This document shows, piece after piece, positions 1 through 64,000 of a stretch of 64,000 bases of DNA. Every line of letters starts with the position of its first letter. The first letter of the stretch is position 1. A model generated the notes under the pieces. That model did not search any database and was not told the DNA's origin. It saw only the letters and a list, made by a program, of their open reading frames with translations. The DNA is from Anadara kagoshimensis (taxonomy: Eukaryota > Mollusca > Bivalvia > Arcoida > Arcidae): assembly GCA_021292105.1 (NCBI GenBank), contig CM037874.1, forward strand, positions 54,046,540 through 54,110,539, written 5' to 3'. The position numbers were made by a program, and so were the translations under genes.

Positions 1-44
1 AGATTATCTACTCAAGGAAACATAAATATAATTGTCTGTCATTT

Positions 45-437
45 CTTAGGCCAAAACAAGTGTTAAAGTCTGAGAAATGAATAACCAAAAATAGGTAACG
101 ATTCGAAAATTTAGTTAAGTGTTTTTTTTATCAAAAAATAGGTTACGGTTGTGAAAATTTGATAAATAGTTATTTGTGGCTTAAATGGATTACAGTTTAA
201 ACATTTAGTAAAGTGTTGTCTTTGCGGGCAAAAACAGGTAATGGTTTGAAAATTAAATAAAGTGTTCTCTGCGGACAAAACAAGTGTTAATGTCGTAGGA
301 TTCAGTAAAGTGTTCTTTTCGGCCAAAAACAGGTTACAGTTTAAAAATTTAGTCAAGTGTTCTTTGCAGCTAAATAGGTACTGTTTCAGCATTTAGTAAA
401 GTGTTCTTTTCGGTCCAAAGACAGGTTATTGTCGGAT
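45..437. repeat. Minisatellite, about 54 bp unit, seven or eight degenerate copies
   Basis: The repeated phrase is TTTAGTAAAGTGTTCTTT followed by CGGCCAAAAACAGGTTA and CAGTTTAAAAA. Copies diverge by many substitutions and small gaps. Confidence 0.75.
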
Positions 438-498
438 AATTCAGGAAACATTTCGCGCGAGTTTTTTAGTTTGCTTTGCACGACAATAGAAATTATTG

Positions 499-600
499 GT
501 GGAAGTTCACGTGTCTAACCTAACTTGTCAGTTCCAAAATTTTTACTTTGCTTCTGGATTGTGATTCGGACATGGATTAGTATGTTTGTTTTTGTTTATT
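499..600 (+). mobile_element. Penelope-like tail fragment
   Basis: Contains GTGGAAGTTCACGTGTCTAA to GTATGTTTGTTTTTG, nearly identical to the tail of the copy at 18608. 5'-truncated. Confidence 0.85.
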
Positions 601-742
601 CTAACCGAAATTTCTAGATAGTTGAATGTTTAAATATCCATTAGAAGTAGGGAACTCTCGATGTGTGATAAATAAGTCTTCTTTCTTATTAAAAAAGAAG
701 ACAATCTCAGCATGTGTCGTTTCTTAGTATTGTAGTACACAA

Positions 743-905
743 AGTAAGCTAGCAAAACAGAAAGAGTTTATCCTTCCTGAGCACCCGACCTCGCTTCCCT
801 TGTAGGAGTTCACGTATTAAAATTAATTTGTCGTATTTCAAAGTTTAAAATTTGTTTGCTTTAAGATTGTGGTTTGGATATGGATTAGTATGTTTGTTTT
901 TGATT
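743..905 (+). mobile_element. Penelope-like tail fragment, diverged
   Basis: AGTAAGCTAGCAAAACAG, GAGCACCCGACCTCGCTTCC and the GGATTAGTATGTTTGTTTTT terminus are recognisable. Confidence 0.75.
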
Positions 906-1079
906 GTCGTATTTATATTATTAGCTACATTGTTTCACGTTCTTGGTTGCATTCTGATATTTTTAAGTTTGTGTTTTACAGTGGCAACCTTCCTTCTGTT
1001 TAATAAATTTCTCCAGATATCGATTTAAATTATGAAAAAATCCTTCAAAAAGGATATGATTTTGATGTCATAAACATAT

Positions 1080-1335
1080 AAAATCAAAAACAAACATACT
1101 TATCCATTTCCGAATCACAATCCAGAAGCAAAGTAAAAACTTTGGAACTGACAGGTTAGGTTAGACACGTGAACTTCCACCAGGGAAGTGAGGCCGGGTG
1201 CTCCGGAAGGGTAAGCACCTCCTGTTTAGCTAGCTACACCCGCCACGTGTGTAATCAAAATTGTGTGAAAGGAACATGGAACTACGAGACGTCAAATATA
1301 TCCAAGGCAATCCTGGACACAGAGACATCAAACAT
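1080..1335 (-). mobile_element. Penelope-like tail with end of polymerase
   Basis: Reversed tail beginning AAATCAAAAACAAACATACT. It covers the whole untranslated tail and the last ~25 codons of the polymerase (GACGTCAAATATATCCAAGG). Confidence 0.9.
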
Positions 1336-1773
1336 AAAAATCATAAATCATTTAAAATTATGCATTAGCATGGAATATAAAAATAACACATGTGTGATAT
1401 TTTACAATTTTACGAGTCGTATAATAGAAATTAGCTAGATGAAATATTGAAATAGCTATTTTTGACAAATATCGGTCAGATTCCTGAATAGTCTCATTTC
1501 AAGTTATAATAAATGTAAAACAATTAATATGAGATTATTGCTCCAGGAAGTATTTATCAACCATCAAGGTTTTATTATAAACGAACAGTGATTTGTTGCT
1601 CTAGAAATTTGGAAAAAACATAAAGATTAAAAATAGATAATTGCAACTATGAGGAAAGAATTGATTGGAAATAGATTATTTTAAAGCTATTTACAGGTTT
1701 TAACAACTGTAGACGAAAACTGAATGAAAAAAGAAACATTTAAGTATTTATACGTAACGAATGTTACTAATTA

Positions 1774-1915
1774 AACAGGAGTTGTTTATCTTTTCAGATC
1801 ACCCCGCCTCACTTTATTTACGGAAGTGCATGTGTATTACTTATTTTTAAGATTTTAATTTGCATTGACATTGTGATTTGGGGATTGACTGGTATGTACC
1901 GGTTTTAATATGCAT
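1774..1915 (+). mobile_element. Penelope-like tail, old copy
   Basis: AAACAGGAG, ACCCCGCCTCACTTT and GTGATTTGGGGATTGACTGG preserve the tail order with heavy divergence. Confidence 0.5.
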
Positions 1916-2897
1916 ATTGGGTAGTAAGTTTGTATTTTACTTGTTGGTATGATTTAGAAACTGACTGATATGTATGTTTGCTTTATATGTTTATAATAGT
2001 TTACTCACATTTGTTTCTCGGCTTAAGTCGGAAATGTGTGCAAATATTTAGTACTATATCCCTATTTATGTTCCTTTGCCTTGCTTTATTATTCTATTTC
2101 TTCCATTGGTTGTGTGTTGTGTCGTGTTTGATTAATTAAAATGCCAATTCTCAACTTCTCAGGCTACAGCTTTCCCTTCTCTCGTATCATAAATTGTTAA
2201 TTAATATATGGGCTTCTGTTGTTGAGTGGTGTAATGCGCCGGGTTTACAGAACATACCTGTTTCCAGTTTGACTGATTTTGTCGCTTTTCAGAGTTTTCA
2301 CATTGTTGATGTGTCTGTGGTTTTTGGCATTTACGGACATATTTACATCTGAATAGGACCAAATATTCCCACTCTTGAATATAACGTGAGAAAGTTCACT
2401 TAAATTCACTTGCACACTGTTGTGTTCTTTCTTCAGTTTCCTCTACTCTCCTAACTAAAATTTTCTTAAGTTCCCCCACTATCCGAAAATTTTCCACTTC
2501 ACAGTGGGGGAACGGAAGTTCAGCCAAACAGTACAATCGTCGGTAGCTCTGTTTTCTGAAGCGAAGAAGGAAAACAGCTGGGTCAAACCTAAGTCGAATT
2601 ATCTAAAATCATTGTTGTTATGAACTGTTCAGCGATTTTCCATATGAGCATGTATCTCACTAAATAAATATAGTTATGATTTATTTAATACGTTTTTTGA
2701 AGCCTAAAGCATTTATTCGTTTGTTAAACACGGAATATCAGAGCGGAATTGTCACGAATTTGCAATATATTCTTTATTTTCTCTTTATTTGTCTAGTATT
2801 TATTACCATAATGCAGACAAAGAGCAACCTATGAATGGTAAAAGGGATTGTGACTTGTAGTATTTATATGAATGGAGAAAAACTAAAAAAAAAACGC
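1911..2897. other. No feature recognised
   Basis: AT-rich noncoding sequence; the same holds for 1336-1773. A weak CCCCCACT/AGTGGGGG inverted repeat is at 2473-2512. Confidence 0.6.
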
Positions 2898-3160
2898 CAT
2901 CAAAGCGTTTTATCACCGTTATCACAATATTGTTGATAAGTATGAAGTGTCTGTGTCCAAAATTACCCTTGATATATTTGACGTCCAATAGCTGCATGAT
3001 TCTTTACTTCTCAATTTCGATTCCCAACGTGTAGCTAGCTTCCGGAGATACTGGCCTCGTTTTTCTGATGGAAACCCACGTGTTTAACTACTTGGCAGTT
3101 CTCAAAGTTTAGAGTTTGCCTTTGGAATGTGATTTGGACATGGATTTGTTCTTGATTTCC
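2898..3160 (+). mobile_element. Penelope-like polymerase end plus tail, old copy
   Basis: ATTGTTGATAAGTATGA, GATATATTTGACGTCC and GTAGCTAGCTTCC, then a diverged tail to GGACATGGATTTGTTCTTG. Confidence 0.7.
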
Positions 3161-3576
3161 AAAACCTACCATCTGGATGTATGTTAACGGATCTTGACTT
3201 GATTGTACAACACCAATACTCCACTTCAACAATTTACTTCAAATATATGTGACATCGAACCCATATGTAAAGAAGATGAGTGGGTATACAAAATCAATAA
3301 ACGACACCATTTGAGTTGTGAACCTATATCTACGAGTTTTATCGACTTCATCAATTTCCGTCGACTCGTTTAACCCAATTTGCCACTTTCAGAGATTTTT
3401 GTTTGCTTTTTTGGATTGTGATTTGAACATAAAATATATTTCCATTTTTGAATATGGTGTGAGGAAATTTTTTAGTTCGCTTGCTGTATCCGTGGTCTCA
3501 TTAAGCTTTAGTTTTCTCCATCATCGCAACTTAGGTTTTTGTCGGTTTCCTCTACCTCCCCTAATACTTCAAAAAG

Positions 3577-3950
3577 AGGCCGCGCGCGGTGGCCTAGTGG
3601 ATAAGATGTCTAGAAATCCAGAGTATCTCACTCAGACCACATGTGGGAAAGTGAATTTTCCTTGCCGTTGGCCTGTAATGGTTAACCTGGTATCAGTATA
3701 ATGGGCTGGGAGAGTGGTACGCTTGTCTACGACGTACTGACTCGGTGGGCTAGCACCTTAAAAGTCACCTTGAGTGCGCGCTAGTACAAGGCAGACCATG
3801 CAACACACTGGCACTTCACATGCATACACGAAATTGTTTATAGATTAATCCATAGCGATTAATAAAATAGTACTCGTCGCGAATACCTGAAAAAATTGCT
3901 GATGCGACGTTAAACAACATTTAACCAAGCAACCAACCTAATCCTTCAAA
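3577..3950 (+). mobile_element. tRNA-derived SINE, family A
   Basis: The head GGTGGCCTAGTGGATAAGA is an A-box-like tRNA start. The body AAGTGAATTTTCCTTGCCG and GGTGGGCTAGCACCTTAA is shared with the - strand copy at 38795-39050. It ends GCGACGTTAAACAACA. The B box is not clear in this copy. Confidence 0.75.
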
Positions 3951-4069
3951 CTTGAAATATGTGAACTGATTTTCCCTTGATTGTAAAACACAACCACTTC
4001 TCTTCATAAATACGAGACATGGATTTGAGATATAGAAACCCATATAAAAAGTAGGTGAGACTACTTTTG

Positions 4070-4435
4070 GATATACAAAAATCAATACACGACACAATTA
4101 AAGCGATGAACTGATATCGACTTTACAAGAAAGCAGAATCTGACTGTCACATATAACTTTTATTGCTCATTATTGTGTAACGCAGTAAATTCTTGTCTGA
4201 ATAAACGAGATTGATTGATGCAATCTTAGCTCAGGACATATGTTCTCAGTATAGAATTGTCTTTTGTGTTATTTATTTATCAAATCAAGTGTTATCCTCT
4301 TTCTTCACTAGATTTAATGTCATTCATACACCAATTCTTCTAAGTAGATCGGTATAACGAACGTGTAATGATTTTATTGTATTGGATATATGTTGGGGTT
4401 TTGACTTGGCTTAGCTTTGCCACTTTTGTTGGGAT
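4070..4435. repeat. Direct repeat, copy 1 of 2 (about 350 bp)
   Basis: Shares with 5690-6040 the blocks GATATACAAAAATCAATA, TGCTCATTATTGTG, GTTCTCAGTATAGAATTG, AAATCAAGTGTTATCC and TTCTTCACTAGATTTA. Diverged, same orientation, 1.6 kb apart. Confidence 0.75.
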
Positions 4436-4489
4436 ATTTTACCATTTCCCTCTTATCAGTGCATATGTCTGCCCTGTCTCATGCCCCTA

Positions 4490-4592
4490 GTGTAAGTTCA
4501 CGTGTTTTACAAAATCGACAGTTTTCAAAGTTTTTACTTCGTTTTTATTTTTTGCTTGCGATTTGAGCATTGACTGGTATGTTTGTTTTGTT
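4490..4592 (+). mobile_element. Penelope-like tail fragment, diverged
   Basis: GTAAGTTCACGTGTTTTA to GACTGGTATGTTTGTTTTG. Confidence 0.6.
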
Positions 4593-4802
4593 TTCTTCAT
4601 TTTATGTAATGCGTATCACAACAACCCAAGAACTATAACATAAAACCAATGTCAACAATCAATTACAATGTTAATGTATTTTATAAAAATACGTCAGCCT
4701 ATAAACGTGTTAAATTATAAGATTCTTTCATAAATTTTGCTATGTAATATTTTTCTAAATTGTTGATATTTCACAATTTGCGGTTGAAATTTTAACGTTC
4801 TA

Positions 4803-4950
4803 TTACATATTATACAAGTTTTAATTTTACACTAGACGGCCATTTCGGAATACAATTCCTTATAAGTAGTGCTTGGACCAAAATTTGTGAAACCAAATTT
4901 TGCGAGATGTTGAAAAAGATACCCAAAGTACCAAAATACATTTAATTGCC
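4803..4950 (-). mobile_element. Hammerhead module, truncated, ribozyme core mutated
   Basis: Same module. The ribozyme remnant lies at 4829-4873. CUGAUGAG has become CUUAUAAG and GAAAC is GAAAU. The module breaks off near 4945 and is followed by a degraded + strand Penelope-like tail. Confidence 0.6.
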
Positions 4951-5029
4951 ACTACGGGAATTGTATACAACAAAACCAGCTACTAAAATAAGTTATCGAA
5001 TCAGAAATCCCAGACCAAGACTTTAAAAG

Positions 5030-5222
5030 ACACAAAATGCTTTATGGCCTCGTCACAAAATCGTTGATAAGTATGATGTCTGTGTATCTAAAATTATCCT
5101 CGATATATTTAATGTGCCATAATTCCTTTTTCTAAGTTTTTTTCTGTTATTTTGATCATAAGCGGGACTGAACAGGAGGTGCAAAAAACCCTACTTTGCC
5201 TCTCTGGTGAATGTGCGTGTGT
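5030..5222 (+). mobile_element. Penelope-like polymerase end plus tail, diverged
   Basis: ATCGTTGATAAGTATGATGT, GATATATTTAATGTGCC, then GGACTGAACAGGAGGTGC. It meets a - strand tail at 5225, forming a head-to-head pair. Confidence 0.65.
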
Positions 5223-5224
5223 TT

Positions 5225-5608
5225 AAATAAAAACAAACATACAAATCCAATGTCCATTTCACAATCCACTAGCAAAGTAAAAACTTTGGAACTGACAAAT
5301 TAGGTAAGACACGTGAACTTCCACCAGGCAAGTAAGGCCGGGTGCTCTGGAAGGGTAAGCACCTGCTGTTTAGCTAGCTACAACCGCCAAGTGTGTTATC
5401 AAAATTGTGTGAAAGGAACATGTAACTATGAGACGTCAAAATATATCCAGGGCAATCCTGGACACAGAGACATCAAACTTATCAACAATACTATGATGAC
5501 GGCCATAAAACTTTTTGAGGGCCTTGATAAGCCTTGGCTTGCAATATCCCCGAGTCAACAATTTATTTGCAAGCAGCCTACTCCGTTGTACAAAGTCCCC
5601 GTAGTTTG
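5225..5608 (-). mobile_element. Penelope-like polymerase C terminus plus tail
   Basis: Reversed copy from the terminal motif (AAACAAACATACAAATCC) through the tail to about 70 codons of the polymerase end (GCAAGCAGCCTACT is the reversed AGTAGGCTGCTTGC). Confidence 0.9.
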
Positions 5609-5689
5609 TCATTTATAATTTTTTTCTTTGCATTTCGAAAAGTGATTTTAATATTGACATATACATTTATTCTGTTAGTAGTTCAAACT

Positions 5690-6040
5690 GCAATGAGATA
5701 TACAAAAATCAATATATAAAAACTTTTTAAGTATTGAACTTAAAGAAGTATGCTCTGGTTGTCACATGTAACTGATAATGCTCATTATTGTGAAACGCGG
5801 AAAAGCCTCGTCTTAATAAACGACATTTGTTCATGCGATCGTAACTCAGGACATACGTTCTCAGTATAGAATTGCGATTTGTCTTATTTATGTTTTAAAT
5901 CAAGTGTTATCCGTTTTCTTCACTAGATTTATGTCATTAAAATAAGGAACGTTTATTCTAGCTAGACCAGTGTAACAAACGCATAATGATTTTATGTATG
6001 GGTTATAAGTTGTCTTTTTCTCTTGGCTAAGCCTTGCCAT
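5690..6040. repeat. Direct repeat, copy 2 of 2
   Basis: Partner of 4070-4435. The pair carries no open frame. It may be the internal part of a longer element or a local duplication interrupted by Penelope-like tails. Confidence 0.75.
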
Positions 6041-6099
6041 CAGTAATCCTGTTATACTGTACTGAAGTCGTTTTATCTTAGATTTTGCCATTTTATCAG

Positions 6100-6654
6100 T
6101 TCCAGTGTCGTTTTATATCTCCATAACACAATACTTCAAGATAAAAAAGAAGTGTTTAAACTATAGCATAATACAAATTATTATATGACTGAGTGTTTTC
6201 CTTTTCTCTGATTGGTCAATTTCAGTGGCACATATAGCAATATTCAAAAGGAAATGCCTACAAAAGTCAATAAATACTTGGCGACCACTTTAACGCTATA
6301 AATAGTAATAAAAAGTTTTTCAAAGTACCACTTTTCAATCAATATAGAAAAGGGACTTTTGGGAAATTATGACGTCGTAATTAAAAGACGTCAAAAGATA
6401 AAACGTGCTGACGTCATTGGTACGTCATCGATTCTGGCATCTTGATGCTTTTAACACAAAGAAATTCACATATATAGCAGTTAAACCTTAAAAGAACTTT
6501 AAAAACGGCTTTACCGACTGATGAACGTCTCTCCAGTAATACCAAACTTGCGATCATTTTCACTGATTACACTAAAGTCTAAATTTTTAAATGTCATTTT
6601 GAAGTGTCATATAATATAAACAATTACTGTCTTTTGATAATTGTATAATATTTA
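6100..6654. other. No feature recognised
   Basis: AT-rich, with several GACGTC-type phrases at 6370-6430 (GACGTCGTAATTAAAAGACG). No frame, no repeat relative seen. Confidence 0.5.
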
Positions 6655-6845
6655 AATTAAAAAAATACACCTATCCATGTCCAAATCACAATCCAAAGTT
6701 AAAAAGTTCAATTATTGCATATTCAATTCAATACAATAACTTGTTTTGTTTCGTTGTGATTCAGCATCTGACATTCCATTAGTTAAACGCCTCCTGTTTA
6801 GCTAGCTACACCTACCGCCCTTGAAATCAAAATGAAATGGACATT
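6655..6845 (-). mobile_element. Penelope-like tail, interrupted and diverged
   Basis: ACCTATCCATGTCCAAATCA and CGCCTCCTGTTTAGCTAGCT remain, with unrelated sequence between them. Confidence 0.55.
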
Positions 6846-7084
6846 TAATCAAATTTTTAATTTAATATAAAAATAATACTTAATCATTAAGACTGTTGCT
6901 TAACAATAAAAACATTTATTGTGGTAGTTTTTTTCCTTAATCATTTCCTGAATGATATAGGTTTTAACTGTGTATTTTAAACCCAGTTTCAAGGGCGTAT
7001 AACGTTCCATAATGACTTTTATAGAACATGTTACCATGTTCCATCTACAGAAAAAATCATACAGCGCAACAATCTGTTAACAAA

Positions 7085-7312
7085 TGAATTGATGAAATGG
7101 CCAAGGCTTGTAAAGACCAAACAATGTTTTATTGCCGTCGTCGCAATATTAATGATGTTTTATGTTTCTAAAATTTTCCTGGATGAATTTGACGTCACAT
7201 AGTTTCTTTCATCTTCCATTTTGATTACTCACTTGGTCGGTTTAGGTAGCTAAACAGGAGGTACTAACCCTCCTAAAACACCCGGCCTCAACTGGGGAAT
7301 GTTGACGTTTAT
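7085..7312 (+). mobile_element. Penelope-like polymerase end plus tail, diverged
   Basis: CCAAGGCTTGTAAAGACC, TTTGACGTCACATAGTTTC, AGGTAGCTAAACAGGAGGTA and CACCCGGCCTCAACTGG. The terminal part is lost. Confidence 0.7.
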
Positions 7313-8379
7313 TATTGACAATTTTTATATCATTATTGCGCATGATAAACAGCATAATTTTTTAATCATTGACCATTACTTTCAAGATAACAGTCACGCT
7401 GGTTAAAGGAATTTTATTGTCTAGTAAGAAAGGAATTTGAATCAAACGTGAAAATATGTTTGTTAATTAACTTTATTGTTTTACTTGGCTTATTAGATTG
7501 TGATAGATTATTGACATATAAAATATGTATAAGTTTGATGCCTTCAAATTACTATGGACTTATTTTTAGGATGTAGTATTTCAGTTAAATATTTGGCCTG
7601 TATAGATGTGCAAGATACGCGCTATTTAAAAATCACTATTTAAAAAAATAGCTGGAAATTAAAGGTACATTTAAAAAACCATATTATATGCTATATATCT
7701 ACTTGATCTGACCACCAATAATAAACAATAACCAGTTATACACAGGTAATAGTTTGGTTTCTTCGTTGGATGCAATCTACAAAAAACAGATGATTAAGTT
7801 GGGGAGAAGAAATTCGGAATTGAATTTTTCCTGAACAATGTCCTAGCAAATTATCAGTCACTTGCTCGAACTTGCATTAAATAATATCAAATCACTATTG
7901 AGATTGATTTTTGCTTTAAAAAATATAAATTAGTCGGACGTTTATATTCAATTCCCTGATGTAATTGTAAAGCAGATATCAAATTTTTAATGTTAAGATT
8001 AGACGATATTGGTTTAAATTTATAAAGAAATCGTTTAAAAATTAAAACGTAATAAGCAGAACTATCTAGAAAATAATTATATTTTCTCTCTTTAAACGAT
8101 ATTACAACATTAAGCTTAATATTATCGATTGAAACGTAGTCTAAATCGACATTTAACGTTTATTAATGAAATTCTACGAGATTCAGGCAAAAAATATGAT
8201 GGAGTAGATTTGTGTATTTTTCGTCCTTGAAATTTAGATGGTTATCTTTAAATTATGTCACTCTGTGAAATTGTTACACACACAAAGTATGTGGAAACTG
8301 GGGCAATGGTAAAATTATTAATTAAAAAAAATGCCAGTCCGTGTCAAAACCAAAATACGGCAAGTTAAGTGAAGACTTT
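7313..8379. other. No feature recognised
   Basis: AT-rich noncoding. The stretches 8513-9074, 10536-11245, 11342-11924, 12061-12487 and 13386-13830 are likewise featureless to me. Confidence 0.6.
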
Positions 8380-8512
8380 TAAAACCTGGCAAATTGTTTT
8401 GTTTAAGTGACAGTTTTCACGAGCAAAGAGATGCAGGGTGTTCAGCATGTCCTAACTAGCTTACTTAACCTGTCACGTGTCAAATGAAAATTGAGAATGA
8501 AAAACACATCAT
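8380..8512 (-). mobile_element. Penelope-like tail, very old
   Basis: CCTGGCAAATT, CAGGGTGTTCAGCATG, AACTAGCTTACTTAACCTG and AAAATTGAGAATGAAA in the reversed order. Confidence 0.4.
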
Positions 8513-9074
8513 TCGAAATATATTTTACTAAACTATTGATAGAAACATAAGACTTAAATATGACTTCTTTAAGATTTATTGATGTCAAGTATATATAATG
8601 CGTTTGTTGTTTGGTAATAAACCCACTTTTTATTGATTTGTTTCGTTTTAAAATACCATGACATTTAAGTAGAATAATCATACAATTACTATAATACTAT
8701 ATCTGATATTAAATACATGTACAGTGCTCTTCCGATGAAGGGGGTCTCATAGTAAGTGAATTCAATATTTGTTTGTGCTTTCAAGTCCTCGTATTTTTGT
8801 CATTTCTCTCATTAACTTTTATTGCTTCATTTTCTCGGTTTCATTTGTTGTTGAAATGATTAAATGTTCTTTCTAGTATTTAAACGTATGGTCGCCATGG
8901 CAATCTTGGGATACCGGTTTTCATGCAATATTTCAGCTTCCGTGTTGTTTTTTATTTCTTTATATACTATATTATATTTATTTTGATGGATTATATTGAA
9001 AAATTATCCCTAATAATTCAGCTGCTGCTTTACAGTAAGTGTCGATTTTGAAAAGATACATATTCTAAATTATG

Positions 9075-9240
9075 ATACACACGATGTGTCGGATGTAGTA
9101 ATAGGGGGTAATTACCCTTTCGGAGCACCCGGTCTCACTTCCCTAGTGGAAGTTCACATGTCTAACCTAACTTGTCAGTTTCAAAGTTTTTATTTTGTTT
9201 CTGGATTGTGATTCGGACATAGAGTAGTATGTTTGTTTAT
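9075..9240 (+). mobile_element. Penelope-like tail, first of a tandem pair
   Basis: GGATGTAGTAATAGGGGG, CGGAGCACCCGGTCTCACTT and a complete terminus. Confidence 0.8.
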
Positions 9241-9415
9241 GATTATGATACAGACTGTATGTCGGATGTAGCTGACTAAACAGGCCGTAATTAATTTTTT
9301 GGAGTACACGATCTCACTTTTTATATAAAACGCTACGTATTGAATTAATTTGCCAGTGTTTTAATTAGATTTTGGGTTTTGATTTAAACATTGACCGGTA
9401 TATTGTGTTTGGTTA
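9241..9415 (+). mobile_element. Penelope-like tail, second of a tandem pair
   Basis: Follows the previous tail without a gap: GTCGGATGTAGCTGACTAAA to CATTGACCGGTATATTG. More diverged than its neighbour. Confidence 0.65.
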
Positions 9416-9535
9416 TATCGATGTTTGCCTTTAACTTAACTATTGTCATGTATGCATGCCATTCTTCATCTTTCGTTTTGGACCTTATTATTTTCAATCA
9501 TTAAATCACTTCTTTGTCATTTATTATTATGTGTA

Positions 9536-9557
9536 ATAATAATAATAATAATAATAA

Positions 9558-9596
<39 letters not shown>

Positions 9597-9597
9597 T
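9536..9597. repeat. (AAT)n microsatellite
   Basis: About 20 trinucleotide units with one interruption (AATAAAATAAT). It lies at the edge of a hammerhead module. Confidence 0.95.
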
Positions 9598-9840
9598 GTG
9601 AATATTCTATTATCTAAATTCGCTGCTAGCTAAAATTTGAAATTCTCCAAAAACTAAGATATACTCCTTAATGCAAAGTATTTCTTTAGCTGATTTTGGT
9701 ACCTTTGTGTTTCTTTTTAGCATCATCAAAAAAGGTTTGGTTTCATAGTTTTGATCCAAGCAATACTGATGAGGAATTGTATTCCAAAACGACCGTCTAG
9801 TACTGTAAAATTGAGACTAGTAAAATATGTTATTGTTAAA
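9590..9840 (+). mobile_element. Hammerhead module, ribozyme nearly complete
   Basis: Module in the opposite orientation, with the ribozyme on the + strand at 9759-9804. CUGAUGAG and GUC are kept, but GAAA is AAAA and stem I has two mismatches, so cleavage is unlikely. It abuts an (AAT)n run at its 5' side. A - strand Penelope-like tail starts about 170 bp downstream. Confidence 0.65.
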
Positions 9841-10004
9841 CTTATTAACTAAAAAAGAAAGTGTTCACAAAACCTTCCCCTTATAGTTATTGTATTCAAG
9901 TTTAAATTTAGTTTCATATCCAATACCTGCCAAAAGGAGAGTGACGTCTATGACCCTAAAATCTTATAACAATTCGAGACGTTATTTAATTATCAAACTT
10001 ACAT

Positions 10005-10375
10005 ACAAATCAAAAATAAACATACTAACCAATGTCCGAGTCACAACTCAGAAGCAAAGCAAAGCAAAGCCTTTGACGTGACAAGTTAGGTTAGACACGT
10101 GAACTTCCACCAGGGACGTGAGGCCGGGTGCTCCGGAAGGGTAAGCACCTACCGTTTAGCTAGCTACACCCGCTACGTGTGTAATCAAAATTGTGTGAAA
10201 GAAGCATGGAACTATGGGATGTCATATAAATTTAGGTCAATCTTGGACATAGGGACTTCAAACTTATCAACAATGCTTTGATGACGGTTATAAAACGTTT
10301 TGAGTACCTTGATAAGCCTAGGTTTGCAATATACATGGGTCAACAATTTATTCGCAAGCAGCCTGCTTTGTTGTC
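10005..10375 (-). mobile_element. Penelope-like polymerase C terminus plus tail
   Basis: Reversed terminus ATCAAAAATAAACATACT, full tail, and polymerase end up to GCAAGCAGCCTGC. Confidence 0.88.
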
Positions 10376-10535
10376 CAAATCGCACTTTCAAAGCAAAGTA
10401 AAAACTTTGAACCTGGCAAATAAAGTCAATCGCGTGAACTGCCAGGCAATTTTAGGGTGGTGTTCCGAAAAGGTAAGGACCTAATGTGTTAACTAGCTAC
10501 ATCCGCCACGTGCGGTATCGAAATTGAAAATGAAA
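10376..10535 (-). mobile_element. Penelope-like tail in tandem with the preceding copy
   Basis: AAATCGCACTTTCAAAGCAA, GTGAACTGCCAGGCAATT, GTTAACTAGCTACATCCGCC. Head-to-tail with 10005-10375 in the same orientation. Confidence 0.7.
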
Positions 10536-11245
10536 TGAAATGAAATAATAATTTTCTCTCGAGCACTGTATGACTAATTCACGAGTTACCTGCAACGATA
10601 AAGAATGTTAATAACAGAGTTTTAAAACAAATATTCCTTTTCGTAATTACATATTGCGAGTTAAATTTTCATTCCGTGTCCTTGATAAAAGATCTTGCGA
10701 AATAAAGTGACTCTTTTATACGTTCGCATAATTAAACGAAATGCACTTGAAATTTTAATCGAATCTATTCTCATTTAAACAGCAACATAGATCTTCTTAA
10801 CACAGTCAATTTAATGCAGAACTCATTAGAAACATATTTTTCAAAAAAGTAAATCTGTTAAGTCAACAGGTAATTTTTGTTACCTGCAATCTTGTTAAAA
10901 TTGCATTTAATTTCAAGATCGGAAACTTAATATTTAGAGTAAATACATGATATTGCTTAATACAAAAAACGATAAGAATTTAATGATCATCGATCAACGT
11001 TGAAGAGAACAGAAAACAGACACATAAATTATAAAAAAGAAAGGTATATTTGTCATAGGAAATTGCAAAATGATATTAAAAATATCATTGAAACATACAA
11101 AAAGTTCTCAAAGCGGAAGCAAAGAAGTAAAATATTTTCTTGAAAGTAAAACGACGTTTTGTCTTTTATGCTCTAACTGCAATTGTCTATATGTTAATTC
11201 CCGAAAAAATGAACTATGTAGGTTTGCATTGTGTAAATAGCTAAA

Positions 11246-11341
11246 AAATGTCTGCGATGCCAAACATTGCACAACCAGATGTCTACAATGCCAAACATCG
11301 CACCAACAGATGTCTGCAATGCCAAACATTGCACCACCAGC
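11246..11341. repeat. Minisatellite, 31-32 bp, three copies
   Basis: The unit is ATGTCTGCAATGCCAAACAT followed by TGCACCACCAG. The three copies differ at a few positions. Confidence 0.85.
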
Positions 11342-11924
11342 TTACCATGTAATAGCATTCCTGGAATGACTTAAAGCCCTATCCTCAACTAGAGATGATT
11401 GGATCATTGATGGAAATGTTAAGTCGTTTATAAATTTGCATCATTTTGTTATTTTAATGACTTAAAACTAATCAAGATAACATGTTGAGAAAAAAATCTC
11501 AAACGCATGCGGTAGCAATCTCATAATATTCTATGCAGATGCATGTATTAAACTCTTTATCCTAACATTATCGATTTTGACTTCAAGGAAACCTTATTTT
11601 TAATCTACATACTCAAAATTTTAATGAGCATGCAACCGACTTCCATTGATAAGATATTCAGTTACTTTAATAGTCATTATTGAAATCTTAAGGCAGGCAA
11701 AGCAGTTACTCGAATCCAATCATACGCTTTATTGAATTTGAATACGAATACACTACTAATTTGTCTGGTGCGCTGCATGAAGTACGTTTAAACTTGCATG
11801 AAAGTGCAACCTATATTTGCGAATAAAAATGGCTCCAAGATGGTGTTTAATATAAATGTCTGGTAAAAAAAACCATATATCGACTACACCAATCCAATAT
11901 GCAATTAAAATACAAAAACAAAAT

Positions 11925-12060
11925 GTTAGCTAGATCTTGTTTAATTGGAGAACACCCGGTCTCATTTCTCTTGTAGACGTTCACGTGTTTAGCTTAATAA
12001 GTCAGTTTATGTTTTTTTGGATTGTAATTTTATTAAACATTGACTGGCATGTTTCGATTC
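11925..12060 (+). mobile_element. Penelope-like tail fragment, diverged
   Basis: TTAGCTAGATCTTGTTTAAT, GAACACCCGGTCTCATTTC and CATTGACTGGCATGTTTCG. Confidence 0.6.
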
Positions 12061-12487
12061 TGTAAATGGATATTCCTAAACCGTCAATATAAATAAGCAC
12101 AACACCTTTAAATTACTAGGTAATCCAAATATAAGCGATGGATATAAGGCTTAGAACAAATGTGTAATCGCTTTGTTTACCTATTTTAATGTCTTTGGCA
12201 GACCCAAAAGCTTTTGTTTATTATTTTGAACACGGGACGTTGAAATCAAATAACGACGTCGTTTATAGAAAAACATAAAACCAAACCATTTTAATTTATT
12301 CATTACTTTATTTAATTGTATTGCTATAATATTTTGGGAAGTAGACAAATTTTTATTGCTTAGATAAAATTTTTCGAAACCTTAATTTTTTAGTCCTCTT
12401 TATTGCGTACTGCAAGTAGAAATTAGGGCGCTTCTTTTAGTTTTTATGTCATCTTGTTTTAATTTGACTGTTTGTTGTTAGTGTTTT

Positions 12488-13385
12488 TAGCTCACATGAC
12501 CGAAGGTCTTATGAGCTTATGGCATAGTGTGTATGTGTGCGCGTGCGTATGTGCGTCGATAACACATATTTCCGACTTCTAACACTACCAGACAGATTTC
12601 AATGAAACTTAGCCAAAAGTATATATGGGCTGATGCAATTCAGATTTTTTCGGGGCGTTGTTATGGCTACATAACTAGGTCAAGGTGACCTAGGGGTGCA
12701 AAAATCTTAAAACATTTCTTCCAAGAAACGAGGATTGAAGAAAAAATATGATGTGATATTTGGCTTCTCTAGGGTATTAAGCCTATAGTTCGTTCGGACA
12801 AAAAATATGTTACGCGTTTTTTTGCGTTAAATTTGAAAAAAGGCTTAAAATTGTTATAACTCAACTAGTTGCTCAGATAATGACATGGGGTTTTCAGTTT
12901 TGACACATTCTCGTAATAACCTTCAACACAGGGTCATGAATTTTTTACCTTTCTGATAGGTAATTGGTTCAAAAGTCAAGGTCGCAGATGGGGAAAATAT
13001 CGAAATGGTAACTTATCTGGTAACTATTAAATTTTTGTGTAGGTATGTGTTTAAAAATGATGTAGGTATTGATATAATGGTCATTTTGATGTATAGAAAA
13101 AAGTCAAGCTCACAGACGCAAAACAATACTTAAATGGTTAATTATCTCGAAAACCTTTTACTTTATGTATAGGCATGTATATTGAAATCATTTTGATGCA
13201 TGAAAAAAGGTCATTGGTTCAAAGGCCAAGGCCAAAGATGCAAAAGAATATTGAAATGGTTATTTAACTAGAAAAACACTCAATTTGTTACTATATGAAA
13301 AGATTTTGACATTGGGGTTACAGTATTTATGTTTTCTTGGAAATTTTAGATAGACATTATTTACCAGGCCGAATGGGTCTCTTTG
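12488..13385. mobile_element. Noncoding dispersed-type element starting TTAGCTCACATGACC
   Basis: Left end TTAGCTCACATGACCGAAGG with a short inverted repeat (GACCGAAGGTC). The interior has three or four loose repeats (AAAGGTCATTGGTTCAAAGG, GAATATTGAAATGGTTA). The right end is GGCCGAATGGGTCTCTTTG. Same style as the element at 55551. No protein. Confidence 0.5.
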
Positions 13386-13830
13386 TTATTACATACATAG
13401 ATTCAACTACATGTCATAAACCAGAAACGTCTCCTTTTTCTGAACGTCATTCAATATAGGTCACGGAATCCATGTAAATGTATTTTTATGCCAGTAAATA
13501 TGTATAATATACGTAAGCAATATTATTTTCAAGAACATAATTCGATTAATGACTATAATCACTATTATCTCTATACATGCAATATATACGTAGTAGTTAA
13601 GCTGTCACATAATAAAGGATTGAACCTATATCGATTATTAAAATGTTTCTCACGCCTGGATTTCGCAAGAGTATACATAGTAATGCTCAATTTCTAGAGG
13701 CTGACATGTGATCGTTTGTTAGTGTAATCATTGATAAGAGCCTGAAATATAAAAGCACTTATCATTGATAACTAAGGTTTAACACGATATAGGTTCTGAC
13801 AATTCGAAGTCATCAATACAATAAAGAAAT

Positions 13831-14002
13831 ATGAATTACAAATATCTGAGTGTACTTGCTAAGAACAAAGTTAAAATTGATAATGTTTCATTTTTGTTGG
13901 AAAATATTTCGGACTCAATTTACGGTAACCAGTATTTGCTGTTTCATTCTAAACTTACAGAGATTGAAGATTATTTAGTTGGAATATATTTGATATTAAC
14001 AG
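13831..14002 (+). CDS. Opsin exon 1 (N terminus and start of TM1)
   Basis: Encodes residues 1-57 plus one base. The extracellular N terminus has sequons Asn18-Val-Ser and Asn25-Ile-Ser. SKLTEIEDYLVGIYLILTG then enters TM1. The donor is G|GTCAGT at 14003 (phase 1). It joins exon 2, 12.6 kb away, to make ILTG-IFSIILNSLVIY, which restores a continuous first helix. No other exon in the window fits this junction as well. Confidence 0.82.
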
Positions 14003-17000
14003 GTCAGTATGTTAGTATTAACGTATTTAGCACTTTTTCCCATTTTGTCTTAAAATGTATTATGTATAGTATATTACAGTCCAACAATATTTAAAACAAA
14101 TAATTTTTATTTTTATTTTTACTTGTATTTTTCTCATTGCATTATCTTTTTACAATTATGTTATGAGCGCTACTAATAATGATTTTTTTTTCAAAATAGC
14201 TGCCTAATGCTGCTGCAAAATTAGAACAGGTTTATTAATAATAAGTCACCGAAAAAAGATTCCGTATCTTTCACAACCTGACTTATCAATTCCAAAGTTT
14301 TTACTTTGCTTCTGGATTGTGATTCGGACATGGATTATTATGTTTGTTTTTAATCATACTTCATATAAATCAACTATATTTATAATAGTATGTCAAATCT
14401 GATTCATAACATTCTGATAATGCTGATTGTAGATAAATGATATTTTATATAAGGAATAATAAAACTGACAAACATTTATCAACAAATCTGAAAACAGCTT
14501 TAACATCCAATCTCACTTTTCCCCGAAGAAAGTTCCTTAGTTTTGACGTAAGTTGTCAGGTTTCAATCTATTTACCTTGCTTTTATGACAGGTTGATGTA
14601 GGAGGCTAACTAATTCGGTAGCTCAGTTGTTAGCTTGCTCGCTCCGTAAGTGGGAGGTCTTTGGTTCAATCCCAGGCCGGGTCTGACCCAAGACTTAAAC
14701 GTGGGTAGTGACTGTTCTTTCGCCAAGCATCCGGCATTACGAAATGAAAGTTGCATGTTCTTCGGATAGGAACTTAAAATAAACCAGATCCCGTATCTTC
14801 GTAGGCTTGGTACGATAAAGAACCCTGCTGTATTATAGCATCAGTGCAATATGCACAGGCAAAATTTTCACATTTGCCTATAGCTGGCGATGTCTCCATA
14901 TAAGTGAAATATTTTTGACTGGGACAATAAACACCATTACTCAATTCAACTCCACTCTTGATTTTGTAGACTTTTTATAGTTCGTTCTTTCTTCTTTCTT
15001 TGCTGTTTTCTACAATGATCAATATTTGCTATGTTTGCTATTGTGTTTGTAAAAACTAGGTTGGTTTTGACCTTCAACATGTTTCACAATTACAAAAGTG
15101 GAGATAAGCTTAAACATAAGGAGTCTTAAATTTAGGGACACCAATAAGCTTTTGATCTTGTTTTCCTTTTGTTTAATTTTTAGATATTTAAGTTTTATAT
15201 TACTTTTTGTCAATTATCATATGTGAATATGCAGTTTTTGTTAAAATTTTAAAGCTTGTCTATTTTGGTATGAACATTTTCAAAATATGAAATTCTCTAC
15301 CATTAGTTTTCTCCTGAATATTATTGCTTAACGGACATTTCGGAATTCCTCATCAACAATGCTCTGACCAAAATTGTCAAAATTCAAATATTTTTATGAT
15401 GCTGAAACGAAAAAAAACTAGGGCATAAATATGTGTTTCCAATTTCACGTAAGACAATACTTTCACGATTAAGCATAACTTAGTGTATTAAAGAATTTTT
15501 AAAATGTTCGTATAAAATTTGTTTAAAAAACAAAGCAGAGAATTTTGATTAATAATGTTTATATGATAAATAGATTGCACTGTCTACTGGTTTAACGATA
15601 TTCTCGGGGACGCTTAGTCACATGTTTCAACAGATTCATTCGATAAAAATAACATTGTTATATCAAAAATTTTACATTTCTATTTTCTTTACGAAAACTA
15701 CAGAATCTTTTGTATCAATCAAATGATATAAGATGTCCTAGACTCCAAAAACGTTATGCCTATTATCTGTCGATATGTATGATGGCAGTGTATATAAATT
15801 AACTGGGAAATTAAATTTAGGAAACATAATATATTGAGGATAAAAAGATAAAACACATTCAGGGTACTGAGTACCTTTTACAATGAATCAGTAGGTAACA
15901 GATTAAATTTTTAAAATGAAAATAACACAATTTGTTGTCTGGTATGTGTTTGATTGCATATGATAAATGTTATTTTTTTGCATGTCAGTTAACCTCTGAG
16001 CAGGAATCTATGCTGGTAGCTGGTGCCCTGAGAACATTATAAACTCAGAAGGCAATAATTGTGTGTTATTGTTACATATACACTTTGTTTAAATTTGCTG
16101 CTTAAAAAGATTGAAATTCCTCAAAAAGATTATACTCCCTCATGCAAAGTATTTTCTAACTAGTTTGCGTAAAATATAATTTGGTCCTCTGGTTATCTTT
16201 TCAACATCTTGAAACTATTTTCGTTCCATAACTTTTGTCCAGGCACTAATGATTAGAAATTGTATTCCGAAACGGCCGTCTAGTGCTCTAAAATCCAAAC
16301 TGGCATAATATGTAATAATAATATTATACTGAGTCCAGATTTGATTGTCTGTTTTCAAAGTTTTAATAATTTAATATCACAAAATTGTTTTTTCGTAAAA
16401 TGCAGCATTTGTTTACCATTTGCAAATGAAGTTTTTGTCGATTTTAACTTTTCAAAAGCAGTCTATCTGGTAGATCAGACACATATTAATATAAATTGTC
16501 AAAATAAAAACTAATAAGACCTTCAAACTCAAAATCCACAAAATAGAATATTAAATTAAGCGTCTGTAAGCGTTTTGACCCTAACGAAATGTTTCATTTG
16601 AAGCTGCATCACAAATCTGATGACTTCAATTTTTCTATTGTTAACGTTCCTTTTCTATGCAGCACTATCCTTGTTTTTCCTGCTTATGGTGTATTTGTTT
16701 CCCAATTAATACGCTATGGTAAATCTTTATCCAACTGCGGGAAATTTATACAACAAGGCAAGCTACTTATGAATAAATTGTTGTCCCAGGGATATTTAGG
16801 TCCATGCTTATCAAGGCTCTCAAAGAGTTTAATGGACTTTATCGCAATATTGTTGATGAAATGATGTCTCAGTATCCAACATTACCCTAGATATATTTGA
16901 CGTTCCATAGTTCCGTGTTCCTCTCATACCAAATTTTATTACAAACGCTGAGTTTTGCTAGCTAAACAGGAAGTACTGACTCTTTCGGAGCACTCGGAGT

Positions 17001-20000
17001 CACTTCTCTTGTGGAAGTTCATGGGTATAATAATTGGACATTTTGCACACTGAATAATTTGCGTATATTAAAGATATATTTCAATATATATTTAAATATA
17101 TATTTAAACCTAAAAATATATAAAAAGTGTAACATCCAATCAAAACTACAGAATAATCAATTGACGGATCGCCGGCCACGCACACAATGTTACAACAAAG
17201 GCCCAGCATTTTTGAATTACACGCAAAAAGAATGAAAACTCGGCATGAATTGTGATATTTAATGACGTCACTGATAACTAAAACGCCATAAGTTCCTGTG
17301 GCGCTGCTTTGATAACATGATGTGATGGCGGCCATTGTCGGAACATAAAAGGCATGGCCAGCGATACGTCAACTATCAAGAAGTTTCTATACTATAGACC
17401 ACGCAATCAAAAAACAAATCAAACATACCAATCCATGTTCAAACAACATTGCAAAATGAAAAAATGAAAACTTCGAAGCCGGCTTATTTGGTAAAACACG
17501 CGAATCCCATCAGAGAGGTGAGGACTTTATAAAAATAGACTAAGAATTTGATCAAGTCTTAAAGCCCTTGATATTGTTGATAAGTATGATGACTGCGCAT
17601 CATTAACTATCCTGGGCATATTAGACGTCCCATAGTTCCTTGATCCTTTAGATATCAAGTTTCATTTCACATGTGGCCTTGTATCTAGCCAATCCTTCCG
17701 GAATAATTTAATTTGCTTTCGGAGTTTGTGTTTGTGCTCGATCAATAGGACAAAATTAACAATCAAAACCGTATTCAAATATATAGCTTCCCTGATTAAT
17801 GAAATAACATTATTTTTTGTCTAGAACTGGCTGTCGGTCAACGGCCACAAATAGAGCACCTGGTGACACTCATGACTTTTAACTGAAATATAATCTGATC
17901 TTTCATTTAGATTTTCAACGTATGTGATGGGTCGTTTCAGATTTCAACCCGATTGATTAAATGCACTTGAATACACCTATATTGATAAAAACGGATACGA
18001 AGTACTATCTATCATCTTACGCAATTGAACAATCCCTGAAAATGACTTTTATTTGCATGGTGCATGTACTCATTTGACTAGAGATACGTTTTTCAGTGGT
18101 CCATATCGAAGTTTTGTGAATTAAGTGTCTCGCTTCGATTCCCAAAACGGAAAGCATGGCATAAATTTGGCATTTAATTTCAGATTGTATTACATATTAT
18201 ACCAGTTTTAATTTTACATCACTAGATGGCCGTTTTGGAATACAATTCCTCATCAGTAGTGCTTGGACCAAAATTATGAAACCAAAATTATTTTGAAAAT
18301 GTTGAAAAGGTACCCAGAGGACCAAAATATATTTTACGAAATTAAGCTAAGGAAATACTTTGCATGAGTGAGTATACCTTAGTTTTTGAGAAACTTCAAA
18401 TTTTAACTTGCAGGAAATTTAGACAATTATATCAATTTGTTCAATTGACAAGTGAATGAGACCCAAAATAGTCTTGCTTATGTAAATGGATAAGTATGTT
18501 TGTTTTTGATTATCTCCGAAAAGAGAAAAAACAAAATTTAAAAGCATAACTAAAACGTTGTTATGGATATGAGACCTGTTTCAATGATTGTGATATAAAA
18601 TATATATTTGAAATGCTCATACTTATATGAGCTAAATTGGGCTAAATTAGAAGATGTTGAGCTTGATACTTTATCCGACTGGATAAAGGTTGTGAGGTCT
18701 TTTGTTAAAACTAGGATTGCCAAACTTAAAGGGTATATGAGTACTAAACCGTCTTCAGTACTCAAGAATCCAGAAATCAAGGCAATTGTAACAGACATAC
18801 ACAACAAATATGTTGTTGTCCCAGCTGATAAGGCTTCCAACAACATTATTATCGTTTGTAAGAGATTCTACCTTGAATGTCTTATTAAAGAGCTTGATTT
18901 CGATAGTATATCAAATAACCCTGCATATACTAGAACTAATTTTACTAAAGATGAAGTTCTTTCCAACCATAGGGGAGTTTTCGAGTCTTTCGATATCAAT
19001 CTTAAAGAGGAAGATCTTGATCTTCCTTACTTGTATTGGATTCCTAAACTCAATAAAAATCGATACAAGGAAAGATATATAGCAGGCTCATCTAAATGTA
19101 CTGCTAAATCATTATCGGTAACTCTAACACAAATTTTGACAATCGTCAAAGATGGTCTTCAGTCTTATTCAGAAAAAGTATATTCTACATCTGGAATCAA
19201 CCAAATGTGGATTCTCAAAAATTCTAAAGAATTACTTGAACATCTTTCTTCTAATACTTTATCTCATGTAAAAAGTATAAAAACATTTGATTTTTCTACA
19301 CTATACACCACAATCCCTCATTCTAAATTGAAAGAACGTCTTAAAGAAATTATTCACTGGTCTTTCTTCTACAAAAACGGTAAGCCAAGATACAGATATC
19401 TGGTGCAGAACAGAGATTCTGGTTATTTTGTCAAACACCATACGTATTGCAAACAAAAATATACTGAAGATACCATCAACAAAATGTTGGAGTTTTTGAT
19501 AGATAACATATTTGTTGTGTTTGGTAATATAGTTTTTCAGCAAACAATCGGTATACCAATGGGTACAAACTGTGCACCATTGCTTGCTGATTTGTTTCTT
19601 TATTCTTACGAAGCAGAATTTATGCAGAACCTTGTTAAATCTGTAGAGAAAACTGTCGCCAAATCATTCAACTCAACATACAGATATATAGATGACGTTC
19701 TGTCTCTTAACAATCCTAAATTTGGAGACTATGTAAATGTCATCTTTCCTAGTGAGCTTGAAATAAAAGACACGACTGATTCCTCAAGTTCTGCTTCATA
19801 TTTAGACCTATACCTGAATTATGACGCACAGGAAAGGCTACATTTGAAACTTTATGACAAACGTGATGACTTCAATTTTTCTATTGTCAACTTTCCTTTT
19901 TTATGCAGCAATATACCTGCTTCTCCTGCTTATGGTGTATTTGTTTCCCAATTAATACGCTATGGTAGAGCTTGTTCCCACTACGGGGACTTTGTACAAC

Positions 20001-23000
20001 GAAGTAGGCTGCTTGCAAATAAATTGTTGACTCAGGGATATTGCAAGCCTAGGCTTATCAAGGCCCTCAAAAAGTTTTATGGCCGTCATCACAGTATTGT
20101 TGATAAGTTTGATGTCTCTGTGTCCAGGATTGCCTTGGATATATTTGACGTCTCGTAGTTCCATGTTCCTTTCACACAATTTTGATTACACACGTGGCGG
20201 GTGTAGCTAGCTAAACAGGAGGTGCTTACCTTTCCGGAGCACCCGGCCTTACTTGCCTGGTGGAAGTTCACGTGTCTAACCTAACTTGTCAGTTCCAAAG
20301 TTTTTACTTTGCTTCTGGATTGAGATTCGGAAATGAATTAGTATGTTTATTTTTGATTATATTTTAGTTTAAAAAAGACAGTAGTCTTCTTATACTTTAT
20401 CTCATGTAAAAAGTATAAAAACATTTGATTTTTCTACACTATACACCACAATCCCTCATTCTAAATTGAAAGAACGTCTTAAAGAAATTATTCACTGGTC
20501 TTTCTTCTACAAAAACGGTAAGCCAAGATACAGATATCTGGTGCAGAACAGAGATTCTGGTTATTTTGTCAAGCACCATACGTATTGCAAACAAAAATAT
20601 ACTGAAGATACCATCAACAAAATGTTGGAGTTTTTGATAGATAACATATTTGTTGTGTTTGGTAATATAGTTTTTCAGCAAACAATCGGTATACCAATGG
20701 GTACAAACTGTGCACCATTGCTTGCTGATTTGTTTCTTTATTCTTACGAAGCAGAATTTATGCAGAACCTTGTTAAATCTGTAGAGAAAACTGTCGCCAA
20801 ATCATTCAACTCAACATACAGATATATAGTTGACGTTCTGTCTCTTAACAATCCTAAATTTGGAGACTATGTAAATGTCATCTTTCCTAGTGAGCTTGAA
20901 ATAAAAGACACGACTGATTCCTCAAGTTCTGCTTCATATTTAGACCTATACCTGAATTATGACGCACAGGAAATACTACAATTGAAACTTTATGACAAAC
21001 GTGATGACTTCAATTTTTCTATTGTCAACTTTCCTTTTTTATGCAGCAATAAACCTGCTTCTCCTGCTTATGGTGTATTTGTTTCCCAATTAATACGCTA
21101 TGGTAGAGCTTGTTCCCACTACGGGGACTTTGTACAACGAAGTAGGCTGCTTGCAAATAAATTGTTGACTCAGGGATATTGAAAGCCTAGGCTTATCAAG
21201 GCCCTCAAAAAGTTTTATGGTCGTCATCACAGTATTGTTGATAAGTTTGATGTCTCTGTGTCCAGGATTGCCTTGGATATATTTGACGTCTCGTAGTTCC
21301 ATGTTCCTTTCACACAATTTTAATTACACACGTGGCGGGTGTAGCTAGCTAAACAGGAGGTGCTTACCCTTCCGGAGCACCCGGCCTCACTTGCCTGGTG
21401 GAAGTTCACGTGTCTAACCTAACTTGTCAGTTCCAAAGTTTTTACTTTGCTTCTGGATTGTGATTCGGAAATGGATTAGTATGCTTTTTTTTGATTATAT
21501 TTTTATTTAAAAAAGACAGTAACACAACTGTAATAACTGATAATACATACCGTCTGAGTTGACAGTCCGTTTAAACTTTTTCAAATTACTATGCTAGTGA
21601 AAGATTGATGATACGTTAAAAACCGTGCTTAATGTCCACAGCATATAACTAACAACAATAAGTTAAACGATAAATATTTACTATTGTGCATTGTATATTA
21701 TGTTTTATAGCTAGATGGCGTTTTAACGCTACTACCAACATCACGAAATGAAAAAAAAACTAATTACAATGGGGAATGTCATTTACACATGCTATGAAAA
21801 ACAAAATAATCAATCAAAATTATTTCATAAAAATATTTATTTTGGAGCATAATGTGATGGGTTTTTAATTTTTATAATTATCACTGTAAAGACGCTTTAA
21901 ACAGTACATAATGTTATTTGAATGCATGCGTTATATAAATTAAAACATTATTTCGATGATTCGGAATTGATTTCTCAGATTCAAATTTACTGCTTTCCTT
22001 CTGGATTTTAAATCGGACATGGACTAGTATGTTTGTTTTTTATTGTGTCTTTCTGAGAAATTCAATAAAGATGTGTTGATGTTTTGGAAATACCGAGGGT
22101 TTTATCCCCTGTTTCCGAGACCCCGAACATTCTTCTTGGAAAGCAACAAATTCCTTTAAAATACACTGCCTGTTGAAATAAATGCTAGAATAAGCATAAA
22201 GACTAACTACTTCTTTATTTAAAAAACAAAACAAAGCTTTGTTTTATCGGCTAGGACTAATGAAAAATATATTGGTCAATCTATTTTGCGCCTCAGAAAT
22301 GGTCAGAACACTACTAATTAAGTAATGATTGTAATTTTTTTTATCTATGGGGTAATGGATAAAATTATGTGGTGCATGCGGCATAAAACCGCAAAGCGAA
22401 TTATGCATACGCGTGCACCAAATAATTTTATGTATGACCCCATAGATAGAAAAAAAATTACAATCATTCCTTATAATTAAATTCAAAAATAAGTTCAATA
22501 TTCATAACATTCATGTAATCTTTAAATTATACACATGAAACAAAAAAAAACAGCGCATTAAAACAAAAAATGACACATTAATCTAAAAGCGGAACACAGA
22601 TGATTGCCAATGGCAACCGCCGGTAGCCAGCTTTGCATGAACATTTTCTGCACAATATGACGTCAAAAATTCTGTCTATGGATCATAGATATAAATAATT
22701 ACAACACTGGATAGTATTAAAATTTACTTATTGAGAAATAGTACATCTAGTGTTGCAAATTTACAGTAATAATATGTATATTGATTGTTTCTGTAAATTC
22801 TGGTTATTCTGAAAATTAGGATGTTTGGTTAAACAAATGAGAAATCCATAATAGCTTGCTTAAAACCACTGAACCACAAAGAATAAAATAAAACCAACAA
22901 TGCCAGAACAATTTAGTCAAAATTGATGGCGTCCTAGTATTGTAACTGGGCTTTTTTCATTCAGGATTCGTTAGTTTGGATTGTGTGTGTCGCCATCAAT

Positions 23001-26000
23001 AATCAAGTTTTAACTACCATCACTTGTTCTGTTAAACCAATTTTCAGTCAGTTATTCTGTCCATTTTTGAAATTATAGATTGCAGTCAAGTACATGTATA
23101 TATGTAAATCTCCGTAATGCAGATAATAGCCTATATCGTGTAATGTCTCTCAAAAGAGAGTTGACTGTCTCCAATCACATATTCAGTAAACTGGGTTATA
23201 CCCAATTAAATAACCGTATATAACTTGTGTGTATCTCTGTTTTATCACGTTTGTCTGTAAACTTTAGTAAAATATTTTCTAGTGTCAGTCACATTATTCG
23301 AAGTTAATATCGACCCAATTAGAGACGGTTAAAGAACAATTTGCATACCATAGATGTAGATTTACTTTATACCTTCTAAATTACGTCGTACCTCTGTGAC
23401 ATTGGAAGTCAAGCACAAACATACTGGTTCATGTCCAAAACAAAAAATGAAAACTTTGGAACAACGGCAAATTTGGTTAAATACGTAAACGGAAGCGTAG
23501 GCAGTTCATGTTTGTGCTATTAAAATTGAGAAGTAAATAAACATAAAATTAGGTGACGTAATTACATTTTATACCAGTTTTAATTCTACAGCACTAGACG
23601 GCCGTTTCGGAATATAATTCCTCATCAGTAGTGCTTGGACCAAATTTATGAAAACAAAATTATTTTGAAGACGATGAAAAGCTACCAAAAGGACCAAAAT
23701 ATATTTTACCAAATTAGGCTAAGGAAATACTTTGCATGAGGGAGTTTACCTTAGTTTTTGAGAAATTTCAATTTTAAACTTGCAGGAAATTCAGACAATT
23801 ATAGTATATTTCTAGCAATAATACGAAATTATTGCCTACTGATTATAAATTATACCCAATAATAGTTTTGATACAGAAAGATCTTTATACTTATCAACAC
23901 TATTGTACTGACGGCCATATAACGTTTTCGGGCCTAAGCTTTCATTATCCCTAAACTAACCATTTATTTGTCAACAGTTTGCTTTTTTGTATAAAGATTC
24001 TGTAGTGGAACCAAATACCATAGCGTACTACATTATATATTTACCAGTTTTAATTTTACACCACTGCACCGCCTTCAAGGAATGCAATTTTTTAATCTGT
24101 AAACCAAAGGACAAAATATATTTTACCAAATTTAGCTAAAGAAATACTTTGCATGATGGAGTATACAAACTATGAAATAATACAGAAAAAAGCAGATATA
24201 ATGCTGCATAGAAATTAGTTGTCAATAAATAAGTCATCACGTTTGGTAAACTTTAGATTAAAAAACCCATATCAATTCATGTTATGTTTATTTTTACTCT
24301 TCTGGGGCATCCTGGCCTCACTTACTTGGTGGAAGTTCACGTGTCTAACCCGACTTGTCAGTTCCAAAGTTGTTACTTTGCTTTTGAAATGTGATTCGGA
24401 CATGGATTACATGTTCTTTTTTTGTTGTTGTTGTTGTTGTTTTATCCATTCAAAAATTGGTGTGTGATATTCATGCATATCTAATGTACTAATTTTTGTT
24501 TCATGTGTCCTTTAGAGGTTAAGAATCGGAATTGGTGTTTATCAGATTTAAATTCCCCTTATTATTTATTTAAATTGACCTTGTGTAAGCTGTTTAAGGT
24601 TTACATGAATTTTGTCCTTGCTCTTTAAAGTAAATTGTCGTTTTTATTTATTTTTATTTGTAAAAACTCAGTAAAAGTAAATTATATTTTGCGTCATGTA
24701 TGTTAAAGATTTTGATTTAGTAATCATATTATTGCTACACTCAATTTCTTAGCATAAAGTAGTATTTTGACGTACTTAAAAAACTTGTTTTATGGTGTTC
24801 CTCTTGACAGGGTTTTAATTAGTAATTCAAAACTCGACGGTAGTATACATAATTCCCATTCACAGAAACTTATTTATCTCGCTATTTTGTTTTGTTTTGG
24901 ATTTTTCAACTTGTAATTTATGTTTTAAATTGGCTGTAAGTTCATAAGATTGCTTGATTTGCAGAACTCTATTATATTTCAATGCTATTGACCTTTTCAA
25001 TATCTAAAATACCGTTCAGATGATGAAACTCAAGTTGTGTTTTCTTTTACCTTTTGTTCTATTATTTATTTGTTATTTTTGTCTTCATGTCATCCATTTT
25101 CAGCAATTTACCATGCAAATGTCATGGACGTTTTTGTAAATACAACTTAGTCGACTATTTTAATAAGACTTTTAGTTGCCGACATGTTGGATTGTTTGGC
25201 CTTCTATTAAAACTATATTCATACCACAGATCATTAACATTTCACTGAACATTAAAATCCTTAGTCTGGATTTTATCGTCATTGTTCCACTTATTTGTTT
25301 CACTTTTCTTGTCATCTTTGGCTGCTTCTTATAATAACATGTAGTGTATCAATAAATGGTTGTGGTGACTTAAACCATATTCACAGTTTTCAAATACTAT
25401 TTTTCCTCTATTGTATTTTTTATTTACCATTTGTTATAATAACTTATTATACCAGTGTTGATGTTACGTCCGTTTTTGGAAATGCATTTCTTCATCATTA
25501 GTGTATGGACCAAAATTGTAAAACCAAAAGTTTTCAAAGGATTGAAAAATCCAAAGGACCAAAATATATTTAACCAAATTCACCTTTGCATACTTTGCAT
25601 CAGGGAGTATACCTTATAATTTGTGGCTTTTAAAATTTATACTAGCAGCAAAAGTACACAATAGTATTATTCTTACAATTATTATTCTTAAAGTATTGCT
25701 TAATGAGTTTGTGATATCCTCAAGGGAACTATCCATCAGCAGAGATACCGACTCAAGCAAAAATTTAGGTCCCAACATTAGCAACAATAGCACTACGCCC
25801 ACATCAGCAGAATTTACTCCAGTTTTTGTAATAATTATAATGTTCACAAAAGCTTGATTACACACGTGGCGGATGTAGCTAGATAAACAGAAGGTCTTAC
25901 TCTTTCGGAGCACCCTGGTGGAAGTTCACGAGTCTAACTTGACTTGTCAGTTCCAAAGTTTTTTATTTACTTCTGGGTGTGGTTCAGGCATGGATTAGTA

Positions 26001-29000
26001 TGTCTGTTTTTTATTTAAATAATTTCATAATTTTTTCTTACCATGTCTTGTTTATTTGCTTTATTCTTTATCTTTATTTTGTTTTGATTTTGATAGCGAT
26101 TGCTGTTGCTAAGTAGACGTTTTTCAATTACATTTTTCTTCAGTTGTATTTTTTATTCCATCAAGTCTTTATATATAGCACTTTGCTTACAATGAGCCAT
26201 CAAATTTATGTATTGTGTTTAATTTTCCATTTTTTCTATTCGTAAACTTCAAGTTTCTTTTTTTCTCAGGCGTCTTGTAAATATACTGTTGATGCAGGGA
26301 TGTGCAATCCCCGGCTTAACAAACACTTCAAAACGTTATATTGCCGTCGATAAGTATGGTGTATCTGTATCCAACGTCACCCTGGATATATTTGACGTTC
26401 CAATAGTTCAGTGATCATTTCATTCTATATATGTTGTTCATACATGTGGTGGGTGTTGCTAGCTAAACAGGAGGTGCTTAACCTTCCGGAGTACCCTGTC
26501 CACTTCCTTGTTAGAAGTTCAGGTGTTTAACCTAATTTGCTAGTTTGAAAATTAAAACTTTGCTTCGGATTGTGATTTGAACAAAGATTATTTTGTTTGT
26601 TTTTATATAACATTAGGTGTAATTGGTATTTTATTTTTTGTTGCAGGTATTTTCTCGATAATATTAAATTCACTTGTGATATATGTATGTTTCAAACAAC
26701 GAAACCTTCTAGTGGCTTCAGACTATTACATAGTCAACTTAGCAGTTAGCGATTTATTATTACCAGTCATCGGATTTCCCTTCGCTGTCACCTCATCATT
26801 TGGACATAAATGGAATTTCGGATATCCAGGTACGTTTCCAAATATCTAATGTAACTAATAAAGATTTGGGGACCGTTTGATGGAGGAATACATCTGAAAT
26901 GTATAATAATATAGTAATAACCGTAGCAGTACATGTTAAAAGCAACATCCAAACACAAAGCTGGAAAACTTTGAAAACTGGTAAATTTCGTTTAACACGT
27001 GAACAGGGAATTGAGATCAGTTGCTTCGGAGGGATAAACACCTTCCGTTTAGCTAGCTATACACGTCAAGTGTTAAACCAAAATCGAGAAAGAAAGTAAC
27101 ATGGAATTATATCCAGGATTATTATGGATACAGGTATTATATATAATTATCAACAATATTATGATGACGGCCATAAAACGTTTAAACGTAATTACATATT
27201 CATGAATAGTTATTTTATCCTCATATTTTACTAGTACAGGAAAAGGTCATGAATTATTTTTATACAAGGAAGTAATTTTAACTCTCATATTTAAAAGTAC
27301 CAATGAACTGTCTTACAAAAGAACGAGAAAATAAAAGTAAAACACGTGAACTTTGTATAAAGTAGCTTTGCAAAAGTAAGCTCTTTCTGATGAACTAGTT
27401 TCAGCCGCTTTGTATCTACACAATCCGATCATAAAACCAAAAGATTTCAGTAACTTTATTCCTAGCAATATCATTACAAATCTAATTCAATTATACAAAC
27501 TTAAGAAAATTAAAAGTCTCAAATTACATATAATTCCAATGTTAATAAAATTAAAATACGAATTTTCAGTCCAAAAATTCTTCAGTATTAATATGTATTT
27601 ATTGCATCGATCAGATATCTCATGCATCATATCATCATATACACAGCAGGCTGCTTGCAAATAAACTGTTGACTCAGGGATATTGCAAGCCTAGGCTTAT
27701 CAAGGCCCTCAAAAAGTTTTATGGTCATCATCAGAGTATTGTTGATAAGTTTGATGTCTCTGTGCCCAGGATTGCCCTGGATTATTTGACGTCCCATTGT
27801 TCCATGTTCATTTCACACAATTTTGATTACACACGTAACGGGTGTAGCTAGCTTAACAAAAGGTGCTTACTCTTCCAAAGCACCCGGCCTCACTTCTCTG
27901 GTTGAAGTTTACGTGGTTAGCCTAACTTGTCACTTCCAAAGTTTTTGCTTTGCTGCTGGATTGTGATTCGGATATGGATTAGTATGTTTGTTTTTTGATT
28001 GATACAAAACTATATGTATACTAATATATATTGTTTATAATTGTTATATATGCAAATGTCAAACAACGAAATACGTCTTTATATCAAACAAAGTTTCTTT
28101 TAATATAAGAATTTTTTTCAAATATTTATACATATCGTATATTATTAATTTAAACAGTTCATTTTTTTACAAAATGTTTAAACCATAAATGTATTAAGTC
28201 ACACACAAGATATTTTGTACAAATTACATATTATACCAGTATTAATTTTACATCATGGAATAAAATTCAGTCAGTAGTGCTTCAACCAAAAATATAAAAC
28301 TAAAATTGTTTTCAAGATGTTGAAAATATTACCAAAAGACCAAAATATATTTTACCAAATTTAGCTAAGGACTTTGCATGAGGGAGTATACCTTACTTTT
28401 AGAGAAATTTCAAATTGTAACTAGTTAATATGGTAAACGCAACACATATAATAGACAAGAATGTAGTTCGAAAATGAACAGAAGAGTTGAAAATATGTAC
28501 TTGGCAACAGCCAACACAACCAAAACGCAACACTATACAAGTTAAAACTAAAGCGGATAAGATAAGACAATAAAAGGCAAACATATGTATAAATTTGTCG
28601 ACTTCGGACGGGTGCTGAAATTAATGTCCATGATAAAATTACATATTATACCAGTGTAAATTTTACAGTACTAGGCGACTGTTTTGAAATCCAATTCCTC
28701 ATCAGTAGTGCTTGGACAAAAATTCTAATTTCTTTTCAAGAGGCTGAAAAAATATCCAAATGCCTAAGATATATTTAATCAAGTTTAGCTATGGAAATAC
28801 TTTACTTAAGGGGGATGGGAAACTTGTTTTATGATGTTTTTAAGATTTTATGCAGCAGTAAATAGGCAATAGTAATAATAATAGTACTGACGTTGTTCTC
28901 TTTTTGAAGGCCCTCGGCCAACCTGAATGTTTTACAACCAGTGATCGACAAATACAAGCATTTAAAAATTCAAAATATGAATCTAATTTTACAAACATTG

Positions 29001-32000
29001 AACTAACAACTATTGCAAGTATATATGATCCATGCAAAATAAAAAAGGACGTAATATTATTATTTGTTAATAAGTTTAATGTCATTGTGTCCACAATTCC
29101 TCTGGATATATTTGACGTCCCATAGTTACATGTTCCTTTCACACAATTTTGATTACACACGTGGCGGTGTCGCTAGCTAAACAGGAGGAGCACCCGGTCT
29201 CACTTCCTTGATGGAAGTTCACGTGTCTTCGCAGTTCATCAGATTTCCTAGTTTTAAAATCTGGTTCATTACTTGATGAACCAGGAAAAAATAACAGTCA
29301 ATTCTTAAATGTTTTGATATTTCAGTTTTATGCTTTGATATTTCAGCTAACAACTTGGTTGTTTGTTTAACTTACGTGGATATTTGTCTCTCAAGAAACT
29401 ACTTTAGTTAGTAGTATTAAGTTTACGGCATCGTTGGGTTGTTACCGTAACTCACTAACATTGATGTGTGTATATTTAAGGGTGCCAAGCTTACGGCTTT
29501 TACCGAATTTTTCTGTGGCATTGTTAGCATAACAACATGAACATTGATGTTTTTATGTTTCAGGGTGCCAAGCATACGGATTTATCGGATTTTTCTGTGG
29601 CATTGTTAGTATTACAACTTTAACATTGATGAGTTTTGTTAGATACGTTAGTGTATGCAGAGTAAAATTAAGTAAGTATAATCTCAATTTACTACCAATT
29701 CCCAAAATACGTACGGTATATACATGTTGGTATAATGAGACAAAGCATGTACAAAAATTGACATCTAGGTACGTGAACATACAGAATTATCAACAGAAAG
29801 GACAATTATTATTTCATTACATAGAAACAAAGAACGACTTATCTCCAGGATGACAATAGTATGATCACATAATAGGAATACATTAATAATTATGATAATA
29901 ATAATAATAATAAAGTACCTTATATACAATTATAAACAATTGAAGTTATGGAATTTGCTATAAGTGATAAGTGGAAGAAATCAGATTAACTAAAAAAAGC
30001 ACTGACTCCCCGATTAGGCAATCCGATTCTTCACATTTTTAGAAAATCCTGCCACCAATTCCACTTTCGTTACTTTAGACAAAATATACACGTTTGTTAT
30101 TGAGAAGTTTGCTTCTCCTGTTAAAATAAACATAAAATATTGCATTTTTTCTCCTCTTAAAATAAACATAGAATACATGTATTGCAGTTTCTTCTCCTTT
30201 AAAAAAAAAAATATTGCATTAAAAAAAAACTTTAGATCTATTTCAGACCATTAAGTCTTTTCAAAATCAAAATGTCGCTGACATTAAACACAAATATAAA
30301 ACATATATAAACTATTTAAATTACCCTAAATGATGTTTCATTCGGTTTTAATGATTTGATCGCATTTTGTGAGCCCACATATGACTCAAACAAACAACAT
30401 CACACAGATCACGTTTTTTGCTGCGAAAAAAATATATATAACTAAACCAATGGCGTTAGTTGTAATTCAAGAGTCTGATTTGCTGTTTTGCTTTAACAAA
30501 GAGTCATTTGACACAAAAAACACGATCTTAGAAGATAGGGAAGAAATCTGAAACTCTAAAAAATAATATTGGTTTAAATTTTGCTGACAAAAACTAAAAC
30601 TATCAATTAAACGCCAACATAAATATTGAGGGTTTTGAGAATATAGGTTGCATAAAACGACCTTACAAAATTGTGTTTAAATCGCATAAAAAGATAAATG
30701 TTTATGATATGTAATTAATAAAACAAAAACACATCGTCCATGTTCAAATTACAATAAAAAACAAAGCAATAATTTCCAAAATTGTCAAATGTAGTTAATC
30801 ACCTTAAATTCTACCTGCAAATGAAACCAGATACTCAGAAAGGATAAACATAGCCTACCTTTGTAGCTGCAACCCAACGTGTGTCAGAATATTCAGAAAA
30901 TTCAGAATATGGAACAACGGGACGCCGAATATATGCATGTCAAATTTGAATAAAAAGAGGTCATACGACGTCAATAAATGAATATTGGAAACCATAATTT
31001 GTTATATAAAATATAGTATCAACAAATCGTTTATAGACAATTACTATTTGGTGTGTTAATTTAGCCTGTAAAAGTAGACATTAAATAGAAATTGTACATG
31101 TAATTACCACAAGTAAAGTAACAAATTGAAGTATGCTGAAAAGAGTTCTAACGCTTATGAATCACAATGCTGTTCTCTACATAGATTCGAACCCCGATAG
31201 GAGGGTCGATCTTTTTATGTACCCCAGTTTCTCTCTACCTTTGTAACATTTGTTTCATTTTTATCAATTGATTTTCCCTTGGTAAATAGTCTTAAGAAAA
31301 ATAGTAATTGTTAATACAAAACTATTTCCATCTAGTTTCCTCTTGTACACGCAGTCGTTTTGAGGGATATGATTCTTAAAAGCTTTTCTTGAGAAAACTA
31401 GAAAGATACTGTAAATGTATTTAATTTCGCGTGTATTTATTTTCGCGGTATAGAATATTTAGACATAACCGCGTAGTTAAATTATTCGCGTTTGTGAAAT
31501 ATGCACTATAACACAATAAGCATAAAATAATTTTCGCTCGGTATTAATTTTGGCGCACAACAAATGGTCGCAAAATAAACGAAAATTAGTACACCGCCAA
31601 AATATATACGTTTACGGTATTTAGATCCCATTACAGTCAAACCTGCCTATAAATGCCACCCAGGGGAATCCGTGAAAGTGGCCTTAATGGGCAGGTGGCT
31701 TTTGTATACAGGTTTAAATAATATGAATAAAGAACAAATGGGATACAGTTCTACTGGCCTTTATAAGCAGGTGACCCTTATATAGAGGTGGCCTTTAAGG
31801 CAGGTTGGATTGTAGTTTGAATGTTTATATTTTTGATAAATAACAAATTCATTCAGATTTCAAATGTGCCAAATTTAAGTTAAGAAGTAATTGTAAAACT
31901 AGAACTATAATTTGGACAACCATACCATCGTTTTTAGATACCATTAACCATTTATGTCGTCAAAACTCTTAATTTTTCTTGAAAAATAACCAATCTATTT

Positions 32001-34196
32001 AGATTTCAAATTTTTTAGATTTAAGTTAAGAAACCATTGGGGTATTTTTGTATTGATCTCAAAAGTCTGTTGTCATTTGCTTTAATTCAAATAACACATA
32101 AATCATGTAAAAGTGCAGACTGGTGCAAAGTAGTTTATTGAACTTTCCCTGTAACTGTATCACTTTTTGTTTCTCATTCGTCTTTGCTGGAGGAGTAAAC
32201 ATCCCCAACGATACCATTAACTACGCATGCAATACTTTTGTATTGTCAGAAATATACTACTTCTAAATTTGCTCTAGTTAAAATTTAAAAAAAAACTAGG
32301 GTATACTGTAGATTGGATAATTTTTGCGTGAACGCACTTTAATATTTATTCGCGTCTTTTAATTTTCGCGTAAACGCAAAGTTATAATTTTAATTACTGC
32401 ATATTTTTCGCGAAACTTTCGCTCGCGAATTTACGATAAAAAAAACGATCGCGAGTTTTTATCAATTTACAATACTTCCTCATTTACAGTTTTTTCCTTA
32501 TTTCCCTAACCAAATCCATTTAAATATATTTACGTCATTTTAATATTTTTGCAACCCCCTTAAAAATTTAGATTTGACAATTTTGGTACAAACACTACTG
32601 TTTTATTGTTGAGGAATTGTATTCCAAAGCGGCTGTCTAGTGCTGTGAAATAGGCACTTGTATCATTTCTAATCAAAAACAAATTTTATAATTTCAGAAT
32701 TTATGGTCGGTCAGCGTACTGGTATGCTTATATTTGGAACCTATTTCTACGCAAGTCTTTGGGCATTTCCGCCAATCATGGGTTGGGGTGATTATGGTGT
32801 AGAGCCTCATGGGACATCTTGTACTTTAAAATGGAACGGAAATAGAACTTTTGTGACGTTTATGCTAATTACATGTATTATAATGCCAGTAATTATTATG
32901 AATCTATGTTATGGAAGTGTTTGGAATTATTTAAAAAAGAACACGAAATATATAGCTAAATGGACATCAGGGAGAAGCATGTGGAAAAAACGTGAAGGTT
33001 ATTTAATAAAGGTTAGTTTTACGTTTTGTTCTTATTTTTATTAACATAATCATTACAAAAATTGAAAATTATTCTGACTGGATCGTCTCTAAATCTAATA
33101 GTTCCATGCCCTTTCATTGTCAATTTTGACTTCACGCGTCGAGAAAAAACGCTAGAATTTGGATGCTAACCCGTCCAAAGCAACAAGGCATTCCCTGGTG
33201 GAAGATTAAATTTGATTTGTCTGTTTTTCAAAGCTTACCCCTGTAATTTGAATATCGACCGGTAGTATTGATTAAATAACATTAAACCCAATAATACTTA
33301 AATAGAATGATCCCAAAATAGAGACATTAAAATTGCATAACACTGATCTTGTTAGTTGATTATTGCAATTTTTTGAAGATCACAGAATACGGATTCCAAT
33401 ATTGGATGAATCAAAAACAAACAAACCCATGTTCAAACCACAATCAAGAAGCAAAGTAAAATTTTTGAAACTGAGAAGTTAGAATAAACATGTGAACTTC
33501 CATCAGGGAAATGGGGCCGAGTGTTCCAGAAGGGTAAGCGCCTCCTGTTTAGCCAGCTAAACCCGACACGTGTGTAATCAAAATTGAGTGAGAGGATTAA
33601 TCTTTTTAGACAAATATTGATAACAGATATATTTTCATTTAAAAACCTCTGTTTGACCAATATAAGGTACAGTTTTTCAATGCTTTTAAAGATTCATTAA
33701 CGGTTGTAATTTTCTTAATGTGTCCAAAGTCAGGCGTTTTACTAGTATTCAGTAGTCCCTTGTTCATGTCTGACTAATTTGTGTCAGTTATTTTGTTGTG
33801 GTTGAGACCTCCGCCAACTGGTCAAGACCAACGTTCTGGGCTTGGTTTATAATTCACGAAAAGACGTTTGCATTCTTTAAAACTTGAAGAGTACAGCTGA
33901 TCTATACACAACTATTTTAATGATATTCTATGTTCTATTTTCAGATAACGTTTACAATGTGTTGTGCTTTCATGGGAACATGGACACCTTACGCTGTGGT
34001 CAGTTTCTGGTCAGCGTACGGGTCAGAGCAGACTATACCTATCAGAGTCACGTTGACTGCAGTATTACTAGCAAAACTAGCCTCTGTACTTAACCCATTT
34101 ATTTACTTTTTAATGAATAGAAAATTTAGTCCACATGTGAAAGCCTATCTTATGAAAACTTTCCGATCGGTTCAGTTCAATTCCGAAATTCAATAG
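13831..34196 (+). CDS. Opsin, neuropsin (Opn5)-like, five exons
   Basis: A retinal-binding G-protein-coupled receptor of the plasma membrane, assembled from exons 13831-14002, 26647-26829, 29564-29671, 32698-33011 and 33945-34196 (1029 nt, 342 residues plus TAG). Every junction is GT-AG and in phase. Seen: two N-glycosylation sequons (Asn18, Asn25); TM2 LAVSDLL with Asp93; TM3 Cys120 paired with loop-2 Cys196 (76 apart, 77 in bovine rhodopsin); Glu190 six residues before Cys196, the position of bovine Glu181; Tyr123 at the position of bovine Glu113; TM6 WTPY with Pro274; TM7 Lys303, the Schiff-base lysine, six residues before NPFIY (309-313). Loop 2 GDYGVEPHGTSCTLKW and TM6-7 YAVVSFWSAYG resemble Opn5 most. 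Length fits the family. The start is the first ATG after an in-frame TAA at 13822. Odd: VRY (144-146) replaces E/DRY. That it is an opsin is close to certain; the Opn5 subfamily is my inference, and another tetraopsin (peropsin, Go) is possible. Confidence 0.9.
14270..14362 (+). mobile_element. Penelope-like tail fragment
   Basis: CAACCTGACTTATCAATTCC to CATGGATTATTATGTTTG. Well preserved but short. First element inside opsin intron 1. Confidence 0.8.
14613..14955 (+). mobile_element. tRNA-derived SINE, family B
   Basis: Head GGTAGCTCAGTTGTTAG (A box) and TTGGTTCAATCCC (B box), then GCCGGGTCTGACCCAAGACT, AAAGAACCCTGCTGTAT, and the end CTATAGCTGGCGATGTCTC, TTTTTGACTGGGACAATAAA. Full-length, about 340 bp. 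Confidence 0.88.
15290..15425 (-). mobile_element. Hammerhead module, short degraded copy
   Basis: The remnant at 15330-15375 keeps UGAUGAG, but the core C is U, the stem II loop is gone and GAAAC is GAAAU. Module flanks are weak. Confidence 0.4.
15426..16079. other. Opsin intron 1, no feature recognised
   Basis: AT-rich. A weak polymerase-end phrase (GTCGATATGTATGATGGC) near 15770 hints at one more ancient Penelope-like fragment. 17700-18179, 21516-21964 and 22479-23407 in the same intron are also unexplained. Confidence 0.5.
16080..16340 (+). mobile_element. Hammerhead module, catalytic strand mutated
   Basis: The ribozyme region on the + strand is 16242-16287. GAAAC, GGCC, GUC and UAGUGCU are intact, but CUGAUGAG reads AUGAUUAG. 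The module is otherwise full length and lies about 250 bp before a + strand Penelope-like fragment. Confidence 0.62.
16560..17032 (+). pseudogene. Penelope-like polymerase C-terminal fragment plus tail
   Basis: FHLKLHHKSDDFNFSIVNVPFLCS and AYGVFVSQLIRYGKS match the copy-1 protein from about codon 416 on. Frameshifts follow near 16800 and the tail stops near 17030 (CTCTTGTGGAAGTTCATGGG). Confidence 0.85.
17080..17110. repeat. AT-rich simple repeat
   Basis: Two to three copies of ATATATTTAAAT. Confidence 0.7.
17400..17530 (-). mobile_element. Penelope-like tail, head-to-head with the next entry
   Basis: GCAATCAAAAAACAAATCAA, CCAATCCATGTTCAAA, GCGAATCCCATCAGAGAGGT in reversed orientation. Confidence 0.65.
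17550..17690 (+). mobile_element. Penelope-like polymerase end, diverged
   Basis: CAAGTCTTAAAGCCCTTGAT, TTGATAAGTATGATGACTG, GACGTCCCATAGTTCC. Opposed to the preceding tail. Confidence 0.6.
18180..18440 (-). mobile_element. Hammerhead module just upstream of the Penelope-like polymerase
   Basis: Full-length module. The ribozyme is on the - strand at 18220-18263. CUGAUGAG is intact; GAAA is AAAA and GUC is AUC. It lies antisense to, and directly upstream of, the element whose polymerase starts at 18608. Confidence 0.66.
18484..20386 (+). mobile_element. Penelope-like element, copy 1 with 3'-end repeats on both sides
   Basis: The element's terminal motif (GTATGTTTGTTTTTGATTA) occurs at about 18498-18517, upstream of the polymerase, and again after the 3' untranslated tail at about 20340-20360 with one change. 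Such terminal repeats recall the pseudo-LTRs of Penelope-like elements. The tail after the stop has a characteristic block: GTAGCTAGCTAAACAGGAGG, GGAGCACCCGGCC, GTGGAAGTTCACGTGTCTAA, then TTTTTACTTTGCTTCTGGAT. This block defines all the tail fragments listed elsewhere. Confidence 0.65.
18608..20158 (+). CDS. Penelope-like element reverse transcriptase, copy 1 (5'-incomplete ORF)
   Basis: An open frame of 516 codons encoding a retroelement polymerase. Seen: PADKASNNIIIVCK (72-85), LPYLYWIPKLNK (139-150), FDFSTLYTTIP (227-237, first catalytic Asp228), GIPMGTNCAP (315-324), catalytic YIDD (360-363), then YLDLYLNYD and a palm/thumb region ending LDIFDVS. The order and wording fit Penelope-like elements better than LINE or LTR polymerases (inference). 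There is no GIY-YIG endonuclease after the polymerase before the TAG. The frame opens after a stop at 18596 with TTG at 18608 and has no ATG until codon 44, so the N terminus is missing or lies in another segment. It lies sense-oriented in opsin intron 1. The 3' tail runs to about 20370. Confidence 0.78.
   Translation: MKCSYLYELNWAKLEDVELDTLSDWIKVVRSFVKTRIAKLKGYMSTKPSSVLKNPEIKAIVTDIHNKYVVVPADKASNNIIIVCKRFYLECLIKELDFDSISNNPAYTRTNFTKDEVLSNHRGVFESFDINLKEEDLDLPYLYWIPKLNKNRYKERYIAGSSKCTAKSLSVTLTQILTIVKDGLQSYSEKVYSTSGINQMWILKNSKELLEHLSSNTLSHVKSIKTFDFSTLYTTIPHSKLKERLKEIIHWSFFYKNGKPRYRYLVQNRDSGYFVKHHTYCKQKYTEDTINKMLEFLIDNIFVVFGNIVFQQTIGIPMGTNCAPLLADLFLYSYEAEFMQNLVKSVEKTVAKSFNSTYRYIDDVLSLNNPKFGDYVNVIFPSELEIKDTTDSSSSASYLDLYLNYDAQERLHLKLYDKRDDFNFSIVNFPFLCSNIPASPAYGVFVSQLIRYGRACSHYGDFVQRSRLLANKLLTQGYCKPRLIKALKKFYGRHHSIVDKFDVSVSRIALDIFDVS
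20384..21515 (+). pseudogene. Penelope-like element copy 2, truncated and inactivated
   Basis: A tandem, 5'-truncated copy that starts inside the polymerase (corresponding to about 19247) and runs through the same 3' tail, offset 1137 bp. By eye it differs from copy 1 at roughly a dozen or more positions. Two changes kill it: A-to-T at 20830 turns the catalytic YIDD into YIVD, and C-to-A at 21182 makes TGA where copy 1 has Cys. The remaining open frame is 20466-21182. Both copies share about 28 bp after the tail (TTTAAAAAAGACAGTA), which suggests a duplication that included flanking DNA or a shared insertion unit. Confidence 0.85.
21965..22045 (+). mobile_element. Penelope-like terminal fragment
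   Basis: CCTTCTGGATTTTAAATCGG and GGACTAGTATGTTTGTTTTT. Confidence 0.6.
22322..22478. mobile_element. Foldback (long inverted-repeat) element
   Basis: Arms of about 55-60 bp: AATGATTGTAATTTTTTTTA with ATCTATGGGGTAATGGATAA on the left, and CCCCATAGATAGAAAAAAAA with TTACAATCATT on the right, around a loop of about 35 bp (AAACCGCAAAGCGAATT). No open frame. Confidence 0.82.
23408..23503 (-). mobile_element. Penelope-like tail fragment
   Basis: AGCACAAACATACTGGTTCA, GAAAACTTTGGAAC and GGTTAAATACGTAAACGG, reversed. Confidence 0.6.
23555..23815 (-). mobile_element. Hammerhead-bearing dispersed module, best copy
   Basis: About 260 bp shared by ten or so sites in the window. On the + strand it reads: a TTATACCAGTTTTAATTT-type start, the ribozyme complement, CTTGGACCAAAATT, GGACCAAAATATATTTTACC, GGAAATACTTTGCATGAGGG, GAGAAATTTCAA, AACTTGCAGGAAATT, then AT-rich sequence. 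It has no coding capacity. It may be an untranslated part of the Penelope-like family or an independent small retroelement that uses it. Confidence 0.7.
23590..23635 (-). ncRNA. Type I hammerhead ribozyme, all core bases intact
   Basis: Read on the - strand the 46 bases are: stem I AGCACUA, core CUGAUGA, stem II GGAAU-UAU-AUUCC, GAAAC, loop GGCC, GUC, then stem I UAGUGCU. Stem I pairs 7 of 7, stem II 5 of 5, stem III is minimal (A-U, C-G). Cleavage is expected after the C of GUC, between 23597 and 23596. Open stem I plus tiny stem III is the form known from Penelope-like elements and animal retrozyme-type repeats. It is the only copy in the window with no core change. It sits antisense in opsin intron 1. 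Confidence 0.85.
23880..24033 (-). mobile_element. Penelope-like polymerase C-terminal remnant
   Basis: TTATCAACACTATTGTACTG, GGCCATATAACGTTTT and CCAAATACCATAGCGTA are the reversed end of the polymerase. Frame is lost. Confidence 0.65.
24035..24170 (-). mobile_element. Hammerhead module, decayed
   Basis: It keeps the TTTACCAGTTTTAATTTTAC start and the GGACAAAATATATTTTACC and AAATACTTTGCATGA blocks. The ribozyme part is destroyed. Confidence 0.45.
24300..24425 (+). mobile_element. Penelope-like tail fragment
   Basis: GGGGCATCCTGGCCTCACTT to GTGATTCGGACATGGATTAC. Well preserved. Confidence 0.8.
24426..25434. other. Opsin intron 1, T-rich stretch
   Basis: (TTG)n at 24424-24440, then T-rich sequence without a recognisable element. 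26013-26279 is similar. Confidence 0.5.
25435..25690 (-). mobile_element. Hammerhead module, decayed
   Basis: The ribozyme remnant is at about 25467-25506 (- strand), with AUGAUGAA for CUGAUGAG and AAAAAC for GAAAC. Module blocks are recognisable to about 25690. A + strand Penelope-like tail follows at 25853. Confidence 0.5.
25853..26012 (+). mobile_element. Penelope-like tail fragment
   Basis: TTGATTACACACGTGGCGGA, GTAGCTAGATAAACAG, CGGAGCACCCTGGTGGAAGT and terminus ATTAGTATGTCTGTTTTT. An internal deletion removes GGCCTCACTT. Confidence 0.85.
26280..26605 (+). mobile_element. Penelope-like polymerase end plus tail next to opsin exon 2
   Basis: AATCCCCGGCTTAACAAACA, GATATATTTGACGTTCC, GCTAGCTAAACAGGAGGTGC, and terminus near 26605. 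It ends about 40 bp before the exon, so the branch-point region is partly element-derived or directly beside it. Confidence 0.78.
26647..26829 (+). CDS. Opsin exon 2 (TM1-TM2)
   Basis: Encodes residues 58-118 plus flanking split codons. The acceptor TTTTTTGTTGCAG ends at 26646 and the donor is GTACGT at 26830 (phase 1). It holds NSLVIYV of TM1 (Asn65 at position 1.50, with Leu instead of the usual Gly before it), SDYYIVNLAVSDLLLP of TM2 and the loop Trp113. A Penelope-like tail ends only about 40 bp upstream of the exon. Confidence 0.88.
26935..27188 (-). mobile_element. Penelope-like tail plus polymerase end, diverged
   Basis: CCTTCCGTTTAGCTAGCTAT, ACACGTCAAGTGTTAAACC and ATGATGACGGCCATAAAACG, reversed. 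In opsin intron 2. Confidence 0.72.
27648..28000 (+). mobile_element. Penelope-like polymerase C terminus plus tail, young-looking
   Basis: It opens with AGGCTGCTTGCAAATAAAC and stays close to copy 1 through TTGCAAGCCTAGGCTTATCA, the tail and the terminus. A missing base near 27781 shifts the last codons. Confidence 0.88.
28215..28440 (-). mobile_element. Hammerhead module with ribozyme partly deleted
   Basis: The module start and end blocks are present (CAGTAGTGCTTCAACC, CCAAAATATATTTTACC, GACTTTGCATGAGGGAG). The central stem II and GAAA part is lost. Confidence 0.5.
28635..28880 (-). mobile_element. Hammerhead module, GAAA mutated
   Basis: The ribozyme region is 28667-28711 on the - strand. 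CUGAUGAG and the 5' stem I strand are intact; GAAAC is AAAAC and GUC is lost. A + strand Penelope-like fragment follows at 29060. Confidence 0.5.
29060..29232 (+). mobile_element. Penelope-like polymerase end plus tail, 3'-truncated
   Basis: AATAAGTTTAATGTCATTGT, GATATATTTGACGTCCCATA, CACGTGGCGGTGTCGCTAGC, ending soon after GAAGTTCACGTGTC. Confidence 0.8.
29481..29548 (+). pseudogene. Broken partial duplicate of opsin exon 3
   Basis: This 68-base stretch repeats the start of exon 3 (29564-29631) almost base for base, from GGTGCCAAGC to AACATTGATG, about 83 bp upstream of the true exon. It has one extra base near 29500, so the frame is lost, and its 5' edge (TATATTTAAG) is a poor acceptor. 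A fainter third copy may lie at about 29418-29470. It reads as a local tandem duplication that has decayed. Confidence 0.75.
29564..29671 (+). CDS. Opsin exon 3 (TM3)
   Basis: Encodes Gly119 (split) to Leu154 plus one base. The acceptor ...TTATGTTTCAG ends at 29563 and the donor is GTAAGT at 29672 (phase 1). It carries disulfide Cys120 and the helix ending in MSFVRYVSV. The acidic residue of E/DRY is Val144. A broken copy of the first part of this exon lies at 29481-29548. Confidence 0.88.
29672..30714. other. Opsin intron 3, mostly unexplained
   Basis: A short (ATA)n run near 29892-29912; otherwise AT-rich sequence. 27189-27647 (intron 2), 30896-31405 and 31823-32269 (intron 3) also show nothing I can name. 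Confidence 0.5.
30715..30895 (-). mobile_element. Penelope-like tail, old
   Basis: CAAAAACACATCGTCCATG, AAAGGATAAACATAGCCTAC and GCAACCCAACGTGTGTCAG, reversed. Confidence 0.5.
31406..31622. mobile_element. MITE with TCGCG-rich interior
   Basis: Termini ATACTGTAAATGTATTT and AAATATATACGTTTACGGTAT are inverted repeats of about 15 bp with few mismatches. The interior has repeated TTTTCGCG and CGCGTTT. No coding capacity. About 215 bp. Confidence 0.65.
31632..31822. mobile_element. MITE family C, copy 1
   Basis: Termini TACAGTCAAACCTGCCT and AGGCAGGTTGGATTGTA pair at 15 of 17 positions. The interior has AATATGAATAAAGAACAA and ACTGGCCTTTATAAGCAGGT, shared with 37465 and 63325. Confidence 0.8.
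32303..32480. mobile_element. MITE-like block with repeated TTCGCG
   Basis: TATTCGCGTCTTTTAATTTT, CGCGTAAACGCAAAG and TTTCGCGAAACTTTCGC resemble the interior of the MITE at 31406. Only the left terminus (TATACTGTAGATTGG) is clear. Confidence 0.45.
32520..32680 (+). mobile_element. Hammerhead module remnant beside opsin exon 4
   Basis: The + strand carries TTGAGGAATTGTATTCC, AAAGC and GUCUAGUGCU, a broken ribozyme with an insertion before the core. Its other half may be the block at 32270-32300, split by a MITE-like stretch. It ends about 20 bp before the splice acceptor of opsin exon 4. Confidence 0.5.
32698..33011 (+). CDS. Opsin exon 4 (TM4, loop 2, TM5, loop 3)
   Basis: Encodes residues 155-259. 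The acceptor ATAATTTCAG ends at 32697 and the donor GTTAGT starts at 33012 (phase 0). It holds TM4 with WAFPPIMGWG, the beta-hairpin loop with Glu190 and Cys196, TM5 with MPVIIMNLCYGSVW, and a short basic third cytoplasmic loop. A hammerhead module remnant ends about 50 bp upstream of the acceptor. Confidence 0.9.
33085..33262 (+). mobile_element. Penelope-like tail, old, in opsin intron 4
   Basis: AGTTCCATGCCCTTTCATTG, TTCCCTGGTGGAAGATTAAA and GAATATCGACCGGTAG. Confidence 0.5.
33408..33600 (-). mobile_element. Penelope-like tail fragment in opsin intron 4
   Basis: ATCAAAAACAAACAAACCCA, CTTCCATCAGGGAAATGGGG, CGCCTCCTGTTTAGCCAGCT, ACACGTGTGTAATCAAAATT. Confidence 0.85.
33945..34196 (+). CDS. 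Opsin exon 5 (TM6, TM7, tail)
   Basis: Encodes residues 260-342 and the TAG at 34194. The acceptor TTCTATTTTCAG ends at 33944 (phase 0). It contains TM6 with GTWTPYAVVSFW, TM7 with LLAKLASVLNPFIY (Lys303 binds retinal), an amphipathic helix-8 stretch NRKFSPHVKAYL and a short tail without a palmitoylation-type Cys pair. Confidence 0.92.
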   Translation: MTFTMCCAFMGTWTPYAVVSFWSAYGSEQTIPIRVTLTAVLLAKLASVLNPFIYFLMNRKFSPHVKAYLMKTFRSVQFNSEIQ

Positions 34197-34647
34197 TTTT
34201 TATTGAATTTTTTATGTGATTCCAGTTGATGTTTTGTGTTCAGTGGTCTGCATATTGGCCTTAATATCATATGCAGGCGTTAAATTCAGACAATCATAAT
34301 CTGTGCGCTCAAAATATGAAAAAGGTATCAACTTATCACCAAAGCGAGACCTGCATTCGGTTACATCAATTGAATGTCAATTCAGATCTGTCTTGAAATT
34401 TAATACAGCAAAAGATATATTTTCCTAGCATGCTATTTTATTATATAATTAATGACATTGATATCGTTCGTTTCATGCTATGTGCTCAAATGGAATTAGA
34501 CATTTTTCAGCAACCAAAATGCTACAAACTCAAAGCCAGACCACAAAAGTGGATACAATCCAAAGACGAAACTAGAAAAACGCAGGACATTATTTTCCAT
34601 GATGCAACTTTTTTAGTTTACTCCTTTACTCCTGGAATTTACACACC
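34197..34647. other. Opsin 3' flank
   Basis: Probable 3' untranslated sequence. No convincing AATAAA close to the stop; the first is inside the SINE at about 34816. Confidence 0.4.
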
Positions 34648-34992
34648 ACTTCGGTAGCTCGGTTGGTAGAGTGCTCGATCCGTAAGTGGGAGGTCGTGGG
34701 TTCGATACCAGCCGGGTATGATCCAAGACTTAAAGTGGATAGTGACTGTTCTTTCGCCAAGCACTCGGGCGGCATTACGAAAAGATAGTCACGGTTCTTT
34801 CGGATGGGAACTTGAAATAAACTAGGTTCCGTGTCTTGGTAGGGTTGACACGATAAAAAACCCTGCTGTATAATGCCATCAGCGGAATGCACGGGCAAAA
34901 TTTCTGCAACTTTGTCTATGACTGGCGACGTCTCCATATTAGTCAAATATTCTTGACTAGGACGTTAAACACGATTACTCAACTCGACTCCT
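34648..34992 (+). mobile_element. tRNA-derived SINE, family B
   Basis: CTTCGGTAGCTCGGTTGGTA, TCGTGGGTTCGATACC, GATCCAAGACTTAAAGTGG, to GACGTTAAACACGATTACTC. Full-length, with good A and B boxes. Confidence 0.9.
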
Positions 34993-35091
34993 GGAATTTG
35001 CAGATTGTTTTATCAAGAGGAGTATTTGATACGATTTTTTATGAGTTGTTTTAAAATTTGTGAAAACATGTAGGTTAATTAAGTCATCCCC

Positions 35092-35123
35092 AACATCAGT
35101 TGGGGTGACTTATTGATTTACCC

Positions 35124-35160
<37 letters not shown>

Positions 35161-35770
35161 CGTATTTTTTCGCCACACTTTTGTAAAGAGAATAGCTCAA
35201 AAGCGGTTTGATGGAATGTGATCTTTGTACACTTGTTTCCTATGACAGTGCCTTTTGGGGGTCACATCTCATTGGCTGAAATGGAAAGGGAGATAATAAC
35301 GATGTCACACTCTACTGATTTTGTACTCTAGATAAGAAACTAATTAACTAATAAATTAACTTAAAAACTAATTAACACAGAAAAGTCATTGTTACCTAGG
35401 TTTGATAGATCAGTGATTTTCTTTGATAATATAAAGTTTAATAGACAATTTTGATGAAACTTGGTTTGCAAGTACAACTTCAGATGCTTTATGTGTTTCA
35501 ACACAAATAAGTCATTGGACCTATTGTTTTCATGGCCCAGTGATCTTTTCCTGAAGGTTGCAGTACCGTAGGTAGTAAAGCATTAATACGTCTTGTTATG
35601 AATGTTATAATTACTAGTATATGGCATCTGTGCATAAAAAACAATTTCCAGAAATAATAACACCAATACATCTATCATTGTTACTACTACTAACACTATC
35701 AATTCTTTTTTAATGTTGCCATCATTAGGGGTGACTTACCCAGCGATTGAGTCCTGCTCAAATTCAATCT
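35092..35770. mobile_element. Noncoding element with GGGGTGACTTA ends and (TTA)n
   Basis: Left end AGTCATCCCCAACATCAGTT has a small hairpin (CCCCAACATCAGTTGGGG), then GACTTATTGATTTACCC, (TTA)n at 35127-35158, and TTTTTTCGCCACACTTTTG. The right end is AGGGGTGACTTACCCAGCG. The direct end repeat GGGGTGACTTA suggests a mobile unit. Family unknown to me. Confidence 0.45.
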
Positions 35771-35834
35771 CTAGTTTAATCTATTTTAGGGATTTTGAGA
35801 AGTCCCCCATGAAATACTAGGCGAAATATAATCT

Positions 35835-35900
35835 GTGACAAGTTACGGCCTTAAATAAAAAATAAACATACCAACCCTTGTACAAATCGCACCTTAGAAA
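35835..35900 (-). mobile_element. Penelope-like terminal fragment
   Basis: AAAATAAACATACCAACCCT and TGTACAAATCGCACCTTAGA. Confidence 0.5.
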
Positions 35901-36052
35901 TGCTACTGATGAACAGTGGTTCTGAAAATATGTTTGAAGACCTGGTAGGTTGGCTACCTAAAAATGAAGAAGATAGATACAAGCAATTGCTCTTGATATA
36001 AGTAAGCAATTGAACAAACTTTTGTCAATAACATCGTCAAGTGTGCGACAGG

Positions 36053-36240
36053 AGTAATTGAGAGTAATGGTGTTTAACGTCCCAGTCAAAAATATTTCAC
36101 TTATATCTAGACGCCGCCAGCTATAGGCGAAGGTGCAGGAATTTTGCCTGTGCGTTGCGCTGATGGGATTATACAGCACGATTCTTTATCGTGCAAAGCC
36201 AATCGTGACACGGGACCTATTTTATCTTAAGTTCCTGACA
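36053..36240 (-). mobile_element. tRNA-derived SINE family B, 3' half
   Basis: GGTGTTTAACGTCCCAGTCA, AGCTATAGGCGAAGGTGCAG and AAGCCAATCGTGACACGGGA, reversed. The tRNA-like head is missing. Confidence 0.8.
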
Positions 36241-36687
36241 GGAGAACTAGTTTCAAAACGTTTGTCTATCCCACAATAAGCAATGCATATGCAAGTTACA
36301 AACAACAATCTCTGAAATAATTATGTTTTTTAACAAATACTTGTCAATAATAGCGTCAGATGTGAGATAGGAGGACTTGTTGGATATGTTTATCTATCCC
36401 ACAGTGAAAAAACGGAAGCTACAAACAACGACCTCTTTAATTATATTTGAAAAACACTTGTCAATGATAGTGTCAGGTGCGAAACTGGAGGACTGGTCGG
36501 AAATGTTTTTCTCACACCTGTGACATGGAAATCCCGTGTTTTTACCAATGTGTGATTTCCTTGTCGCACCCTAGGGTTGTAAAGGCTACATGCTACGAAT
36601 AAACATCAGTTTTCTGTGATACTATAAGCTTTTAAAGGATTTTTTAAAAGAGAAAGGTGCGTGAAAAAGAATCAATCCCTACTGGTC

Positions 36688-36786
36688 AAATGAGATAGGG
36701 AAATCTCAACCTATTTGGTCCAGAAGTCGGTATGCCTCGTTCTGGACCAAATATAAAAGACCTTTGGTTGAGATTTCCCTATCGAT
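36688..36786. mobile_element. Foldback element
   Basis: GATAGGGAAATCTCAACC and TTTGGTCCAGAA are mirrored by TTCTGGACCAAAT and GGTTGAGATTTCCCTATC around a short loop. Confidence 0.75.
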
Positions 36787-37074
36787 AGATTAATCTACAC
36801 CACATTGAAAATTGGAAGCTAAAAACGTCTGCAACCAAGAGAAGGCAAATAAATATAAACACATGTTAACTTATGAGACCAAGTTAAAGAAAAAGGACCT
36901 TTTCTTAAACAAACCAGTTTCATTCAAAAATCTGTGTAATGGTAGTTGCCACGCGCATGCAACAAAGATAATCTGAGTAAGAAAAATAATTGTAAATGGC
37001 GGTGTTAGAACATATATAAACAAAGTGTTTCATTTGTGTTTCATTCCTGTTTATGTCATTGCATTGAGTTGGTA

Positions 37075-37145
37075 TTGAATCAAAAACAAACATCCATGTC
37101 CAAAACACAATCTAGAAGCAAAGTAAATACTTGATAATTGGAAAA
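37075..37145 (-). mobile_element. Penelope-like terminal fragment
   Basis: TTGAATCAAAAACAAACATC, CACAATCTAGAAGCAAAGTA. Confidence 0.72.
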
Positions 37146-37464
37146 TGGGGCATAAAACGGAATTACATTTTAGTGGACACGTAACAGAACTATTCAAACA
37201 GTAAAATAGTTCATGGCTGCATTTAAAGTGTTTCCAAAAGCTAATGATTACACTTAATGTGGATGCTAAAAATTCAAGCAGTGGCAGATTGTAGCTTTAT
37301 TCCTTTACGAAAATGTTCAAAAGCATTGCCTTCGTTGTAAGTAGTTTACAAACACAATAGAGTCAGTATTAATGATAAGTTGTTTTACAAACTTGGTTCA
37401 AAATAAACTTGTTATTCATCTGGAACTTTTTACACGAGACAAAATAACATTTGAACAAACACAC

Positions 37465-37636
37465 TCAAACTTGTCTATAAAGGGCACCCAAGGGAACCAG
37501 TAAAAGTGGACAGGGGTCCTTATATACAGGTTCAAATAATATGAATAAAGAACAATTGGGATATAATTCTACTGGTCTTTATAAGCAGGCGCCCCTTATA
37601 TTTTGGAAGCATTTAAGGCAAGTTCGACTGTACATA
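37465..37636. mobile_element. MITE family C, copy 2
   Basis: Same interior (AATAATATGAATAAAGAACA, CTTTATAAGCAGGC). Termini CACTCAAACTTGTCTATAAA and AGGCAAGTTCGACTGTA are diverged. Confidence 0.75.
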
Positions 37637-38003
37637 GTATATGCATATTTAAAATTTATATTTGACTGTAATTAAGATAGATAATTGTTTATTTTTTTCA
37701 AGGCGCCCAAAGCACTTATACAGATATATGCATTTTCAATATTAATATGATACTATATTTTCTATGGAAAGCTGTTTTTTCACATTTATGAACTCAAGGC
37801 GCCATTATTACATAAAAATGAATTGTAAGTATTATGTTAAATATGTGCCTTCTCGTGAACTCTTTAAATGCTCAAGCTTTCATTGAGAATAATGGACAGT
37901 TTTTTTTATATACCTGGTTATATGTATATTACCCACAAAAACTCTAGCATCGCACATTTCCGAACTGGTCGAAGATAAAAGCTATGGTTGATGCATACTC
38001 ATG

Positions 38004-38442
38004 TACAGTACAGACCTGTCCAAAGTTTAACACTAAGCTAACGAAAAGAAACTGAAGCTCGGTTGCTAAGTGGCAGACATATGGATAGCTAGTCATCAAA
38101 GAGCTGCCGAGATATAGGAACCAAATGCCAAAAAACTGTTAAGATATACAGTACAGGCCTGTCGAAAGTTTAACACTAAGCTAACGAAAAATTCAAACCT
38201 CACCTGCCAAATGAATGAGATATGGAAAGCTAGGGGCCAAAAATTACCAAGAGATAGATAACATCTGCTGAGATATACCTAACGAGGGACTGAGATGAGC
38301 TACCGACCGATTCGGCACTAGTTTGTCAGTTTAGTGTTAAACTTTCGACAGGCCTGTACTGTAACTAACGATGGACCAGGATGAACTGCCCATTCGACAC
38401 TAACTTCGTGTTAAACTTTCGACAGGCCTGTACTGTATATGA
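38004..38442. mobile_element. MITE family D, doubled (nested or tandem)
   Basis: Left ends at 38004 and 38149 (TACAGTACAGGCCTGTCGAA, AGTTTAACACTAAGCTAACG). Right ends at about 38325-38362 and 38405-38440 (TTAAACTTTCGACAGGCCTG, TACTGTA). Terminal repeats are about 35 bp. Confidence 0.8.
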
Positions 38443-38794
38443 CTAGAGAACAGAGCATCTGATACCACTCAATACTTGAATAATGTTTTGCGCATTTTCT
38501 GCCAATGGAATCTAAAATTCGAATATTACAGAATATCAAACAGTATAAAACGTATAATATTAATTTATATTTTCAAAAAAAAATTCGAATGCTGTTTAGT
38601 ATATATTGAGTTAATTTGTCTTGATATTTAAAGAAACAAAGCAGTTCTGAAAGGTAATTACATTAGATATGTTTGGCAGAAAGCTATATACAATGATTGG
38701 TAATGTTGATTAACGTCACATTAGCAATTTTTCAGCTATTTTCGACGATAACTATTTTTATGAATCTCTATGGATTATTCTATGAATAAGTTCG

Positions 38795-39050
38795 TGTATG
38801 CATTTGAAGTGCGAGTGTGTTGTATGGTCTGCCTAGTACCAGCGCGCATTCAAGGCGACTTTAAGGTGCTAGCTAACCGGGTCAGTACGTCACAGACAAA
38901 CATACCACTCCCCCAGTCACATTATACTGATACCGATAAGGAAAATTCACTTTCCCACAATTAGTCTGAGCGGGACTGGAGCCCATGGCGGTAAGAGACC
39001 CTGGATTTGTAGACTGACGTCTTATCCATTAGACCACCGCGGCCTCCTGT
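38795..39050 (-). mobile_element. tRNA-derived SINE, family A, second copy
   Basis: On the - strand the head is GGCCGCGGTGGTCTAATGGA followed by a B-box-like GGGCTCCAGTCCCGC and AAAGTGAATTTTCC. The 3' part is truncated compared with 3577-3950. Confidence 0.78.
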
Positions 39051-39118
39051 GTACTAGAACAATTTCATCCTCAAATATTCCCTATTTAGCAGACGATATT
39101 AAAAGACAACTCATATTC

Positions 39119-39137
39119 TTTTTTTTTTTTTTTTTTT
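39119..39137. repeat. Poly-T run
   Basis: About 19 T residues. It could be the A tail of an inserted - strand retroposon, but none is recognised beside it. Confidence 0.7.
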
Positions 39138-39197
39138 GAAACATACTTTGAAAATTGATGATGCTAAACTTTTTGTAGGAGGAATTTGCTAGTATTA

Positions 39198-39263
39198 TTG
39201 TCATATTATAATTTTTTGAATATTTCACTCAGGAAATTTAAAAAAAATTATAATATGACATTA
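39198..39263. repeat. Inverted repeat
   Basis: TGTCATATTATAATTTTTT and AAAAAATTATAATATGACA form a near-perfect 19 bp stem with a loop of about 27 bp. Confidence 0.8.
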
Positions 39264-39479
39264 TTATAATCTGATATTAAATGAGAATTTAAATTTTGAA
39301 AATGAAAATCATAAAATCAAAATGCCAAGAATAATTATTGATATTTGTTACATGTTTTATATATTGTATTCAAGATCCAAGTATCTTGAAAAAAAATAAA
39401 GTGTTTTTTTTTTATTTCACGTGTTTGTTTATATTGTTATTAATACAGAAAATTACAAATGAATAATATATATTAATCA

Positions 39480-39545
39480 TAAAAAACCAATGCCCAAATC
39501 ACAATCCCAATGGTAAGTTAAAACTTTGAAAACTGACAAAGTAAC
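39480..39545 (-). mobile_element. Penelope-like tail terminus at left edge of the satellite
   Basis: AACCAATGCCCAAATCACAATCC followed by AGTTAAAACTTTGAAAACTG is the reversed terminal part of the tail. This anchors the array inside one tail copy. Confidence 0.75.
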
Positions 39546-42500
39546 TTTCACAAGAAATTAAAACTGTCCGCCAAGGAAATGAGGCCTGGTGCTTCGAAAG
39601 GAAAAATTGAAACTGACAAATTAAGTTCAACACGAGAACTTTCACAAGAGAACTGTCCACCAAGGAAGTGAGGTCAGGTACTTCGAAAGGAAAAATTGAA
39701 ACTGACAAATTAAGTTAAACACGAGAACTTCCACAAGAGAACTGTCCACCAAGGAAATGAGGCCTTGTGCTTCGAAAGAGAAAAATTGAATTTGGCACGT
39801 GAACTGTCCACCAAGGAAGTGAGGCCAGGTACTTCGAAAGGAAAAATTGAAACTGACAAATTAAGTTCAACACGTGAACTTCCACAAGAGAACTGTCCAC
39901 CAAGGAAATGAGGCCAGGTGCTTCGAAAGGAAAAATTGAAACTGACAAATTAAGTTCAACACGCGAACTTTCACAAAAGAACTGTCCACCAAGGAAGTGA
40001 GGACAGGTACTTCGAAAGGAAAAATTGAAACTGACAAATTAAGTTCAACACGAGAACTTTCACAAGAGAACTGTCCACCAAGGAAATGAGGCCAGGTGCT
40101 TCGAAAGGAAAAATTGAAACTGACAAATTAAGTTAAACACGTGGACTTTCACAAGAGAACTGTCCACCAAGGAAATGAGGCGAGGTCCTTCGAAAGGAAA
40201 AATTGAAACTGACAAATTAAGTTCAACACGAGAACTTTCACAAGAGAACTGTCCACCAAGGAAGTGAGGCCAGGTACTTCGAAAGGAAAAATTGAAACTG
40301 ACAAATTAAGTTCAACACGCGAACTTTCACAAGAGAACTGTCCACCAAGGAAGTGAGGCCAGGTACTTCGAAAGGAAAAATTGAAACTGACAAATTAAGT
40401 TCAACACGAGAACTTTCACAAGAGAACTGTCCACCAAGGAAATGAGGCCTTGTGCTTCGAAAGAGAAAAATTAAATTTGGCACGTGAACTGTCCACCGAG
40501 GAAATGATGCCTGGTGCTTCGGAAGAGAAAAATTGAAACTGACAAATTAAGTTAAACACGTGAACTTCCACAAGAGAACTGTCCACCAAGGAAATGAGGC
40601 CAGGTGCTTCGAAAGGAAAAATTGAAACTGACAAATTAAGTTCAACACGCGAACTTTCACAAGAGAACTGTCCACCAAGGAAGTGAGGACAGGTACTTCG
40701 AAAGGAAAAATTGAAACTGACAAATTAACTTCAACACGAGAACTTTCACAAGAGAACTGTCCACCAAGGAAATGAGGCCAGGTGCTTCGAAAGGAAAAAT
40801 TGAAACTGACAAATTAAGTTAAACACGTGGACTTTCACAAGAGAACTGTCCACCAAGGAAATGAAGCGAGGTCCTTCGAAAGGAAAAATTGAAACTGACA
40901 AATTAAGTTCAACACGAGAACTTTCACAAGAGAACTGTCCACCAAGGAAGTGAGGCCAGGTACTTCGAAAGGACAAATTGAAACTGACAAATTAAGTTCA
41001 ACACGCGAACTTTCACAAGAGAACTGTCCACCAAGGAAATAAGGCCAGGTACTTCGAAAGGAAAAATTGAAACTGACAAATTAAGTTAAACACGTGAACT
41101 TCCACAAGAGAACTGTCCACCAAGGAAATGAGGCCTTGTGCTTCGAAAGAGAAAAATTGAATTTGGCACGTGAACTGTCCACCGAGGAAATGATGCCTGG
41201 TGCTTCGGAAGAGAAAAATTGAAAATGACAAATTAAGTTAAACACGTGAACTTCCACAAGAGAACTGTCCACCAACGAAATGAGGCCTGCTGCTTCGAAA
41301 GAGAAAAATTGAGACTGACACGCGAACTTCCACAAGAGAACTGTCCACCAAGGAAATGAGGCCAGGTGCTTCGAAAGAGAAAAATTTAAACTGACAAATT
41401 AAGTCAAACACGTGAACTTCCACAAGAGAACTACTGTACACCAAGGAAATGAGGCCTGGTGCTTCGAAAGAGAAAAATTGAAACTGGCAAATTAAGATAT
41501 ACACGTGAACTTTCACAAGAGAACTGTCCACCAAGGAAGTGAGGCCTGGTGCTTCGAAAGAAAAAAATTGAAACTGGCAATTTAAGTTAAACACGTGAAT
41601 TTTCACAAGAGAACTGTCCACCAAGGAAATGAGGCCTGGTGCTTCAAAAGAGAAAAATTGAAACTGACAAATTGAGTCAGACACGCGAACTTTCACAAGG
41701 GAACTGCCCACCAAGGAAATGAGGCCAGGTGCTTTGAAAGAAAAAAATTGAAACTCACTTATTAAGTTAAACACGTGAACTTTCACAAGAGAACTGTCCA
41801 CCAAGGAAATGAGGCCAGGTGCTTCGAACGAGAAAAATTGAAACTGACAAATTAAGTTAAACACGTGAACTTCCACAAGAGAACTGTCCACCAAAGAAAT
41901 GAGGCCTGGTGCTTCGAAAGAGAAAAATTGAAACTGGCAAATTAAGTTAAACACGTGAACTTTCACAAGAGAACTGTCCATCAAGGAAATGAGGCCTGGT
42001 GCTTTGGAAGATAAAAATTGAAACTGACAAATTAAGTTAAACACGCGAACTTTCACAAGAGAACAATCCACCAAGGAAATAAGACCAGGTGCTTCGAAAG
42101 AGAAAATTGAAACTGACAAATTAAATTAAACACGTGAACTTTCACAAGAGAACTGTCCACCAAGGAAATGAGGCCTGGTGCTTTGGAAGATAAAAATTGA
42201 AACTGACAAATTAAGGTAAACACGCGAACTTTCACAAGAGAACAATCCACCAAGGAAATAAGACCAGGTGCTTCGAAAGAGAAAAATTGAAACTGACAAA
42301 TTAGATTAAACACGTGAACTTTCACAAGAAAACAATCCACCAGGGAAATAAGGCCAGGTGCTTCGAAAGAGAAATATTGAAACTGGCAAATTAAGTTAAA
42401 CACCCACCAAGGAAATGAGGCCAGGTGCTTTAAAAGAGAAAAACACGCGAACTTTCACAAGGGAACTGCCCACCAAGGAAATGAGGCCAGGTGCTTTGAA

Positions 42501-45500
42501 AGAAAAAAATTGAAACTCACTTATTAAGTTAAACACGTGAACTTTCACAAGAAACTGTCCACCAAGGAAATGAGGCCAGGTGCTTCGAACGAGAAAAATT
42601 GAAACTGACAAATTAAGTTAAACACGTGAACTTCCACAAGAGAACTGTCCACCAAAGAAATGAGGCCTGGTGCTTCGAAAGAGAAAAATTGAAACTGGCA
42701 AATTAAGTTAAACACGTGAACTTTCACAAGAGAACTGTCCACCAAGGAAATGAGGCCTGGTGCTTCGGAAGATAAAAATTGAAACTGACAAATTAAGGTA
42801 AACACGCGAACTTTCACAAGAGAACAATCCACCAAGGAAATAAGACCAGGTGCTTCGAAAGAGAAAAATTGAAACTGACAAATTAAATTAAACACGTGGA
42901 CTTTCACAAGAGAACTGTCCACCAAGGAAATGAAGCGAGGTCCTTCGAAAGGAAAAATTGAAACTGACAAATTAAGTTCAACACGAGAACTTTCACAAGA
43001 GAACTGTCCACCAAGTAAGTGAGGCCAGGTACTTCGAAAGGACAAATTGAAACTGACAAATTAAGTTCAACACGCGAACTTTCACAAGAGAACTGTCCAC
43101 CAAGGAAATAAGGCCAGGTACTTCGAAAGGAAAAATTGAAACTGACAAATTAAGTTAAACACGTGAACTTCCACAAGAGAACTGTCCACCAAGAAAATGA
43201 GGCCTTGTGCTTCGAAAGAGAAAAATTGAATTTGGCACGTGAACTGTCCACCGAGGAAATGATGCCTGGTGCTTCGGAAGAGAAAAATTGAAAATGACAA
43301 ATTAAGTTAAACACGTGAACTTCCACAAGAGAACTGTCCACCAACGAAATGAGGTCTGCTGCTTCGAAAGAGAAAAATTGAGACTGACACGTGAACTTCC
43401 ACAAGAGAACTGTCCACCAAGGAAATGAGGCCAGGTGCTTCGAAAGAGAAAAATTTAAACTGACAAATTAAGTCAAACACGTGAACTTCCACAAGAGAAC
43501 TACTGTACACCAAGGAAATGAGGCCTGGTGCTTCGAAAGAGAAAAATTGAAACTGGCAAATTAAGATATACACGTGAACTTTCACAAGAGAACTGTCCAC
43601 CAAGGAAGTGAGGCCTGGTGCTTCGAAAGAAAAAAATTGAAACTGGCAATTTAAGTTAAACACGTGAATTTTCACAAGAGAACTGTCCACCAAGGAAATG
43701 AGGCCTGGTGCTTCAAAAGGAAAAATTGAAACTGACAAATTAAGTTCAACACGCGAACTTTCACAAGAGAACTGTCCACCAAGGAAGTGAGGACAGGTAC
43801 TTCGAAAGGAAAAATTGAAACTGACAAATTAACTTCAACACGAGAACTTTCACAAGAGAACTGTCCACCAAGGAAATGAGGCCAGGTGCTTCGAAAGGAA
43901 AAATTGAAACTGACAAATTAAATTAAACACGTGGACTTTCACAAGAGAACTGTCCACCAAGGAAATGAAGCGAGGTCCTTCGAAAGGAAAAATTGAAACT
44001 GACAAATTAAGTTCAACACGAGAACTTTCACAAGAGAACTGTCCACCAAGGAAGTGAGGCCAGGTACTTTGAAAGGACAAATTGAAACTGACAAATTAAG
44101 TTCAACACGCGAACTTTCACAAGAGAACTGTCCACCAAGGAAATAAGGCCAGGTACTTCGAAAGGAAAAATTGAAACTGACAAATTAAGTTAAACACGTG
44201 AACTTCCACAAGAGAACTGTCCACCAAGGAAATGAGGCCTTGTGCTTCGAAAGAGAAAAATTGAATTTGGCACGTGAACTGTCCACCGAGGAAATGATGC
44301 CTGGTGCTTCGGAAGAGAAAAATTGAAAATGACAAATTAAGTTAAACACGTGAACTTCCACAAGAGAACTGTCCACCAACGAAATGAGGCCTGCTGCTTC
44401 GAAAGAGAAAAATTGAGACTGACACGTGAACTTCCACAAGAGAACTGTCCACCAAGGAAATGAGGCCAGGTGCTTCGAAAGAGAAAAATTTAAACTGACA
44501 AATTAAGTCAAACACGTGAACTTCCACAAGAGAACTACTGTACACCAAGGAAATGAGGCCTGGTGCTTCGAAAGAGAAAATTGAAACTGGCAAATTAAGA
44601 TATACACGTGAACTTTCACAAGAGAACTGTCCACCAAGGAAGTGAGGCCTGGTGCTTCGAAAGAAAAAAATTGAAACTGGCAATTTAAGTTAAACACGTG
44701 AATTTTCACAAGAGAACTGTCCACCAAGGAAATGAGGCCTGGTGCTTCAAAGAGAAAAATTGAAACTGACAAATTGAGTCAGACACGCGAACTTTCACAA
44801 GGGAACTGCCCACCAAGGAAATGAGGCCAGGTGCTTTGAAAGAAAAAAATTGAAACTCACTTATTAAGTTAAACACGTGAACTTTCACAAGAGAACTGTC
44901 CACCAAGGAAATGAGGCCAGGTGCTTCGAACGAGAAAAATTGAAACTGACAAATTAAGTTAAACACGTGAACTTCCACAAGAGAACTGTCCACCAAAGAA
45001 ATGAGGCCTGGTGCTTCGAAAGAGAAAAATTGAAACTGGCAAATTAAGTTAAACACGTGAACTTTCACAAGAGAACTGTCCATCAAGGAAATGAGGCCTG
45101 GTGCTTTGGAAGATAAAAATTGAAACTGACAAATTAAGTTAAACACGCGAACTTTCACAAGAGAACAATCCACCAAGGAAATAAGACCAGGTGCTTCGAA
45201 AGAGAAAAATTGAAACTGACAAATTAAATTAAACACGTGAACTTTCACAAGAGAACTGTCCACCAAGGAAATGAGGCCTGGTGCTTTGGAAGATAAAAAT
45301 TGAAACTGACAAATTAAGGTAAACACGCGAACTTTCACAAGAGAACAATCCACCAAGGAAATAAGACCAGGTGCTTCGAAAGAGAAAAATTGAAACTGAC
45401 AAATTAGATTAAACACGTGAACTTTCACAAGAAAACAATCCACCAGGGAAATAAGGCCAGGTGCTTCGAAAGAGAAATATTGAAACTGGCAAATTAAGTT

Positions 45501-47290
45501 AAACACCCACCAAGGAAATGAGGCCAGGTGCTTTAAAAGAGAAAAACACGCGAACTTTCACAAGGGAACTGCCCACCAAGGAAATGAGGCCAGGTGCTTT
45601 GAAAGAAAAAAATTGAAACTCACTTATTAAGTTAAACACGTGAACTTTCACAAGAGAACTGTCCACCAAGGAAATGAGGCCAGGTGCTTCGAACGAGAAA
45701 AATTGAAACTGACAAATTAAGTTAAACACGTGAACTTCCACAAGAGAACTGTCCACCAAAGAAATGAGGCCTGGTGCTTCGAAAGAGAAAAATTGAAACT
45801 GGCAAATTAAGTTAAACACGTGAACTTTCACAAGAGAACTGTCCACCAAGGAAATGAGGCCTGGTGCTTTGGAAGATAAAAATTGAAACTGACAAATTAA
45901 GTTAAACACGCGAACTTTCACAAGAGAACAATCCACCAAGGAAATAAGACCAGGTGCTTCGAAAGAGAAAAATTGAAACTGACAAATTAAATTAAACACG
46001 TGAACTTTCACAAGAGAACTGTCCACCAAGGAAATGAGGCCTGGTGCTTTGGAAGATAAAAATTGAAACTGACAAATTAAGGTAAACACGCGAACTTTCA
46101 CAAGAGAACAATCCACCAAGGAAATAAGACCAGGTGCTTCGAAAGAGAAAAATTGAAACTGACAAATTAAATTAAACACGTGAACTTTCACAAGAAAACA
46201 ATCCACCAGGGAAGTAAGGCCAGGTGCTTCGAAAGAGAAATATTGAAACTGGCAAATTAAGTTAAACACCCACCAAGGAAATGAGGCCAGGTGCTTTGAA
46301 AGAGAAAAATTGAAACTGACAAATTAAGTTAAACACGCGAACTTTCACAAGAGAACAATCCACCAAGGAAATAAGACCAGGTGCTTCGAAAGAGAAAAAT
46401 TGAAACTGACAAATTAAATTAAACACGTGAACTTTCACAAGAAAACAATCCACCAGGGAAATAAGGCCAGGTGCTTCGAAAGAGAAAAATTGAAACTGGC
46501 AAATTAAGTTAAACACCCACCAAGGAAATGAGGCCAGGTGCTTCGAAAGAGAAAAATTGAAACTGGCAAATTAAGTTAAACACCCACCAAGGAAATGAGG
46601 CCAGGTGCTTCGAAAGAGAAAAATTGAAACTGGCAAATTAAGTTAAACACGTGAACTTTCACAAGAAAACTGTCCACCAAGGAAGTGAGGCCAGGTGCTT
46701 CGAACGAGAAAAATTGAAACTGACAAATTAAGTTAAACACGTGAACTTCCACAAGAGAACAATCCACCAAGGAAATGAGGCCAGGTGCTTCGAAAGAGAA
46801 AAATTGAAACTGGCAAATTAAGTTAAACACGTGAACTTTCACAAGCGAACTGTCCACCAAGGAAATGAGGCCTGGTGCTTTGGAAGAGAAAAATTGAAAA
46901 TGACAAATTAAGTTAAACACGGGAACTTCCACAAGGGAACTGTCCACCAAAGAAATGAGGCCAGGTGCTTCGAAAGAGAAAAATTGAAACTGACAAATTA
47001 AGTTAAACACGTGAACTTTCAAAGAGAACTGTCCACCAAAGAAATGAGGCCAGGTGCTTCGAAAGAGAAAAATTTGAATCTGGCGAATTAAGTTAAACAC
47101 GTTTATTTTCATTATGGAAGTGAGACCGGGTGCTTCGAAAGAGAAAACTTTGAAACTCGCGAATTAAGTTAAATATGTGTATATGAGGCTTGGAGCGTCG
47201 AAAGAGTAAATTTTGAAATTTGCACGTGTATAATCACCATGCAAGTAAGATTAGGTGCTTCAGAAGAGTACGTATCTCCTATTTAGCTAC
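39490..47290 (-). repeat. Satellite array of 88-90 bp monomers derived from the Penelope-like 3' tail
   Basis: Roughly 85 monomers by length. Consensus blocks on the + strand: GAAACTGACAAATTAAGTTA, AACACGTGAACTTTCACAAG, AGAACTGTCCACCAAGGAAA, TGAGGCCAGGTGCTTCGAAA, GAGAAAAATT. All but the 16-base AGAACTGTCC part align to the reversed 3' tail of the Penelope-like element (GGAACTGACAAGTTAGGTTA, ACACGTGAACTTCCACCAGG, AAGTGAGGCCGGGTGCTCCG). The array is bracketed by ordinary - strand tail: the end motif at 39485-39540 and the TAGCTAC-type part at 47280-47340. Short variants with about 30 bp missing (for example near 41165) and deletion junctions AAACACCCACCAAGG (42401, 45506, 46268, 46515, 46583) are visible. 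The left part uses 89 bp units, the right part 90 bp units. Confidence 0.92.
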
Positions 47291-47345
47291 TAGTAGCTAC
47301 ATCCGCAACGTGCTAAACTGCACAGTCACGATATAAAAATTTTCC
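47195..47345 (-). mobile_element. Penelope-like tail inner part at right edge of the satellite
   Basis: AGGTGCTTCAGAAGAGTACG, CTCCTATTTAGCTACTAGTA and GCTACATCCGCAACGTG are the reversed inner tail (CTCCTGTTTAGCTAGCTACA and CCCGCCACGTG). Together with the left edge this shows that the array expanded inside a tail. Confidence 0.75.
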
Positions 47346-47667
47346 TATGCAGTAGTTGTCAAGCATCCATGCAAGTACAATAAATCGGTTGTTGCTCCCA
47401 GTACCATGTAAATTATATTAACCTACTTGTTTTTTTAATTTTTTGTTACTCTGTAATTTGGTTCTGGAAATTATTTCGAGCAAACTTTAAAAAAATTAAT
47501 CTAAAATATATTTAATTATCTATTTTCTATCCGTTATTACCCACCAGTCGCTTGTAATTGTACCTAGGAAGCAATTTACATCCTGGGATAATAAATCCAA
47601 GAAAATGAGCTAACGATTACATAATATTTTATATAGGTTAGACAGTATACTTGGCAGTTTAAGAAAG

Positions 47668-48056
47668 AGCTACAGGGCAGACCTGCCGAAAGTTTAACAC
47701 CCAGCTAACGAAAAAGAGTCGAAGATTGGCTGTCTAACAGTCGAGATATGGAAAGCTATTGACCCAAAAGACAGTTAACAGCTGTGGAAATCCTGTCGCT
47801 AATGTAATTATCAAGGGGCCGAAATGATGTGCAAAATATGTACCAATTTATTAGCTTAGTGTTAAACTTTCGACAGGCCTGTACTGTAAAGAATAGGCTC
47901 TAAATTCGGCTGCCGGGTGACCGCGTTATATGTATAGCTACTGTCCAAAACTGTCGAGAGAAAGATAAAAGCTGTCGAGAAAACATTCGAACTGAGCTGA
48001 TGATTCGGTACAAATCGACAGTTTAGTGTCAAACTTCAGACAGGTCTGTACTGTTC
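47668..48056. mobile_element. MITE family D, doubled
   Basis: Left end ACAGGGCAGACCTGCCGAAA. Right ends at 47860-47890 and 48020-48055 (TTCGACAGGCCTGTACTGTA and TTCAGACAGGTCTGTACTGT). Confidence 0.78.
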
Positions 48057-48129
48057 GTGTTTCGACGATGTATTATACTTTATTTCAATCTACATTCATA
48101 AATTTGTGTAGCAACAAGTATGAACATAT

Positions 48130-48420
48130 AAAACAACCTGGTACTAATTTAAGCCAAGGCTTGTCAATGCCCTCAAAATGTTTTATGGCTGTCACCACAA
48201 TATTGTTGATAAGTTTGATGCCTCTGTGTCCAGAATAACCCTGGATATCATGGTTCCCTGTTCCTTTCACACAATTTTATTGCACACGTGGCGGGTGTAG
48301 CTAGCTAAACAGGATGTGCTTACCCTTCCGGAGAACCCGGCCTTTCTTCCCTGGTGGAAGTTCAAGTGTCTAACCTAACTTGTCAGTTCCAATGTTTTTG
48401 TTTTGCTTCTGAATTGTGGT
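48130..48420 (+). mobile_element. Penelope-like polymerase end plus tail
   Basis: AAGCCAAGGCTTGTCAATGC, GTTGATAAGTTTGATGCCTC, CACGTGGCGGGTGTAGCTAG, to GCTTCTGAATTGTGGTGG. The terminal motif is lost. Confidence 0.88.
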
Positions 48421-48516
48421 GGTCAACCAAATTGGAAACCATAAACACCTCTTAAAACAATTGTACATAGTACCTAAAACGTGCTTGTACCAAATGTCGA
48501 AGTCATAACTATCAGG

Positions 48517-48518
<2 letters not shown>

Positions 48519-48598
<80 letters not shown>
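48519..48598. repeat. (CA)n-(GA)n compound microsatellite
   Basis: About 15 CA units then about 23 GA units with one interruption. Confidence 0.97.
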
Positions 48599-48599
<1 letters not shown>

Positions 48600-48603
<4 letters not shown>

Positions 48604-49724
48604 GATCTTGAACCGCCATGGGTATGAGATCCGTTTGTCTGAACAAGTGTTGCCAACACGATCTAAAAAGAGGCCTCTTGTCGTGTTTGGGATTTTTTAT
48701 TAAGTCGATTTCGCAAATATAGCATTAAAGGTTCCATTTTCCAGTTGCAAAAATGATACAAAATGTCATTTCTTGACTTATACACGTGAGGGAGACTTTT
48801 CTATGAAAACGTTGTTCATTTCACCGCGATATGGCGTCATGAAGCCAAGCTTCTAAAGATTTATTATCAATTTCATGTATACATTCATTTGAAGGTGAAA
48901 ACTTTGTGTAAAATAAAGAAAAATTATAAAGTTAAGCTAATTATGTAATTTATAATTTATGTTAAAGACTCGGAATTTGCCCTTGTAACGGGCACTTCCT
49001 GTAGCGTTTTTCACGGTTTCCTCTAGAACTTGGACAACGATTTTTCTGCACAAGCGTGTGGACAAAATGATCCAGAAGAATATTTGTCGATCCAGTATTA
49101 TTTTGTCAACATGAATGTTCAAATAATCGACCTCTCAAAAATAGTTGTGGAATACATTTTTCAACATGGTTAAAGGGAAACTACTTCATGCAAACATTGT
49201 TCAGTTGACCTCAAAATGCTCAATTGTAGCGTTATATACCACTTTTTAATGTACATGTATTTTATGTTTAAATTAAAAAAAGTGGTATATGACAAGTGTA
49301 TAATGGTAAAACACAGCTTGATTATGACAGAAATGGCTTCGTAACCAAATAACATGTATCTAGTTGGAGCCAGTGATAGCAGATTGGTTTCAGTCGCCAA
49401 AAAAAGGCAAATGGTGTTTATTTGATATTTTGTATCAAATGGGAGACACAGTCGTATTATGACGTCATGATGGTGACGTCACATACGATGCAGGTACTTT
49501 TGCTAATTAGACAACTATCTGCAACAAAATAGCGTTGCTTCACGTAGTTAGTAGCTTGTTTAAAATGAGTCATCATTATACGATATGAATGAATGAGTGA
49601 AAAACATAACGTACATTTTTAAAAATGGAGAAACAAAAGAAAGTTTTTAACTTGTTCTACATATCTCTTCCACTCGCAAAAAATAAAAAAGTAAACACAC
49701 GCGGATCTACTACAGTGTAAACCA
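48600..49724. other. No gene recognised
   Basis: Apart from the inverted repeat at 49232 nothing stands out. Also blank: 36241-36687, 37146-37464, 37637-38003, 38443-38794, 47346-47667, 49986-50542, 50649-51426 and 51773-52327. Confidence 0.5.
49232..49294. repeat. Inverted repeat
   Basis: ATATACCACTTTTTAAT and ATTAAAAAAAGTGGTATAT pair across about 25 bp. A weaker relative is at 52225-52290. Confidence 0.65.
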
Positions 49725-49985
49725 CTGCGGTAGCTCAGTTTTTAGAGTGCTCGCACTCTAAGTGGGCGGTCGTGGGTTCTATCCCCGGCCGGGTCTGACC
49801 CGGCAAAACTTGAAAGTGGGTAATGACTGTTCTTTCGATAAAGAACCCTGCTGTATAATACCATCAGCGCAATGCACAGGCAAACTTTCTGCACCTTCGC
49901 CTACATGTAGCTGACAACGTCTCGATATTAGTGAAATATTCTTGACTGGGACGTTAAACACCATTACTCAACTGAACTCAACTCT
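49725..49985 (+). mobile_element. tRNA-derived SINE, family B, internally deleted
   Basis: CACTGCGGTAGCTCAGTTTT, CGTGGGTTCTATCCCCGGCC, then a jump from TGTTCTTTCG to ATAAAGAACCC, to GACGTTAAACACCATTACTC. Confidence 0.9.
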
Positions 49986-50542
49986 ACTACATTGTAGAAT
50001 TAATATACTATCTATAGTTTTATTTTATCAAAGTGCATGTAGACGTATTCCTCAGACAAAATCTTAGAAAAATTAAACAAACTCAATGATCAGCACTATT
50101 ATATGGTTTTAATCTAATATCCATATGTTTTTGAACTTAGAAGACATACATAAATTCTTGTAATGTCATTTCCTTGCTTTCTGAGTGATATTAAAGTATA
50201 TATATAACTTTGATGTACGCACGGAGGTTCATGTCAAGGCAAAGTTCTAATCGATAAATAATGGAAAATTGTATGAATTCGGGAATCCATAGCTAACCTG
50301 ATAGAGACGTTAATTTATTTTGGTTTACGAGAGATTTGTAGGCTTATAAATTAGTTATGAGACGATTTGGTTTTTAAGAAATTATAAGAAAAATAATTAG
50401 AAATGACATTGTTTTCTTATTTACTTTGTTGTTCATGAAAAATAAAACAATTGGCCATTTTACACAACGCATCAATGATTATTTGCGTCTTGAAACAAAA
50501 AGCCAAATTATCAAAATATTTCATTTTTTATATTAGGTTATA

Positions 50543-50648
50543 TCCCTGCTGGAAGATTACATGTTAAACTTAATTTGTCAGTTCCATGGTTCTTACTTTG
50601 CTTTGAGATTGTGATATGGACATGTATTTTGTATGTTTGTTATTTGTT
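50543..50648 (+). mobile_element. Penelope-like tail fragment, last in the window
   Basis: CCCTGCTGGAAGATTACATG, AATTTGTCAGTTCCATGG, TGGACATGTATTTTGTATG. I find no copy after this position. Confidence 0.7.
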
Positions 50649-51426
50649 TAGAATGCTTTGTTTTAAATACCATTTCCAAAAGAGTTGGATAAGTATTATA
50701 ATTTCTTCAATTTTCTTATGAAATATTCAAAAAATATGACATGTCATTACATATAGTTTGTATAAGGACACTTGACATATCCTCACGTTTAGGTGTCTGA
50801 GAGCATTTTTCTTTAGCTTCTTATTTCTCCGACACCTTTTAACAATTCTTATCACATTGCAGAATAATGACTATAAATTCTTCCTTTTATCTTTTATATA
50901 TCTTTCTGTCCTCATCGCGTGAGAATTTAACTCTGATTCAAATATCAAATAATTTTTCAGACAGAATTCATGTTAAATAGATATTTAAAGCGACATTTTC
51001 TTATCAGAACTGACAATATAAATCTTTTTTAACAATAGTCGTACTTAAAACGGGTTTTAACATTGTCTAGGGATTCCGTTTTACAAAATGTCTTTAAAAG
51101 CTAATGAAAGTTACATATGTCTTTAACATCGAAGACCCAATACTTTTAGCCATGTAATACATCTTTTAAAAAGCATTGTATAAAAAAATCAAGGTTATGG
51201 TGTGGCACCAAAACTGAATTATTTCTGTTCATGGTATTTCAAGGGGTAATTGCGGCAAGATAGTGTGGCGAAGCCCTTCATTTTAAATACTATCTTGCTT
51301 TACCACTTAGAATGTCATTTCTTGATTAACATATAAAGCCAGAAAATGATTGAACTCGGTCTGATAACGATATCATAAAAAGGAAATTCTAAATCAGGAA
51401 TGAATGTAAAGTTGTTGCCTTCCGAG

Positions 51427-51468
51427 TGATTGATTGATTGATTGATTGATTAATTGATTGATTGAAGG
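51427..51468. repeat. (GATT)n microsatellite
   Basis: About nine GATT units with one GATTAATT interruption. Confidence 0.9.
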
Positions 51469-51772
51469 AATGGAGTTTTACGTCACAGTCAAGAATACTT
51501 TTTTTTCAATTAAGGCGTCACCAGCTCAGCTATAGGTGAAGTTGCAGAAAGTTTTACCTTTGGATTGCGCTCAGGACAATGTAAGATAGGGTTCTTGAAC
51601 TAATGACTGGATTCTTCTGAAGTACCCCATGGCTCTAATTTTTTAATGGTGTGCGCATGTCGAAAGAACAGTCACTACCTATTTTCAAGTCTTGGTCAGG
51701 GGTTCAAACCCATGACCACCCTCATACGTAACGAGCTTTCTACCATATTGAGATACCGTAGTTGTGTTTTAT
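51468..51772 (-). mobile_element. tRNA-derived SINE, family B, diverged
   Basis: TTTTACGTCACAGTCAAGAA, CAGCTATAGGTGAAGTTGCA, AAGAACAGTCACTACCTATT, GGGGTTCAAACCCATGACC (B box reversed), GAGATACCGTAGTTG. Confidence 0.8.
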
Positions 51773-52325
51773 TACCTAACGAGGATGGGAGCCTAAAAAG
51801 GACAAATTGCGTATAAGATGATTACTAAAAACCTTACATTTTAAGAAGGGTGAGTTTTCATCTTTAATCTGCTGATGAAATCACTTTAAGACTTGCATGA
51901 ACATTTGGACCTGTCTAAATTGCCGTCTGATGATAAAGGTCACCGTTCGGGATTTTTTCTTCTTTTTTAACCTGATCTGCTTATAATCAACACTTGTAAA
52001 CGTACCAATCCATATCCACAAGCACAAGATGACATTTCCCATCTAGTCTACAGAATGCTGTCTATTTAAAAGTGTTCATGATTCCAAATTTTCCGATTAT
52101 ATTTCGTGGAACCCTGGCCCTCGAATTGAAACGTAAAGAAACATGATAAAACAAACACAATCTAGTTAGTACAATGTAGTTTCAAACCACGAATTGACCA
52201 CCCGACGAAATTGCATTTTTTTTTCTTATAAATGACATATACCCTTTTTAATGTATTTTATGATTAAATTTAAAAAATAGTATATGGCATAGAAATTCAA
52301 ATTGGACACCGTGACAAACATAAAT

Positions 52326-52327
<2 letters not shown>

Positions 52328-52361
<34 letters not shown>
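52328..52361. repeat. (TC)n microsatellite
   Basis: About 16 TC units. Confidence 0.95.
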
Positions 52362-52363
<2 letters not shown>

Positions 52364-52849
52364 TCTAACACATATAAAAATCCCATTTGACTTTGACAAC
52401 GATCTACTGAAATAAAGTCAAAATTTCTTTTTCAATTAACGATTTCGGTATAAAGTATTTACAGCATACAATGTATAATATAGACATTGAAACATTCCGA
52501 ATGCGTATTTCGATTAAATGTTGCATAATGGGTTGACATTACCTAATTTTAAGTAACTTCAGGCTTGTAAAATCAAATTAAACAGTCTATAATAAGAGTA
52601 GATAAATATAGATTTTGCAGATTATGTAACATCGATCTAAGCTTTAGAATGGTTATCTAATTAAATCTCCATCTATGTCTGATATATATTGCATTATAAC
52701 AAGGGATCCCGAAATTTAACAAAATAGTTCATGATTTAAGCTAACGAAAATACTGATTGTGAAACTGTCAGATTGGATTATGGTCCAACTTGTCTTGCAC
52801 CGAGACATGTAACGGTTGAGAGTAACGTCTCGGTCATTTAAAAAAGACT

Positions 52850-53161
52850 TTCTTGCGTCCTCTCTTTTGTTATTTAATAAAATTTAATATTTTACTTCAT
52901 ATTTTTTATTTGTAAGTATATGAAGTATAAAATTTGCCATTTTATTTTGGAGATGTCACAGCTGTTGCGGGCACCTGTTGGTGTTTAACGGAAATCCGTT
53001 CCGCTTCTTAACCAATTTGTATCTTACGTTGTCTATTTCCTTTCGGAGACCCTTCAACATTTACCTTACTTGTATTGAAAATATTGACCGCCTTTCAGAA
53101 CACGCGGTATTTTAACCCTAAGATCACCAAGCTACTTCAGTTGCTGAAACATCGCCAAAAC
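52850..53161 (+). promoter_or_regulatory. Probable 5' untranslated region and promoter of spermidine synthase
   Basis: Inferred only from position. CAGCTGTTGCGGGCACCTG and a CGGAAATCCG palindrome are the only GC-richer spots. There is no clear TATA box. Confidence 0.3.
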
Positions 53162-63853
<10,692 letters not shown>

Positions 63854-63900
63854 AGGGATACAAGAAACATAGAAATATTATAGTCTTTCCTTAATAATAT

Positions 63901-63906
63901 ATTAAA
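63901..63906 (+). terminator. Likely polyadenylation signal ATTAAA
   Basis: ATTAAA lies 48 bases after the spermidine synthase stop codon, in AT-rich 3' untranslated sequence. It is the common variant of AATAAA. The cleavage site cannot be placed. Confidence 0.45.
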
Positions 63907-64000
63907 GATAATGCTGATTATTATTAATATTAATATCACTGTGTTTTTGATAAGATATTAATTCCTTCTATACCGGTATTTGTTTTATACAATGCATTTT

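Follow-up and report, generated by a model that had tools for sequence, protein, structure and literature searches.

A type I hammerhead ribozyme in a solitary, truncated copy of a 339-bp non-LTR retrozyme family of Anadara kagoshimensis

The hammerhead ribozyme at 23590-23635 on the minus strand of the window, the whole 64,000-nucleotide stretch of Anadara kagoshimensis DNA analyzed here, is confirmed as real, and sequence comparison places it in a solitary copy, decayed and truncated at the 5' end, that belongs to a 339-bp non-LTR retrozyme family. Taken as a whole, the reading of this copy as one of a family that has spread by cutting, ligation, circle formation and reverse transcription is one that we consider likely. 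By the structure of its tandem units, the repeat is a new family of the already known animal non-LTR retrozymes; the kind of element is familiar, and what is new here is a common 3' end 36 nt past the cut, combined with variable 5' ends.

The hammerhead and the copy that carries it

Read along the minus strand, the ribozyme consists of AGCACTA (23635-23629), the core CTGATGA (23628-23622), GGAAT-TAT-ATTCC (23621-23609), GAAA (23608-23605), CGGCC (23604-23600), GTC (23599-23597) and, past the predicted cut, TAGTGCT (23596-23590). Stem I (AGCACTA/TAGTGCT) has 7 bp, stem II (GGAAT/ATTCC) has 5 bp, and the minimal stem III (ACGGCCGT) has 2 bp (A-U and C-G) and is closed by GGCC. Type I hammerheads have the core CUGANGA, GAAA and UH at the cut, with three stems and an opening at stem I; inspection of the sequence recovers the core, the three stems and the open stem I, in agreement with the complete minus-strand hammerhead reported by the first-pass annotation. 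Hammerheads cleave at a fixed position, here 3' of GTC, and the predicted site thus lies between 23597 (C of GTC) and 23596 (T), where it had been placed before.

A covariance check, which had been proposed for this site, gives a match below the threshold of the model. The Rfam model RF00163 (Hammerhead_1) matches 23585-23640 in a 56-base scan with 28.1 bits and an E-value of 8.5e-6, below the threshold of 34, and wider scans find no hammerhead, neither in the 64-kb window, where no Rfam family at all reaches its gathering score, nor in 401 bases at E-values up to 5. The low score is not peculiar to the window copy, because two tandem units of the family at locus L001 are matched with 28.1 bits and, where the loop is changed, 17.9 bits.

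The hammerhead belongs to a retrozyme-like copy at 23562-23842 (minus strand), which corresponds to positions 59-339 of the 339-bp unit with 91% identity to a tandem unit (blastn of L001:610-948). Its 3' end reads ...AAAATGTAA|TTACG and coincides with the common 3' boundary of the family, and the stretch between the cut and this boundary (23562-23596, minus strand) is 36 nt long in the tandem unit. Twelve further fragments lie in the window, for a total of 13 in 64 kb; 20 loci of 10 kb each, placed arbitrarily and amounting to 200 kb, likewise contain 13. Six of them span the ribozyme and have broken cores: 18190-18431 (minus strand; unit 98-339, 93%), the second-best copy, in which GAAA is changed to AAAA and GTC to ATC; 15991-16315 (plus strand; unit 5-339, 79%), which is nearly full-length; 9609-9829 (plus strand; unit 102-336); and, on the minus strand, 4803-4943 (unit 195-339), 28224-28422 (unit 121-339) and 28639-28812 (unit 159-339). 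The others are old fragments at 25475-25755 (minus strand; unit 11-295, 75%) and 15331-15503 (minus strand; unit 129-302, 70%), two short fragments within 24037-24166 (minus strand; unit 281-335 and 152-215) and two old ones within 32203-32650 (plus strand; unit 40-158 and 172-316). The core is intact in one of the seven ribozyme-spanning copies, that at 23590-23635.

Stem III forms an 8-base palindrome, ACGGCCGU, and predicted folds depend on whether one or two hammerheads are present. For the single window hammerhead the hammerhead fold has -7.8 kcal/mol, as compared with -12.3 for the best fold, whereas the best fold of two co-folded window copies (-34.5) is a dimeric double hammerhead with both stems I and II and a shared 8-bp stem III. 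In a closed 339-nt circle of the L001 unit, stems I and II are predicted to be likely (pair probabilities 0.67-0.90) and stem III unlikely. As the monomer disfavors the hammerhead fold and the dimer favors it, the solitary window copy is expected to cut poorly; on these models an antisense transcript would be cut at most once, and slowly. Release of a circle takes two working hammerheads in tandem. The window copy is a single partial unit with no second hammerhead in tandem and no other working one on its strand, and it therefore cannot release a monomer. The earlier suggestion that this copy could seed small circular RNAs is not supported for a lone partial unit with the only intact core among the seven.

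Four exon frames on the plus strand downstream of the ribozyme belong to an opsin-like receptor gene; two match 7tm_1 above the cut-off, one just below it and one weakly, and the last exon matches rhodopsin structures. The exon with the first transmembrane segment (TM1) apparently starts, preceded by an AG, at position 26648; about 3.0 kb before this exon is the ribozyme, in antisense orientation to the gene. The first-pass annotation had placed it within opsin intron 1 on the antisense strand; the opsin-like exons and the orientation stand, and the placement in intron 1 is plausible rather than firm, because a simple scan of 9000-26600 gave no convincing candidate for exon 1.

The 339-bp family and the ends of its insertions

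Animal non-LTR retrozymes are low-GC tandem repeats of about 170-400 bp, each with a type I hammerhead, and the Anadara repeat is built in the same way. At L001 (C1:310271-311964) five units (5.0 copies of a 339-bp period), each 338-339 bp long and with its own hammerhead, follow one another head to tail; one unit has a GC content of 34%. Retrozymes of this kind lack LTRs, a tRNA primer site and a polypurine tract and are expressed as linear and circular RNA; in the Anadara unit and its flanks, no LTR-like ends are seen by eye. This tandem family agrees with the earlier assignment of the site to type I hammerheads with a tiny stem III, of the kind found in animal retrozymes. Exact matches in the genome number 900 for the unit-unit junction and 5,811 for the tail, and reversed controls give none for either. 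The stems are nearly alike among the ribozyme-spanning copies compared. In 26 copies picked without regard to the ribozyme, conservation is 0.844 for the hammerhead, 0.78-0.82 for positions 1-264, 0.854 for the tail and 0.768 for GAAA; the ribozyme region is hardly better conserved than its surroundings in these copies, and this counts against our preferred explanation.

Insertions share a common 3' end at unit 334-339, which in the tandem unit is 36 nt downstream of the predicted cut, in 71 of 100 arrays at the loci examined; other ends are scattered, and the 5' ends are variable. The proportion differs between samples: it is 43 of 53 where loci were picked by core and 16 of 22 where they were picked by score; the window contributes 8 of 13 and the random loci 4 of 12. 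Unit 334 is reached by only 12 of the 25 arrays in the window and 20 random loci taken together; copies there are older and broken, and the fixed end is less sharply defined. A further sample of 98 listed placements, which is score-selected and biased towards full units, chains into 41 arrays; among the 35 multi-unit ones, 33 share the end at unit 334-339, and in 32 the first unit is truncated. Single inserts that share this end measure 69 to 339 nt, the lower limit reflecting how loci were chosen.

The 5' starts of multi-unit arrays are less regular. Outside the score-selected loci, 11 of 13 begin at unit 222-302 and the other two at 92 and 113, and under a strict filter all eight start just past one lap of the unit; in the score-selected sample, 13 of 35 begin below unit 200. 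The latter contradict a stop soon after one lap as a general rule, and the crowding of starts just past one lap is a lead only. At L012 and L045, two retrozyme arrays are joined by their 5' ends in head-to-head orientation; the two share 8-13 bases, and their common 3' ends point outward, as if both target strands had been extended.

The 3' flanks are rich in T. In the 71 insertions with the common end, T occupies position +1 in 57 and position +2 in 50, against a T background of 36%, although this TT-rich start could also be explained by pairing with the TTT that comes next in the repeat. Target duplications of at least 5 bases are present in a minority (12 of 71, as compared with 3.8 in shuffles; none of 300 shuffles reaches 12). 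Target site duplications in animal non-LTR retrozymes are, when present, longer than 4 bp; at L078:445-718, where a retrozyme interrupts a Penelope-like copy, 3 bases are common to the two parts of that copy. A 32-base repeat flanks the L011 insertion on both sides, in a flank that is locally repetitive. Several locus pairs (L086/L087, L097/L098, L096/L099, L084/L085 and L069/L070) have near-identical flanks or lesions common to the pair; these copies were probably duplicated after insertion, and each pair should be counted once in surveys.

These features can be set against three other accounts of the hammerhead. A chance match to the consensus is vanishingly unlikely. A loose core pattern (CTGATGA-N4-20-GAAA) does occur in the window within shuffle expectation, with 2 matches as compared with 0.80 expected and 23 of 100 shuffles reaching 2, and the fold energy of 23590-23635 is equaled by 16 of 200 shuffles (z -1.45). 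However, a 32-base motif, when up to 3 mismatches are allowed, is matched 5 times in the window and in none of 100 shuffles, and the core in its exact spacing with stem II and GTC has 8,975 matches in the 1.115-Gb genome as compared with 12 for the reversed pattern, a count that refutes chance. Plain satellite DNA that carries a hammerhead and is spread by unequal exchange or other DNA-level events, without retrotransposition, would fit the tandem, head-to-tail arrays, but is very improbable given 51 single and 21 multi-unit copies ending at unit 334-339 with variable 5' ends, the TT-rich 3' flanks and the minority of short target duplications. Somewhat less remote, but still improbable, is that the hammerhead comes from the pseudo-LTR of an autonomous Penelope-like element and that the repeat is its detached end. 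Penelope-like pieces are frequent around the hammerhead copy, and minimal type I hammerheads occur in Penelope elements, according to PMC7229834; against this, the retrozyme unit has no significant blastn match to the Penelope-like element of the window (18432-20384; best E 0.97), and the repeat is organized in complete 339-bp tandem units of its own. Penelope-type hammerheads of the zero-loop form, searched with short stem II only, number 209 as compared with 37 reversed, and most of the 100 listed look by eye like 4-base-deleted retrozyme copies.

The non-LTR retrozyme reading also accords with described systems. For the mussel, Cervera and de la Pena 2020 (PMC7229834) describe non-LTR retrozymes with repeat lengths of about 350-390 bp and roughly 5,000 motifs; these likewise are short, AT-rich, head-to-tail repeats with a type I hammerhead in thousands of copies, and the Anadara family differs in its 339-bp unit and 8,975 intact cores. 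The 2-bp stem III with a tetraloop resembles the invertebrate hammerheads treated in PMC7229834; the sections of that paper drawn on here contain no mention of a shared 3' end lying at a fixed distance beyond the cut, of 5' truncation or of cut read-through. Newt and axolotl retrozymes share the very short stem III, the palindromic tetraloop and the predicted action as dimers, and differ in being satellite-like repeats of 330-350 bp (PMC7229834). The plant LTR retrozymes (PMC4918200) similarly are hammerhead repeats spreading as non-autonomous elements, but have type III hammerheads, LTRs and 4-bp duplications (PMC7229834 and PMC7761336), as compared with type I and no LTR seen here. Among the papers listed in searches on the ends or templates of animal retrozymes, titles and abstract openings name no common 3' end.

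The RNA template

In the cycle that we propose, tandem copies would be transcribed, neighboring hammerheads would pair via their palindromic stem III, and each unit would be cut after position 303. The monomers would be ligated into closed circles. An RT, most likely a Penelope-like one, would nick AT-rich DNA and initiate at an internal RNA position, unit 339, which is 36 nt downstream from the ligated cut; it would pass the cut site, perhaps make more than one lap, and then fall off. The resulting inserts would share their 3' end, differ at the 5' end and in some cases comprise several tandem units. The sequence itself shows the family and its copy numbers, the tandem arrays, the shared 3' end with 5' truncation, the TT-rich targets, the short duplications at a minority of targets and the reading through of the cut site; cleavage in vivo, ligation, the circle as template and the Penelope-like enzyme are steps that we infer. 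The 2020 papers, in the parts drawn on here, leave the copying enzyme of animal retrozymes open and propose circles as the template without direct proof (PMC7229834 and PMC7761336).

Were the template a linear cleaved monomer, synthesis would halt after 36 nt, at unit 304. Exact-match tail counts are 3,750 from unit 309, 3,060 from unit 304 and 2,823 from unit 302, giving a retention per base of 0.9601 over 309-304 and 0.9605 over 304-302; 2,821 tails would be expected to reach unit 302 without a special stop. As sequence is lost across the cut at the neighboring rate, cleaved linear RNA was not the usual template, and the template usually continued past the cut, as a ligated circle or an uncut multimer. 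The idea that cDNAs often end at the cut is rejected by the same genome-wide counts, which show no excess. Breaks at or near the cut are found locally in C1 up to 11.69 Mb, where 39 tail places comprise 16 with an intact hammerhead, L015, L072 and L080, and 20 that were inspected. Among these 20, L082, L086 and L091 break exactly at unit 304, L087 within 1 base and L081 within 2; the L086 and L087 breaks are probably one event. At other loci, mostly picked for an intact core, there are breaks in 0 of 97 at unit 304, 1 of 105 at 303 and 2 of 107 at 302.

A circle and an uncut multimer can be compared through the units of individual arrays. Among 40 full units from 19 loci, the within-array distance is 0.018 as compared with 0.036 with shuffled labels, a difference reached by none of 200 shuffles, and minority variants common to all units of an array number 31 as compared with 2.3 in label shuffles (0 of 200). 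Of 14 arrays with at least two full units, nine are monophyletic; the other five are not, which counts against our preferred explanation. Units within young arrays hardly differ (0.0% in L055, 0.3% in L045 and L049, 0.6% in L057), and the nearest unit of another array is 0.9-3.0% distant. The array-specific variants and the within-array similarity favor one template per array, hence a circle, although a homogeneous source array could mimic this pattern. It is nonetheless possible, if rather unlikely, that in this same family the RT copies an uncut multimeric transcript, the ribozyme being a by-product or used in another step. Such a template would equally lead one to expect that the cut is read through and that synthesis starts at a fixed internal point, and the 13 score-selected multi-unit arrays that start below unit 200 give no sign of a halt after one lap. 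It is less easily reconciled with the near-uniform young arrays and their shared variants, or with the clustered starts of the 11 arrays outside the score-selected loci, which are unlike the products of a long linear template, although their number is small.

Thousands of insertions in this genome share a 3' end, their 36-nt offset from the cut can be measured, and no cDNA-end signal is present at the cut; questions of template and enzyme thereby become counts that can be made in any assembled animal genome, together with one enzyme assay.

Penelope-like elements as candidate machinery

The 339-bp retrozyme unit is too short to encode an RT. A separate element in the window has a 519-aa frame at 18599-20158 (plus strand), which we take to be Penelope-like from its RT motifs; RVT_1 matches it with 22.1 bits and an E-value of 1.4e-4, below the cut-off of 29.6, and it is a candidate for the type of machinery involved. 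Related RTs are abundant in the genome, with 83 places scored of 70,620 first-look candidates and open frames of up to 1,067 aa; among the other 82 matches listed, 80 start at residue 10 or later of the window frame. Directly after the frame is a 98%-identical, 5'-truncated tandem copy (20385 to 21521, plus strand).

The Penelope-like RT of Poseidon of Anolis starts at set points inside its own RNA, downstream of a hammerhead cut, with a 30-40 bp tail of genomic copies corresponding to the interval between two RT starts rather than to that between cut and start; it favors AT-rich ATT sites and extends both strands, and its copies include partial tandems (Frangieh et al. 2024, PMC11167929). The Anadara insertions similarly have a set internal start downstream of the cut (71 of 100 arrays, and 33 of the 35 multi-unit ones), TT-rich or AT-rich targets (the T at +1 and +2 noted above) and partial tandem copies. 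Poseidon differs in being autonomous and coding, whereas the 339-bp unit has no RT, and in geometry; numbered along its frame, the cut lies at +26 and one of the RT starts at +111 to +118, from which we compute about 85-92 nt between cut and start, as compared with 36 nt here. Hammerhead cleavage is reported not to be needed in Poseidon (PMC11167929).

The link to Penelope elements drawn by the first-pass annotation is indirect; insertions start at one internal RNA point, as published for a Penelope-like RT, but the unit does not match the window element, as noted above, and no direct tie of the unit to an autonomous element is seen with the Penelope-like family of the window. The 3' ends of that family show no clear TT preference by eye. 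That retrozymes parasitize Penelope-like elements, whose enzyme would begin target-primed synthesis at one internal site of the closed RNA circle and copy it by rolling-circle reverse transcription, is a suggestion that we make tentatively, at somewhat less than even chances. If true, the genome holds a length record of the laps, with an end at unit 339, no halt at the ligated cut and many arrays that stop shortly after one lap.

Retrozymes and Penelope-like pieces were also considered for head-to-head joining. Junctions of their 5' ends occur at 4 of 69 in a first set, as compared with 0.5 expected, and at 0 of 23 arrays in a second set, and such joining is rejected as a general rule.

On the minus strand of the window, at about 39700-47200, there is a long tandem array with repetitive open frames (FNLICQFQFFSFEAPGLISLVDSSLVKVHV and similar); a short segment close to the 3' end of the Penelope-like element is matched by parts of this array. 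The open frames at 1160-1438 and 5304-5618 (both plus strand) resemble by eye the antisense of the Penelope-like 3' untranslated region, and are probably not genes.
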